IMG/VR virus record: IMGVR_UViG_3300039106_000351
Coordinates: 1 to 55,993 of that record
Length of the DNA stretch: 55,993 bases
Origin: a virus
Direction: 5' to 3' (one strand)
Part shown: piece after piece, positions 1-55,993 of the stretch
Numbering within the stretch: position 1 is the stretch's first letter
Layout of the letters: each line of letters begins with the position of its first letter
Position numbers and translations under genes: made by a program
Notes under the pieces: model-generated
Databases searched by the model: none
Told to the model about the DNA's origin: nothing
Seen by the model: the letters and a program-made list of their open reading frames with translations, nothing else

Positions 1-3000
1 AATCTATTTAAAGCAAAAATAAAATCATCAGAATTTTCTCCATATAAAAATATTTTTTTATTTGTTTCTGAAAGAGAAATTCTTTTAGCATTAAGTTGTG
101 CAATCTGAATTTGTAAATCTGCTGTTCTTGATATAATAGAATTTTTAGTATAATTTACATTATTATCTTCCTCTCTATTATTAAGGCTTTTTCTAAGATT
201 AGATACCTTTTGAGCTAAACTATTAATTTGATTATCAATATCTTTAATTTGTTCAGCATTAGACATATAACTTAAAACAGTTATATTACCACTAGCATCA
301 CGCAATACTTCATATCTAACTCCATTTATTGAAGCAATACTTTCTTCTTTATTTGAAAAAGATGCATTTACAACTTTAGATTTTATTGTAGACACTTGAC
401 CTACAGATTCAATTGGAATAATTAACTGTACACCAACTTCATTAACAGTTAAACTACCATTAGAAACACCTTTACTATTTTTTTGTAATGGATATATTTC
501 AGTAAATCCTTCAGCAGAATTAATTGCATTTGAAAGTCTATTGATACTTTCTTTAAGTTCAGCAATATTTTCTTCATTAGTTTCAATAAGCAAATTAGCA
601 TTTAAAGTATCTAATGTAAGTTGTAATGTTGTTATGTCAGCATTAATAGTTACCTGAACACCAAAATTTCCATCTTGCATTTTAACTAACTTACCAGTTT
701 GACCATTAAAAATAATAGGTTTGTCTAAATTATCTTCAAGTTTATTTTTAATAGGATCTGATTGTGCTATACCAGTATCTATAATACTTTGATTATCTTC
801 TGTTTTTTTAATAGGAGTTTTAATATCTGGCTTTATTTTAATAATTCCAAAATTTTCAATTTCTGATAAGTATTCTAGATCAACTGTATCTTCACCATTT
901 TTTACAATAGGAGCAGTAGTTATATCATTTATATAACCATCAATTGTTACATCTATTTCAAAAGGCATTAGTTTTAATTCAGGTAAAATACCAGTCATAT
1001 TATAAACTGTATATCCATAAATAGATTGTTGAGCACGGAAATATGTAGAAGTATCATAATCTGTATTATCTCCAAAAGATTTCCATTTAGTAGCTTTTGA
1101 AGTTTTAATATCTACAATAGCAATTGTACCATCTGCTCTTACTAATAGTAAATCAAGTTCTCCTGTTACTCCATTTTCATTTCTTAAAGCTTTATCAAAA
1201 ACTTTTACATTTTCAGAAAGTATTCTATATGTACCATCAATAATTCCAAGTCTAAACTTAGTAATATATCCTCCAGGATTTGTAGTTGAAACTTGTGCAA
1301 AAAGTTTATCAAAAACTTTTCTAGACATTACATCTGATATCTTAACAGATTTACCTTTAATGTCTACAACAGAGTCATATTCAAATTCACTAAATTTAGA
1401 TTTAGTACCAGCATTAGGAGTTAAAAATACTCTAATTAAAGAATCTACTATATCTCCAGCACCTGATGATTCTCTAAATGCTAAATCTGCAATAAACTTT
1501 TTTAACTTTTCATAATTAGGTTTTGTATTTAAAAAATCTTCAAGATCTTTTAATTTTTTTTCTGATTTAAAAGTCTTCCATCCTGAGTATGCTTTTGCTT
1601 TAAAAGCTTCCATAAATAGTCTTACTCTATCTGCAGGTACAATATCAGGATCATTAAAGAACTGATTGTATAAGTTTTCAATTGGAGATAATGTAACAAC
1701 ACCATCTTCATCTACTACATCTTTTAAAGGTTGGATTATAAATGGATCTTTATTTTTTAAACTAGCCTCAACTTCTGTTGCAACTTCTGTAGTTCTTGAT
1801 GGAATAGGATCATTAGGACCTCTATCTTTAAAAGTTCTACCAATAACAATTCCATCTTCATTAACTATATCTACAAGTTCATCTTGTTTTGCTATTATAT
1901 TTTCTTCTATAATTTGAATAGTTTGTTCAGCAATATTTCTTGGTTCAGAGGCTTCAACCCTAGCACTTAAATAACCAGTTAAAGCTTCTATATCTTCTTT
2001 TAAATTAGCAAGATCTAATTTAGAAGCAGATATCATTTCTTTATTATTTTTAGGATTAGGATATTCTCCTGCATCTAAAAATGATTGAAATCTAGATATT
2101 ATATTAGATATAGTATAGGTTGTTGTTTGAGCATTAATTTCAATATCAATAAATTTTAATTGAGGTGCATTAGCTAATCTTTCAGCTTTATCTAAAGATT
2201 TTTGTTTTGCTTCTGTATTAAATGTATTAATTAAACCTGATTGTCTTTCTAACCAATTGGATCTAAGTCTTTCATATTCAAGTGGATTTTTTGTTTTAAT
2301 ATTTATATCTTCTTGTAAAACATCAACTAAATATGCATTAAATAACTCTGTAATTTTTTCTTGAAACTCAGAATCAAAATCTTCAAACTCTGTTTTAGTA
2401 GTATATTCATCAGGTGTATTTTCATCTATACCTTTTCTTTTAAACTCATCTTTTGTTTCAGCAATAAGATTATCATATCTTTCATTTATTGCATCTGTAG
2501 CTTCTTGATATACTAAATATTCTTTTGTTTTTTCTATATCAATAGTAGGAGTAGTATCTTGTTTAGCAAGTTCAGAATCAATTTCTGAAAGTCTACTTGC
2601 TGCAACTTCTTTAAATATTTCAGACTTAAGTGCAGTATCTACTTGAGTAGTTTGTGCTTCTTGTTCATCTTCAATATCAGAAACATCATATTTTCCAAAA
2701 AGAGAACCAATTAATTTTCTTTTTGCTTCATCATTTTGATATATATTAGTTTGTTCAGCTAGTATTTGTGCTGCATCAATTCCTTTAGGTTGTAAAATTT
2801 CAGTTGCTAAAATTTCTGCTGCAGACTGAACTTCAACATAATTTTCAGATTGTAACTTATCAATAATTTTAAGAACTAATTCTTTTTCTTTTTCAAGTGA
2901 AGCTCTTTCTTCTGGAGTTAATTCATTTTCTGCAATTCTAGTTGCCTCTTGTTGTAAATATTCATCTATAGTTAAACCATTTGCTTGTTTAAATTTATCT

Positions 3001-6000
3001 TCATATTTTATACGTTCTTTTTCTAAGAATTGTTTTCTTTCTTCTTCTAAAACTTCAATCCTCTTATCTAGTAATTGTTTTTGTGAAAGAGGTTCTCCAG
3101 CTGGCTTTTTTAAATCTAAATCAGCCATTTTTTGAAACAATTCAATATAATCCTCATATATAATAGAACCTTTATTAATCATTCTATTATTTGTTACATC
3201 AATAAAATATTCAGGTAACATATTAGAATTCTCTACCCATTTTGAAAATTGTTCAAGGTCAACAAATATTCCTTGATCAGCTAATGTATTTAATAAAGTA
3301 TTTTTTTCTATTGCAGAAATTTCTTGATTAACTATTTCTTTTACAATTTCTTCTCTATTATGATAGAGATCCTTCATAAATTTAAAGTTACCCATTACAT
3401 GCTCATAGAAATCTCTTGGATTGGCTAATAAATTAACATATTGATTAAGTTTTGCTGTTTCATTTCTTAAGATATGTGTTTCAAGTAAATCATTAAATAA
3501 AACATCTATACCACCCATGTTTTGTATCTCTTGTTCTAATTGTCTTTTCTTATCAGTAGTATCAGCTAATCCTATTAATAAATCATTGAATGCTTCTTTA
3601 TAATCTAAAAATTCATTACTTTCTCCTTTATCATATTGTTCAATAAGAGTATTTATTGTTTGTAAAGAAGCATCAGTGTCAGAAATTTGTGGATTATCTT
3701 TTTTAATACCATCTTTAATTTGTTCAAATACTTTTTTATAAATAAATAATTCTACAAGTTTTTCTTGTTTTTCTTGAAATCTAGAATATAGTTCTACCTT
3801 TTCTCTTTTTTTAGTAGCTTCCTCTATTGATTCAGCAGAGCCAAAAGATTCTAAACTTTCTATTTCAGTATTCATCATTTCAATTTCTCTTTGCAATCTA
3901 TTAGGATCTGTAAATCCTGCAAAATCAGAAAAATTAGAATTTTTTATAACAGACAATGAAGATAAAGTTTCAAATAATTTTTTCTCTCTATTTATATTAT
4001 CATCAAATGCTTGATGAACAAATACATAATTATACAATGCTTGATTATAAGCTTTATTATATACTTCAGCTATTCTATATTCTTCAGTATCTTTTTCATA
4101 GTCATCTAAATTAGCCATGAATTGCATCTTATCTTTAGCTGAAATCCATCTTTTAGATATTACCTTTGCACTCTCTATAGATTTATCAAATCTTTCTAAA
4201 GCTTTTGCACCTTGTCCTGGTTGTAATTCCCAAGCTTCTTCAATATCTTTTGGAGATGCTTGTTTATAACCCTCATAATGGTTTAAGAACATATCAAAAG
4301 TTCCATTCTGTAATGAACTTAATACAGCTGAGTGAAATGCAGTAAATTCATTATCTTTTATTTCTTTAGTTGTAAGGTCCCCTGGATTTGCTATTTCTTT
4401 AGCTACTAAAGATTGAGTAACATAATTATTAATTCTTGAGTCAAAAAAGTACTTACCATTTTTATACATGGTATTCATATTATTTACAACATCATCAGCC
4501 ATTTCTTCTCTTTGATCTAAATAAGTTTTATAAGAAGAATCTTTCTTTAAATAATCATTATAACCTACAGTTGCATATTTCTTTACAAAGCCCGGAGCTT
4601 GTAAAATACTACCCATTAAAAAACCTGATAAAAATGTTTCAAGTCCTTGTGCAGACCATTGCTTTCCTATTGCTTCTCCTAATAAACCAGAAGAATATCT
4701 AAAATTTCTTCCTTCAGTATTCTTATATGTATTTACATAATAGTTTTGTGTAGCCTCTTGAAGTACATCTTGTGCTAATTCTTGACCACCTTCAACTAAA
4801 TTTGCTTTAAAATAATTTAATCCTACTTTACCATATGTAGCAGGTTTTGCTAATGACTTTATTGCATTAGCAAGATTTATTCTTTGTTTTGCAAAAGTAC
4901 CTTCTAATGCAGATTTACCTGGATTAAAAACTACTTGAAAATCTTTTCCAACATTTGTAACAACTTTACCAAAACCAAATCTTGGAATCCCCTTTAAAAA
5001 ACTTGCATTTGTAATGGAAGGAAAAACTAATTTATTAGAGTAATAAACTAATGCAGTATTACTAAGAGTATTTTCAAATGAACCTTTAGAGGCTTGTCTC
5101 ATCATACTCTCTTGTTCTTCTAGAGTAGGAGGAGTTCCATTATGTTCTTCAACATGTTTATTATATAATCTATCATAGGTTTGAGTTCTTGTGAACCCAC
5201 CTTCAAGTTTTCCTTCTGATAAAGCAAGATTCATTACCATCATGTCATGCCATAAAGCACCAGCAGTAGTTGCACTTCTTGCAAGATTTGTAATATTATC
5301 TGTATTTTTTAATTGATTATAAGCTTGTAATGTATTATGTGCAGGATTAATAAAATTACCAAAGTTTTTTGAAGCTGATGCAAACAAACTTTTAGCCTCA
5401 GCTAATTTTGAATAATTTTTAACTCCTGAAAAAAGCTTACCTACTGCTTGACCAGTTTGTACTAATGATTTAGGAAGACTTCCAAGTTTACTAAGAAAAG
5501 TACCAGCTCCTTCTGCAGCTCCAGTAGCAACATTACCACCACCAAATAAACCACCAATTAAAAAACCTTCAACTGCACCTTCTGTTAAAATACCCATTGA
5601 ATAAGCAGCTGAATTAAAAAGATTTACTGTAAATCCGCCTAAGCCACCTTTTGTTGATGCTCCAATAGCATTATAATATTCATAATCTCTAGCACTTTGT
5701 GGATCTGCATCAAAGAAACCATCTCCATCTATTACACTTTTATATGATTTAATTGGATCTGTAAATCCTTTAGATAACATTGGCCACAAAGAATGTGAAC
5801 CCCATCTTTGTAAATCATCTCCAAATGTAGTATTCTGATTAAAAAAAGTTTCATTATCTATTAAAGGATGAAAACCAATTTCATTAAAAGTATCTTGTCC
5901 ATAAGCTTTATATCTTTCTCTAAAGGTACCTTTAGGAGAAGCATCATAAGCATAAGGTTGAGCATAATTACTAACATCAGATATAGAATTTATTTCTGAC

Positions 6001-6275
6001 ATTCCTTTATCAATAATAGCTTGAAGACCTCCTTCAGTAGCACCACTTCTTCTATCTGCACTTACTTGAGAAGGTGGATAACCAGGAGATACACCTGCTG
6101 TATTATCTTTAATATAATTTGTAGTATTAACAAAAGTATCTGGCCAATTAGCTTTTGGAGCAAGAGGTTGTTCAATCCTTGCTGGATTTAACAAATCACT
6201 TTCAGCCATAAGATCATTAACATCTGGCATAGGTGCATTTACATTTTCTGCAGTATTTATTGTTTCCTCAGCCAT
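1..6275 (-). CDS. Giant virion cargo-type protein with embedded PD-(D/E)XK nuclease domain (C-terminus outside window)
   Basis: Reading back from an ATG at 6275 the frame stays open for 2091 codons to the window edge, so the C-terminus is missing. It starts MAEETINTAENV, 5 bp after the stop of the preceding cargo gene. Residues about 210-260 are Gly/Ala-rich and hydrophobic (an IGGLFGGGN stretch), which might insert into a membrane. A long, charged, helical, coiled-coil-like middle follows. Around residues 1700-1755 lies a PD-(D/E)XK nuclease core: GELD with D1708, a beta strand, then IVDIKTSK with D1722 and K1724, and a Q1749-x3-Y1753 helix, as in RecB/Cas4-like families. It probably belongs to the ejected protein set. 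The nuclease call is from visible motifs; the cargo role is inferred from position and size. RNA polymerase motifs were not seen in the visible part. Confidence 0.85.
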   Translation of the reverse strand, partial: MAEETINTAENVNAPMPDVNDLMAESDLLNPARIEQPLAPKANWPDTFVNTTNYIKDNTAGVSPGYPPSQVSADRRSGATEGGLQAIIDKGMSEINSISDVSNYAQPYAYDASPKGTFRERYKAYGQDTFNEIGFHPLIDNETFFNQNTTFGDDLQRWGSHSLWPMLSKGFTDPIKSYKSVIDGDGFFDADPQSARDYEYYNAIGASTKGGLGGFTVNLFNSAAYSMGILTEGAVEGFLIGGLFGGGNVATGAAEGAGTFLSKLGSLPKSLVQTGQAVGKLFSGVKNYSKLAEAKSLFASASKNFGNFINPAHNTLQAYNQLKNTDNITNLARSATTAGALWHDMMVMNLALSEGKLEGGFTRTQTYDRLYNKHVEEHNGTPPTLEEQESMMRQASKGSFENTLSNTALVYYSNKLVFPSITNASFLKGIPRFGFGKVVTNVGKDFQVVFNPGKSALEGTFAKQRINLANAIKSLAKPATYGKVGLNYFKANLVEGGQELAQDVLQEATQNYYVNTYKNTEGRNFRYSSGLLGEAIGKQWSAQGLETFLSGFLMGSILQAPGFVKKYATVGYNDYLKKDSSYKTYLDQREEMADDVVNNMNTMYKNGKYFFDSRINNYVTQSLVAKEIANPGDLTTKEIKDNEFTAFHSAVLSSLQNGTFDMFLNHYEGYKQASPKDIEEAWELQPGQGAKALERFDKSIESAKVISKRWISAKDKMQFMANLDDYEKDTEEYRIAEVYNKAYNQALYNYVFVHQAFDDNINREKKLFETLSSLSVIKNSNFSDFAGFTDPNRLQREIEMMNTEIESLESFGSAESIEEATKKREKVELYSRFQEKQEKLVELFIYKKVFEQIKDGIKKDNPQISDTDASLQTINTLIEQYDKGESNEFLDYKEAFNDLLIGLADTTDKKRQLEQEIQNMGGIDVLFNDLLETHILRNETAKLNQYVNLLANPRDFYEHVMGNFKFMKDLYHNREEIVKEIVNQEISAIEKNTLLNTLADQGIFVDLEQFSKWVENSNMLPEYFIDVTNNRMINKGSIIYEDYIELFQKMADLDLKKPAGEPLSQKQLLDKRIEVLEEERKQFLEKERIKYEDKFKQANGLTIDEYLQQEATRIAENELTPEERASLEKEKELVLKIIDKLQSENYVEVQSAAEILATEILQPKGIDAAQILAEQTNIYQNDEAKRKLIGSLFGKYDVSDIEDEQEAQTTQVDTALKSEIFKEVAASRLSEIDSELAKQDTTPTIDIEKTKEYLVYQEATDAINERYDNLIAETKDEFKRKGIDENTPDEYTTKTEFEDFDSEFQEKITELFNAYLVDVLQEDINIKTKNPLEYERLRSNWLERQSGLINTFNTEAKQKSLDKAERLANAPQLKFIDIEINAQTTTYTISNIISRFQSFLDAGEYPNPKNNKEMISASKLDLANLKEDIEALTGYLSARVEASEPRNIAEQTIQIIEENIIAKQDELVDIVNEDGIVIGRTFKDRGPNDPIPSRTTEVATEVEASLKNKDPFIIQPLKDVVDEDGVVTLSPIENLYNQFFNDPDIVPADRVRLFMEAFKAKAYSGWKTFKSEKKLKDLEDFLNTKPNYEKLKKFIADLAFRESSGAGDIVDSLIRVFLTPNAGTKSKFSEFEYDSVVDIKGKSVKISDVMSRKVFDKLFAQVSTTNPGGYITKFRLGIIDGTYRILSENVKVFDKALRNENGVTGELDLLLVRADGTIAIVDIKTSKATKWKSFGDNTDYDTSTYFRAQQSIYGYTVYNMTGILPELKLMPFEIDVTIDGYINDITTAPIVKNGEDTVDLEYLSEIENFGIIKIKPDIKTPIKKTEDNQSIIDTGIAQSDPIKNKLEDNLDKPIIFNGQTGKLVKMQDGNFGVQVTINADITTLQLTLDTLNANLLIETNEENIAELKESINRLSNAINSAEGFTEIYPLQKNSKGVSNGSLTVNEVGVQLIIPIESVGQVSTIKSKVVNASFSNKEESIASINGVRYEVLRDASGNITVLSYMSNAEQIKDIDNQINSLAQKVSNLRKSLNNREEDNNVNYTKNSIISRTADLQIQIAQLNAKRISLSETNKKIFLYGENSDDFIFALNR
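990..1330 (-). other. PD-(D/E)XK nuclease domain inside the giant cargo protein
   Basis: The domain core is coded here. The order is a helical lead-in, then GELDLLLV with D1708, then IAIVDIKTSK with D1722 and K1724, then a helix with AQQSIYGY (Q1749, Y1753). The D-x13-D-x-K spacing followed by a Q-x3-Y helix is the Cas4/RecB-type signature. The same fold occurs separately in the gene at 54864-55694 of this window, so the phage carries two such nucleases, one of them inside a likely virion protein. Confidence 0.8.
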
Positions 6276-6280
6276 TTTAA

Positions 6281-9200
6281 TTAGTTATTATACTTATAAA
6301 AAGGATTCAATGGATTAAATCCAAAATTTTGTACAGCATTATTAATTCTTTTTTGATCACCAGATTTATGAATTTTGTTAAACATTGCAAAATTTAATTC
6401 TGCAGTATTCCTTAACATGGTATGCATAATTTGTTCTTTCTGATCAATAGTTTTTCCACTCCTTACACCAACATCCCATGCTTGATTAATTGCAGTTTTA
6501 GAACCATCTTCATTTAATTGATAAAAAGTTCCAAGACCTCTGTAGTCATCTGAACCAGGTTTCTTTTCTATTATATATCCACCATTTCCTCCAGGATCAT
6601 TATATTTAATTGGACCTTTATTTAATAAAACTTCTACTGGAGATTGGAATTGATCTCCAAATAATGGGTTATTTTCCCAAAGAGGTTTTGGAGCAATAAA
6701 TGTAAGACCTTTCTGATATATGTTATCAATTTTAGATTTAATAGAAGCTTCTGTTGCATCTTCACCTGCCATGCCTTTTATAACATTTTCAATAAGTTCT
6801 CTAGGAGCCATAACTTTCATTGATCCTAAATTATTACTTTCCATTGATATTGTTGTGGCACCTATTCCAAAAGGAGCTAATTTTTTATCTGTATTTAATC
6901 TTTGTTGTAGATCTCTAACAATAGCTAGTGCTTCAGATTGTGTTACACCAGTATCTTCATCAAAAGATCCTGGAAGTTTATTACCTTCAGTTGTAATTCT
7001 ATATTTACTTTCATCTTGATTCCAATTTGTAGATAATATAGTTGTAAACATTTGACCAGCTGATCTATTACCAGGATCCATAGTAACTCCTGGTGCAACC
7101 ATCATAACTCCTGTTTCTGTTCCTAAAGCATATTTATTACCAGATTGTTTATTTACATTTGTAATATATGTAGTTAAACCTGTTTTAGGATTATTATCTT
7201 TTAAAAGTTCTTCAAATGATATATCAAAAACATCAGCTGTCCATGAAGCTTTATCTTTAATATTTTCTCTTCCATCACCAAAAAGATTACCGACATTAGT
7301 TAATGGGAATACATAATTATACCATTTTGAAGTTCTCTCTTGATTAGTATTTTTAGTAACATCAAATCCAAGAATTGAAGATATTGCTTTATCTACTTCA
7401 GGAGCTAATGCTTTAAATTCTTCTAAATGACCATTACCATCTAAAGTATATTTTCTCATCATTAGATCTACAGCTTGTTTCATTTTATCTTCTGTTATAC
7501 TTCCATATAATTTAGGATCTTGTGTTTTTATTTTATTAACAATATGATGTAAATCTTGATTAAATTTATTTTGAATTTTTGTAAAATTTTGATCTTCTAT
7601 TATACTTAAAGCATCTGTTGTTCTAGCTAGTTGTTCTAATTTTATTATATTTTCATTACCAAAATATTGTTTAGAAAGACCACTTCCTGAATGTGATACT
7701 GACCACTTTCTCATAACATCATTTACATTATAGATCTGTCCAGAAGAAGCATACGTATTAGTAAATTTAGGAGCATCAGTTTTAAATTCATTCCAAATGC
7801 CTGACCAAGCTTTTTTAATTGCAATTAAATTTGCAGGAGTACTACCTTCTTTTAAAATTTGTGTTGCTATTTTATTACTAGGATTGAATTGCTTTACAAA
7901 AGTAGCTAATTGAGCAGAAGTAAAAGATCCAGAATCTACACCATTTTGAATCATTGTCATTAAATTATTTACAGGTTCAGTAGCATTTTGAGAAATTAAT
8001 TGTTCACTACTCATTTTTTGTAAATCATCAAATGTAAATGAACCATCTGTATTTGATCCAGATCCAGGTTCAATATTAACTATATTAAAGCCACCATTTT
8101 GAGGATTCTTATCTAATTTACCTGTATTTACATCAAATCTCCAATAACCTTTTTCTACTAAATTATCTACAGCTTTTCCAAACATATCATATTCAGACTT
8201 TATCCTCATTTCTTCAAGTTTATTATTATGAACTTGACGATCTCTTGCAGATGCATTTCTATGTCTTAAATTTTCTAAACCAATTGGATTTGCTTTATAC
8301 TCAACTTCATAATTAACCATTGCATAATCATTTGCAGCTCTCATTATATCTTGTTCTGCATTAATAGATGCAAATCCAGCATCTACTTTTAATCTTGCTA
8401 ATTCTAAATCATTTAATATATCATCATCAGGACTTTTTACAAGGTCTGAAGATTTAGTATTTATTTCTGAATCTAATTTTTGAGCATTATCGGCAATAGT
8501 AGAATTTACTTTTAATCCTAAATTTAATCTATCAGCATATGAATATTGTTGTGGATTAACATTTCCATCTTTAATATCTTTTTCAAGATTACCTTGTAAA
8601 TTTTCAGTAGTCTTTAATTCATCTTGAGCTTTACCATTTTTTTCAGCAGCATAAGTTTTTAAATACTCATATTTTTGTTTAATATATTCTTTTTCAGATT
8701 CTAATTTATTTCCACCAAATTTATCAGCATTTTGATATGCATAATTCATTCTTTCTACAAATGCTTTTTCTCTATATTTATCTTGTATATCTGGTCTATT
8801 TATATATTCTGTTAAAAACATATTTTGAAGAGTAGGTAATATTAATTCCCCATTCTTTTTTCTTATTAAATATAATCCTGATTCATCTGGTAATTGTGTA
8901 ACAGCTCCAACATTGAATTTTTTTGCTAAATTCATATACTCTTCATTAACTTTTACATCAGGAGTATATTTAACATTAGCCATATTTAAAGTCTCATCTA
9001 AAGTAGCATCTTTAAACATCTGTCTTCTTATATTCATTCCTTCTACACCTGTAGACCACCATTGCTTTCTTTGTTCAGCATCTGCTGAAGTTCTTAATGC
9101 TTCAGCTCCAGCATATGTATTTCTAAAATTTTTAGTCCAAGCCATATCTTTCATAAGATATCTATCTTCATAAAAAGGTTTAAATACTTGTGTAGCTTGA

Positions 9201-9469
9201 TTTACATTCTGTTCTAAAGAAAGATCTAATCCTGATGTTCTTTTTAAATTAAAATCAATTTGTTGTAAAAGTTTATCTTTTTTTTCAATATTTAAATCAT
9301 GTGTAAGATCCGCACCATATAATTGACCATATAATTTATTTACAGATTTCCAATTTGTATCATACTGTGTTTGTTTAGCTTGCAATAAATTTGAATAAAA
9401 ATTTAAGTCAGGCTGAAAAGGCTGATAATCAGGTATAAAATCCGTAACACCTTGAATGTATGTTGCCAT
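6281..9469 (-). CDS. Conserved crAss-like virion cargo protein, 1062 aa
   Basis: The start MATYIQGVTDFIPDYQPF followed by a helical segment with KQTQYDTNWKSVNKLYGQLYG is a hallmark N-terminus of a large conserved Crassvirales structural protein, thought to be packaged as cargo and ejected with DNA. The protein is soluble-looking, charged and largely helical in its first half (many K, E, N), with more Gly/Thr-rich sequence in the last third. I see no signal peptide, membrane segment or enzyme motif. It lacks the Gly-Gly/LPKA junction motifs of the three giant genes before it. It sits 56 bp after the preceding cargo gene and 5 bp before the next. The family is recognised from the N-terminus; its exact role is inferred. 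Confidence 0.8.
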   Translation of the reverse strand: MATYIQGVTDFIPDYQPFQPDLNFYSNLLQAKQTQYDTNWKSVNKLYGQLYGADLTHDLNIEKKDKLLQQIDFNLKRTSGLDLSLEQNVNQATQVFKPFYEDRYLMKDMAWTKNFRNTYAGAEALRTSADAEQRKQWWSTGVEGMNIRRQMFKDATLDETLNMANVKYTPDVKVNEEYMNLAKKFNVGAVTQLPDESGLYLIRKKNGELILPTLQNMFLTEYINRPDIQDKYREKAFVERMNYAYQNADKFGGNKLESEKEYIKQKYEYLKTYAAEKNGKAQDELKTTENLQGNLEKDIKDGNVNPQQYSYADRLNLGLKVNSTIADNAQKLDSEINTKSSDLVKSPDDDILNDLELARLKVDAGFASINAEQDIMRAANDYAMVNYEVEYKANPIGLENLRHRNASARDRQVHNNKLEEMRIKSEYDMFGKAVDNLVEKGYWRFDVNTGKLDKNPQNGGFNIVNIEPGSGSNTDGSFTFDDLQKMSSEQLISQNATEPVNNLMTMIQNGVDSGSFTSAQLATFVKQFNPSNKIATQILKEGSTPANLIAIKKAWSGIWNEFKTDAPKFTNTYASSGQIYNVNDVMRKWSVSHSGSGLSKQYFGNENIIKLEQLARTTDALSIIEDQNFTKIQNKFNQDLHHIVNKIKTQDPKLYGSITEDKMKQAVDLMMRKYTLDGNGHLEEFKALAPEVDKAISSILGFDVTKNTNQERTSKWYNYVFPLTNVGNLFGDGRENIKDKASWTADVFDISFEELLKDNNPKTGLTTYITNVNKQSGNKYALGTETGVMMVAPGVTMDPGNRSAGQMFTTILSTNWNQDESKYRITTEGNKLPGSFDEDTGVTQSEALAIVRDLQQRLNTDKKLAPFGIGATTISMESNNLGSMKVMAPRELIENVIKGMAGEDATEASIKSKIDNIYQKGLTFIAPKPLWENNPLFGDQFQSPVEVLLNKGPIKYNDPGGNGGYIIEKKPGSDDYRGLGTFYQLNEDGSKTAINQAWDVGVRSGKTIDQKEQIMHTMLRNTAELNFAMFNKIHKSGDQKRINNAVQNFGFNPLNPFYKYNN

Positions 9470-9502
9470 AATTTATTTTTTTATAAAACTATTAAAATTT
9501 TT

Positions 9503-9519
9503 TAAGTTTATTAAACTTA
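9503..9519. other. Short palindrome in a 56-bp gap between cargo genes
   Basis: The palindrome AAGTTTATTAAACTT is flanked by a T/A pair (about 7 bp per arm). It lies between the stop at 9526 and the start at 9469. It could form a weak hairpin or act as an operator, but there is no U-tract after it on the minus strand, so a terminator is unlikely. Confidence 0.3.
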
Positions 9520-9525
9520 TAAAGT

Positions 9526-12500
9526 TTATTTCAAATAAGGAAGCCATGATCCAATATCAATATATCCTCCATCTTTAAATATTGGCCCACCATATTTTCC
9601 TCCTGCTACTGGATCTACGTCAGCTACTCCAGCTACTCCAGGATAAGAGTTAGGTGGTGTCTGAGCATAATTAGTATCTTGTGATTTATTTTGAGACTCC
9701 ATCCTTCTACGAGCACAAGCTGATGGGTCTTTATCTTTTCTTGCTACACACCAGTCATATGCTTCATCAAAAGCTGCAGAACTACTACTAGTATCAATTT
9801 GATGATCTTTACCTTGTGTAAAATGCATTCTACCACCAACTCCTGGACTAACAGCATATTGTGGATACATTTGATTTGTTGCATCTGTTTTCCATCTATT
9901 AGTAATTGCGTTAGTAAATTGATTTACAAGGTTATTTCCAGCTGCTCTTTTACTATTATCATATTGTTGATTACCAATAGTATTTTCTCTATATAGTAAG
10001 GCTCCAGCATTAGAATTTGCAGTTCTTTCTTGATTCATAATATCTGTACCTTTAAGTTCAAAAGCATCTCCTATTCCTACATTTTTATTATCATAGGCAC
10101 TTAATGTATCTGCTGCTGATTTTGCAAGTTGTGATTGTATACCAGTTGATCTAGTTGATAATTCTTGTCCTCCTGCAAACCCTTCTAATCCTGCTGTAAG
10201 CATACTAGCATCTTCACGTTGTCTAGCAAGTTCTCTTGTAGGATCAACAAAGTTAGGTCTAGGATCTTGCATATCAAATCTTTGTGCCATAGGCCCATAA
10301 TTTTTAATACCTGCTAAATTAGCAGCTGCAGCAGCTGTTTTTATAGTATCTTGTAACCACCATTCTGCTGGTGGAGCTGGTTTATTTATTGTTACATCAT
10401 CTTCACATGGAGGACATACACCATTTACTGGTTCTAAATATACTAATCCTTCTGGTTTTTGACATGGACATTTTTTAGTTTTTTCAGGAGGTGTACAAGT
10501 ACATTTACCATCTTTATCTACATACTTACTATAAGTAGCTGTATTAGTTGGATCTGTACATTGACAGTCAGTATTTTCTACAACATCTTCAAAAATATTT
10601 TCTCTAGTAGCTGACATATATCTATGTCCTGTTGTTGTATCTCCATATGTAGTATTTTTTTTAGGTCCTCCATACCATGTATTATTAGCATAATCATATT
10701 TATCATCTAAAGGAGATATTTTAGCACCCATTGGTCCATATAAAGCACCCATTGATTTTTCATCATCTGCTCCTGAATGAACCATACTTACATTTCCTAA
10801 GAAATTATCCATAGCATATTGAGCATCTGGGTTATCTGCAAACTTTTTATCTGTAAAATCTTTATATGCTTGTGCATATCCATGCATTGTTGCTTGTTGT
10901 AATACTCTATCTTTTCCTAATGGATCAAGAGGCACACCTAAAGTTTCTACAGTTTTTGCAATAGTTGTAAATCCTTTACTTGTTAAACGTGCTAAAGCAT
11001 CTTTAGCTTCTTGTCTAGTATATAATTGTCCTGTTTGTGGATTTTTATATCCTTTAGCTATTATTTCATCAACTGTATCTAATCTACCACCACCATCACT
11101 AAATATTTGAGGATCTATATCATTTGCATCAAACATTAAATTTCTTTTTTGATGATTTAATGCTTGTTTTATAATTTCTTCATCAGATGGAAGAGTACCA
11201 TATTTTTTAGTCCATGTATCATTTGGATTTGCATTAGCTACATTTTTTCCTTTCCAAGCTTCAGGATTTTCTATAGCTGCTTTTGTATTTTTAATTATTT
11301 CAGCTTTAACTGTAGGATCATCTAAATTCTGTTTAATTAATAAATATTGTGCAGCTGCCATTCTTCCAGATTCTGTATCTGGAAAACCTTGTAAATCATG
11401 GGCATTAATATCTTTTCCAGTTGGAACTGACCATTTTGATTCTTTTAATATTTGAGTTTTAACTTTTCCATCAGCTCCTGTTCTAGTTACAGTAATTTGT
11501 ACTTTTGGATCTTTTTGTTGAGCATCATAAATTGCTCTCCTTAATGCAGCATCATCCATTTTTGTTGCATCAATAATAATTTTACCATCTTCAGCTTTTG
11601 GTAAGTTATTACTTCTAGAATAACGTCTATTAGAATAGTTGTCAATTACTGCACCTTGTTTAGCTTCTGGCATATCATAGAAAGGCATGTCATAACCACC
11701 CATTGCCATACCATAAGCTGCCATAGGAGCTTGTTGCATTTGTTGCTGTTGCATAGCCATCATCTCTTCTTCAGAAGGCTGACCTTGTGCCATTCCTTGA
11801 CCTTGAGGTTGTTCTACTTGTGACATTGATTGTTGTACAAGACCTGCTGCTTCTTGTTCAGAAGCTCCAAGTTGTACAAATATCTGTACAATTGCTTCCG
11901 GTGGAAGATTATTTTGTAATAAACTTAATACAATTTCAGGAGGAGAAATACCTTTTTGTAAAGCAGCTTCAACCTCTTGAATTATTTCCATCATCTGTTC
12001 TTGATCACCTCCTTGAGTTTGACCTTGTTCAGCTTGTTGTTGCTGCATCATCATCATCTCCTCCTCAGAAGGTTGTGCCATACCTTGTTCTGCTCTTCTT
12101 AATCTTCTTTGTCCACCCCATCTCATCATTTCTTGTTGTGCTCCTTGCATTTGTTGCATGATACTACCAATTAATTGCTGTACTTGATCTTGAGGCATTC
12201 CTAATTGAACAAATATTTGAGCAACTTGCTCTGGTGGAATTTGAGATTGTATTAATTGAGCAGCTACTTCTTCAGGAGCAGCTCCTTGTTGAAGAGCTTG
12301 TCCAACTTGTTGCATAATTTGTTGCATCTGATCACCACCTCCTTGTTGTTGTTGCTGTTGCTGTTGTTGCATCATCATCATTTCTTCTTGTGATGGCTGT
12401 TGCATTCCCTCTTCTGCTCTTTTTAATCTTTTCATACCTCCAAATCTCATCATTCCTTCTTGAGACATAGGTTGTTCTGCAGGTTGTCCTTGTGCAACAG

Positions 12501-13260
12501 GTTGTCCTTGATTCATACTCATTGCTTGAGCTTCTTGATTTTCTGAACCTAATGTTTCAGCAGAATTTTCTTGTTGTTCTTGTTGTTCTTTTTGTTTTTT
12601 AAGTTGACTATTTAAACCAGATAATTTTTCATCAGGTAAAATATCTTCTTCAGTTAATCCTCTTGCTTGCATACAAGGTTTAGCAACAACAGGAATTCCT
12701 TGAGGAAATCCTTTCATTGATTCTTGTTCTAAAGCTAAACAACCAAGTTTAATTACATATTTTTTTATCATTAATTCAGCAGTTCTTTTTTCTATTGCAT
12801 CTGAATTAGAATCTTCTAATATTTTTCTATACTTATCAACATCATAGCGTTTAGCAATAGCAGCTGGAGTATAACTACCAGACTTAGTTGTAAGACCAAA
12901 AGATTTTAAAACTTCTGGATCTTTAATTCTCATTCCTGGAGTATCACTAAAGATAAAAGTATCTTCTGGTAAACTTAAAGGTACTCCACCATGTGTATGT
13001 CTTGGACCTTTAATAATTTTATGTTCTGGAATACCATCACCATTTATATCTCCATAAACAGTTTCACCACCTTCAGCTTCAATATTAGCTTTATCTACTG
13101 GAACAGCTTTAATATATTTACTTTCTATTAATTTTGATTCTTCACTAGTAGTATTACGGTTACTACTAGCCATTCCAGCAAAGTCATTAAATAATGCACC
13201 TTGAACTTGCATTCCAGTTTTTGCTTGTGGTAACTTTTTAATTTTTACTTTGTAAAACAT
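9526..13260 (-). CDS. Virion cargo-type protein with tandem Gln/Met-rich helical modules and LPKA-type motifs, 1244 aa
   Basis: It starts MFYKVKIKKLPQAKTGMQV, an N-terminal copy of the LPxAxxG motif shared with neighbouring cargo genes. Residues about 60-120 contain EGGETVYGD and GPRHTHGGVPLSLPEDTFIF, a block I recognise from large crAss-like internal proteins. Two tandem modules follow, each made of a GG-x-[RK]-R-L-[RK]-RAE-[EQ]-GM lead, an EEMMMMQQQQ linker and a helical unit (PPEQVAQIFVQLG in one, PPEAIVQIFVQLG in the other). A further NNLPKAEDGKIII motif comes next, then a Cys-rich segment (CQCTD, CTCTPPEKTKKCPCQKP, CPPCEDD), and a conserved C-terminal region around PAEWWLQDTIKTAAAAANLAG. 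The C-terminus ends with a GG-rich tail. The poly-Gln runs are unusual for a phage. It is probably packaged with the genome (inference). Confidence 0.8.
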   Translation of the reverse strand: MFYKVKIKKLPQAKTGMQVQGALFNDFAGMASSNRNTTSEESKLIESKYIKAVPVDKANIEAEGGETVYGDINGDGIPEHKIIKGPRHTHGGVPLSLPEDTFIFSDTPGMRIKDPEVLKSFGLTTKSGSYTPAAIAKRYDVDKYRKILEDSNSDAIEKRTAELMIKKYVIKLGCLALEQESMKGFPQGIPVVAKPCMQARGLTEEDILPDEKLSGLNSQLKKQKEQQEQQENSAETLGSENQEAQAMSMNQGQPVAQGQPAEQPMSQEGMMRFGGMKRLKRAEEGMQQPSQEEMMMMQQQQQQQQQGGGDQMQQIMQQVGQALQQGAAPEEVAAQLIQSQIPPEQVAQIFVQLGMPQDQVQQLIGSIMQQMQGAQQEMMRWGGQRRLRRAEQGMAQPSEEEMMMMQQQQAEQGQTQGGDQEQMMEIIQEVEAALQKGISPPEIVLSLLQNNLPPEAIVQIFVQLGASEQEAAGLVQQSMSQVEQPQGQGMAQGQPSEEEMMAMQQQQMQQAPMAAYGMAMGGYDMPFYDMPEAKQGAVIDNYSNRRYSRSNNLPKAEDGKIIIDATKMDDAALRRAIYDAQQKDPKVQITVTRTGADGKVKTQILKESKWSVPTGKDINAHDLQGFPDTESGRMAAAQYLLIKQNLDDPTVKAEIIKNTKAAIENPEAWKGKNVANANPNDTWTKKYGTLPSDEEIIKQALNHQKRNLMFDANDIDPQIFSDGGGRLDTVDEIIAKGYKNPQTGQLYTRQEAKDALARLTSKGFTTIAKTVETLGVPLDPLGKDRVLQQATMHGYAQAYKDFTDKKFADNPDAQYAMDNFLGNVSMVHSGADDEKSMGALYGPMGAKISPLDDKYDYANNTWYGGPKKNTTYGDTTTGHRYMSATRENIFEDVVENTDCQCTDPTNTATYSKYVDKDGKCTCTPPEKTKKCPCQKPEGLVYLEPVNGVCPPCEDDVTINKPAPPAEWWLQDTIKTAAAAANLAGIKNYGPMAQRFDMQDPRPNFVDPTRELARQREDASMLTAGLEGFAGGQELSTRSTGIQSQLAKSAADTLSAYDNKNVGIGDAFELKGTDIMNQERTANSNAGALLYRENTIGNQQYDNSKRAAGNNLVNQFTNAITNRWKTDATNQMYPQYAVSPGVGGRMHFTQGKDHQIDTSSSSAAFDEAYDWCVARKDKDPSACARRRMESQNKSQDTNYAQTPPNSYPGVAGVADVDPVAGGKYGGPIFKDGGYIDIGSWLPYLK
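11700..12420 (-). repeat. Tandem protein-coding repeat: two helical modules with Gln/Met-rich linkers
   Basis: Inside the 1244-aa gene, two related units lie back to back. Each has a basic GG/RAExGM lead, an EEMMMM plus poly-Q linker coded by CAA/CAG microsatellite DNA (for example 12343-12370), and a PPExxxQIFVQLG helix pair. A third, shorter EEEMMAMQQQQ linker follows. The pattern suggests segmental duplication, possibly helped by slippage in the CAA/CAG tracts. Confidence 0.75.
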
Positions 13261-13269
13261 AATATAAAT

Positions 13270-16200
13270 TTATATATATTCAATTTGACCTCCAGCAGCT
13301 AAATACTGTTGAATTTGTTCTTCTGTCATATAAGCTTCATCATCATTTAATTGTTCTTGTTGTGGCAAATAACCATCTGTATAATAATTATATGGTTCTG
13401 CATATCCTCCGTTTGCCATATATCTACCATATTTAGCCATTGGTCCCATACCAAGAGTATCATTACCCGTAGTACCTTCATAAGAATTACCTGAATTAGG
13501 ATTCCACTTACCTTTATTTATTCTTGCCGTATCACCAGAAACTTGAGTTGCTCCCCAATTATTATCATAAAGTTCTTTTTGTTGATTTTTTCTTTCAAAG
13601 TTATTTAAAACTCCTATGCCAGCTCTTATTCCAGTATTACCTACATTTAACATAGCTTCTGGATCAAAAGTTTTCATATTTTGTACCTTATTTTCTACAC
13701 CAACATATTTTTTTTCATCAGCTTTATAATTAGGATCATAACAAGGACTATTAGGATCTAATACTTCATCTTCATTACAAGGACCTGTTCCACCTTCTCC
13801 TATTCCTCCTTGATTTTCAAATTCACTATTTGTTTTTTTAATAGACTCACCAAGATAATCATAACCAGGAGATCCAAATCCTGTATAAGATGTAGGTGTA
13901 TTAATCGGATTCCCATCTTGTGAAACAGAAGATGAAGCTAAGAAAGGAAATTGAATTTCTTCTCCATTAGCAGCTTGTGGTAAATAACCACCATAAGCCA
14001 TTTCTGTATTGATTGGTCCTACATTATTAATAGGATAACCTTCAGGCATAGGTTGTGGTATAGCAGGTTGCTCTGGTAAAGTTAATTGACTTTTTAAATA
14101 TGCACCTCTTGGGTCCCCTGGAGGAAAAAAACTTAATGGTAAAGGTGCTCCAACATTTGAATTCTCAATTACTGGAATAGAAGTTTCAGCACTTCTAAGT
14201 CTACCTTTACGGTCAATACCCATTGGAATACCATTAGGATCTAATTTAGTTTGATACATTTGGTTTCTACCAATTTTCATTCCTTCTACATATTTAGTAC
14301 CATTAGGTTGAATTCCTGTATTACTTGTTCTATTTCTAGAACGTCCTAAATTATTCTCAAGTTCTTTTAAACTTTCTAAATTAAGACTAGCACCAGCACC
14401 AGAACCAAAAGAAGACACATCATAAATATCTAAATATTTTTTAGGTCTACCAAACATACCTGTTTTAGTTACATACCTTGCTACAGCATCTTTTGGTAAT
14501 TGACCAGTATATGGATTTCCACTATTTATATAATAAGGATTTTTTGTTTGTTTTCCATAAGATCCTCTTGATCTTAATATTGGATTCCATGGTAATATAG
14601 TATCCCATAATCCAGGATTGTTTGCTGTAATTTGAGTATTATATTTTATACTAGCTAATGGAACACAATCACCATATTCAGCATTATATACAAAACCAGC
14701 AGGACATTCTTTAACAGTTTTTCTGTCAATGTCATCTCTGTTTTGTATGTTAGATACATTTGAATTATAAAAATCTAAATATTTTTCAAAATCTCCAACT
14801 CTGTTTGCTTCATTAGTAGCTTTCATGTATTCAGTTTTCCAACTGTCATAAGCATCTTTTTCAGTTTGATCTGTAATAAGATTGTCTCCAGGATTATTAC
14901 CTGCAGTAGCTCCTGGCCAATTGTCTGGATTAGTTTGATCATCTAACCATTCTTGATAAGCTTGTTTATCACTTATCATACTAGTTCTACCTGATTTATT
15001 TTTTACTTCTACTCCATTTCTAGCTTCATAAAGACCATATGGTTGATAGTATTTATCTTCATCACCACCATACATAAACTTTGTAAGTGGATTTTCAGCA
15101 TTCATATCTATGAATCCTCCAAATGCTCCTACTGGATTTTGAACTACTTCTTCTTCTCCAACTAAATTTTCTTTAGGACCATCTTGCATTATAAGATTCA
15201 TGATCTCAGGATTGTATTTAGCATTTTCATATACTTCTTTTGAAATAGCTTTATTAGAATTATTTTTAAGTTTTTTAATAAAAGTAGATTTTAAATCAGA
15301 AATATCATTTGTTAATGTATCTTGTCTTACACCTTGTCCTATTTTATTATCTTCAGTTTGTCCACCTTCATCAAACATTAAAGATAATTTTGTTATAAAT
15401 TTCTTTTTAGTAATACCACCTTTTTTAAAGTCATCACTTGGTATATCTGTTGATAAATTTTGATTATGTCTATAATAATTTCTTTTTTTATCTGAAAAAC
15501 CTGGTTCAATATATTGCATAGAATCAGGTCCTTTTAATATTTTTGGATCTATTTCACCTTCATTTGAACGGACAACATCCTCAAGTTGTCTTGATGGTCC
15601 CATTGCACCTATATCAGTACCACAAGGACAATTATTATTAAGATCTGGTTCCATATAATTAGGTTGACCAGGATCTACACATTGACAAGGATTTGCAATA
15701 GCATCATATGTTTGATAACCAGCATAACCTAAACCAGTACCAAGAAGAGAACCTTTTAAACCTAATCTAAATTTATAATTTTTAGCATTTTTAATATCTG
15801 CTGCTGTTTTAGCAAAAGGAATATCTACAGGATTTACTAAACCTTGTCCTCCTAATGTATTAACATAACCAAAAGCAGGAAGATCAATTGCTTGTATATT
15901 ACTTTTATTAGTTCTAAAAAATTGATTTAATCCAGTAGTTCCATAGGTTTCTAATCCTCTAGAAATTTGCCCTCTAAGACTTAAATCTGGACGAGGTGTA
16001 GGTGGAAGACCTGTAACATTAATTCCTTCTCCACGATTAAAATTTGGAAAATTAGTGTTTGAATCTCTAAGAAGACTCTCTTGTAAAAACTGTGTTCCTC
16101 TTGTACCAAATGGTGGTTTAACTGTCCATTTAGTTTGTGTACCAAGCTTTAAAGGATTACCACCTGTATCAAAAATTTTTGTTTCACCTGTAGCAGCATC

Positions 16201-17676
16201 TTTAGTAAAATAAAATCTATTTTTAAATGTTATTTCTTGTGCTTTTTTTGGTGTTGCACCAAATGGTAATTGTTGATTAGGTCCAAATTTATTTTTAATC
16301 TCAAAGAAATTATTATCATTTTCATCTACTCCACTTATGATTTTAGAAGTCATAGGATATACACCACTAACTAAACCTTCTTCCATTGAAATAGGGTTTA
16401 TATCTGATAATGGAAAACTAGATTTACCTGACTCTATATTTTTAATTATATTATTTACATCATCTTGATATAAAACTAATTTATCAACACTTAAACTTCC
16501 ATCAAAAGCTGCTCTATCTCCACCAATAGTTGAGTTTTTACTAAATATTCCTTTTGTAGGTTCTAATCCATTTAGAACATTCCACAATTCATATCTGTTT
16601 TGTGTAAAAGGTGTTTCTAATTTAGGTCCAAATTTCTTTCCTATCCAAGGTAAATTAGATATACCTTGTCCAACCAATGAAGCAAGAGGTGCAGCTTTAC
16701 GTGCTCCTGATATATTTTGCATTGGATTATTTTGATTTATATAATCAAAACCATATTTTATTTTATGTTCTCCAGGTATATATGCATCATCTATAATGGG
16801 TTGTACAGGAATATTTTGCTGAATTGGCATATTAAAATTAGGTGCTACTTTAGATACCTTTTGCATAATTGATTCCATTCCTGGAAGAGCTTCTGCTTTA
16901 TTTAAAGAAGAAAGTAACCTTTGAAATTCAGATTCTGGTTTTAAAAATTTAGTAAGACCTTTTGCAGTTTTACCAATAATTTCTAAACCACCGTCAGCTC
17001 TTGGTAATTCATCTTCTTCAGATTCTGTTTTATAACTTCCAAAATAATTTTCTAAATCAGAAAAACTGTCTGTTCCTTCCATACCTGGTGTTACAGTCAT
17101 TAAGTCTTGAATAGAAAAAGGTTTTTGTTGTTCTCCACCATTACTATAAAATCCACCATATTTAGCTGAAAAAGCACCTTGTTGTTGTGATTGCTCAGTT
17201 TCTAAATGTGAATTGTCATCTCTATAAGAATCATCACCTTCATAACCTTCATTTGATAATGCAAGTTCTTCTTGTTCTGCATCACTTGATTCTCTTTCTG
17301 CAACTTCATTAGGATCTTCTGATTGGTCTACAGGTTGTCCATCTTCTGAAACTTCTGGATTTACTTTATCTAAAAGATCAGGATTTAAATATCCTTCTTC
17401 AGTAAGTTTAGTTATAGCAGCTTGAATAATATTTAAAGATGTAGTCTGATCTAAAGCATATTCTGTAATAAGTTTATTATAAACTAAATCAGGTAAGCCA
17501 CTATTTTTTATTGTTGAATAAGTATAGTCATATATTTTATTAAGTCTTGCCGGATCCATTACTGAGGAAGACATTTGCATACCATTACTAGCTTTTTTTA
17601 AAAACTTAGATGCATTAGTAATATAACCAGGAGTTTCTCCTGGAAGAGCTTTTCTAATTCTTACTGTTTTTTTCAT
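13270..17676 (-). CDS. Modular virion cargo-type protein with GG/LPxA junction motifs, 1468 aa
   Basis: The N-terminus reads MKKTVRIRKALPGETPGYI and then FLKKASNGMQM, resembling the starts of adjacent cargo genes. An acidic stretch (residues about 105-165) precedes AKYGGFYSNGG. Internal junction motifs include ELPRADGGLEIIGKTAKG (about residue 225), FKKGGITKKKF, GLYEARNGVEV and GGYLPQAANGEEI. Paired-Cys motifs appear as CQCVDP/NNNCPCGTD and as ECPAGFVYNAEYGDC. The tail carries MANGGYAEP and ends in MTEEQIQQYLAAGGQIEYI, a relative of the module-end motif seen in the two genes before it. It has its own upstream GTATATTA element. I recognise no enzyme in it. The modules look like variable payloads joined by common linkers, which is inference. 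Confidence 0.75.
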   Translation of the reverse strand: MKKTVRIRKALPGETPGYITNASKFLKKASNGMQMSSSVMDPARLNKIYDYTYSTIKNSGLPDLVYNKLITEYALDQTTSLNIIQAAITKLTEEGYLNPDLLDKVNPEVSEDGQPVDQSEDPNEVAERESSDAEQEELALSNEGYEGDDSYRDDNSHLETEQSQQQGAFSAKYGGFYSNGGEQQKPFSIQDLMTVTPGMEGTDSFSDLENYFGSYKTESEEDELPRADGGLEIIGKTAKGLTKFLKPESEFQRLLSSLNKAEALPGMESIMQKVSKVAPNFNMPIQQNIPVQPIIDDAYIPGEHKIKYGFDYINQNNPMQNISGARKAAPLASLVGQGISNLPWIGKKFGPKLETPFTQNRYELWNVLNGLEPTKGIFSKNSTIGGDRAAFDGSLSVDKLVLYQDDVNNIIKNIESGKSSFPLSDINPISMEEGLVSGVYPMTSKIISGVDENDNNFFEIKNKFGPNQQLPFGATPKKAQEITFKNRFYFTKDAATGETKIFDTGGNPLKLGTQTKWTVKPPFGTRGTQFLQESLLRDSNTNFPNFNRGEGINVTGLPPTPRPDLSLRGQISRGLETYGTTGLNQFFRTNKSNIQAIDLPAFGYVNTLGGQGLVNPVDIPFAKTAADIKNAKNYKFRLGLKGSLLGTGLGYAGYQTYDAIANPCQCVDPGQPNYMEPDLNNNCPCGTDIGAMGPSRQLEDVVRSNEGEIDPKILKGPDSMQYIEPGFSDKKRNYYRHNQNLSTDIPSDDFKKGGITKKKFITKLSLMFDEGGQTEDNKIGQGVRQDTLTNDISDLKSTFIKKLKNNSNKAISKEVYENAKYNPEIMNLIMQDGPKENLVGEEEVVQNPVGAFGGFIDMNAENPLTKFMYGGDEDKYYQPYGLYEARNGVEVKNKSGRTSMISDKQAYQEWLDDQTNPDNWPGATAGNNPGDNLITDQTEKDAYDSWKTEYMKATNEANRVGDFEKYLDFYNSNVSNIQNRDDIDRKTVKECPAGFVYNAEYGDCVPLASIKYNTQITANNPGLWDTILPWNPILRSRGSYGKQTKNPYYINSGNPYTGQLPKDAVARYVTKTGMFGRPKKYLDIYDVSSFGSGAGASLNLESLKELENNLGRSRNRTSNTGIQPNGTKYVEGMKIGRNQMYQTKLDPNGIPMGIDRKGRLRSAETSIPVIENSNVGAPLPLSFFPPGDPRGAYLKSQLTLPEQPAIPQPMPEGYPINNVGPINTEMAYGGYLPQAANGEEIQFPFLASSSVSQDGNPINTPTSYTGFGSPGYDYLGESIKKTNSEFENQGGIGEGGTGPCNEDEVLDPNSPCYDPNYKADEKKYVGVENKVQNMKTFDPEAMLNVGNTGIRAGIGVLNNFERKNQQKELYDNNWGATQVSGDTARINKGKWNPNSGNSYEGTTGNDTLGMGPMAKYGRYMANGGYAEPYNYYTDGYLPQQEQLNDDEAYMTEEQIQQYLAAGGQIEYI

Positions 17677-17692
17677 AATACTTATCTATATA

Positions 17693-17700
17693 TAATATAC
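17693..17700 (-). promoter_or_regulatory. Putative late-promoter element GTATATTA
   Basis: On the minus strand TTTAGTATATTATATATAG lies 16 nt before the ATG at 17676, in a 57-bp gap. It matches the core found before four other genes in this window. It would allow the last three cargo genes to be transcribed separately. Confidence 0.5.
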
Positions 17701-17733
17701 TAAATTTTAATTTAACAAATAAACATTAAAAGT

Positions 17734-20700
17734 TTATTCTTCTTCAATGATATAACCTCCTTTAACATATTCCTCTATTTCTTTTTGAGATAGTTTTGTT
17801 ACTACTCCACCATTTTTATTTTTATATCCAGATTGTTTACTTATTTGTTTCCAAGCATCTTGTACTGTAAGTGGTTTACTAATGTCACTTTCCCATTTTT
17901 CAAGATCCTGTTTACCCATTTTTATAACTATCTGTCTTCTCCATTTTTCAAGTTGTTCTGGTGATGCATTTAAAACTTCTTCTAAACTTAAACCAAGTTT
18001 ACCTCTCATTTCACTAACAACAATTTTAGCAGGACCTGTTTGTAAAAAATCATTTCCTTTCTGATTTTTTAATAATTGTTGATATGTTTTAGGTAAAGTT
18101 TCAAAACCAGTATTTATTGTTTTTAATGATTCTACCTTAAGCTTACCTTTGTTTGATAAGTTATTTCCCCATGCATAGTTTTTTTGTAACCAAGCTTCCT
18201 GTTCAGGTTGGAGAATCTTACTCCTAAAATTTGGTAATCCTACATTGGGAAATAAATTAGAAAATAATTCATCTCTAGAAGTATCTCCTCTTACATTATT
18301 ATAACCTTTAAATTTTAAAAATGCATCAAGTGCAGCATTATTAGGATCATCAGGATACATTTTATTAAAGTTTTGCCATGCTGTTTGCCATTGATTTTGT
18401 TGAGTAATAAGTTTTTTTAATTCAGAGTTAGTAAAAAAATCTTCTTTTCCAGGTACCCATTGTGGTCCAGATGGTTCAATACCAAATGATGCTAAATTTG
18501 AAAGATCATTTCTTACTTCCCAACCATCTGACCCAGCAGCAAAATTAAAATCACCTACTCCTTCAAATGTATCTTTACCATATGGAGGTTTATTTGATAA
18601 ATATTTATCTAAAGAATTATTAGCATCTATGTTAGCTTCATTTTTCCAATCTTTTATTCCTGGATAATCTAAAGGATCTGCATGATAAAAAGATTCACCT
18701 TGAAAAGGTTCATCACCATATTGTATTAATGAATTTCCTCCTGTTGTATTAGAAAGATTTTTTAAATCAACCATAGGAACTTCACTTACACCTTTAAAAT
18801 AATCTAGAGCAGGAAGAAGTTGATTAACTTTTAAATTCATTCCTTTATCTAAATTTCTAATTGGAATTTTTGAAACAGAATTAGGAATATTTAATCCTTT
18901 TATACTTCTTACTATTCTTCCTATATTAGCTTTAGGTAATGATCCACCTTTTTTATATTGACCTCTCCATCCAGTATTAAAATTATTAATTATGGAATTT
19001 TTATTATTTTCCATATCTAAACGATCTTGAGCAGACATGTTTTTAAGATCAGTAAACTTAAATGTAGGATCAATTGTTCCTATTTTATTCCCTGTACCAC
19101 TAAGCCAATGTCTTGTATTTAATCCAGTTGCATTTGATAAACCTATAGTCTTATTAAATGAATCACGTGCTGATTGACCTACAGTACCTTTTGATTGACC
19201 TGAATTAAAATATATTTCTTCAGGTAATAAAGATTTATTTAAATATCCAGATTCATATAAAGGTTTTTTATTTACAATATATTTTTGATACCAATCTTGC
19301 CAATTTCCAGTACTAAAATCAGTAGGTAATTGAACTTTAAATTGATATGGTCCATAAGATTGTTTTTCAGGTAAAGAAGCTAAATACATTCCATCCATTC
19401 CATACATATCAGGTAAACCAGCTCTATATCCATATTGTTCCATAGGTATATGAGTAGCTTGATATGCAGCAAGAGATAATGGATCTGCTCTATTTACATT
19501 AGCTAAATCCATATTCTCAACTTCACTTCTAGGATTATCATATCTTCTTCTATACATATCAAATGTTCTATGACCATAGCCATCTAAACTTACACCTCTT
19601 GGATTAAAATCTCCTTTAACTTGCCTATAACCTGTTCTATCATGATCAATTGCTAATTGCATAATTTTATTCATGCTATCATTAGTTCTTGCCATTTTAA
19701 ATAAATCTTCAGCCCCAACATCATTTCCAACATAACCTAAATTTTTTAATGCATCAGCTGCATTACGTCTATTTGCAAATTCTAAAGTACTTCTATCAAA
19801 GTTTGAAAGATCACCTATATTATAATCTGATGCTGGTTGATTATATATATCACCTAAAACATCATATGGATTATCTGTTTTACTTAATATATCAGTTAAT
19901 AAATATTGTGAATCCAAATTACTTATAGGATTAATCATATCTAATATAGGCTGTATATTTGGATTTTTATAAACACTATTAGCTATATTTTGATATATAG
20001 CAGGCATTAATATATTTTTAGTAGGTGTCTTAAATTCATTTATTAATTTTCCAGTATTTTTTAAAATTTCTAAACCATTCCAAGCTTTAGGAAGTGAACC
20101 TCCTTTTTTATATCCAAGTAGTTTAGGATTAAATTGTATATCAGAGTTTGAATTAGATTTAATTAAAGGATTAAACTGATATCCTTCAGGTGAAGGTCTT
20201 AATAATATTTCTTCTACTGTTAAAGGTTTAAATCTATTTTCTCCAAAATTAAATTTATAATTATTTTTTAAATTAAAAGCTGGTGATTCAACAATACCAA
20301 CTTTTCCAGAATCAATATTAATTGGATAAGTTCTATTAAAACCTGGAACCATAGTAGTTCTATTTGGTACTGATGTTAAATTTCCAAGATTTGCTGAAGC
20401 ATTAGATCCAACTTGATTAGAATATATACCAGCATCAGGATGAAATTGTTTATATAAAGTATTTATATTTTTCCTAGTATTAAGTCCTAACTCTGAAGCT
20501 AAGGCTTCATTACTAGTAGCATATGAAAGATTTGGTGCAGGTATATTTGCTTGTTTAAAACCATAATATTTACCACTAGGTGTTGTAACACCTAAGTTAA
20601 ATGCTTTAGTTGGAGTTTGTCCATATCTTAATAAATTTGTAGTTGCTCTAAGTGGAGACATAACACCCTGTATTCCCATTAAAGCATCCCATGCTGCAGT

Positions 20701-22734
20701 TCCATAATTTCCTTCTTGAAAATTAGTTCCTGCATTTGAAAAATTTTGAGGAGCTTGTAATGCAAAACCTGCATTAAATGCAGGATTACTAAAACCAGAT
20801 AGAAGAGCACCTACTCCTTTTCTAAAACCAGCACCCTTAGCAAGATTACCAAGTGCATTAGCACCTTTAATTGGTGCAACTGCCATTCCTGCATTTGATA
20901 AACTTTCTCCTAAAGAACTCCAAAAATGACCATTATCATAACCTTGTCTTACATCTGCACCTACTTTTATAGGATTTGCAGCATTAAACATATTATGAAA
21001 TACTCCTAGTGGAGAATCATAATTTATGGTTCCCATATCTACACCAGTCTCATCTTTAATTTTTTCTCTTTCTGTATAAGACATGTTACTATTACCCCAC
21101 ATTGTTTTACGAGGATTCATCCAAGCATCAAATGCAGGAATAGGATTGTATAAAACATCTTTAACTTTATCCCAAGGATGATCATTTATATTATATTGAT
21201 TTGTTCTACCTTCTGATATTGCATCATCATTTCTACCAAAATTATTACGTGACCATGCAAAATTTATATTACTTTTAATATCTTCATCATTAAAAAGATT
21301 GTTTAATGTTTCATTTTCTCCAGTTATTGTACTTTTTCCAATATCATCATTAAGGGATTTTAAAAATTCTATTTGTGTTTTTGGATCATTTTTTATAGCA
21401 TTTAATTTTTTTTCTACTCCAGATTTTAATATATCAGCACCAAAATTTTGTTTATACAATGTTAATGCATCTATAGCATCTTTATTTTTTGCTTCATATC
21501 CAACAGCAGTTCTTTTATCAATATCTTTTTTAAGATTCATTTGATTAAGACCTAATATATTTTGTTCTCTAACTTTAGCATTTGTATCTCCATACATAAG
21601 ATTACCAAAACTTTCTGTTTTATCTATAAGATTTTTATTTTTTTCTGCTTGAGCTTTGTCATATTCAGAAAGAGCATTGGTTTGATTATTAAATTGTTGA
21701 AATTGATAAGCAAAATCATTTGGATGATTAGCATCATTCCAAGATGCTACTGGATCATTTGATTTTCTAAATATATTTTCACCACTAGCAACTTGATCTT
21801 TATCTGTTGAAGGTATTGAATTAACTATATTTTGTTGTGTAGAATTAAAAAGATCAGTAATAATTTTTTCAGTAGATTTTTTAAAGTCCTTTGTTAAACC
21901 TGCTTGTCCTCCAAGTTTTGTAGGTAATTCACTAATAACTTGATCTACAGTTTTTCCTTCTTTTAAAGCTCGTGTTACTATTTTATTAGTCATGGTATTT
22001 GTAAATACCTCATGTGCAAGTTTCATTGTTGGTTCAAATTCAGAAGTAATTTGTTCTTTATCAAACCCCCATTTTTCAAAGTCACTAACTTTATATCCAT
22101 TATTCATTATCCTATTGTTCATTATTTCTCTAGGATATAATTCTATCTTTCCTGTTTTTTTATTTTTATTTATATAATAAGCATTTTTAATTTCTTTTTC
22201 TTTTTCAGGTGTAACATCAGATGGAGAAAGTATTAAAATAGGTTCTGGTTTTATAAATTTTGTCTTAAGATTTTTAGTATTTGCTTCTTTATATTTATCA
22301 TAATAATTTTTTACAGTACCTTGCCATGCAATATTTTGTTTTTTTATACGTTCAGTTTCTTCTTTTATATATTTATCCTCTGCCATTTTTTGTTTAGCTG
22401 CATCTTCAATAGCCCAACCTTCTTCAATTTTAGTAACTCTCAAACGATCTTGTCTATCCTGTTCTTGTAATTCTTGAGGTGTTACACAACCTCGGTCTAT
22501 GCCATCCATTCCTATACCACCATAAACTTTACCTGGAGGACATCCTTGTGTTGTTCCATAACCTTTAGTAGACTCAGTCATATATGGAGATTGCATTTGA
22601 TCCCAATATGAAGATGGTGCAATACCTTGAACTGGTACTGGCTCAGGTGTTACATTTTCTTTATTTAAAATAGTTAAACCTTTTTTAGCTTGTGGCAATG
22701 ATTGAGGTATACTAGTTATTCTATATTTTGCCAT
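17734..22734 (-). CDS. Three-module virion cargo-type protein with repeated YKKGGSLPKA junctions, 1666 aa
   Basis: It starts MAKYRITSIPQSLPQAKKGL, an N-terminal LPxAxxGL motif, followed by a CPPGKVYGGIGMDGIDRGC paired-Cys motif. The first module (to about residue 880) is helical and charged. Around residue 765 it contains GLNTRKNINTLYKQFHPDAG, which resembles helix II plus the HPD loop of a J-domain, though a full domain is not visible. Module 2 begins at YKKGGSLPKAWNGLEI and module 3 at YKKGGSLPKANIGRIV, near-identical junctions each followed by an amphipathic helix. The C-terminus is LSQKEIEEYVKGGYIIEEE, also present inside the preceding gene's product. The stop lies 2 bp before the preceding start region ends, so the genes are tightly linked. 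Known function is lacking; an ejected multi-domain cargo is the likeliest reading. Confidence 0.78.
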   Translation of the reverse strand: MAKYRITSIPQSLPQAKKGLTILNKENVTPEPVPVQGIAPSSYWDQMQSPYMTESTKGYGTTQGCPPGKVYGGIGMDGIDRGCVTPQELQEQDRQDRLRVTKIEEGWAIEDAAKQKMAEDKYIKEETERIKKQNIAWQGTVKNYYDKYKEANTKNLKTKFIKPEPILILSPSDVTPEKEKEIKNAYYINKNKKTGKIELYPREIMNNRIMNNGYKVSDFEKWGFDKEQITSEFEPTMKLAHEVFTNTMTNKIVTRALKEGKTVDQVISELPTKLGGQAGLTKDFKKSTEKIITDLFNSTQQNIVNSIPSTDKDQVASGENIFRKSNDPVASWNDANHPNDFAYQFQQFNNQTNALSEYDKAQAEKNKNLIDKTESFGNLMYGDTNAKVREQNILGLNQMNLKKDIDKRTAVGYEAKNKDAIDALTLYKQNFGADILKSGVEKKLNAIKNDPKTQIEFLKSLNDDIGKSTITGENETLNNLFNDEDIKSNINFAWSRNNFGRNDDAISEGRTNQYNINDHPWDKVKDVLYNPIPAFDAWMNPRKTMWGNSNMSYTEREKIKDETGVDMGTINYDSPLGVFHNMFNAANPIKVGADVRQGYDNGHFWSSLGESLSNAGMAVAPIKGANALGNLAKGAGFRKGVGALLSGFSNPAFNAGFALQAPQNFSNAGTNFQEGNYGTAAWDALMGIQGVMSPLRATTNLLRYGQTPTKAFNLGVTTPSGKYYGFKQANIPAPNLSYATSNEALASELGLNTRKNINTLYKQFHPDAGIYSNQVGSNASANLGNLTSVPNRTTMVPGFNRTYPINIDSGKVGIVESPAFNLKNNYKFNFGENRFKPLTVEEILLRPSPEGYQFNPLIKSNSNSDIQFNPKLLGYKKGGSLPKAWNGLEILKNTGKLINEFKTPTKNILMPAIYQNIANSVYKNPNIQPILDMINPISNLDSQYLLTDILSKTDNPYDVLGDIYNQPASDYNIGDLSNFDRSTLEFANRRNAADALKNLGYVGNDVGAEDLFKMARTNDSMNKIMQLAIDHDRTGYRQVKGDFNPRGVSLDGYGHRTFDMYRRRYDNPRSEVENMDLANVNRADPLSLAAYQATHIPMEQYGYRAGLPDMYGMDGMYLASLPEKQSYGPYQFKVQLPTDFSTGNWQDWYQKYIVNKKPLYESGYLNKSLLPEEIYFNSGQSKGTVGQSARDSFNKTIGLSNATGLNTRHWLSGTGNKIGTIDPTFKFTDLKNMSAQDRLDMENNKNSIINNFNTGWRGQYKKGGSLPKANIGRIVRSIKGLNIPNSVSKIPIRNLDKGMNLKVNQLLPALDYFKGVSEVPMVDLKNLSNTTGGNSLIQYGDEPFQGESFYHADPLDYPGIKDWKNEANIDANNSLDKYLSNKPPYGKDTFEGVGDFNFAAGSDGWEVRNDLSNLASFGIEPSGPQWVPGKEDFFTNSELKKLITQQNQWQTAWQNFNKMYPDDPNNAALDAFLKFKGYNNVRGDTSRDELFSNLFPNVGLPNFRSKILQPEQEAWLQKNYAWGNNLSNKGKLKVESLKTINTGFETLPKTYQQLLKNQKGNDFLQTGPAKIVVSEMRGKLGLSLEEVLNASPEQLEKWRRQIVIKMGKQDLEKWESDISKPLTVQDAWKQISKQSGYKNKNGGVVTKLSQKEIEEYVKGGYIIEEE
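18905..18965 (-). other. Internal junction motif (YKKGGSLPKA), second copy in the 1666-aa protein
   Basis: It codes QYKKGGSLPKANIGRIVRSI. The core YKKGGSLPKA is identical to the copy at 20065-20120, in a different protein context on both sides, so it looks like a reused linker, processing site or fused former N-terminus. Confidence 0.7.
20065..20120 (-). other. Internal junction motif (YKKGGSLPKA), first copy in the 1666-aa protein
   Basis: It codes GYKKGGSLPKAWNGLEILKN. The part after GG resembles the true N-termini of this gene and of the gene at 9526-13260 (LPQAKxG followed by a hydrophobic residue), as if a second protein had been fused in frame here. Confidence 0.7.
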
Positions 22735-22736
22735 GA

Positions 22737-25700
22737 TTAAATTGTTTCAAATGTATAACCTAAACTTTCTAAATATTTTTTAGTTTCTTCATCTACCTCA
22801 TCTCCTAGTTCATAATCAGTTTCTCCACCTTCATTATATTTTCTAGTAAGTCTATAATTAGGAATTTTAAAAGATCCAAGAGGATCCCAATAAGCTTTTT
22901 CACTAAAACCTTTTTTAAATATATCTTCATTTAATAAATTAACAGCTTTATCAATATCTGATTTTGGAGCTGTCCTAGCACTTAATATAAAATCACGACT
23001 ATTTATTCCAGGTATTATATCATCAAATAATTTACTATGTATTGACATAGTATTTAATGGAAGATAATTTTCATGATTTATATCCCAATCTTTTCTTTTT
23101 CCCATATTCAATAGCGCATTAAGGGAATCTAAACTTAAACTACTTGTTTCTAATATAGAAGGATTTGGTTTTGGAAAAACTTCATTCATTATTTTCATTG
23201 CTCTTCCAGATTCAAAAGGATTATACATTGAAGATGTAAAATGCCAATCATTATCATTGTTACTATAATTATTTTTAGCTACTTGCCAAAAACCACTATC
23301 ACCTTTTACTTGAAATGGAAAACTTACATTTTTTGGATCAAAATTAGTAGGAATATTTTTTAAGTTTATTTCATCAATAGGAGAATCTGCAAAATTAGAT
23401 TCTAATTCTGTATAGTCTGAGTATTCAGGACTTGTATATAAATCTTGATATGGAATTTGATATTGATTATTTTGTGGATTTAATTGTAATAATTCTGTAT
23501 AAGTAGGAGTTTCTCTAATTTGATTATTTAACATCTCAATCATTTGATCACTATGAGAAAGAGGACGAGTTTGATTATTCAATATATTTTGTTCAACCTC
23601 TAAAGCAGGAGGAAGTATTGTACTTGTTGCTCTAGCAGCATTTAATAATGTAGCATTTACTGGAGCAGTAACTTTACCTAACTTAGTTAACTTACTTAAA
23701 AAAGGTATACCTTTTTTAGCAACAACTTCTAGACCACCATCTGCTCTTGGTAAAGCTTTAGATACTTCTTCAACAATATAGCCATCTTTAATATACTTAT
23801 CTATTTCTTTTTGGGAAAGATTAGCATTTATATAATTTTGTTCTCCACCTTGTTTAAATATAAGAGGTTTATTACCAAATAAATGTTTACCTCTTTTATC
23901 TGTATATGAAGTAGGTATATTTATTTTTTCACATTTACATTTTTCACAAGGTCTTTCATAACCATCTGGGCAATCTGCTTTTCCTACACCTTGTCCATCA
24001 AAATTTAATTGAATATCATTATTAATTGTAGGTTTTTCATTAGTTTCTGTTTCAGTTTCAGTTTCTGTTTCTATTTCTTCATTATCATAATTGTTTCTTT
24101 CAGGCATTCTAGCACTTACTTTTCTTTTTGTTTCACCAAGTGGTATACTATATCTAACATTGCCATAAAAATTTGGAGTTAATGGTACACCCTCACGTTG
24201 TTTTCCACCCTCATAATTAAGTCTTGCTCCTGCAGTAGCAGAAAATATTCCTGGAATATTCTTAAATGGTTTTGCTTGAAATGTTAATTCCGGACTTAGA
24301 AAAGAAAGATCAAAAGGATCTCCTTTATCCATTTTATATTGATATGGTCTAGCTGTTTGAGTTCCATTTATAGCATCTTCTCCCATTAATCTTACTAGTT
24401 CATCTTCTTGTACTTTATTATAATCAGCACGTTGTTTTATTTGTGCATTAAATATATTTAATTTAGGTATAAAAGCCATGTCACCTTGTCTAGTTAAACC
24501 TTGACTATAATATCTATTAGGTGTTATTTTTTGACCATGTTTTCTTCTACCAAAAACACCCAACATACTTGCATCTATATTACCATATAATCCTGATTCA
24601 GGTGCATATCCTGCATGAGTACTAAATGCTCCTGTAAAAGGACCATTTGAAGAACTTCCAAAAGCATTACCAACTAAATCATAACCAATATCTGCTGTAA
24701 AAGGTAATCCTTTTTTATATAAAGGTTTTAAATTAGCTAAGTTTTGTGCAGCTTGATAACTATTAAAAGTTGCTGCATTATTTCCACCAGCTGTTGCATT
24801 TTGCCAAAAGTTTTGATATGCAGGATTATTTTGATTACCTGCATCATTATAATCCCAAGAAGTATTAGTACTTAAATCTAATGTAGGATTTGTTAAATCA
24901 GCAGCACTTGTATTATATGGTCTTCCTAATGTAAATGATAATGCATTACTAGCTGCATCCATTTTCTTAAATAACTTTGGATTTGTATAAGTTAGACTGT
25001 AATTTGGATTTCTATTATAATTACCTATTTGTCCATAGTTAGATCTAAAATCAAATGGTGTAGCTGTTATAGAACTTTTATCTCCAAGACCTATTGCATA
25101 TCCACCTTCAGCTTTAGGTAAAGAACCTCCATCTTCATAGTACTTTGCATTAGGATCATAGATTTTATTCTTTCTAGATTTAGCTTTTGCAAAGAATGGA
25201 TGTACTGCAAATAACTTATTAGTTGCTTCTAAACTTCTAGAATATGCTTTTTCATTTCTACGATTTGGTAATCTAGATCTACTACTTCCTCCATTTTTAA
25301 AATCATTTCCAAAATCTTTTGGTTTTTCTAATGTTGGATCATCTATAGAAGTATAGTCTGATGTTATTTCTTCTCCTACTTGTATATCTTTAATAGCTTT
25401 TAAATATCTTTTATTACCTTCAACTATTGATTCAGTATTAGTATCTTCAGAATGATTATGATAAGCTCCTAAAATTGGTGTTGCATTACTTGTTATATAT
25501 TCATTTCCATTTTTTGAATAAGATGATTTAACATGTGATAAGCCAATAATTTCTCCAGCTCTTATAGGTTCTTCAGCAAACAAACCTTTACCATGTATAT
25601 TAGATTTTTTTACATTAACTTCTTTTTCAGGATAATCTCCAATAGCAGGAGCATTATGTTCTGATCTACCTAGTACTTCATAATCTTGTGTATCTCCACC

Positions 25701-27344
25701 TTCTGTAAATTTATTTAGTCCACCACCATATTTAAAATCACCATAAAGTTTTACATACTCTTCACGATTCATTCCATATTCATTTAAAAGATCTTCATTC
25801 TGTTTTCTAATTAGTTTATTTTCTTCTTCACTATTTGCCCACTTTTTATTATATTTTTTTTGCTGTTTTTTATCTCTTAAAGAACTTGCTCCTTTAAAAT
25901 TTATTTGTCTACCTTCTTGTTCTGCTTTTTCAATTTCACCTGGAATATAATTACCTTCATCATCTTCATAACCCTCCATAAATTTTCTATCATATCCTGT
26001 AGCTTTTTGAACCATTTTAGGAATAAATCTAGTTACTTCTCTTTCTCCAATATCAATATTTCCTCTTGTTCTTGGTATACCTTTATCAAATAATCTTTTA
26101 ATTGGATTAATTGGTAATTTAACACCAAATGTAGGAACATCCATATAAGTATCTGTAGGAGAATAACTAGGTCTATCAACACCTTGTTCAAATTCTAATT
26201 TTGGATACATTGATTCTATAGAAGGATCTGCATATTCATATTCTAAAGGTGTTTCTGATTCCCAATCAAATTCTTTAGGGGGCAAAAGATTATTATAAAG
26301 ATTTGTATTTTCATATAAATAATCATTACCAACTTTATATCTTTGTCCATGTCCATATGAACAATCTTTACAAAGATATTTATAGTTTTCTTTAACTGTA
26401 CCAGGTCTTCCTTTATAGAAGTCTTCATAAGAAACATCTTTTGGAACATAACCTAAATATTCTGGATCATTATAAAATTCTTGAGCACGTTTTTCTTCAG
26501 CTCTTACTTTTTTTGGATCCCATCCTTCTTTATATATATCTGAAGGAATGTAAGTATTTCCATCTGCATCTACTATAGGTTCTGCAGATGTATAATAATC
26601 AGAAGAAACTTTAGGTAACATAACAGGTATACTATCAGATTCTTGAATATTAAATCCTGCATCTGTTAATTTTTGAATATTCTGTTTTTCTAAATTTTTT
26701 AATTTTTCCCACTCTTTATATTTTCTAGCTTGATGAGTATTTTCAGAATTTACATAATAAATATTTTCAGTTTTATTAAAACCTTCTGGTTTAGATGGAT
26801 CAATAACTACTTTATAATTTAAATCTGGATATCTTCTTATGGTAGCTAAATCTTTTAAATCATCATTATACGTATTTTTATAATTTGGATGTGTAACAGT
26901 TAATTGTGTTTGTGCTTCTGGAAAATATACTGGATTTTGTATTTGTTCTATATTTAAATCTTCAGGCCAATCATTTTTATATTTTGAAGTTAATTGATCT
27001 GGTGTAGCTGTAGTAAAGTCATTTGTTCCTCTAGGTTTAACTTTTACAGTAGTCTTTCCTTCTTTCTGATAATTAGAAATACATCTTCCTGATTTTGGAT
27101 CAAATGTAAAGTCATCTGGACAACCTGATGTTTTTTCACATCTTTTAGTTTCTGAATTCCATTTATAATCTTTAGGACATGTAGGATTACCTCCACCATC
27201 TAAAAACTTAAGTAGTCCACCTCTTTTCATAGTTGGCATACCCATTTGATTAAATGGATTAACAATAATATCTTTTTTAACTGCAGGTGCTTTTACACTA
27301 TCTAGTTTTTTAAGAGCATCAATAAGAACTTTTTTATTATACAT
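22737..27344 (-). CDS. Modular virion cargo-type protein with embedded SET-domain methyltransferase, 1535 aa
   Basis: The start codon overlaps the stop of the stabilization-protein gene (TAATG), indicating coupled translation. The N-terminus carries RGGLLKFLDGGG and two paired-Cys units (CPKDYKWNSETKRC at 56-69, CPDDFTFDPKSGRC at 75-88). After FKYGGGLNKFTEGGDT, a SET domain spans about residues 570-668: SNIHGKGLFAEEPIRAGEII, then GAYHNHSEDTN, then IQVGEEITSDYT. A GGSLPKAEGGYAI junction (near residue 745) leads to a Gly/Asn-rich module. A short GAAACN repeat (ETETETETE), a CPDGYERPCEKCKC cluster, the LSQKEIDKYIKDGYIVEEV motif and ALPRADGGLEVV then lead to the last module. SET enzymes transfer methyl groups from S-adenosylmethionine to lysines. 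The target is unknown, and packaging in the virion is inferred from neighbours. Confidence 0.85.
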   Translation of the reverse strand: MYNKKVLIDALKKLDSVKAPAVKKDIIVNPFNQMGMPTMKRGGLLKFLDGGGNPTCPKDYKWNSETKRCEKTSGCPDDFTFDPKSGRCISNYQKEGKTTVKVKPRGTNDFTTATPDQLTSKYKNDWPEDLNIEQIQNPVYFPEAQTQLTVTHPNYKNTYNDDLKDLATIRRYPDLNYKVVIDPSKPEGFNKTENIYYVNSENTHQARKYKEWEKLKNLEKQNIQKLTDAGFNIQESDSIPVMLPKVSSDYYTSAEPIVDADGNTYIPSDIYKEGWDPKKVRAEEKRAQEFYNDPEYLGYVPKDVSYEDFYKGRPGTVKENYKYLCKDCSYGHGQRYKVGNDYLYENTNLYNNLLPPKEFDWESETPLEYEYADPSIESMYPKLEFEQGVDRPSYSPTDTYMDVPTFGVKLPINPIKRLFDKGIPRTRGNIDIGEREVTRFIPKMVQKATGYDRKFMEGYEDDEGNYIPGEIEKAEQEGRQINFKGASSLRDKKQQKKYNKKWANSEEENKLIRKQNEDLLNEYGMNREEYVKLYGDFKYGGGLNKFTEGGDTQDYEVLGRSEHNAPAIGDYPEKEVNVKKSNIHGKGLFAEEPIRAGEIIGLSHVKSSYSKNGNEYITSNATPILGAYHNHSEDTNTESIVEGNKRYLKAIKDIQVGEEITSDYTSIDDPTLEKPKDFGNDFKNGGSSRSRLPNRRNEKAYSRSLEATNKLFAVHPFFAKAKSRKNKIYDPNAKYYEDGGSLPKAEGGYAIGLGDKSSITATPFDFRSNYGQIGNYNRNPNYSLTYTNPKLFKKMDAASNALSFTLGRPYNTSAADLTNPTLDLSTNTSWDYNDAGNQNNPAYQNFWQNATAGGNNAATFNSYQAAQNLANLKPLYKKGLPFTADIGYDLVGNAFGSSSNGPFTGAFSTHAGYAPESGLYGNIDASMLGVFGRRKHGQKITPNRYYSQGLTRQGDMAFIPKLNIFNAQIKQRADYNKVQEDELVRLMGEDAINGTQTARPYQYKMDKGDPFDLSFLSPELTFQAKPFKNIPGIFSATAGARLNYEGGKQREGVPLTPNFYGNVRYSIPLGETKRKVSARMPERNNYDNEEIETETETETETNEKPTINNDIQLNFDGQGVGKADCPDGYERPCEKCKCEKINIPTSYTDKRGKHLFGNKPLIFKQGGEQNYINANLSQKEIDKYIKDGYIVEEVSKALPRADGGLEVVAKKGIPFLSKLTKLGKVTAPVNATLLNAARATSTILPPALEVEQNILNNQTRPLSHSDQMIEMLNNQIRETPTYTELLQLNPQNNQYQIPYQDLYTSPEYSDYTELESNFADSPIDEINLKNIPTNFDPKNVSFPFQVKGDSGFWQVAKNNYSNNDNDWHFTSSMYNPFESGRAMKIMNEVFPKPNPSILETSSLSLDSLNALLNMGKRKDWDINHENYLPLNTMSIHSKLFDDIIPGINSRDFILSARTAPKSDIDKAVNLLNEDIFKKGFSEKAYWDPLGSFKIPNYRLTRKYNEGGETDYELGDEVDEETKKYLESLGYTFETI
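23695..23835 (-). other. Module-end motif followed directly by module-start motif
   Basis: It codes FKQGGEQNYINANLSQKEI, DKYIKDGYIVEEV and then KALPRADGGLEVV. The first part matches the C-terminus of the next protein (LSQKEIEEYVKGGYIIEEE), while the second part matches internal and N-terminal starts elsewhere. This is the clearest place where a former C-terminus appears joined to a former N-terminus. Confidence 0.65.
24043..24078 (-). repeat. Hexanucleotide microsatellite coding Glu-Thr repeats
   Basis: About six copies of a GTTTCW unit on the plus strand (GAAAC on the coding strand) encode ETETETETE inside the SET-containing cargo protein. It is in frame and may vary in length between relatives, acting as a flexible acidic linker. 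Confidence 0.7.
25335..25635 (-). other. SET domain (lysine methyltransferase-like)
   Basis: Within the 1535-aa protein, the order SNIHGKGLFA, PIRAGEIIG, YHNHSEDTNTESI, YLKAIKDIQVGEEITSDYT matches the SET fold: the GxG-type cofactor loop, the NHS pseudoknot segment (here NHSEDTN in place of NHSCDPN), and the GEEIT-x-DY end with a catalytic-type Tyr. The post-SET Cys cluster is absent, which is common in bacterial and viral SET proteins. Confidence 0.85.
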
Positions 27345-30300
27345 TATCTTGGAGAAAATTGATTTTTACTATTTGTAATTTTTAATAACATATTTGTATT
27401 CCCTGACACATCTTTAATAAAATTAATAAAATTTGTGTAATGTCTAAACTTTTTTCTTTGTAATTCTGGTTTTGCATAATTAAGATTTAATGGATTTAAA
27501 ACTCTAATATATCCATTAGGTTCTGTTTCCCAAATAACTTCTTGATTATAGTTTCCATTTAAAATAGTTGTACCTGGAATAAGAGGTCCTGTTGGGGGAT
27601 AATCTGATCCTATTGGGAACTCTCCTCTATTCTTAGTAATATCCCAGAATTGATTAATTCTATATTTATTTTCTTCTTTAGAAAATAAAACATCAAATGA
27701 ATTATTATTTGGATTAAGTTTAGGATAAGATAAACTTAAAGTAACATTATTCTTAGGAAATAAATTAAGATTTAAATAACCTGAAACTTGTTCTGAATTA
27801 TATATAACTGCTCTATCAAAATTAAAATCTAAAACATGAAATTGATCATAACAATTTTCTCTATGTCTATTGCATTCTAAAATATATTCTAATGATTTAA
27901 TTGTTGTTATACTTTGTCCTGAATTAACAGGTAGTTCAACTTCAAAAGGATAATCTTTATCATAGAAATTACAAAACTTCTGACAATTTAAATTATGTTT
28001 CCAAAAAGTATTTAATTTAGAAGTTAAAAATGTATCCTTAGTTGCTATAACTAAATCAGGATGCCAGTCATGAAAAGAAATAAAGAATTGATTTTTAGGG
28101 TCAAAACTTATTGTCCATGATGCAGCTGAAAATAATAATTCATCTCCTAATAAAAAGACAGAACCTGGATAATCTATATGTGTAAAATAATCACCTTGAC
28201 CTTTTTGTTTTCCAAAAGTAATTAATGGTACATAGGATACCTTACCTTTATATTCTGGTTTTAATTCATAATCTTTTTTAGAAAAATATAATATTGAATT
28301 TTGGTTATCATAAGTTGCTTGACATCCAATTCCTGAAACAGGATTATCTTTCCAAGGATAATCAGGAAAATCATCTGTAAGTTTATATGGTAAAAAATTA
28401 TTAAACCACCACTTCATTCCTATTTGTGATATTTCTTTTAATCCATCACCATAAGAAAATATTTTACCTTGATTTTGTGAAATATAAAAAATTCCTGCAG
28501 GAGTACTAATTACTGCTAGTTTACTTTGTGAAGAACCATATTCATAAGATCTATCAGCATTAGATACAGATTGTTGAGGCTGTGAAAATAATCCACCATC
28601 ACCTATAGTAATCTTTGTATTTAAAGCTGTTTCTAAAACATCTACACCTTGATACATTAATGGACTATCATTTTTAAATGTGATTATAATACCACTTTTA
28701 TTAATAGACTTTACTGCAGATACTTGAGATTTAAAATCTTTATAATTATTTACTAAGTATATAAACCAACTATCTTTATAGGCAGCTTGTTGTTGAGGTA
28801 AAGAATATATAATTCTATCAGGTAAATAAGTATAACATAGTAATGATACAAAAGGATCATAATTTCTATTTTGTAAATTACCAGATGAAAAATATTGATT
28901 ATATAATTTTGTTATACTAAATGAATAATCATATCTCCACATATTACCTCTTGTAATAATATTAGGATCTGTAGTAAACATTGAATATAAGTCTGTATAC
29001 CTATAAGGATCATAATGTTTTTCATTTTCATAATCTCCAGAGATTCTAAAATCTACTAAAACTTCACTCTCTACAAAAAAGTCTCTTACACTTGAATTAG
29101 CTAAATAAAAATAAGATTCTTTTACTCTCCAAAAACCTGGGTAATTACTAACTGAATCATTACTAAAATCATATTCTTCATTATCCAGTTTATAAAAATC
29201 AGTAGGTAAATTACCAGAAACTGAAGTAGGTAAATTGGCTGACCAGTTAGAAAGGTTAGTTAAATTTTGTGCATCATATTTAACAGAATTAACCCAAAAT
29301 CTTGATCTTGGAATCATTGAGTATAAATAATAATTATAAGAAAATCCATCAGGAAATTTATATAACCAATTATAAAAAAACAACATTGTGTTCTTTTCAG
29401 TATATCTATTTATATATACGTCTCCTCCAAAAAATATATTTGTTATTCTTATTCCAGTTAGAACAGATTGTCCACCTGGACAAACAGTATTACTTAATGT
29501 TTGTAATGGATAATCAGAAATATTTTGTTCACATGGAGTAATTGGAATTTGTTTAATAGATTCTAATTGACCATATTGATTTCTTATTCTATATTTTAAT
29601 GCAGCATAGTGACTTGTAATTGGTAGACTAAATGATTGGTCAATATTATTCCAAGAAGGATTTTGATTATTTAATCCGTTAGTTGTTGTGTTAGAGTTAA
29701 TATTTGTATTTCCAGATAATCCAGATAATGTAATTAAAGACTTATCTTCAAAAGCACCCCCTATATAATAAGGACCAAGACTTGTTCCATTTGGATTTGC
29801 TAAATTATAGTAAGGACCTGATAAAGTTCTTATAACTACAGTATCAGATCTTTGTAAATTATTAATTGTATATCTAGTATATAAACCATTTGTATTTTGT
29901 TGATAGGCTGGCATTTGTTGTACAGTATCTCTAATATAAAAAGAGTCATCTATCTTAAATCTTTTAACTTCATTTATTGAAGTTTGATTCCAATTAGAAT
30001 ATAAACCATGTGCAATAGATTGTAGAGCATATTGTTCATATGGTACTAATGCAGTTACTGCTTCTATAGCAACATCAGCTCCTTGTGAAAAATAAAAAGA
30101 AAAAGCATTTATACCACCAATAGCTGCTAAGGCAGGAGGTAAATAAGCATAGTCTGGAAGTTCAATTAATCCTGTAATAGAAGTAGGATTAATTCCTGCA
30201 TTAGCAGCTGCTGTATTTAAAGCTGTTATTAAATTTTGTTCATAAAGTTCATATTGTGTTTGTAGTCCAATTAGTCCTAAAAATACATCTCCAACAGCAG

Positions 30301-32842
30301 TCCATGATGAATAATAAGTATCAACAAAACTATTAAATATTCCAACTGGACCTGTCAAAGCAGCTAAAGCTGCTACTTGTGTAGGGTCAGTAATTCCTAC
30401 TCCAGAAACATCATATATACGTTGTAAATTTTCTGTTACATCAGGAAGATTATAAGTTTTTTTACCTGTTAATGCTATTATAGCTTCAGCTATACCTGCT
30501 ATTAATGCTAAAAGTCCAATAACATCACTAAGTAATTTAAACTCAGAATGACTATCTGGATACTTAAAAAATTGATTTGAGTAACCAGCTAATTCTCCAT
30601 ATATTTTTAATTCAGTAGCTGACAAATATGGATAAGTAAACATTAGATCTGGTGAATGAATACTTGTTATATCAGTTGGAACAGTTTGAAATAATTTTGA
30701 TTTTATATAAGGATCTGAATATACTCCTCCAGGCATATTACCTGCTTGTACTGGTTTAATTGTATTAAAAGGATAGTTAGCATATAAGCCTTGTTTAATA
30801 GATGTACCAGCTAGACCAAAAGGATAATCAGGTAAAGCATAAGTTCTAAAATTATTTATCATTCCTTTTGCTAAGATAGTTCTACTACCTTCTCTTGATC
30901 CTCTTAAAATTTCATATCCAACTATGTTTGGAATTAATACACCATCATTATCTACAGGAAGTATAATATTTTCAAATGTTACTCCCATTATTCTAATGTT
31001 TAGTTCATTTGTATTAATACCTGGATTAGGTTTATAATGTAATCCAACAGGATTACCATTAGAATCTATTAAACTATTGTCAGGAAACTTATGATGTCTA
31101 ATTGGTTTACCACAAAGATCATTATTATAAACAGCCATACCATTTACCATAATAGGTAATCCTCCCGGACCAGTCCAACAATGAGCACTTGAATTCCAAA
31201 TTTCTGGTTTAGTATTAGGGTAATGTTCAGTTGACTCCCAATAACCCATTTCTCCACAAGCTATAACAACTCCACCATCATCAATAGTTGTATTTAATGA
31301 TGCAGGTATTGGAGATACAGTAGCTGTATTATAAATTTCAAATACTTGATCTGTATTATCTAAAGTATTTATATCATTAATACTAATAGATGTTTCAGCA
31401 ACAATTTGAATAGGACCTCCACTTGGTGGACTATATGCATAATTACCAGGAGGTCTTCCAGGAATATGATAGGATGCAGACTTGTCTCCTGTATCATATA
31501 CCCATCTTATAAAAAATGCATATACTTCATCTCTATAATAACTTCCTTTGTTTCCACCTTTTACATAATAGTCTGCTGGATATTCTACTGCTACCCATTT
31601 AGATCTAATTAAATTAGCTAAAGGTTGATAGTTAAAATCAAATTTTGATCTTGGACCTATTCTTAATAAATAATTATTTACATCAGTTATTTGATCTGAT
31701 GTTTCATACACTGGAGTTTTAAGAGGAAGTAATTCAAGAGGAACAGTTAATAAATCTTCTTTAATTCTATCTATTTCAATCTTAGTAGTTTTAGTAGAAT
31801 AGAAACCTATTTGTTTAGCAACAGTACCTTGATTAACATTTTGAACTATAACTAATATAAATTCTTCAAAATTTACACTATCTGCTGATAGTTCTATAGT
31901 AAGAGATCCTCTACTATCACTTGGATGCCAAACTTGTTGTATATTACTTGGTGAAAAATAATCAGTAACTCTTTGTCCTTTAATACTATATGCTATTGTA
32001 ACAAAATAAGTTCCATTTAGTAATGTTCCTCCTATAGGACCTAACTCTAATTTAATACAAGGAGTATTCATTAATTTTGATAATCTTATTTTTTCACAAT
32101 TAAGATCTTGAGTATCTGTACAAATTATACATGCATCAGGAGGAGGACAGTTTGGAAGGTTTGGCCAAACACCAGGTGTTGTTTGAATACATCCTCCACC
32201 CGCATCACATAACTGTGTCCATTTTACACCTGGCCATTGAACAGTATTTCCTGCTAAAGATGAATAAGTATTTTGAGTTGCTGTACCGTATGTTCCAAAT
32301 ATTGTAAATATATTTGGATCAGGCCAAGTTTGTGGGTCTCCTATATTAAGAAATCTATCTGGATTTAATCCATCAGCCCAATATACTTGCCAAGAACAAT
32401 CTTCTTTTTCTCTTGCTGATCCAGAAATTAAATATCTTTTATCAAAATATAGACAATTAGATTGAACAATTGGCATATAAATACACCTCTCTTCAATTAA
32501 TAAACCTATCTCAGATAAAATAGGAACTCCAATTTGATTATGACCAGCTGTAAAGATTATCCATTTATCACTAAATAGATTAATAGCACCTATAATATAT
32601 TTATATGCAACAGTAAACAATCCTGATGTAGGCATTGTTAAACCTGCTTCCATACATAAATAGTTAGCATCTTCATTAGATAAAGTTCCAACAGATCCTT
32701 CAACAGTATTATTTACTGCATTCCTAGCATGAGTCCATAATCCTTCTTCTACATAAGATGGATCTGAATCTTTATTAAGTCCTTTAGTAAAACTGTTAGT
32801 GAGTATTTGTGCACTATTTCCACCACCTTCTTGCTTTGCCAT
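27344..32842 (-). CDS. Tail stabilization / muzzle-type protein, 1832 aa
   Basis: After a short lead (MAKQEGGGNSAQI), the region LTNSFTKGLNKDSDPSYVEEG is typical of the large tail proteins NCBI calls stabilization protein in crAss-like phages, equivalent to the muzzle at the tail tip of the crAss001 particle. Residues about 390-470 contain the conserved block KWVAVEYPADYYVKGGN, YYRDEVYAFFIRW, YDTGDKSASYHIPGR. A hydrophobic Ala/Leu/Ile-rich stretch (about 770-960, with LLALIAGIAEAIIAL) may insert into or contact membrane or cargo. The remainder is beta-rich (many Tyr, Asn, Ser). It lies directly after the two collar-type genes and overlaps the next cargo gene by one base (TAATG). The family call is strong; the detailed role is from known relatives. 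Confidence 0.88.
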   Translation of the reverse strand: MAKQEGGGNSAQILTNSFTKGLNKDSDPSYVEEGLWTHARNAVNNTVEGSVGTLSNEDANYLCMEAGLTMPTSGLFTVAYKYIIGAINLFSDKWIIFTAGHNQIGVPILSEIGLLIEERCIYMPIVQSNCLYFDKRYLISGSAREKEDCSWQVYWADGLNPDRFLNIGDPQTWPDPNIFTIFGTYGTATQNTYSSLAGNTVQWPGVKWTQLCDAGGGCIQTTPGVWPNLPNCPPPDACIICTDTQDLNCEKIRLSKLMNTPCIKLELGPIGGTLLNGTYFVTIAYSIKGQRVTDYFSPSNIQQVWHPSDSRGSLTIELSADSVNFEEFILVIVQNVNQGTVAKQIGFYSTKTTKIEIDRIKEDLLTVPLELLPLKTPVYETSDQITDVNNYLLRIGPRSKFDFNYQPLANLIRSKWVAVEYPADYYVKGGNKGSYYRDEVYAFFIRWVYDTGDKSASYHIPGRPPGNYAYSPPSGGPIQIVAETSISINDINTLDNTDQVFEIYNTATVSPIPASLNTTIDDGGVVIACGEMGYWESTEHYPNTKPEIWNSSAHCWTGPGGLPIMVNGMAVYNNDLCGKPIRHHKFPDNSLIDSNGNPVGLHYKPNPGINTNELNIRIMGVTFENIILPVDNDGVLIPNIVGYEILRGSREGSRTILAKGMINNFRTYALPDYPFGLAGTSIKQGLYANYPFNTIKPVQAGNMPGGVYSDPYIKSKLFQTVPTDITSIHSPDLMFTYPYLSATELKIYGELAGYSNQFFKYPDSHSEFKLLSDVIGLLALIAGIAEAIIALTGKKTYNLPDVTENLQRIYDVSGVGITDPTQVAALAALTGPVGIFNSFVDTYYSSWTAVGDVFLGLIGLQTQYELYEQNLITALNTAAANAGINPTSITGLIELPDYAYLPPALAAIGGINAFSFYFSQGADVAIEAVTALVPYEQYALQSIAHGLYSNWNQTSINEVKRFKIDDSFYIRDTVQQMPAYQQNTNGLYTRYTINNLQRSDTVVIRTLSGPYYNLANPNGTSLGPYYIGGAFEDKSLITLSGLSGNTNINSNTTTNGLNNQNPSWNNIDQSFSLPITSHYAALKYRIRNQYGQLESIKQIPITPCEQNISDYPLQTLSNTVCPGGQSVLTGIRITNIFFGGDVYINRYTEKNTMLFFYNWLYKFPDGFSYNYYLYSMIPRSRFWVNSVKYDAQNLTNLSNWSANLPTSVSGNLPTDFYKLDNEEYDFSNDSVSNYPGFWRVKESYFYLANSSVRDFFVESEVLVDFRISGDYENEKHYDPYRYTDLYSMFTTDPNIITRGNMWRYDYSFSITKLYNQYFSSGNLQNRNYDPFVSLLCYTYLPDRIIYSLPQQQAAYKDSWFIYLVNNYKDFKSQVSAVKSINKSGIIITFKNDSPLMYQGVDVLETALNTKITIGDGGLFSQPQQSVSNADRSYEYGSSQSKLAVISTPAGIFYISQNQGKIFSYGDGLKEISQIGMKWWFNNFLPYKLTDDFPDYPWKDNPVSGIGCQATYDNQNSILYFSKKDYELKPEYKGKVSYVPLITFGKQKGQGDYFTHIDYPGSVFLLGDELLFSAASWTISFDPKNQFFISFHDWHPDLVIATKDTFLTSKLNTFWKHNLNCQKFCNFYDKDYPFEVELPVNSGQSITTIKSLEYILECNRHRENCYDQFHVLDFNFDRAVIYNSEQVSGYLNLNLFPKNNVTLSLSYPKLNPNNNSFDVLFSKEENKYRINQFWDITKNRGEFPIGSDYPPTGPLIPGTTILNGNYNQEVIWETEPNGYIRVLNPLNLNYAKPELQRKKFRHYTNFINFIKDVSGNTNMLLKITNSKNQFSPR

Positions 32843-32848
32843 ATTTCA

Positions 32849-33877
32849 TTAATAATTATTTCTTCTTCTATTGTAATTAAAATTAGGAGAATAACTTGCA
32901 AACATGTTATAATATTTACCATACATTGCTCTTCTATTTGTCATCCACATATCTTCTAGTTCTCTAAAGTTTGGAGTGTTAACTACACTAAGTGCTTGAT
33001 TTCTTGCAGCCTTTAATCTTTGTTCAACAAGTTGCATTCTTTGTGCAACATCTTCTCCATTCAAATATAAGTTTTCAAATATTCTTGCTTTTAAGGCATA
33101 CTCATAATATTCATTTAAAAGATCATGATCTGGAACTAATAAGTTTCCTTGATCATCTTCCATCTGACCTTGATAGTTTAAATAAACTTTACATGTATCT
33201 AGTGTAGTAAATAAGAAGCCTCCTTTAATCCATCCTTCATTTCCTGAATTAATATATAAGTTAGGACAGTCACATTCTATTTCTTGACTAGCTCTCATTC
33301 TTAATGGAATAGTTGCAGAATAAGTTCTTGTTTCACCATTACCTCCTACAATTTGTATAAGTTCATATTTGTCTCCCTTACAGTTCATAAAAACTCTTGG
33401 AGGTATACAAGTATCACCATAAGGATTTAAAGGGTCATAAGCTACTGGTATTGGATCTACTATAGGAAAATTAAGATCACATCCTGCAGTATGATTACAA
33501 GGATTAGCATTACATGTTCTACAGTTAACACTTATAGGAGAACATACATCTACAGTAGAGGGAACTTCTGTATAAGGAACTTCTTGAATATTAGTTCCTC
33601 CAATATTATATCCTACATTTACAGTATACTCACCACAAAGTAAAGCAAAATTAAATACATAAAAATCATCAGGTAATTTTACTCTCCCGTGACATACTTC
33701 TAATATAACTTCTTTAGTTTGATTAACTCTAAGACCTAAATCATAATTAATTTTTTTAGTTAATTTGATAAGCTGTTGAGGCTCTATCATATTTTCTAAA
33801 GCAAAAGTATTTAGGTCTACTGTTACATCTTCTAAAAGACTATCAAAAGTGCGATATTTAATTGTATAGTTATACAT
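32849..33877 (-). CDS. Conserved crAss-like tail/collar ring-type protein, 342 aa
   Basis: The start MYNYTIKYRTFDSLLEDV and the block IEPQQLIKLTKKINYDLGLR, then RVKLPDDFYVFNFALLCG, are conserved in a Crassvirales structural protein encoded between the IHF-like gene and the stabilization gene. The middle is Cys-rich (CSPISVNCRTCNANPCN, CDLNF), possibly disulfide or metal-linked. The C-terminal third is helical (LEDMWMTNRRAMYGKYYNM), ending in an Arg/Asn-rich tail. Its ATG overlaps the stop of the upstream gene by one base (TAATG), so translation is probably coupled. Assignment to the collar or tail hub is inferred from family and position; I cannot say which ring it forms. Confidence 0.78.
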   Translation of the reverse strand: MYNYTIKYRTFDSLLEDVTVDLNTFALENMIEPQQLIKLTKKINYDLGLRVNQTKEVILEVCHGRVKLPDDFYVFNFALLCGEYTVNVGYNIGGTNIQEVPYTEVPSTVDVCSPISVNCRTCNANPCNHTAGCDLNFPIVDPIPVAYDPLNPYGDTCIPPRVFMNCKGDKYELIQIVGGNGETRTYSATIPLRMRASQEIECDCPNLYINSGNEGWIKGGFLFTTLDTCKVYLNYQGQMEDDQGNLLVPDHDLLNEYYEYALKARIFENLYLNGEDVAQRMQLVEQRLKAARNQALSVVNTPNFRELEDMWMTNRRAMYGKYYNMFASYSPNFNYNRRRNNY

Positions 33878-34536
33878 TATCTAAGTGAATTTTGACCATC
33901 ATCAGAACCATCTGTTGGTATTGACATAGTCATTGTTAATTCTTTAATTACAAATTGTTCTACTTCAGAAAATAAATATGCTGGAAGTGATAATTGTTTA
34001 TTTTGAGCAATATCACATTCTTCAGTACAAGGATCTGTTACTCCTTCAAATATTGCTTCCATTCTTATTGCATCCCAATCTGTATTAGGACAATAAAGAT
34101 ATCCATTTAAAAACCAAAAATATTTTTTTGTATTGTATCTCCAAGTTGTTGTTCTTGTCATAGATACCCAAGTACCAGGATCTGTTCTAAACATTTCTAT
34201 AGTACCATCTATTGAAGATGTAGTACGTATAATAGGTCCCATTGCTCCATCTAAAATAGCTGGAAGTTTTTCTTTAGTTCTTTTAAAATAACATCCTGAA
34301 AAAACACCAAGACATCCTGCCTCTACTTTATCTACATCTATTAGTTCAATATATGGAAGTACTTGAAAGATAGAACTTATCTTCATTAACCTAAATTGAT
34401 TGTCTTCTCTTTTAAGTAATGTTTGACCATATTTAATTAAGGAAGAATATATAACTCTATCTGTTAAGAAAGGATCTTCTTTAACAGCTTTTAAAGTATT
34501 TCTAACTCTTGATATAGATTCTCCAATTGTTGTCAT
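33877..34536 (-). CDS. Conserved crAss-like tail/collar structural protein, 219 aa
   Basis: The start MTTIGESISRVRNTLKAVKE followed by FLTDRVIYSSLIKYGQTLLKRE is an N-terminal helical hairpin as in phage head-to-tail adaptor proteins (P22 gp4-like). The later part is beta-rich (TWRYNTKKYFWFLNGYLYCP, DWDAIRMEAIFEGV), with a short Cys pair (CTEECD). It overlaps the IHF-like gene by four bases (its ATG begins inside the TGA stop context) and the next gene by one base, making a tightly coupled trio. The adaptor/ring assignment is from family resemblance and position; confidence in a structural role is good. Confidence 0.75.
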   Translation of the reverse strand: MTTIGESISRVRNTLKAVKEDPFLTDRVIYSSLIKYGQTLLKREDNQFRLMKISSIFQVLPYIELIDVDKVEAGCLGVFSGCYFKRTKEKLPAILDGAMGPIIRTTSSIDGTIEMFRTDPGTWVSMTRTTTWRYNTKKYFWFLNGYLYCPNTDWDAIRMEAIFEGVTDPCTEECDIAQNKQLSLPAYLFSEVEQFVIKELTMTMSIPTDGSDDGQNSLR

Positions 34537-35114
34537 AGGTCAAATTCATTATAGTCTTTTAAATCTTTTTCAGTTTTAGCAGATAAAATATGTTTATAAG
34601 ATATTTTTTTATAATCTAATTTTAATTTTTTATTTGGGTCAACTGCTACATACATATTCCAATTTTCCGAATAAGCTTTTGAAACTGATCTTTTAAAATC
34701 TCTGCATGCTATAAAACTCCAAAATTCTCTATTCTTCATTTTATGTTTTAATGCATAACTTGTAAAAAAGATTTTAGCTAATTTCCCATCTGTTTCCCAA
34801 TTTTTATTTGATACTGCAACACCATACTTATTTGATTTTGCAAAATCTATATTTTCTTTTTTTGGACTTTGACAAGTACCAATAAATAACCAACCTATTT
34901 GTTCTGGTAATTGAACACCATCTCTAGTTTCTATTACCATATTATATATATATTCATTGAAAGATTTTACTATCTTTCTTATATCTTTATTATCTAAGTC
35001 TTTATACTTAGGATATTTTTCTTTAAAACTGTCAAAGAACTCTTTGTTCATTATATTATGCACCACTGGTCTATACCGTGGAGCATTTAAATTTGGTTTT
35101 TTAAATTCTCTCAT
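34533..35114 (-). CDS. IHF/HU-like DNA-binding domain protein, 193 aa
   Basis: Residues about 40-82 (DIRKIVKSFNEYIYNMV, then DGVQLPEQIGWLFIGTC) resemble the helix pair and GxGxF strand of the HU/IHF fold, and the remaining Lys/Arg/aromatic-rich sequence could supply the DNA-embracing arms. Crassvirales genomes commonly carry IHF-like genes close to the tail genes, and this position fits. It is longer than host IHF subunits (about 95 aa), with an extra basic C-terminus. It is the first gene after a terminator and a GTATATTA element, so it heads the tail transcription unit, and it ends in TGA, overlapping the next gene. It could bend DNA for packaging or late gene control; that is inference. 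Confidence 0.65.
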   Translation of the reverse strand: MREFKKPNLNAPRYRPVVHNIMNKEFFDSFKEKYPKYKDLDNKDIRKIVKSFNEYIYNMVIETRDGVQLPEQIGWLFIGTCQSPKKENIDFAKSNKYGVAVSNKNWETDGKLAKIFFTSYALKHKMKNREFWSFIACRDFKRSVSKAYSENWNMYVAVDPNKKLKLDYKKISYKHILSAKTEKDLKDYNEFDL

Positions 35115-35125
35115 ACTATACTAAT

Positions 35126-35133
35126 TAATATAC
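35126..35133 (-). promoter_or_regulatory. Putative late-promoter element GTATATTA
   Basis: On the minus strand TTTTTAGTATATTAATTAG precedes the ATG at 35114 by 11 nt. A hairpin terminator lies just upstream, so this looks like the start of a new transcription unit running through the collar and stabilization genes. Confidence 0.55.
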
Positions 35134-35164
35134 TAAAAATAAATGACTTTAGCAAATATAGGTA

Positions 35165-35197
35165 TAAAAACAAAACCCCCACAAGTGTGAGGGCTTT
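35165..35197 (-). terminator. Rho-independent terminator after the Cys-rich fibre cluster
   Basis: On the minus strand AAAGCCCTCAC, loop ACTT, GTGGGGGTTTT forms a stable hairpin followed by a T-rich tail (GTTTTTATA). It lies 41 bp after the stop of the 84-aa gene and before the IHF-like gene's promoter-like element. Confidence 0.85.
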
Positions 35198-35237
35198 GCG
35201 TGTTGTTACAGAAACCAACAACTGCAACTTTATTTTT

Positions 35238-35492
35238 TTATGGTTGACCGCAAAAATAGGCTACTATTAAAGCTAATGCATCTGCCATAGATGTATCAGT
35301 AGGAACTACTTCAACTAAGCCACACATAATTGGATCACCAGTATAGATAACACATTGTGCATCAAGAACTTCTGAACATGGTTCAGGATTAGGACAACCT
35401 AAAGGAGTTGGACATGCAATGGGAGTAATCAGACCAGTGTCTGTACATCCACATTTTTTACATCCACAATCAGTACAAGTATTAGTAGCCAT
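35238..35492 (-). CDS. Small Cys-rich protein sharing the fibre N-terminal module, 84 aa
   Basis: It begins MATNTCTDCGCKKCGCTD, a CxxCxC-x2-CxC cluster that could bind zinc or form disulfides. The rest (PCSEVLDAQCVIYTGDPI, then a helix DTSMADALALIVAYFCG) matches the N-terminal module of the next-door fibre (PCSPISSNCVIWQGPDIPC, then DTVSDVIHKLATELC). It is therefore a free-standing copy of that module. The spacing is 11 bp to the fibre gene. It may cap, nucleate or compete in fibre assembly (inference). A strong terminator follows it. Confidence 0.7.
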   Translation of the reverse strand: MATNTCTDCGCKKCGCTDTGLITPIACPTPLGCPNPEPCSEVLDAQCVIYTGDPIMCGLVEVVPTDTSMADALALIVAYFCGQP

Positions 35493-35503
35493 AGTTTAAA
35501 TTA

Positions 35504-37213
35504 TTAAGGACAGATTATTGCTATTGGTATATCAGTAGTACACGGATCTATATAAGCAGTAAGACCATCTAGTTGAATTCTAAATCCTCCTACTTGTTGT
35601 TCACTATTTGCGTTACAAGAAAAAGGATAAATATTAGCAGCAGAATATTCTAAATCAAGTCCAATAGTTCCTGCAGCAGGATTACTATTTACATTAGTAT
35701 TTGCACTAGAAAAACTAGGTACATTATCTCCTGCTGTTACATGAGAAATAATATAGTTTAAATGTGATGTATCAAAAGCTGCTGTTCCTGAAAAAGAATT
35801 TTGTTCTGCATTTTTAGGAAGAGATAATGTTAATAATTTAGAACTTGAAATAGAAATATTAAATAGTCCAGATAGTATAGTACTTGTTACTGGAGCAGCA
35901 TCTACTTGACATGGTCTAGTTCCTACAACAAAAGTCATTGCATAATTATCATCAAAAGTTTCTCCAAGTCCCATAATAGTAGTTGGAATAACTGAAGTAC
36001 CTTGATTAAAAGTTAAAGATCCAGCTGTAGATAAAAGAACAGAACCAGCACCTCCTGTAGCAGGTGTAATTGTATTAGATAAATAATATGTATCAACTGG
36101 TGGTGCAGATTCATATTGCCATAATAAGGGTGCTCCTGCTCCATTATCAATAGGAATAGTTATTAAACCTTTAAAATGAACAGTATTACCAATTCTTCTA
36201 GCTTTTGGTTTTAAATTATTTGTTTCAACTCCAGTATAATAACCAAAACCTTCTAAGTCTATCCATCCAGTATCTAATAGATTTGCACTAACTACATATG
36301 CTGGACCAGGTGATACTGTTACAGCAATTGTATTTGATGTATCTCCTGTAACAGATAATGATGATACATAATTATATACATCACATAAAGCAATCCAAAT
36401 ATTAGTTATTGCATCTGCTACAGTATTGGTAGATGCAATTGGAACCCACAAACCTAAATAAGCAATTGAAAATGGCGTATTATAAACTAATGATGTATCA
36501 GTATCATCTATGCATTGTGATTGCACTGCTGCTAAAATATCAGCAGGAAGTCCAGTAGTAGATGTTAAAGCACAATACCCATATGTACTATCATTTACTA
36601 ATGCATCTAACACATCTGTAATAGTATACGTTCCTGGAGATACAACACTTGCACTTAAATCACAACTTACTGAAATAGAAGGCATAGTAAATGGAGGAGT
36701 AGGTGTATTTTCTAATACAGTTACTCTTACATCTAAATTAGTAATTGAATTTATTATGGCTGTTATTTGATTGACAATTCCACAAATAGCAGTTCCCATA
36801 GCTATTGCATATTCTGAAATAGTCATAACAGTTGTAGTACCTACAATAAAACAAGGAGCTACAGTGATTAAAGTATCAGCAGTAGTTGATCTTGTTGTTC
36901 CTGTTGTAACTATATTAACTCCAGTAACTGCATCAACTTTTAAATTTAATTCACAAATTTTATTTATTAAAAATTGTATTAATTCTTCAAAAGTAGAAGG
37001 AGGACATGCGGCAAGATCAAAACATGAAAGATCATAATTAGATACTTTTAATGTTTCCATTATTATACATAATTCTGTTGCAAGTTTATGAATAACATCA
37101 GAAACTGTATCTCCATTACATAATTTTATACAAGGAATATCTGGTCCTTGCCAAATAACGCAGTTACTTGATATTGGACTACAAGGAGAATTATCTAAAT
37201 TTAAAGGTTTCAT
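35504..37213 (-). CDS. Fibre-like virion protein with repeated helix-Cys units, 569 aa
   Basis: The N-terminus (NSPCSPISSNCVIWQGPDI) is a recurrent module of fibre-type proteins in Bacteroidota phages. Four helix-plus-Cys units follow within the first 300 residues: DTVSDVIHKLATELC, STFEELIQFLINKIC, a TISEYAIAMGTAIC-like unit, and NTVADAITNIWIALC, each followed by a short heptad-like stretch. The second half is beta-rich (Thr, Ser, Gly, Ala) with GLITIPIDNGAGAPLLW, like a fibre tip domain. A GTATATTA element lies upstream. I infer a trimeric head or tail fibre; the receptor or role is unknown, and a capsid spike is equally possible. Confidence 0.72.
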   Translation of the reverse strand: MKPLNLDNSPCSPISSNCVIWQGPDIPCIKLCNGDTVSDVIHKLATELCIIMETLKVSNYDLSCFDLAACPPSTFEELIQFLINKICELNLKVDAVTGVNIVTTGTTRSTTADTLITVAPCFIVGTTTVMTISEYAIAMGTAICGIVNQITAIINSITNLDVRVTVLENTPTPPFTMPSISVSCDLSASVVSPGTYTITDVLDALVNDSTYGYCALTSTTGLPADILAAVQSQCIDDTDTSLVYNTPFSIAYLGLWVPIASTNTVADAITNIWIALCDVYNYVSSLSVTGDTSNTIAVTVSPGPAYVVSANLLDTGWIDLEGFGYYTGVETNNLKPKARRIGNTVHFKGLITIPIDNGAGAPLLWQYESAPPVDTYYLSNTITPATGGAGSVLLSTAGSLTFNQGTSVIPTTIMGLGETFDDNYAMTFVVGTRPCQVDAAPVTSTILSGLFNISISSSKLLTLSLPKNAEQNSFSGTAAFDTSHLNYIISHVTAGDNVPSFSSANTNVNSNPAAGTIGLDLEYSAANIYPFSCNANSEQQVGGFRIQLDGLTAYIDPCTTDIPIAIICP

Positions 37214-37229
37214 ATCTTTTCTATTAATA

Positions 37230-37237
37230 TAATATAC
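37230..37237 (-). promoter_or_regulatory. Putative late-promoter element GTATATTA
   Basis: On the minus strand ATTTTGTATATTATATTAAT lies 16 nt before the ATG at 37213, the same spacing as before the cargo gene at 17676. It sits in the 33-bp gap between the two fibre genes. Confidence 0.5.
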
Positions 37238-37246
37238 AAAATTTTA

Positions 37247-39670
37247 TTAAGAATTACAAGTCTTTAATGGTGTACATCCACAATTAGGTGCCTCATTACA
37301 ACAAGATTGAATAGACTCACATATATAATTTGGATCTACTAATCCTGCTAAGTCTATTAATTCTTTTTTAATTAACCATTTACTATCATCTTCAGGACAA
37401 CAATTAGATATACCATATCTTTGCTCTAATACTTTTTTATACATTGCTTCTGCTGCTTTGCAAGTTATTTTTTCAAACTTATCAATTGAACAAGCGGGTA
37501 CATAATATCCAGGTCTTATAAATCTTCTAGGATATATTGGTGCTGGACAAATCCAAGGATCTTGTACTGTTACTTGTGAACAATTACCAAAAGTTTCTAC
37601 ATAATCTGTAGTAGGGTGATTATATTGCCAAGCTACTATACAAAATTTTGGAGATGTTTCTCCAAATAGTAATGTAAAATTTTGAAGAACATGATCACAG
37701 TCTAAATATCTATACTCATTACTAACTGCTGATGTATCATCATTTCTTACTGTAGTACATATACAAGGTAATGTATCTAAACAGGTATCACAATTTAAAT
37801 ATTCTTGATCTATAAATACTACTTCTCCAGCATTTGTTGAATTAAGAGTTATAGAAACTTCCCAACATGTTTCTGGACAATATTCTAATTTAATTACAGA
37901 TCCTACATATGCACTTAAATCTGTATAAGTAATTGCATTAGGTAAATAACCACTACAATCTTCAAGTAAATAATAAGTTCTTGCACACTCTATACAATCT
38001 ATATAACTTGCATCTACTACTATAACAACATCAGATGGAATTAAATCTACTTCTTCTACTAACCAACATCCTGGACAATCTAATCTAATTATTACTTGAT
38101 TTACATAAGCACTTAAATTTGTACTTGTATAAATAATAGTTCCAGGATCATCACAATTAGTAAGTTTATATTTAGGAGTACCTTTACAAGTTGGACAATT
38201 TAAAAAGTATTGAAATACAGTAACATCTATTGCACAGTCACATACAACTGTTTCTGTTACTTCCCAACAAGTATTTGGATAACCATCTATTATTACTACT
38301 GCTCCAATTATAGCATAAATACCTAATGAAGTTTTAGTAGTATAAATATCGGGTAATATACCATCACAGTCTTCAAGTTTATAACATAGTATTGGACATG
38401 TATCATTTACACATAGACCACTATTAGTTATAAGAATAGGTGATCCAATAACATTACCTTGTATAAAAGGATAAACTGAAGAACAAAATTCTACTAATCC
38501 TCCTGTTAATAATCCTGTATTTTGTAAATCACCATTACAATCTACATAGATACAATCTTTAGCAGTTGCAATAACTGAATAACAATCACAATCACAAGGA
38601 GTTGGAAGTATTGGATCTACTGTAAATCCTGTTACAGCACCATTACAATTTCCACTATTATTTTCTAAGACATACCATGGTCCTGAAGATACTCCTCCTT
38701 GAATTATAGTTATAAATTCATTTAAATATGTAGATAAATCTATCTCAGTATTAAAATGATTACCATCACAATCATATAATGTATAACATTGTTTAATACA
38801 ACTTGGACATTCATTAGCATAGACACTACATTCTACATTACTGTCATTAGTCAGTTGACTAAAAGTCAAACCCTCAACATATATTGGAGGATCTGGTAAC
38901 AGATTATACGCTGCCACATCTGGCACTTCTATATCTCCAACTACACCAGAAGTAATTCTATAACATAAATTTTCTAATCCATTTATAGGAGTTCCTAAAT
39001 ATTCTCTTATTCCTGTATAAGTTGAAACAGGAAAAGGACCTTTAAATAAAATTTCAGTGTCATCACAACAACTTGTAAATATTAAAAATTCTAAAGCTAA
39101 AGCACATGCAGGACATGCTCCATTAGCTGCAGCTAATTGACAAGTATCATAATTTGTTATAGTAAAATCAATACAATCTGGTCCTACTTCGTATGTTCCA
39201 TCTGCTATCTCAGTAACAGTATAACAATCTCCTGGAGTAAAAATAAAACCACTAATTGGCTGTACATAACCAGGACCATCATATATCCATACTCCATCAT
39301 TTATTATACATGTTCCTGGATTAATATTTAAATTAACAATAACAGAAGTATCACAACAATTAAATACTGAAAATGCTGGTAACTTAGAACCACAAGGAGC
39401 ACACAATAGATCATCACAATCAGTAAGTAATTGTAATGCACCTGAATTAAAAGCTGGAGGATAATATCCAGAATTACTACCTAAATATTGAACAGTATAA
39501 CAAAATCCAAAATCAAATACCATACCTGTTGAAACTTCAGTAAAGGTAGGTCCTGTATATTGGTATGTTCCATCAGGAACTATACCTAAACCTGGAATAT
39601 GAAATTCATCAGATAGAGTTGCTTGAGGACAACAGCTTGTTATTAAATAATAAGGAGTAGTTATTGCCAT
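37247..39670 (-). CDS. Cys-rich repeat fibre-like virion protein, 807 aa
   Basis: The chain is built from about nine divergent repeats of 60-95 residues, most with the plan Y-x-L-x-[DN]-C-[DS]...[LT]-x-x-[YL]...CW-x-V...DC-x-x-C. Examples are YYLLEDCSGYLPNAI, CYTLYDCDGNHFN and YKLTNCDDPGTII. Cysteines number in the dozens. The last repeat is different (CICTTVRNDDTSAV). A conserved helical C-terminal region (AEAMYKKVLEQRYGISNCCP, KWLIKKELIDLAGL) is familiar from crAss-like phages. Disulfide or metal ligation would stabilise an extended fibre, presumably after exposure outside the cell. It is followed 33 bp later by the other fibre gene. A fibre function is inferred; no receptor-binding or enzyme domain is evident. 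Confidence 0.72.
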   Translation of the reverse strand: MAITTPYYLITSCCPQATLSDEFHIPGLGIVPDGTYQYTGPTFTEVSTGMVFDFGFCYTVQYLGSNSGYYPPAFNSGALQLLTDCDDLLCAPCGSKLPAFSVFNCCDTSVIVNLNINPGTCIINDGVWIYDGPGYVQPISGFIFTPGDCYTVTEIADGTYEVGPDCIDFTITNYDTCQLAAANGACPACALALEFLIFTSCCDDTEILFKGPFPVSTYTGIREYLGTPINGLENLCYRITSGVVGDIEVPDVAAYNLLPDPPIYVEGLTFSQLTNDSNVECSVYANECPSCIKQCYTLYDCDGNHFNTEIDLSTYLNEFITIIQGGVSSGPWYVLENNSGNCNGAVTGFTVDPILPTPCDCDCYSVIATAKDCIYVDCNGDLQNTGLLTGGLVEFCSSVYPFIQGNVIGSPILITNSGLCVNDTCPILCYKLEDCDGILPDIYTTKTSLGIYAIIGAVVIIDGYPNTCWEVTETVVCDCAIDVTVFQYFLNCPTCKGTPKYKLTNCDDPGTIIYTSTNLSAYVNQVIIRLDCPGCWLVEEVDLIPSDVVIVVDASYIDCIECARTYYLLEDCSGYLPNAITYTDLSAYVGSVIKLEYCPETCWEVSITLNSTNAGEVVFIDQEYLNCDTCLDTLPCICTTVRNDDTSAVSNEYRYLDCDHVLQNFTLLFGETSPKFCIVAWQYNHPTTDYVETFGNCSQVTVQDPWICPAPIYPRRFIRPGYYVPACSIDKFEKITCKAAEAMYKKVLEQRYGISNCCPEDDSKWLIKKELIDLAGLVDPNYICESIQSCCNEAPNCGCTPLKTCNS

Positions 39671-39678
39671 TTATTTAT

Positions 39679-39870
39679 TTATTTTTTTTTAGAATGTATT
39701 TCTGGACCCCAGAAGTTTTTTAATATAGTATTTTTATTAACAGTATTTATAGGTTGTTTAGTATTTGTTGTACTAGTAATACAACTAGTACATCCTACTA
39801 CTCCTTCTGGTGAAGTTCTTTTCTGACATCCACAAGATAAATTCTTTTTACAATTTGAACATTGAGCCAT
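39679..39870 (-). CDS. Small Cys-rich protein, 63 aa
   Basis: It begins MAQCSNCKKNLSCGCQKR and has a second CTSC pair, giving four Cys pairs or near-pairs as in small zinc ribbons. The C-terminus is basic (IHSKKK). It resembles the N-terminal half of the 84-aa protein (CTDCGCKKCGC), so it may be a related structural or folding factor. It sits 8 bp before the large Cys-rich fibre gene and 18 bp after the ring-type gene, in the same unit. The function is unknown. A thin-lysine-rich tail and its position argue for a real gene. Confidence 0.6.
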   Translation of the reverse strand: MAQCSNCKKNLSCGCQKRTSPEGVVGCTSCITSTTNTKQPINTVNKNTILKNFWGPEIHSKKK

Positions 39871-39888
39871 TGGTTTAGTTTTAGTTGG

Positions 39889-40449
39889 TTAACAATTTAT
39901 ACAGTCTAATTTATTTAAAAGTTTTAAAGCATAATTGTATAAGCTCATTCCTTTCTGAGGCTCATGACAAGTTTCTACTTTAGATTTTGCAGATTGAAGA
40001 TACATAAAAATTAATCTTAATGCTTCAAGTTTTTCCTTTATTATAAAAGGGGGATCACAAGCAGCTACATCTACATCACATAATATCTTATTATATTTTA
40101 TTAAAGCTTGAGTAATTCTTAAATGATTATATTCTACAAATACATCAGTATTTGGGGACACACTGTATTTTATTATATATATACCGTCTGGTATATTTAC
40201 ATATTTTGTTCCACAATCAGTTGTTTGTAATTGTAAATCACAGGCTGTTAATGTAATATGAGAATCATTTACAAATGCTATCATATCAAGACCTTCTATT
40301 TGATTTGAATATCCAAATCCTGGAACAGTAATATTCAAGGTTGGACAAGTAATTGGAATAAGAGGTGTATACACACTTGTATCAAATATTTTAAGTATAC
40401 AAGGATTCATTACTGTAGGGACCTCTAAACTTAATACATGATTTGCCAT
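39889..40449 (-). CDS. Structural (ring or neck-type) protein, 186 aa
   Basis: The N-terminal half is beta-rich (LSLEVPTVMNPCILKIFD, TLNITVPGFGYS, VNIPDGIYIIKYSVSP) and the C-terminal half is helical (KLEALRLIFMYLQSAKSKV, GMSLYNYALKLLNKLDCINC), with paired cysteines at the end. This shape, and its place between the auxiliary capsid-type gene and the fibre genes, fit a head-tail neck or fibre-attachment protein of crAss-like phages. Its start follows a terminator hairpin, so it may depend on read-through or an unseen promoter. I recognise the family only loosely. Confidence 0.6.
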   Translation of the reverse strand: MANHVLSLEVPTVMNPCILKIFDTSVYTPLIPITCPTLNITVPGFGYSNQIEGLDMIAFVNDSHITLTACDLQLQTTDCGTKYVNIPDGIYIIKYSVSPNTDVFVEYNHLRITQALIKYNKILCDVDVAACDPPFIIKEKLEALRLIFMYLQSAKSKVETCHEPQKGMSLYNYALKLLNKLDCINC

Positions 40450-40465
40450 AATGATTATAATAAAA

Positions 40466-40500
40466 AAAGGGGAAAGGAGTTTAGAACTCTTCTCCCCTTT
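40466..40500 (-). terminator. Rho-independent terminator after the auxiliary capsid-type gene
   Basis: On the minus strand AAAGGGGAGAAGAGTT pairs with AACTCCTTTCCCCTTT around a short loop, followed by a T-rich run. It lies 21 bp after the stop of the 570-aa gene. Confidence 0.85.
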
Positions 40501-40521
40501 AGAGTTAGTAATTAATTATTC

Positions 40522-42234
40522 TTAGTTACAAGAATTTACATTGTACGGGTTATAAACGGGTACTGCAGGGAATGGAATAGGAACTACACAAACTGTAGAA
40601 CAAGTATAACCTGTTGTATCACAAACATCTGAACAATTAGTTAACCAAGCAAGTGTATTAGCTTTAAATGTTACAAGTGGTGCTAAAGAGAATATCTCTA
40701 ACATGTATTGATCAGCATCAAATGTACCAGAAGGATTATAATTCCTTGGAACATTATGTTGTAACATATATCTGTAGTATAATGCAGTACGGTCAACTGA
40801 ACTAATAATTTGGTTTCCTTGAGTAATCTCACGAATCCTAAAGTCAGATGCTAAGAAGTTTTGTCTGTAAGATTCTGACATAGTCAAATCTCTTACTACA
40901 GTTTCTCCTAAACCTTGAACTTGAAGTCCTTGACATTCTGTTACTACACAAAGAGTAGTAAATGCACATGGATCACCATTATAATCTACTTCAGAAGCAT
41001 ATAATCTAACTGGCTCTTTCTCATAGAAATCAGAAAGTTGGAAAGTACAATCTCCAAATGTAGTATCTACATAAGCACCATTTAAAATTAAACCTGCACA
41101 AGCATTAGCAGTATGTCCTGGAGATACATAGTTATCCCAAGTAATAGCATTATTAAGAGCTAAAAATGCAGCTGATGTTCCAGGAGCATATAATAATTGA
41201 CCAAGTTCTGTTTGTACAACAACTTGTACAAAAGGACCTACAATTGGATTAGTAGTTAAACCATTTGCCCATAAGATCATTACTTCAGTTGAGTCAACTG
41301 CAACAGGAGCAATAGCACCAGCTGGACAACATCCTGTGTAAGCATCTTGTGTTGTATATGCATTGTGATTTAAGAATCTTAATGCAGGAGAACCTTTTAC
41401 ATCTACACGTAAAGAGTAAGTTTCACCACATAAATATTCTTTACAACAATCTGGAGAAATTCCACATCCTTCTTGAGCATGAGCTGTAGTTACTGAATTA
41501 GGACCTGCACCAACAGTATAAATTGCAAGAGTAACCGGTACACCAGTAGGAGAAACAATTGTAACTGTATCACCAGCTGCATATCCTTTACCAGGATTTA
41601 CAATACCAGTAACTGTTGGAACACCACCAGCTATTGTAATAGCTAATTCTAAACCAGTTCCTGTTCCTGTTACAGTTACTGTACCAGTACCAACTGGTGA
41701 AGCAGAGTTAGGAGTATAACCTACACCTGCAGTAGTAATAGATCCTGATAATACACCACCACCAGCAGTCCAATATGTTGAACCAACATGGATTACATTG
41801 TTTTGTGGAGCACATGGATCTACTGAATAAAAACGAGATACATACTTAGGGTTTACCATTTTAGACTTGTTAGTCTCTTGGTAACCACCAGTTAAAGGTC
41901 CAATTTTGTCATTAGAATAAATTGCAGAACCTGCAAGATATGCATTACAACAACCTGTTGAAGTAGAACTAACATCAATTGTTAAATTACTAGATGGACT
42001 AAACCATCCAATATATCCATCAGTAGTAGCTGTAGTAGCTGTTAAACCACCACCAGTAGTACTAATTGCTGATAATTGATTTAAACCATAAGTAGGCATA
42101 CCAGTTGATACTACATATCCTAAAGATGTTGTAACAGGAATTGTAGTATTATTAGGAAAAGTAACAGGAAATCCTGTTTGTGTCGGTCCTGTTGCCAGGA
42201 AGCTTTTTTTGAAAGCATGATTAAAATAAGCCAT
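40522..42234 (-). CDS. Auxiliary capsid-type structural protein with inserted Gly-rich beta domain, 570 aa
   Basis: The start MAYFNHAFKKSFLATG and later blocks (VSRFYSVDPCAPQNNVIHVG, VRDLTMSESYRQNFLASDFR) match a conserved Crassvirales structural protein encoded downstream of the major capsid protein; I infer an auxiliary capsid or head-surface role. Residues about 155-245 hold an insertion with GVGYTPNSASPVGTGTV and NPGKGYAAGDTVTIV, the GxGYxxGD beta repeat found in many phage fibre and decoration proteins. It has a GTATATTA element upstream and its own terminator downstream, so it can be expressed as a single-gene unit at high level. Confidence 0.75.
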   Translation of the reverse strand: MAYFNHAFKKSFLATGPTQTGFPVTFPNNTTIPVTTSLGYVVSTGMPTYGLNQLSAISTTGGGLTATTATTDGYIGWFSPSSNLTIDVSSTSTGCCNAYLAGSAIYSNDKIGPLTGGYQETNKSKMVNPKYVSRFYSVDPCAPQNNVIHVGSTYWTAGGGVLSGSITTAGVGYTPNSASPVGTGTVTVTGTGTGLELAITIAGGVPTVTGIVNPGKGYAAGDTVTIVSPTGVPVTLAIYTVGAGPNSVTTAHAQEGCGISPDCCKEYLCGETYSLRVDVKGSPALRFLNHNAYTTQDAYTGCCPAGAIAPVAVDSTEVMILWANGLTTNPIVGPFVQVVVQTELGQLLYAPGTSAAFLALNNAITWDNYVSPGHTANACAGLILNGAYVDTTFGDCTFQLSDFYEKEPVRLYASEVDYNGDPCAFTTLCVVTECQGLQVQGLGETVVRDLTMSESYRQNFLASDFRIREITQGNQIISSVDRTALYYRYMLQHNVPRNYNPSGTFDADQYMLEIFSLAPLVTFKANTLAWLTNCSDVCDTTGYTCSTVCVVPIPFPAVPVYNPYNVNSCN

Positions 42235-42261
42235 TTTGTTTTTTTGTTTTAGTTAATAATA

Positions 42262-42269
42262 TAATATAC
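42262..42269 (-). promoter_or_regulatory. Putative late-promoter element GTATATTA
   Basis: On the minus strand CTATATTATAGTATATTATA precedes the ATG at 42234, with the core ending 27 nt before the start. The leader is A-rich (AACAAAAAAACAAA) without a Shine-Dalgarno match. Confidence 0.5.
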
Positions 42270-42302
42270 TATAATATAGTAAAAGTTTTTGATATAACAA
42301 AA

Positions 42303-42755
42303 TTATTTCAAAAACTTTAATTTATATTTAGCTGAGTTTAATGTAGACTTAACTGTGTCAAGATCATTTACTAATTCTGAGTAAGGCATTTTAGACTGTA
42401 AGTTAGATACCATACTAGTAATATCACGGATGTATGATAGAGCATCATCTACAGTATTTAATACTCTAGGAGATGTTTCAGAATATGAAAGTAGCATTTC
42501 TGCTGCTCCTTGGTAACCTTCTGCTAAATCATCAGCATGTCCTGGTAAAGCATCATATAATTCATTAAGAGCTTTATGAGCTGAAAATGATCCTACACCA
42601 GTTACTTTAAGATGTAGTTTATGAAAACTTGTTCCAGCATTCATTAATTCTGACACACAAGCTGCTGTCATTGTATCACAACTTCCTCCTGTAGGTGCAC
42701 TTGAGTATGATGAACTTTGTACATTATCTCTTCTTAACATTCTAGGTTTTTCCAT
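42303..42755 (-). CDS. Dps/ferritin-like protein with intact ferroxidase ligands, 150 aa
   Basis: Residues 45-80 read FHKLHLKVTGVGSFSAH, then a helix ending PGHADDLAEG. Aligned with E. coli Dps (HWNMRGANFIAVH...DHLDTMAER) this keeps all four ferroxidase ligands: H48, H60, D75 and E79 correspond to Dps H51, H63, D78 and E82. The rest is helical, as expected for a four-helix bundle, with a basic C-terminus (YKLKFLK) and a flexible Ser-rich N-terminus that could bind DNA or a shell. Dps proteins oxidise iron and protect DNA. Here the gene sits in the capsid operon between the ring/adaptor gene and the auxiliary capsid-type gene. Virion packaging is possible but unproven. The fold call is from motif and length. 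Confidence 0.68.
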   Translation of the reverse strand: MEKPRMLRRDNVQSSSYSSAPTGGSCDTMTAACVSELMNAGTSFHKLHLKVTGVGSFSAHKALNELYDALPGHADDLAEGYQGAAEMLLSYSETSPRVLNTVDDALSYIRDITSMVSNLQSKMPYSELVNDLDTVKSTLNSAKYKLKFLK

Positions 42756-42765
42756 TTTTTAGTTT

Positions 42766-43467
42766 TTAATTATTTCTTTCTGCTCCTTGAGTTCCTCTAC
42801 CATATTGACCCATTGATTCTATATCTCCAGCTATTATACTTACTGCTTCATCTATTATTAATTCTATTATATCATCTTTAAACTCACATGGTACATTTAC
42901 TGTAGACTGAAGATTAGTATAAGGATCTACACATCCTTGAATTTGAATTTTAATAGGTTGTCTATAATATGTAAACTCAACTTCTTGAATATCAAATTCA
43001 CCATTAGTGTAAATATTAATATCATTATTTATTAAAGTTGCAAAAGTTTCTGCCCATTCAAAACTTGGTTGTTTTAATTTATCTCTAAGTAATATTGATA
43101 CATTACCTTCTTCTGCAAGATATATCACCATTCTTCTTTTATCACAACAATCTTTTTTAGCAAATACATCTACTCTTTTCCATTGCAAATAATTTTCTGG
43201 AATATTTACAAAAGAATAATCACCCTTATCAATTGCATTAGTTAATGTAGCTTTATTTAAAAGAACTTGTAAATCATCTTTTCTTCTAGTAGATTGTTCA
43301 TCACCTTCTTTAACTACATTAATACCATGCAATTGTCTTCTAGACCATTCTACTTGAGCTTTATTAAAAGCTTCTACTATTTGCCAGCACTCTATATTAT
43401 CATAGTCTTGAGAATCAAGCTTATTGATCCTCTGTTTTATCTTTATGGTAATAGTACTATTTTGCAT
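42766..43467 (-). CDS. Portal-proximal ring / head-tail adaptor protein, 233 aa
   Basis: The N-terminal helices carry INKLDSQDYDNIECWQIVE and then FNKAQVEWSRRQLHG, a conserved start of the crAss-like tail tubular or ring protein related to P22 gp4-type adaptors. A beta-rich middle (SFVNIPENYLQWKRVDVFAK) and a C-terminal helix (DDIIELIIDEAVSIIAGDIE) complete the usual adaptor layout. In T7-, P22- and crAss-type phages this protein forms the first ring under the portal. It sits 3 bp after a basic small gene and 10 bp before the Dps-like gene. Good family resemblance; which ring it corresponds to is not certain. Confidence 0.72.
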   Translation of the reverse strand: MQNSTITIKIKQRINKLDSQDYDNIECWQIVEAFNKAQVEWSRRQLHGINVVKEGDEQSTRRKDDLQVLLNKATLTNAIDKGDYSFVNIPENYLQWKRVDVFAKKDCCDKRRMVIYLAEEGNVSILLRDKLKQPSFEWAETFATLINNDINIYTNGEFDIQEVEFTYYRQPIKIQIQGCVDPYTNLQSTVNVPCEFKDDIIELIIDEAVSIIAGDIESMGQYGRGTQGAERNN

Positions 43468-43470
43468 GGA

Positions 43471-44094
43471 TTACTTCTTTTTACGTGCATTTTTCTTAGC
43501 ACCAACAATTCTATCAGCAGCAGTTGCTTTGTTAAAAGGAGGTGCTAATGCTGCAAATTTCTTAACTTTAGTTGCTCCACCTTTTTTATAAGGCATCAAA
43601 TTTTGAAGTTTTTCAGGTAAAGTATAATTAAAATCTTCTTGAGCACTATAAGCATCCATATATTTTTGATCATCATCAGAAAAATAACCAAAATTATTAT
43701 TTGGGTCTGGTGCTTTAGATGTACCATACTCATCTGATGTATAATACTGTCTTTCAGGATTATTTTTTTCTTTAGGATTTTCTTTATAGTACTTATTCAT
43801 AGGAGACTTAGCACCAAGTTGCCAAACATCATATGGAATTCTAGTTGTACCAGAACCCATAGTCTTAAATTGTTGACCAGGAGTAAATTCAGTATCTCTT
43901 TTCTTATTTGCAGCAGCTTCTTGTTGTTTTTTATATGCTTCATATCCAGCATCTATAACAGTACCATTATTAGCTTTTCTCAAAGTTTGTTTAGGTTCAG
44001 CAGATCTTTTTGCTTTTTGAGAATTAAAAAAACCTAATGGATTTCCAAGAGGATTTCCTAAAGGACCCATCTTAACTTTATTTGTCTTTTTCAT
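43471..44094 (-). CDS. Basic virion-associated protein with GG motif and KANNG element, 207 aa
   Basis: It is Lys/Asn-rich, low in complexity, with PLGNPLGNPLGFF at the N-terminus, the element LRKANNGTVIDAGYEAYKKQ (a relative of the LPKAxxG junction), and MPYKKGGATKVKKF followed by a strongly basic C-terminus (AKKNARKKK). The mix of a GG turn and Lys-rich tail suggests DNA binding or an internal capsid location. It is the last of five small basic genes between the capsid-neighbour gene and the ring gene. No enzyme motif is visible and the function is unknown. Confidence 0.65.
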   Translation of the reverse strand: MKKTNKVKMGPLGNPLGNPLGFFNSQKAKRSAEPKQTLRKANNGTVIDAGYEAYKKQQEAAANKKRDTEFTPGQQFKTMGSGTTRIPYDVWQLGAKSPMNKYYKENPKEKNNPERQYYTSDEYGTSKAPDPNNNFGYFSDDDQKYMDAYSAQEDFNYTLPEKLQNLMPYKKGGATKVKKFAALAPPFNKATAADRIVGAKKNARKKK

Positions 44095-44096
44095 AG

Positions 44097-44243
44097 TTAT
44101 TTATTTTTAGCCATTTTTTTAAAAGTTCTTGCCAAAGCCTTTCTCTTTGGTGTACATGTAGGTTTAGACATAGGAGTACAGAAACCCTTATGTTTAGGGT
44201 TAACTGCTTTTTGTATCCAATTCTTATCCTTCTTAGTTGCCAC
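44097..44243 (-). CDS. Small basic protein with repeated CTP motif, GTG start, 48 aa
   Basis: This gene starts at GTG (44243), because the in-frame codons before it are ATA, ATA, GAA and AAA after a stop, with no ATG. It reads as VATKKDKNWIQKAVNPKHKG, then FCTPMSKPTCTPKRKALART, then FKKMAKNK. The CTP-x5-CTP-K-R-K core and WIQKAVNPKHKG are familiar as a small conserved protein of Bacteroidota phages. It fills the 151-bp space between two basic genes with 2 bp on each side. It probably binds DNA or the capsid interior; no experimental role is known to me. Confidence 0.72.
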   Translation of the reverse strand: MATKKDKNWIQKAVNPKHKGFCTPMSKPTCTPKRKALARTFKKMAKNK

Positions 44244-44245
44244 TA

Positions 44246-44674
44246 TTATTTCTTTTTAACACCTCCTCCAAACTTACTTATTTTATTTCCTTTATTATCA
44301 TACGTGTCTCTAATACTTTTAAGTTTTTCAAGTTTTCCTTTTTTAATAAGTTTATCTTCTTTTCTTTCTGCTCTACGTGCTTGTCCTCTTTCAGTAGTAA
44401 GAAGTCCAATTAGACCACCTGCTACACTTGCAATACCTAGATTTTTTAAAACTGAATTTGGTTTAGGATCACCTGGATCTCCACCTAATTTCATTTTTTT
44501 AACAGCACCAACACGCCCGCCTTTTTTCATAGTAGGTGCACTATAGTTTGTGGTTCCTTCTTGAGGAATACCATAGTTTAAACCCATCTTAGCTTTAGGT
44601 AATATTTTTTTAGGAGTAGCTCCACCTTTAGCCATTACTTTACCACCACATGATTTACACGCTAACTTTGCCAT
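44246..44674 (-). CDS. Small basic protein carrying both junction motifs, 142 aa
   Basis: It begins MAKLACKSCGGKVMAKGGAT followed by ILPKAKMGLNYG, so a CxxC-GG start is joined to the LPKAxxGL motif found in the giant cargo proteins. Later come MKKGGRVGAVKKMKLGGDPG and a hydrophobic Ala/Gly/Leu segment (ASVAGGLIGLL, about residues 77-90) that could be a short membrane segment, then a Lys/Arg-rich region and the end KFGGGVKKK. It may be a minimal version of the cargo tags. Tight spacing (2 bp) links it to the GTG-start gene. The function is unknown. Confidence 0.65.
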   Translation of the reverse strand: MAKLACKSCGGKVMAKGGATPKKILPKAKMGLNYGIPQEGTTNYSAPTMKKGGRVGAVKKMKLGGDPGDPKPNSVLKNLGIASVAGGLIGLLTTERGQARRAERKEDKLIKKGKLEKLKSIRDTYDNKGNKISKFGGGVKKK

Positions 44675-44690
44675 AATTTCTATATTTTAT

Positions 44691-44933
44691 TTATTGTTTA
44701 GTAAAAGTATTTAATACATTGACTTGTTCCTGAGCTAATTTTTTTATATCAGCCATCATCTTAGTATTTTTTCTAATCTCATCAGCTCTTTTCAAAGTAC
44801 TTAAGGCAGATTCAACTTCATACTTTCTCATGTCAGCTTTATTACCACCAAAAATAGAAATACCTAATGAAGAACTCTTTTTAGCAGGTGTTGCTTTTGT
44901 TGTTGCTTTTGTTGTTGTTTTTTTAATTGCCAT
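44691..44933 (-). CDS. Small Lys-rich protein with coiled-coil-like helix, 80 aa
   Basis: The N-terminus is a Thr/Lys/Ala-rich tail (KKTTTKATTKATPAKK) like histone or DNA-condensing tails, followed by a single long helix (VESALSTLKRADEIRKN, KMMADIKKLAQEQVNVL). No enzyme motif is visible. It sits in the small basic gene cluster, upstream of the LPKA-bearing gene and downstream of a terminator. It could be a packaged DNA-binding or scaffold protein; that is inference from composition and place. Confidence 0.6.
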   Translation of the reverse strand: MAIKKTTTKATTKATPAKKSSSLGISIFGGNKADMRKYEVESALSTLKRADEIRKNTKMMADIKKLAQEQVNVLNTFTKQ

Positions 44934-44944
44934 AATAAAAAATT

Positions 44945-44976
44945 TAAAAATCTAGGTACTTTTACATACCTAGATT
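44945..44976 (-). terminator. Rho-independent terminator within the basic-gene cluster
   Basis: On the minus strand AATCTAGGTA, loop TGTAAAAG, TACCTAGATT is a perfect 10-bp hairpin followed by TTTAAATTTTTT. It lies 7 bp after the stop of the 101-aa gene and before the 80-aa gene. Confidence 0.8.
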
Positions 44977-44983
44977 AAAAATA

Positions 44984-45289
44984 TTAACACTTTCCTTTTT
45001 TCATTTTACTACCACCCATTTTATATTTAGTAGCTTTAACAGGACCACCTTTTTTAGACATACTTGGTTTAGACATAGTTGGTTTAGGTGTATTTAGTTC
45101 TTCATTTGCATTATTTATTAATTTTCTTGATGATTTTGCTCCCATTGCATAATTTTTTATTTTTCTAAATACTTTACCGGGACCTTCTTCTAAAGTATTT
45201 AAATCTTTTACTCTAGATCTTACACCTGATTTGATGGTTTGTTTTTCTTGTCTAGAAATTTTTTTGTCTTTATCATTAAGTAGTGCCAT
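44984..45289 (-). CDS. Small basic protein with Lys-Gly-Gly repeats, 101 aa
   Basis: The helical N-terminal part (KKISRQEKQTIKSGVRSRVK) is followed by SMSKKGGPVKATKYKMGGSK and the end KMKKGKC. The KKGG and KMGG repeats echo the GG turns in the cargo proteins. The composition is strongly basic, without hydrophobic or catalytic motifs, so it may bind DNA inside the head. It lies between the conserved capsid-neighbour gene (27 bp upstream) and a terminator. Not recognised as a named family; I place it with virion proteins by context. Confidence 0.6.
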   Translation of the reverse strand: MALLNDKDKKISRQEKQTIKSGVRSRVKDLNTLEEGPGKVFRKIKNYAMGAKSSRKLINNANEELNTPKPTMSKPSMSKKGGPVKATKYKMGGSKMKKGKC

Positions 45290-45316
45290 TTTATTTTAGT
45301 TTTAAATTGTTTATAA

Positions 45317-46333
45317 TTAAGAGTTCCATAATTTTTCTACAGCCATGTTAAGATCTTTAAGAATATCTTCATTTAAAGGATTCTTCATGTACTCAACTAC
45401 ATCTGATACATTCCTACCAAGTAAAGCATTTGACTTTGCATGATAAATATAACCATCTGGCTTATTAATAATATACTTAAAAAATACGGAATCTCTAACA
45501 ATTGATTTAATTTTTAATGTTTCCATATCCATATTAGTTGCTTCAATGAAAGATTTTGCTGCTCTTTCCTTGTTGCTTTCTCCACCTTCACCATTAATGT
45601 ACATATCCATATTCTCATAGATAACATCATTTGGTGTTGACTTTCTATATTGTGTACTGTTAATATCTACTACTTTTGCAATGTAGAATAACTTAGTACT
45701 ATTCTTATCAAATAATTTTTGAAGTTCAGCTAAAGCTTTATTCCTCATTTTCTTGTATTCAGTTCTGATCATTACAGTCTCTTCCTCTTTGTCTAAGTAA
45801 AACTTAGGAGCTACTGCTCTAGATCTTGCATCATCAAAACTTTTTGCTACTATTGAAAAACCTCCTGCTTCAATAGCCATTAACTTAATTCTATCATATG
45901 GATCTTTTGCATCCAAAAATAAAGGGTCATTTCCACAAGCAATATTTATTTTATTCCAGAATGCTTTATTATCTGGTCTTAATAACTGAACTTTGCTCCA
46001 AAACTCTTTATCATCAATATCTATAACATTAGCAGCTAAATCTTTTTCAAGTTCTATAATTGCTAATCTAATTTCTCTTATTCTTGCTTCTCTAACTTCT
46101 GTTGGTAACAATTTAATCTCAGGAGCAAATTCATTTAATCCTGTTATATATCTTATTACACCATTGTTTTCTAGACAAGCTAGTTGTTCATAATGTTTCA
46201 CTCCATCATAAAGTGACATTCCATAATTTTCCAGCCCCATGTTAGTTGCTGCATTGTCAAAAAAAGGTCTAACTGCAATTGCTGTTTTTTTGTTGTTAGC
46301 CTTGTTGGTTTCCACCATTGTAAAATTTTCCAT
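45317..46333 (-). CDS. Conserved capsid-neighbour protein, 338 aa
   Basis: This soluble, mixed alpha/beta protein starts MENFTMVETNKANNKKTAI and contains IRYITGLNEFAPEIKLLP, DPYDRIKLMAIEAGGFSIV and FKYIINKPDGYIYHA. It occupies the slot directly after the major capsid gene that Crassvirales fill with a conserved structural-module gene of unknown role. A terminator lies between it and the capsid gene, and its leader (ATATAAACCAACAAAAACC) lacks a GTATATTA core. No catalytic motif is visible. Options include a minor head protein or a capsid assembly factor. Confidence 0.65.
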   Translation of the reverse strand: MENFTMVETNKANNKKTAIAVRPFFDNAATNMGLENYGMSLYDGVKHYEQLACLENNGVIRYITGLNEFAPEIKLLPTEVREARIREIRLAIIELEKDLAANVIDIDDKEFWSKVQLLRPDNKAFWNKINIACGNDPLFLDAKDPYDRIKLMAIEAGGFSIVAKSFDDARSRAVAPKFYLDKEEETVMIRTEYKKMRNKALAELQKLFDKNSTKLFYIAKVVDINSTQYRKSTPNDVIYENMDMYINGEGGESNKERAAKSFIEATNMDMETLKIKSIVRDSVFFKYIINKPDGYIYHAKSNALLGRNVSDVVEYMKNPLNEDILKDLNMAVEKLWNS

Positions 46334-46364
46334 TGTTTTGGTTTTTGTTGGTTTATATTTAAGT

Positions 46365-46395
46365 AAAAAAAAGGGAGAGTATTAGTCTCCCTTTT
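46365..46395 (-). terminator. Rho-independent terminator after the major capsid gene
   Basis: On the minus strand AAAAGGGAGA, loop CTAATAC, TCTCCCTTTT followed by TTTT is a perfect 10-bp stem with a T run, 17 bp after the capsid gene's stop. It limits transcription into the next gene. Confidence 0.9.
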
Positions 46396-46411
46396 AGTTT
46401 GTTATTGTTTA

Positions 46412-48028
46412 TTAGAATGATCCACCAGTTACTGGGTTTCTCATAACTATTTTTAACACCTTAGTTGGATCTTTTACCCAAATTGCAGGCATGGTTTGTG
46501 ACATCATTACACGGTAACCATTGAATTGTCCAGAAGACTGGAATCCTTGGCTACGGCCCATGTAGTCCATTGTACCATTTTGGTACCACCACTTCAATTG
46601 ATTATCCCAAGATAATTTCAACATAAAGATATTATCATTTGTATTATCTGTGATATCAAAGATAATGAATGAGTAAGAACTTAATGGGAAACCATCAATG
46701 ATTGGATTCTCAATATCATTTGTATGTACATTGTCAAATGCAGGATTCAAGACAAACTTAACATTTGCCAAGAAAGGAATTACATAAGATGTGTAAGAGA
46801 AACCAAAGTTCAAGTCCATACCTTTACCAGTGATAGCACCAATATCAGCAGCTTGAATTAATAAACCTGAAGAAACTGCTTCTTGTTTAATAGCTTCATT
46901 TACCATACGCATTCCACCCATACCTGTTTGAACTACTAGAGAACGCTTAGGATCTGGACCTTGGAATTCAACCTTACCATTGAAGAAGTTATAGATTTCT
47001 CCACGGAACAAGTCAAGTGTAAAGTTATTTTTGTTGTATACTCTTTTGAAAGAGTTATCCAACTGCTTCCATAAACCTACAGATAATCTTACATCATCTG
47101 GACCATCTTGACGAACTCTACCACCATGACCCCACATTAAGTAAGTCTCAATATCAGTTGCTACCTTAGAAAGGTGAGCAGCTTCCATATTAGTTAAGAA
47201 AGTTCTAGAAAGATCTCCATTATCAAATGCTTTTTTCACTTTGTCTTTACCCATAGTCTTAACCATATCTTCCAAAGAAGCAATAGAAGGATCTATGTTT
47301 TTATCAAATGTTCTCCAGATTTCAGTTACAGGAACTGTACCATCTGCATTCATTCCACCTTTGATCATTAAGTCTGCTCTTGAAGATACAGAATAGTGAA
47401 CGTGAGCTTCAGCACCACCAACATAGTTATAGAATTCACGGAATCCTGTGTTAGTGATAATGTCAGAGAATCTCTCACCATATTCACCTCTTGCAGAACC
47501 TTTACGGAATACTTTAGTACCATTAGTAAGATACTTATTATCTATAAATTTATAGTTGTCATTATTAACTAATTGTACTGTGTATATAAAACCATCACCC
47601 ATTGGAAGAATATCTTCTGCAGTGATGTACATCTCACAACCATTGTATTTGTCATAAGTGATGATATCACCATGTCCAAATTCTCTTTTATTTAACTTGA
47701 TACGGAAGGTTGTACCATCTATACCTTTAAAGTCATTACCTGACTCAATGTCTTCTATAATGAAAGGAAGATCTACAGAGACAGGAGTCTGCCACTTGTA
47801 CTCTCCACGAGCATTATCAACATTAATTACATTCTTACCACCAAAAGATGATAATTGGTAAAGAGGCATTTCAACTCTTTGAGCCATTGCCCAAAGGTCT
47901 ACTGGACCTAAGTCCATTGGTTCTGCATCTTTCAGCATATTCACCAGGTGGTATGAATCCACATGGGAACTTGCCGCATAGGCTGTATCCCGTAGGAATA
48001 TGCCATTGTTCATTACTGGAGTTGCCAT
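46412..48028 (-). CDS. Major capsid (head) protein, 538 aa
   Basis: It lies directly after the portal and scaffold-like genes and ends at a strong terminator, as expected for the most abundant virion protein. The length and the order of segments (LRDTAYAASSHVDSYHLVNM, FGGKNVINVDNARGEYKWQT, FSDIITNTGFREFYNYVGGA, LFRGEIYNFFNGKVEF, and a C-terminal beta part with MDYMGRSQGFQSSGQF) fit the HK97-fold capsid protein of Crassvirales. No delta-domain or protease site is obvious, and no prohead protease gene is nearby. The call rests on position and family resemblance. Confidence 0.9.
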   Translation of the reverse strand: MATPVMNNGIFLRDTAYAASSHVDSYHLVNMLKDAEPMDLGPVDLWAMAQRVEMPLYQLSSFGGKNVINVDNARGEYKWQTPVSVDLPFIIEDIESGNDFKGIDGTTFRIKLNKREFGHGDIITYDKYNGCEMYITAEDILPMGDGFIYTVQLVNNDNYKFIDNKYLTNGTKVFRKGSARGEYGERFSDIITNTGFREFYNYVGGAEAHVHYSVSSRADLMIKGGMNADGTVPVTEIWRTFDKNIDPSIASLEDMVKTMGKDKVKKAFDNGDLSRTFLTNMEAAHLSKVATDIETYLMWGHGGRVRQDGPDDVRLSVGLWKQLDNSFKRVYNKNNFTLDLFRGEIYNFFNGKVEFQGPDPKRSLVVQTGMGGMRMVNEAIKQEAVSSGLLIQAADIGAITGKGMDLNFGFSYTSYVIPFLANVKFVLNPAFDNVHTNDIENPIIDGFPLSSYSFIIFDITDNTNDNIFMLKLSWDNQLKWWYQNGTMDYMGRSQGFQSSGQFNGYRVMMSQTMPAIWVKDPTKVLKIVMRNPVTGGSF

Positions 48029-48056
48029 TTTTATATTTGTTTTATTTGTTACTTAA

Positions 48057-49289
48057 TTAAAATCTTCTAAACATATTACCTTTAGAAAATGTTTTTTGTT
48101 CTGACCTTCCACTTGGTTTCCTAGTATCATTGTCATAGTGGTTATTTACTGAAGAAGTAAGTTTTCTTGATTCTTCTGTTTTTAACTGTCTTACTACTTT
48201 TTCAGTTACTTGTTTACCTGCTTGCTCTTTTATTTTTGATTTATATCCTGTTGGATCTGCAAGTAACCAAAGTGCTTCTGCAATCAAGTCATGTCTTGGT
48301 TCTACAAACTGATATTTCTCTAAAAGGTGGCCTAATAAATTAGTAGGTTTTCCTGATATAGAAGGATAATTTGGTTGAACAAGACCTGAAAATAATAAAC
48401 TTTGAATTTTTTTATCAAGCTTTATTCCACTTATATTTCCAGCTGCTAAAGTATTATAAACATTATCTTGATATGCTTTTGCTTGATGAGCTTGTTTATT
48501 TTTTTTCTGCTCTTGTTGTGCTAACTCATATGCAACAACCTCTTCTTGCATTGCATCTAATTTTGGTTTAAATGTTTTAGCTTTTTGCTCTAACTTATTT
48601 AAATCTTTCCAATCTTGAATTTCTTCTTCAATTTCTTCTGGACTTCCAAATTGAGTAGTATGTAAATATCTTCTTGCAATTTCAGCTTGATCATATTCAT
48701 CTGTTGGATCAAGTTGTCTCATTTCTTCTACATGAGCAAGAGTTCTAAATAAACCTTTAAGATCTTGTCCACCATCGGCTACATATTTAGCAGCATATTG
48801 AAGTTCTTCTGGTAAAGCATTAAAGAATTCTCTTGGAGTATTTTCTCTAATTACATTTTCTCTTTCTTGAAAATTTGCTTCAAATAACTCTCTAAAATCT
48901 TTTGTTGAATATTCATCTAAAGACTTATCATCATCAAAAGCCATTAAAGATCCTTCTTCAATCATTTTAGAAGCTAATTCATAAAGACCTGATTTATCTA
49001 CTTTAGGTCTACCTTTATTACCAGCATCTTCTTCTTGAGATATTAAATCATCAAGTTCAGCTATTGCTTCTTTTACTTCTTCATTCTGTGCTTCCTTTTC
49101 TGTAAAGGAAGACTTGTCAAGGAACGTAGTGTCTACATTTTCTTTAGAAAACATAGTCTTTGGTTTTTCTTCTTCGGATGGGAGCATGATATTATCAGCT
49201 CCAGGCATTCCAAACATCTCATCAATATTAACATCTACTTGTTCTACCGTTGTAGAATTTAGCATTTGGTTTTCATCTTCTTCTTTCAT
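48057..49289 (-). CDS. Scaffold-like acidic protein between portal and capsid genes, 410 aa
   Basis: The first 110 residues are very acidic (DENQMLNSTTVEQVDVNIDE, EEVKEAIAELDDLISQEED), the middle is helical and charged (ELFEANFQERENVIREN, EIEEEIQDWKDLNKLEQ), and the C-terminus is basic (KTFSKGNMFRRF). This acidic-to-basic profile and the portal-scaffold-capsid order fit a capsid scaffolding protein, whose C-terminus would bind the shell. A GTATATTA element precedes it. Crassvirales encode such a gene here. No protease motif is visible, so a protease-scaffold fusion is unlikely. Confidence 0.72.
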   Translation of the reverse strand: MKEEDENQMLNSTTVEQVDVNIDEMFGMPGADNIMLPSEEEKPKTMFSKENVDTTFLDKSSFTEKEAQNEEVKEAIAELDDLISQEEDAGNKGRPKVDKSGLYELASKMIEEGSLMAFDDDKSLDEYSTKDFRELFEANFQERENVIRENTPREFFNALPEELQYAAKYVADGGQDLKGLFRTLAHVEEMRQLDPTDEYDQAEIARRYLHTTQFGSPEEIEEEIQDWKDLNKLEQKAKTFKPKLDAMQEEVVAYELAQQEQKKNKQAHQAKAYQDNVYNTLAAGNISGIKLDKKIQSLLFSGLVQPNYPSISGKPTNLLGHLLEKYQFVEPRHDLIAEALWLLADPTGYKSKIKEQAGKQVTEKVVRQLKTEESRKLTSSVNNHYDNDTRKPSGRSEQKTFSKGNMFRRF

Positions 49290-49312
49290 GTTGGTTGGTT
49301 TTAATTATACTT

Positions 49313-49320
49313 TAATATAC
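49313..49320 (-). promoter_or_regulatory. Putative late-promoter element GTATATTA
   Basis: On the minus strand TTTATTTTGTATATTAAAGT ends its core 23 nt before the scaffold ATG at 49289. It would drive the scaffold and major capsid genes. Confidence 0.5.
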
Positions 49321-49351
49321 AAAATAAACTTTAGTTATTTAAAATAAATGT

Positions 49352-49371
49352 AAAAAAAAAATTTTTTTTTT
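49352..49371. other. Perfect A10T10 palindrome between portal and scaffold genes
   Basis: Ten A residues are followed by ten T residues in the 100-bp gap after the portal stop. It could fold into a weak A-U hairpin with a U-run (a minimal terminator) or be intrinsically bent DNA upstream of the scaffold promoter-like element. Such tracts are prone to length change. Confidence 0.5.
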
Positions 49372-49389
49372 GGAATATATAGCTAAGTA

Positions 49390-52131
49390 TTATTTTCCTT
49401 TATTAATATTTATATCAAATTTATTTTTATTTTCTTGTGCTATTTGTAATTGTTTATCAGCTATCTCTCTTTGTGCTTGTAATTTTTCTCTTTCCATTTG
49501 AGTTTTTTGAGATTCAATAGTCATTCTATTTGTTTCTTTTTCTCTTTGTAAGCTTGTTTGTTCTTGATATTGATCTGTATCTTTAATATCTTTCATAGCA
49601 TCTCTATAGTCAGACATTTGATTTTGATCTACATCAGATGTAGCACCATAACCAGCAGCTCTTATTTCAGCAACAAGAATATCTCTTTGTCTATCTTTTT
49701 CTTTTTCCATTGCTTGAGAATCAAGTTTCATCTTTTCAATTTCTTGTTGAGATTTAGATTGTTCTTGTTGCATCTGTTGTTGTTGTTGCATTTCAGCATT
49801 CTTTTGTTGTTGCATTTTTTCTTCAGACTCTTTAAGTACAACATTAAGTGCAGAAACAGAATCAGATTGTACAACTTTTCCAAGATCATATATACTTGCG
49901 CCAGTAGTATTATTTTGTAATGCCATTTGTTTAAGTTGTTCTAGAACAGCTCTATGATTAGCATTTGTACTTATAGAAATATTTAGATCTCTAAGAAGTA
50001 GATCCGTTCCATTAATTTCAAAATTTACTTTTTCATCAGCAGAAGTAATATAAGTTAATCTTTCTGATGGTTTAGTAGAATGATAAAATTGTGCTAAGTC
50101 AGTTCTCATTTGATGAACCCTTGGCATTAAGTAATCACAGTGTTGTATAAAATATATTTCTGTTTGAGCATAAGATGCTGCAGCAGCTTGTTCTACACCT
50201 GTTGCAGTCATTTGTGAAATTTGTTGTCCCATCCTTTGTGGATTAACACCAATTACTTCAAATGCTTGTTGTTTAAAATGATTAGATAAACTTACTCTAG
50301 ACATTAATCTTTCTGTCTGAGATAGATCTAGTTTCTGAAAATGTTGGAAGTTAAGAGCATTCTCTGTATTAGTAATAGAAGTATCTAAAGGAAGCATTTG
50401 AAAATTCTTCATAGCTACATATGCTTTAGCATAATTACCTTTACCCCAATCTTCTCCTAAAGAGTGCTTAGGAAGAGTGTTCTGATCTAACATGATAATA
50501 GTACCTAACTCATCTACTAATATATCAGCAATCTGGTTGTTTACTATATTATATCCAATTTGGTATGGCTTCATTAAATCAATAAGAGCAGTTGACTTAG
50601 TATTCCTATCTGAAAATACTGAACCTTCTACAGGAAGTTTACAACCATATAAAGAATTGTCTCCTTTAAATTGAAATTTAAGAGGTCCAATATTATGTCT
50701 ATTGACACCAATATATATAGGAGAAAATCCATCAGTATTCATTCCCCAAAATGAAGGAATATTAGGTCCAATTTTTACACCACCCCATACTTCATTAATC
50801 CAAATCCAATCTATATGTTCTCCAAATAATAAATTATCTTTTGATTTATTTTTAAATAATCTATCATCATAGATTGGCTTATCTGTTATTACATAATCTT
50901 CTGATACTATATCATTAGTTACTTCTCCTTCTTCAGTAATTTTTACTAAGTGTCCTACTTTCTTTTGAGATTTCCAATAGGTTGTTGTTACTCTTAATAA
51001 AAATGAAGTGCCACTATCAACATAATCTTCACCCTGTGATAAAATTTGATTTATAACATCATTTCCATATAAACCTCCATTTATTGCTGAAGATGCATAT
51101 TGTCTCATACCAAGTGAAGGCATATCTGTATTCCATGCATGTGATTTAGTAGCATCATAAAAAGTACCATCATTTTGATAACCACTCATATTATAACCAG
51201 CTGCTCTAATAGGATATATAGCTTCTAAAGAAACATGTTGTTCTTCTGTAAGAAGGTACCCATATTTATCTATTACATCAGAAGGAGTTAACATATCTGT
51301 TTTACCAACCCAATTACCTTGAGAGATATATCTAGCATCTGGAGATTTATGATAAAATGTTAAAACAGGATTCCATAATTCTACATCATAATCATCTTCC
51401 ATCATATGAAAATGCCAGAATTCTCTATCAGTAATAAGCATATCTCTAAAACCTCTTTCTTCAAGTTCATCTATTTTAAATCTTTCAACATCTACATTAT
51501 GTTGATGAGATGCCCACTCTTCTACCATAGAACGGTAATCTTTTTTAAAGAACTGTTCTATTTCAGGTAATGTTTTTAATTTTTCAGGAGTTAGTTCTTG
51601 TTTTGCTTCTTCAGATTCAGGATCTAATCCTTGTTCTAACATTGCTGCCATTATTTTTTCTGAAGCATCAGCTAATAATGTATCTTCAACCATTGCTCTT
51701 TTTTGTTCAAGCATTTCATTATATGAAAAATCATCCATAGCTCTATAAGCTAACTTAGTTGATCTCTTAGCAAATTCAGCTACCAGAACATTAATAACAT
51801 TTGGTATAATAGGATAGAACTTTAATTCTAAAGCAGATTCATCTTCTCTTGTAAGTATATCAATTATTTCTCTATATTCATTATTTTCTTCAACTATATA
51901 ATCTGTTCTATCTATTAATCCTTTTGCAAGTTTATAATTTTTCATTAATCTTCTTGCATTTCTTCTAAGTTGTTTAGCTCCTTCCCATTCTAACCAATCC
52001 ATATTCCAAGCAGCCCATTCTTCAGTTTTTTCTGATTTAGGAATAAATTGTAGAGGTTGAGTAATACCACCCAATCTTTGTTTTTCTACTTTAGCTCCAG
52101 CCTTAAGCTGCATTGCATTATATACTTGCAT
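49390..52131 (-). CDS. Portal protein, 913 aa
   Basis: It lies 5 bp after TerL and ahead of the scaffold and capsid genes. The start contains KSEKTEEWAAWNMDWLEWEG and AKQLRRNARRLMKNYKLAKG, and the core has ALELKFYPIIPNVINVLVAE plus beta-rich wing regions, as in large crAss-like portals. From about residue 765 to the end it is a long Gln/Glu/Lys-rich coiled coil (EEKMQQQKNAEMQQQQQ, MEREKLQAQREIADKQLQ), fitting the barrel extension of large portals. It forms the dodecameric DNA gate in the head vertex. The Gln-rich DNA is microsatellite-like. Family assignment is by order, size and overall resemblance. Confidence 0.9.
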   Translation of the reverse strand: MQVYNAMQLKAGAKVEKQRLGGITQPLQFIPKSEKTEEWAAWNMDWLEWEGAKQLRRNARRLMKNYKLAKGLIDRTDYIVEENNEYREIIDILTREDESALELKFYPIIPNVINVLVAEFAKRSTKLAYRAMDDFSYNEMLEQKRAMVEDTLLADASEKIMAAMLEQGLDPESEEAKQELTPEKLKTLPEIEQFFKKDYRSMVEEWASHQHNVDVERFKIDELEERGFRDMLITDREFWHFHMMEDDYDVELWNPVLTFYHKSPDARYISQGNWVGKTDMLTPSDVIDKYGYLLTEEQHVSLEAIYPIRAAGYNMSGYQNDGTFYDATKSHAWNTDMPSLGMRQYASSAINGGLYGNDVINQILSQGEDYVDSGTSFLLRVTTTYWKSQKKVGHLVKITEEGEVTNDIVSEDYVITDKPIYDDRLFKNKSKDNLLFGEHIDWIWINEVWGGVKIGPNIPSFWGMNTDGFSPIYIGVNRHNIGPLKFQFKGDNSLYGCKLPVEGSVFSDRNTKSTALIDLMKPYQIGYNIVNNQIADILVDELGTIIMLDQNTLPKHSLGEDWGKGNYAKAYVAMKNFQMLPLDTSITNTENALNFQHFQKLDLSQTERLMSRVSLSNHFKQQAFEVIGVNPQRMGQQISQMTATGVEQAAAASYAQTEIYFIQHCDYLMPRVHQMRTDLAQFYHSTKPSERLTYITSADEKVNFEINGTDLLLRDLNISISTNANHRAVLEQLKQMALQNNTTGASIYDLGKVVQSDSVSALNVVLKESEEKMQQQKNAEMQQQQQMQQEQSKSQQEIEKMKLDSQAMEKEKDRQRDILVAEIRAAGYGATSDVDQNQMSDYRDAMKDIKDTDQYQEQTSLQREKETNRMTIESQKTQMEREKLQAQREIADKQLQIAQENKNKFDININKGK

Positions 52132-52136
52132 ATCTA

Positions 52137-54344
52137 TTATTTAAAGTTCTTAAAAGCTGATCTTTTAATATATTGACCGTTAACCTTAGTACCTCTTCCT
52201 CCCATATGACGGAAAGGACTGCTATTTAATTTAAACAAATTTTCTGACTTTTGCAAGTTTTTACTTGCATCATCCATAATAACTCTTTTAGTATAACCTA
52301 TATTTGCTTGTTGTATTCTCATAAATGCAACCATTGCAGAAAATGCAACTAATCTATCCACGTTTAAGCCATCTACATAAGCATGCATTTCTTTAAGTAA
52401 CATAATATCTGGAATCCTTTCTACACCATATGTAGTTCTTACTATAGTTCCATCAGGTTTAGTTACTGTATCTAGTTCTTCTTTACAATATTCTATAACA
52501 TAACTTAGTAAATGATGTTTAAATAATACTCCTGTATTTCTCCAACCATACTCCTGGAAGACGTTAGCATTTGCACCTAAGTCTTTCAAGAACATAATTT
52601 GATTTTTGGGAACTAGATATCTTTGTCTTTTTCTAGATATCATATATAGAATAAATAAAGATATATTATTCTCAATTACAGTCTGAGCATTATACCACTC
52701 TATAATCATTTCTAATCTTTCATGTGTTTGTTTGATATCATCAAATCTTCCACACCATGCTGCTACTATTTTATCTTGTTCTATATAAGTTTCTGTTTCT
52801 CCTGCTGTAACCTTAGTTACTTCTACTGGAGCTTTCATAACATAGATAGAACATAATGAGTCTGAAGTAGTTGTCTTTCCTTCTGCTACCGGGTCAATAG
52901 ATGCATAATACTGACCATATACTGGATCTTTAACTGGTCTTTCCCATACAACTAGACATCCAGTTTTATCTTCAGTCTTTTTACTTATTGGAAATTCAGA
53001 TATTGGTAACTTATTACTATCTTTTACTTTAATCTTTCCTGTATCATCTCTAGATATATCTAGATATTCATAAGCATATTCTTTATCTTCTATTCTCCTT
53101 ATCTGTGCAGTAATAAGATGTGATGGAAACTTAGATACTTTTCTATGCTTAAATGCTTCTGCTATATTTCTAGGATGCTGAGATATTTCCAACTGGTAAT
53201 CTTCAGGATCCATAGATTTTTTTATCTTCTCAAAATAATCATCTAATGCTTGTAATGCTTCTTCTACAAGTGAATTACCATAATCATCTATATAAGGTGG
53301 CATTGACCATTGTTCTGGAATAAACAAACCTGACTTACCTAAAGTACCTTGTTCATCTAATAAGTCTGTCTCTACAGAAAATATATCATTTGCTTCTGGA
53401 TCTAGAATCATTTTCTTTAATGGCTCACATTGATCTAAATCACCAACTGATCCTGCTGCAATAAATAATCCTGTAGTAATCATACCTGATTTAAGAGCTG
53501 GTTTAATGTATCCAAATGTTGTATTCATCTTAGGAGCAATCCCGGCCTCTTCATGAAAGAAGTATTTAACTGGTCCACCTACTCCATTTGTTGGATCTTT
53601 ATCAAAAGACATTCCTTGTAGTGTTCCTTTTAATCCTACTTCAGCTTTTCTATCTCCTTTTCTTACTTCAATCTTTTGTTGCCACATCATTACTTTATCT
53701 GGGGACATAGGTCTATACCAAGCAGTGTGTTCATTTAGGAATGCAGCATATTCATTAAGAAACTTCCATGTGCCTTTCTCATTAATATAATCTTTAAGAC
53801 TAGCTCCCATTTTAAGAGTAACTCCGGCCTCAAACCATAACTGATTAATTAGTTTTCCTGCATGAAAATAACTAGATGCAATCTGTCTTTTCTTTAATAT
53901 AGCAGCATGTAAATAGAATAGTTCTGCAAGTACTTCATATAAGGCCATATGATATTGAGCATCTCTTATTTGAGCAAAGTCAAACTTCTGTTGTTCCTTA
54001 TCAAAGATAGGTAAGAAGTTTAACCACATATAATAATCTCTAGTAAGATACCATGTTTTATTATCTGATTTAACTAATACTCCTAGTCTACATTTATTTT
54101 TTTGATCATCCCAGTAATTAATAAAGTCCCTAGATTTAAATGGTGCAGTGCAGTATACTTTGGTTTCTCTAAACTTTCTAGATTCAGCAATAAATATTTC
54201 ATTGGTTACTTCATTAAACTCATATTTACCAGGTTCCCTAAATATAGCAAATAAAAAGTCTCTCCATTCATCTCTTGAATCAAATGATGTTGTTGTCCAT
54301 GTACCATTATCCCATGTAGGAATATCTTTATAAATATCATCCAT
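52137..54344 (-). CDS. terL: Terminase large subunit (TerL), 735 aa
   Basis: The packaging ATPase and nuclease. The N-terminal ATPase has a terminase-type Walker A region KKRQIASS (151-158) and a Walker B segment YFFHEEA (261-267, acidic pair E265/E266). The C-terminal RNase H-like nuclease shows acidic residues in the expected order: YASIDP (D484), TVIENN (E558) and the NVDRLVAFSAMVAF helix (D663; D646 is an alternative). The extreme C-terminus is basic. It cuts concatemeric genomes and drives DNA through the portal, encoded next door. The preceding gene ends 2 bp before its start. The length (735 aa) is in the crAss-like range. Confidence 0.95.
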   Translation of the reverse strand: MDDIYKDIPTWDNGTWTTTSFDSRDEWRDFLFAIFREPGKYEFNEVTNEIFIAESRKFRETKVYCTAPFKSRDFINYWDDQKNKCRLGVLVKSDNKTWYLTRDYYMWLNFLPIFDKEQQKFDFAQIRDAQYHMALYEVLAELFYLHAAILKKRQIASSYFHAGKLINQLWFEAGVTLKMGASLKDYINEKGTWKFLNEYAAFLNEHTAWYRPMSPDKVMMWQQKIEVRKGDRKAEVGLKGTLQGMSFDKDPTNGVGGPVKYFFHEEAGIAPKMNTTFGYIKPALKSGMITTGLFIAAGSVGDLDQCEPLKKMILDPEANDIFSVETDLLDEQGTLGKSGLFIPEQWSMPPYIDDYGNSLVEEALQALDDYFEKIKKSMDPEDYQLEISQHPRNIAEAFKHRKVSKFPSHLITAQIRRIEDKEYAYEYLDISRDDTGKIKVKDSNKLPISEFPISKKTEDKTGCLVVWERPVKDPVYGQYYASIDPVAEGKTTTSDSLCSIYVMKAPVEVTKVTAGETETYIEQDKIVAAWCGRFDDIKQTHERLEMIIEWYNAQTVIENNISLFILYMISRKRQRYLVPKNQIMFLKDLGANANVFQEYGWRNTGVLFKHHLLSYVIEYCKEELDTVTKPDGTIVRTTYGVERIPDIMLLKEMHAYVDGLNVDRLVAFSAMVAFMRIQQANIGYTKRVIMDDASKNLQKSENLFKLNSSPFRHMGGRGTKVNGQYIKRSAFKNFK

Positions 54345-54346
54345 AA

Positions 54347-54862
54347 TTAACTGTCATATGCTAGCCCTTGACCACCTCTAACTTTACTAGATTGTTCTTC
54401 TTGTAAATCTTTATATACTCCTTTAAAAGAAGCTCTAATCTGATCAAAGTTTTTAGCTGCAGCAACTATAGAATTAATGTTACCATCTCTTCCATCTGTA
54501 ATTGGAGTATTCTCCATATATCTACCTAATCTATCTAACATAGATGCAATACCTTTATATGCTCTAGAGGTAGGTGTCTCATACATTCTTTTGCAAAATT
54601 CTAAAGCAACATGGATATCATCATCTTCTAATGAAAAATCTCCATTTATTTCTTTCATAATTAAATATTCTTTATCTATATCAGGAGCATAGAAAAAAGG
54701 ATTCATATCTGGGTTAGGACATGTCATATAAAATAAATACAAGTATATCTTAAGATGTTCTTCTGGATAGTTATCCATTATATCTTTTAAAGCTTTTAGT
54801 GTATAGCAATGTTCTGTTGGTATTACAATACCATTTTGTACATCAAATAATCTTACTATCAT
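54347..54862 (-). CDS. Conserved protein directly upstream of TerL, candidate small terminase or packaging factor, 171 aa
   Basis: It starts MIVRLFDVQNGIVIPTEHCY and continues LKALKDIMDNYPEEHLKIYL, NPDMNPFFYAPDIDKEYLIM and a helical second half (ALEFCKRMYETPTSRAYKG, NINSIVAAAKNFDQIRASF). I recall the N-terminal region from crAss-like phages as a conserved gene before TerL. Small terminase subunits usually occupy this slot and are helical and of this size, but no helix-turn-helix is evident, so the role is only inferred from position. It is 2 bp from TerL and 1 bp from the nuclease gene, in one operon. Confidence 0.65.
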   Translation of the reverse strand: MIVRLFDVQNGIVIPTEHCYTLKALKDIMDNYPEEHLKIYLYLFYMTCPNPDMNPFFYAPDIDKEYLIMKEINGDFSLEDDDIHVALEFCKRMYETPTSRAYKGIASMLDRLGRYMENTPITDGRDGNINSIVAAAKNFDQIRASFKGVYKDLQEEQSSKVRGGQGLAYDS

Positions 54863-54863
54863 A

Positions 54864-55694
54864 TTATTTTTTTTTAATTGGGTTATCTTTCATATAATTT
54901 ATAATAGCAAGAACTTCATCATAAAGATACGGTATAGACATTAGTGTAATATCACTTACTATAGGATCTCCATTATCTAAATATTTAGTTATTGGATATC
55001 CATAATCATCTTTACCTTCTTCTTCAAATGATATATGTTGTATAAACATTTTACCTGGAATAAGTTTAGGATTATGCTTTAGTATAATGTACATATAAAT
55101 ACTTAATTGTAAAGCATAATGATTAAAATTACAATCATCTAATGAAGATAAAGGAGACTTCATTTTATCTGATACACCCTCCCAGTTCTTATAAGATTCT
55201 TTTTTAATTTCTTTATTTGTTTTATAGTCAATAATATTTACTTTATTATTAACTACTTCTACAAAATCTGATTGACCACATATGCCTGCAGACTTAAGAT
55301 ATACCATATGTTCAGGATATACTCCTGTATCTAATTTTTGTGAAGGAGCTACTCTAATACCATTACTTTCTCCAGATGGTGGATATATGGGAACTACTAT
55401 TCCTTCTCTTTCCATAGATGCTAATCCACATATATCAGATTCTCTTTGATTATGATAGAAAGTACCTAGAGTCATAGCTCTATCTGATTCAGCATTCCAT
55501 ATAGCTTCAATTGCTATAGGATCAATTCCAAACCATTTAGATCTTTTACTTTTAGTTACTTTAGCAGCTACGGCTTTAGCATCAAAAGGTTTTTTAAAAT
55601 GAGATACTAATGTAGTTACACTTATCCAATTAATTTTATCAGCATTATCTATACTCTTATAACTATGATCTGATGCTTGGAATACTATACTCAT
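54864..55694 (-). CDS. PD-(D/E)XK nuclease (RecB/Cas4-like), 276 aa
   Basis: The motifs come in order: GTFYHNQRES (H81, E85), ICGQSDFVEV (D143), VNIIDYKTNK (D156, K158) and YALQLSIYMY (Q196, Y200), matching the RecB-type PD-(D/E)XK nuclease fold that Crassvirales carry near their packaging genes. It probably trims or processes DNA ends during replication or packaging; substrate preference cannot be read from the sequence. No iron-sulfur Cys cluster like that of Cas4 is present. The ATG overlaps the upstream stop (ATGA), so the two genes are translationally coupled. Confidence 0.88.
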   Translation of the reverse strand: MSIVFQASDHSYKSIDNADKINWISVTTLVSHFKKPFDAKAVAAKVTKSKRSKWFGIDPIAIEAIWNAESDRAMTLGTFYHNQRESDICGLASMEREGIVVPIYPPSGESNGIRVAPSQKLDTGVYPEHMVYLKSAGICGQSDFVEVVNNKVNIIDYKTNKEIKKESYKNWEGVSDKMKSPLSSLDDCNFNHYALQLSIYMYIILKHNPKLIPGKMFIQHISFEEEGKDDYGYPITKYLDNGDPIVSDITLMSIPYLYDEVLAIINYMKDNPIKKK

Positions 55695-55984
55695 AATGCA
55701 TCTAATTTATCTTCTTCTTCTTCTGTAATAATAGCTTTCCATTTACCTAATGGACATTCTGATGATAAAGATTTTGTTTTAAATAATAATGAACAACCAC
55801 ATTCATTACAACAAGGAGCTGTTGCTTTTATTGCACATTTAGTTCCTTTGCTTGGACATTCATCACATATATCATATCTAAGTCTAGCAATTTCTTCTAC
55901 TGTTTCGTCTCTTATAATAGAATTTTTTATTCCTTCATATATTTGAGATCTGTTTTGCCAAATAAGGTTAAGTATGTTTTTCAT
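55691..55984 (-). CDS. Zinc-ribbon-like Cys-rich protein, 97 aa
   Basis: Eight cysteines at 40, 43, 50, 58, 59, 62, 64 and 77 lie in CDECPSKGTKC, CCNECGCSL and ECPLGKW contexts, suggesting one or two zinc sites. The N-terminus is a helix (ILNLIWQNRSQIYEGIKNS) and the end is acidic. I recognise the CCNECGC plus LSSECPLGKW pattern from small proteins of Bacteroidota phages. It overlaps the nuclease gene by four bases (ATGA), hinting at a shared role in DNA processing. The start ATG is 9 bp from the window edge, preceded by AAAAAAG. Confidence 0.72.
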   Translation of the reverse strand: MKNILNLIWQNRSQIYEGIKNSIIRDETVEEIARLRYDICDECPSKGTKCAIKATAPCCNECGCSLLFKTKSLSSECPLGKWKAIITEEEEDKLDAL

Positions 55985-55993
55985 CTTTTTTAT

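Follow-up and report, generated by a model that had tools for sequence, protein, structure and literature searches.

Paired sequence tags at the ends and putative module boundaries of giant post-muzzle proteins in a Crassvirales-like phage

A 56-kb virus record (IMGVR_UViG_3300039106_000351), analysed here over all of its 55,993 nucleotides and called the window, encodes four very long proteins next to its muzzle gene, and short related peptides recur at the ends of these proteins as well as inside them. What these peptides are for, and how proteins of this kind evolve, are the questions that the locus raises. We know of no account of the way in which crassviruses choose their protein cargo, several megadaltons in all, and load it.

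Pfam matches to the muzzle and to the capsid (PF23898) identified the window as coming from a Crassvirales-like phage. The four giants of 1535, 1666, 1468 and 1244 aa (giants 1 to 4) lie 3' of the muzzle gene and are followed by a 1062-aa protein; in related contigs, two vRNAP-like proteins of ~2000-4300 aa come after the cargo block. At least 599 IMG/VR stretches were related to the capsid and 16 relatives had muzzle matches, and 11 large contigs were read. The relatives are mostly metagenomic fragments, and their ORFs were called mechanically. The phages that carry the giants are aquatic relatives of the gut crAss phages, forming a lineage of the Crassvirales. Close capsid relatives (L248-L253) also occur in metagenome bins (MAGs) labelled Campylobacteraceae, Pseudomonadales and several Bacteroidota, but these are probably binned free phage contigs, so that the labels give no host evidence. 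Leptolyngbya phage Lbo-JY46 (L245) has a cyanobacterial host on record, yet its muzzle is crass-like and its cargo genes have the same order and tags. Features of the window are collected in Table 1.

Table 1. Positions of the muzzle gene, the giants, their tags and boundary motifs, and the small tag-bearing proteins in the window.
Feature	Position	Strand	Sequence, basis or remark
Small basic protein, 142 aa, by capsid gene	44246..44674	-	ILPKAKMGL and KKGG motifs
Small basic protein, 207 aa, by capsid gene	43471..44094	-	looser TLRKANNGT and YKKGG motifs
Muzzle protein	27344..32842	-	Pfam PF25731, E 9.5e-23; genomic anchor for cargo block
Giant 1, 1535 aa, modular, probable virion cargo	22737..27344	-	internal junctions and SET module
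GG-type boundary motif 5' of SET module	25692..25736	-	KYGGGLNKFTEGG (aa 538-550) / FKYGGGLNKFTEGGD
SET domain module, giant 1 aa 585-664	25353..25592	-	Pfam PF00856, E 6.4e-8
Boundary motif GGSLPKAEGG, giant 1	25101..25130	-	within DGGSLPKAEGG (aa 738-748); starts module common to L164 and G016
Complete composite junction, giant 1	23730..23825	-	C-tag ANLSQKEIDKYIKDGYIVEE (aa 1174-1193), then VSK, then N-tag ALPRADGGL
C-terminal tag of giant 1	22740..22814	-	ELGDEVDEETKKYLESLGYTFETI; class of giants 1 in genomes with separate giant 2
Giant 2, 1666 aa	17734..22734	-	only in a subset of relatives
N-tag of giant 2	22675..22734	-	MAKYRITSIPQSLPQAKKGL
Internal motif of giant 2	20071..20112	-	YKKGGSLPKAWNGL; homology to L219 giant 1 begins
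Internal motif of giant 2	18919..18957	-	YKKGGSLPKANIG; next module's boundary
C-tag of giant 2	17737..17814	-	NGGVVTKLSQKEIEEYVKGGYIIEEE
Giant 3, 1468 aa	13270..17676	-	
N-tag variant of giant 3	17578..17604	-	FLKKASNGM (relatives: FLKKAQMGG)
Internal motif of giant 3	16975..17010	-	ELPRADGGLEII
Internal motif of giant 3	13951..13989	-	GYLPQAANGEEIQ
C-tag of giant 3	13273..13356	-	DDEAYMTEEQIQQYLAAGGQIEYI (relatives: EGDEVYMTEEEIEEFLANGGEVEYL)
Giant 4, 1244 aa	9526..13260	-	aa 46-210: conserved domain, also in phi4:1 gp040
N-tag of giant 4	13198..13260	-	MFYKVKIKKLPQAKTGMQVQG; predicted disordered
Motif copies in giant 4	12079..12441	-	GGMKRLKRAEEGM and GGQRRLRRAEQGM, one per copy of ~110-aa tandem repeat
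Internal motif of giant 4	11572..11610	-	NNLPKAEDGKIII
C-terminal GG-type end of giant 4	9529..9606	-	AGGKYGGPIFKDGGYIDIGSWLPYLK

Tags at native ends and inside the giants

The strings quoted in an earlier note, which had read the motif as a shared signal linking fused modules, were all found in the ORFs to which it had assigned them, including ELPRADGGLEII, ALPRADGGLEVV, GGSLPKAEGGYAI, NNLPKAEDGKIII and GGYLPQAANGEEI, the two copies of YKKGGSLPKA in giant 2 (aa 875 and aa 1260), and the N-terminal LPQAKTGM of giant 4 and LPQAKKGL of giant 2. KRLKRAEEGM and RRLRRAEQGM are likewise present in giant 4, but they are copies within a ~110-aa tandem repeat and were rejected as independent motifs. 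In the window ORFs, LP[KRQ]A..G was observed 10 times, compared with 0.10 in residue shuffles. The density of LP[KRQE][AM]..G in 12 related proteomes was 3.69 per 10^4 aa for post-muzzle giants and 3.43 for small post-capsid proteins, against 0.12 elsewhere, and the three matches outside both clusters had a single common context, YTNYxxxLPKA. This near-absence elsewhere indicates that the motif is close to specific to the two gene clusters.

At true N-termini the motif takes the form of a basic strand followed by [LV]PxAxxG, as LPKAQxG or as ISVPxLxxAQxGG, and we refer to it as the N-tag. Among 237 giants with known starts, drawn from relatives that are not phylogenetically independent and searched with patterns written when some sequences had already been seen, 46 of the 115 LPxAxxG matches fell within the first 40 residues, which make up 3.6% of the sequence and where 0.26 matches were expected. 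The remaining 69 were internal (6.1 expected), and 13 of these came after a C-tag and 35 after GG. This strong enrichment at the true N-termini of relatives bears out the reading of the motif as a shared tag. Within A-x-x-G-G the first glycine is constant and the second is variable; at native N-termini the residue that follows A-x-x-G is Y, M, L, G, K or S (e.g. TGY, TGM, KGL, KGG).

The N-tag has a partner, overlooked in the earlier note, that directly precedes the motif in giant 1. This C-tag (consensus ELTDEEIEEYRKGGYIVE) comprises an acidic helix and then GGYIVE or a class variant, and it is found at true C-termini; in giants 1-3 the last residues are an acidic, helix-like stretch and then GGYIIE, GGQIEYI or LGYTFE. 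In 263 deduplicated post-muzzle proteins from about 60 related aquatic crass-like contigs there were, with the same provisos as to relatedness and choice of pattern, 87 terminal and 62 internal C-tag matches, while 1.7 were expected in total. A stricter pattern applied to 12 proteomes matched 20 times, always in a post-muzzle gene. Internal copies have the consensus YIEAELTDEEIEEYRKGGYIVE, in which L, E, I, Y, G, V and E are kept at 82-100%. What followed the internal C-tags (n=65) was LPxA..G in 13 cases, ISVPxL leading into AQxGG in 23 and another GG motif in 19. Since the C-tag stands directly before the N-tag at junctions, the motif noticed first is the second half of a composite junction, in which C-tag and N-tag of joined modules lie back to back within one protein. 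The consensus junction had no match among annotated phage records.

The motif had been described as a trait of the giants, where it does occur, but it is also present in two small basic proteins by the capsid gene (Table 1). Small proteins rich in lysine and glycine, with many KKGG, KMQxGG and PKAKxG motifs, form a rapidly changing cluster 3' of the capsid gene (including genes +2 to +8 in L002-L081). The vRNAP-like giants have no tags, and because their crAss001 counterparts are packaged, tags are not needed for packaging in general. In several relatives (L101 region; for example G016 69309-87554) the vRNAP-like proteins have a C-terminal or near-C-terminal cysteine (KNC, LKC, DC).

Joining or splitting of giants at tagged boundaries

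Homology between giants is interrupted at the junctions. For the 84 junctions that could be tested, the fraction of homologues collinear across the junction averaged 0.11, compared with 0.37 at control points within those giants; the effect is large, and the resampling p-value of 5e-5 is optimistic because the proteins are related by descent. BLAST end points lay near motifs in 10.8% vs 4.9% of cases, only about a twofold difference, and for giant 1/giant 2 swaps the result was marginal (p = 0.05). This weaker signal is due to the tags themselves extending the alignments, which makes the collinearity test the cleaner of the two. In the relatives the motif lies at module boundaries and is enriched at N-termini, which favours the earlier reading over the refuting case that the note had set, a motif buried in a single conserved domain.

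Individual pairs of genomes illustrate the pattern. Giant 1 of L214 has 324 aa and ends in a C-tag, and L215 is 61% identical to it over the full 324 aa, continues through the C-tag and ends 186 residues further on at a second C-tag. L207 (889 aa) stands in a similar relation to L229 (183 aa, consisting of a SET domain and a C-tag). Giant 1 carried a terminal tag of the [LIV]GDE[VI] type in 12 of 12 genomes with a separate giant 2 and in none of 43 without (nine by automatic classes, the other three reading IGDEIELTDEQV, VGDEVELTEAEV and LGDEVDEETK), a tally that is compatible with fusion and fission alike and in which the genomes with giant 2 may be one clade. In genomes without giant 2, giant 1 mostly ends in a giant-2-type tag, and the internal ISVPxLTKAQKGG resembles the start of giant 2, ITSIPQSLPQAKKGL.

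Modules are common to different carriers and positions. In giant 2, homology to giant 1 of the relative L219 begins at the first YKKGGSLPKA (aa 876), while aa 1262-1640 are common to L138 and L139 and in part also to giant 1 of G016. In giant 1, a module of aa 739-1180 matches L164 and G016 junction to junction. This module, taken as aa 735-1180 (23805-25142), had no Pfam match, and a viral scan gave no further homologues; with alternating strands and many aromatic residues it resembles an outer-membrane beta-barrel, an unproven assignment given two or three homologues in all. The SET module of giant 1 has GG-type motifs on both sides (KYGGGLNKFTEGG and DGGSLPKAEGG), and in relatives SET takes the N-terminal position in giant 1. 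It is the only domain recognised in the window giants, Pfam having returned nothing significant for their remaining modules. An AlphaFold2 model of the giant-1 head and junction of a relative had a pLDDT of 49 and was unusable. At about aa 735-770 of giant 2, LYKQFHPDAG resembles the HPD motif of J-domains, for which Pfam gave no support, and tblastn of giants 2 and 4 against annotated phage records gave no matches.

The codons show at which level the tags are maintained. The two identical KKGGSLPKA peptides of giant 2 are written in different synonymous codons, which excludes both a recent duplication and an assembly artefact, and the internal and terminal tags within a giant had a codon identity of 0.61, against a background expectation of 0.60. 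We therefore rejected recent DNA duplication or gene conversion as the source of the tags; the constraint acts on the tag peptide and not on the DNA. The bias in codon use seen at some positions of the internal tags (L, I, V) is most simply explained by shared descent of the first giant-1 junction. Only two pairs were usable for pN/pS at junctions, which makes that measure uninformative.

On these sequence comparisons, it is highly likely that the giants are modular proteins joined at paired tags. The earlier note had derived them from in-frame fusion of tagged modules; the in-frame connection at tagged boundaries held up, but the events may have been joining or splitting. Such tags would explain how very long and variable phage proteins evolve, namely by genes joining or splitting at fixed points.

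Probable virion cargo and possible roles of the tags

Proteins encoded after the muzzle in crAss001 are cargo and have been found in the virion (Bayfield et al., 2023; PMC10172136). Behind the N-tag of giant 4, which is predicted to be disordered, lies a confidently predicted domain (aa 46-210) that resembles gp040 of Cellulophaga phage phi4:1 (Foldseek E 2.2e-4, probability 1.00; hhalign E 0.0038), a protein annotated as a virion protein from MS/MS, as well as the csAssE-Sib homologue WOZ57299 (E 7e-5). Against the PDB the domain gave no relevant sequence match, no significant Foldseek match and no crassvirus chain in VIA-align, which excludes nothing. Between giant 4 and the next gene, L190:16309, L218:18739 and L229:19101 carry ORFs of ~164 aa (DDEDYYWLSQWNWNAV...) that are HNH-type homing endonuclease-like. 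Pfam recognised 13 distinct families in the giants of relatives (n=70), and the modules include SET (12 proteins), phage lysozyme, VanY, SLT (transglycosylase), YkuD, tail lysozyme, amidase, metallopeptidase, ART-PolyVal (ADP-ribosyltransferase) and DUF6782. SET, a lysine methyltransferase-type domain, is a module both here and in 12 of the 70 scanned giants. Gene position, the gp040 domain and enzyme content together indicate that the post-muzzle giants are very probably virion cargo (ejection) proteins.

For the tags themselves we favour docking or loading, a role to which we would give about even odds. It is preferred because the tags are conserved not only at the two native ends but also at internal boundaries, because they also occur in the small basic post-capsid proteins, and because they are confined to likely virion genes. 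During assembly, a shared virion component (inner capsid, portal or tail barrel) would recognise each tag as a short docking peptide. Modules added to a giant would keep their own tags and would thereby be loaded and held in register, and they could be threaded out one by one at ejection. On this view the same docking site would also serve the small basic proteins that carry tags and are encoded after the capsid gene. Taken as a whole, the chain from modular tagged giants through virion cargo to docking or loading tags has a probability of roughly 0.5.

The tags could instead be processing sites, the giants being polyproteins that are cut between C-tag and N-tag or after AxxGG to release modules with native-looking ends. 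A cut inside the composite junction would indeed yield the type of ends seen in unfused relatives, and some modules of relatives are metallopeptidases, domains that have been proposed to process polyvalent proteins (PMC5512222). If the cut followed GG, as the earlier note had considered, a constant second glycine would be expected, but only the first is constant, and the tags are equally conserved at native termini, where cutting is needless. No prohead protease was recognised among known protease families in the ten capsid-adjacent ORFs of the window or among the best 25 of 43 Pfam families of the relative G016, and the crAss001 structure paper makes no mention of cleavage or a protease (PMC10172136). 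With the second glycine variable, uncut termini keeping the tag and no protease recognised, cleavage is unlikely.

We consider it similarly improbable that the junctions are scars or spacers, conserved flexible linkers that string modules together and let them unfold through the tail with no binding involved. Junctions do coincide with module boundaries, the giant-4 N-tag is predicted to be disordered, and in the crAss001 model cargo partly unfolds to exit via the tail (PMC10172136). A spacer would hardly need the specific residues that are kept in the internal tags and at free ends too, however, and the motif is also found in small, non-modular proteins. A role in the newly infected cell, with ejected proteins assembling into an envelope-spanning channel or binding each other after ejection, is less probable still: crAss001 gp45 has been proposed as part of an ejection channel (PMC10172136) and several modules of relatives are cell-wall enzymes, but small basic proteins whose genes directly follow the capsid gene carry the motif too, which speaks more for the inside of the particle.

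Should the tags act as loading signals, as the docking or loading reading holds, the question of cargo loading becomes directly testable, and the candidate injected effectors of uncultured phages would be whatever sits between two tags. More tentatively, and at odds somewhat short of even, the paired tags may be a previously undescribed address system, in which a tag-flanked module is loaded into the particle, the phage adds, drops or exchanges injected effectors by in-frame fusion, and classes of C-tag direct their carriers to different places in the virion.

Comparison with known systems

The cargo protein C1 of crAss001, gp45, is present in 12 copies and binds portal and tail barrel (PMC10172136). 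As with the giants, its gene sits between the muzzle gene and the RNA polymerase genes, but crAss001 has one such protein of 842 aa, whereas the group of the window has three or four giants whose N- and C-tags are defined. The giant-4 profile matched residues 420-544 of the gp45 profile, in the portal-bound domain, only weakly (hhalign E 0.0067), so that membership of the gp45 family is not established. In gp45, the tail-barrel segment 214-245 is immediately preceded by GG motifs, which also lie at either edge of the portal-bound domain 425-552, and Steigviridae homologues have inserted or duplicated blocks with comparable GG motifs on their flanks. GG being common in these proteins, this likeness is a resemblance and no demonstrated relationship. 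In the gp45 homologue of the gut crassvirus DAC15 (L254:925-3420), a GG-flanked block IHIKKxNRGKFTxYCGGKVT...RKW occurs twice in tandem.

Phi4:1 gp040 (895 aa) and WOZ57299 (946 aa) share the giant-4 domain with the window, but they are single proteins with no LPxAxxG or C-tag matches. The giant-1 head motif IPSNSITMKGV is also present in gp040, so that two carriers appear fused in phi4:1. Lbo-JY46 has the same order after its muzzle (XAI97384-XAI97386), with the N-tag MKIRIIGLPKAQIGM and the C-tag EEIDLSPEEVAKLIELGYDFEVV at true ends; its proteins are short (484-674 aa) and without internal tag matches, which makes them an unfused counterpart of the giants.

The T4 capsid targeting sequence and the propeptides of giant-phage ejection proteins are short N-terminal peptides that direct cargo into the head and are removed by the prohead protease. 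Propeptides of this type are N-terminal only, while the tags described here are also internal and C-terminal. Double-glycine cleavage sites have a conserved GG before the cut, unlike the tags.

A limited literature search over openly licensed PMC papers agreed with the earlier note in that it yielded no described system built on this motif. The polyvalent proteins (Iyer et al., 2017; PMC5512222) are very long multidomain proteins of phages and conjugative elements that are thought to be packaged and injected. Like the giants, they combine several unrelated domains per polypeptide in shuffled architectures, and their characteristic ART, metallopeptidase and peptidoglycan-acting domains also occur in the giants of relatives, although the window itself has only SET. 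No conserved tag or junction motif has been described for them (the words linker and crass are absent from PMC5512222), whereas the giants have paired tags at their boundaries, as sites of fusion or fission.
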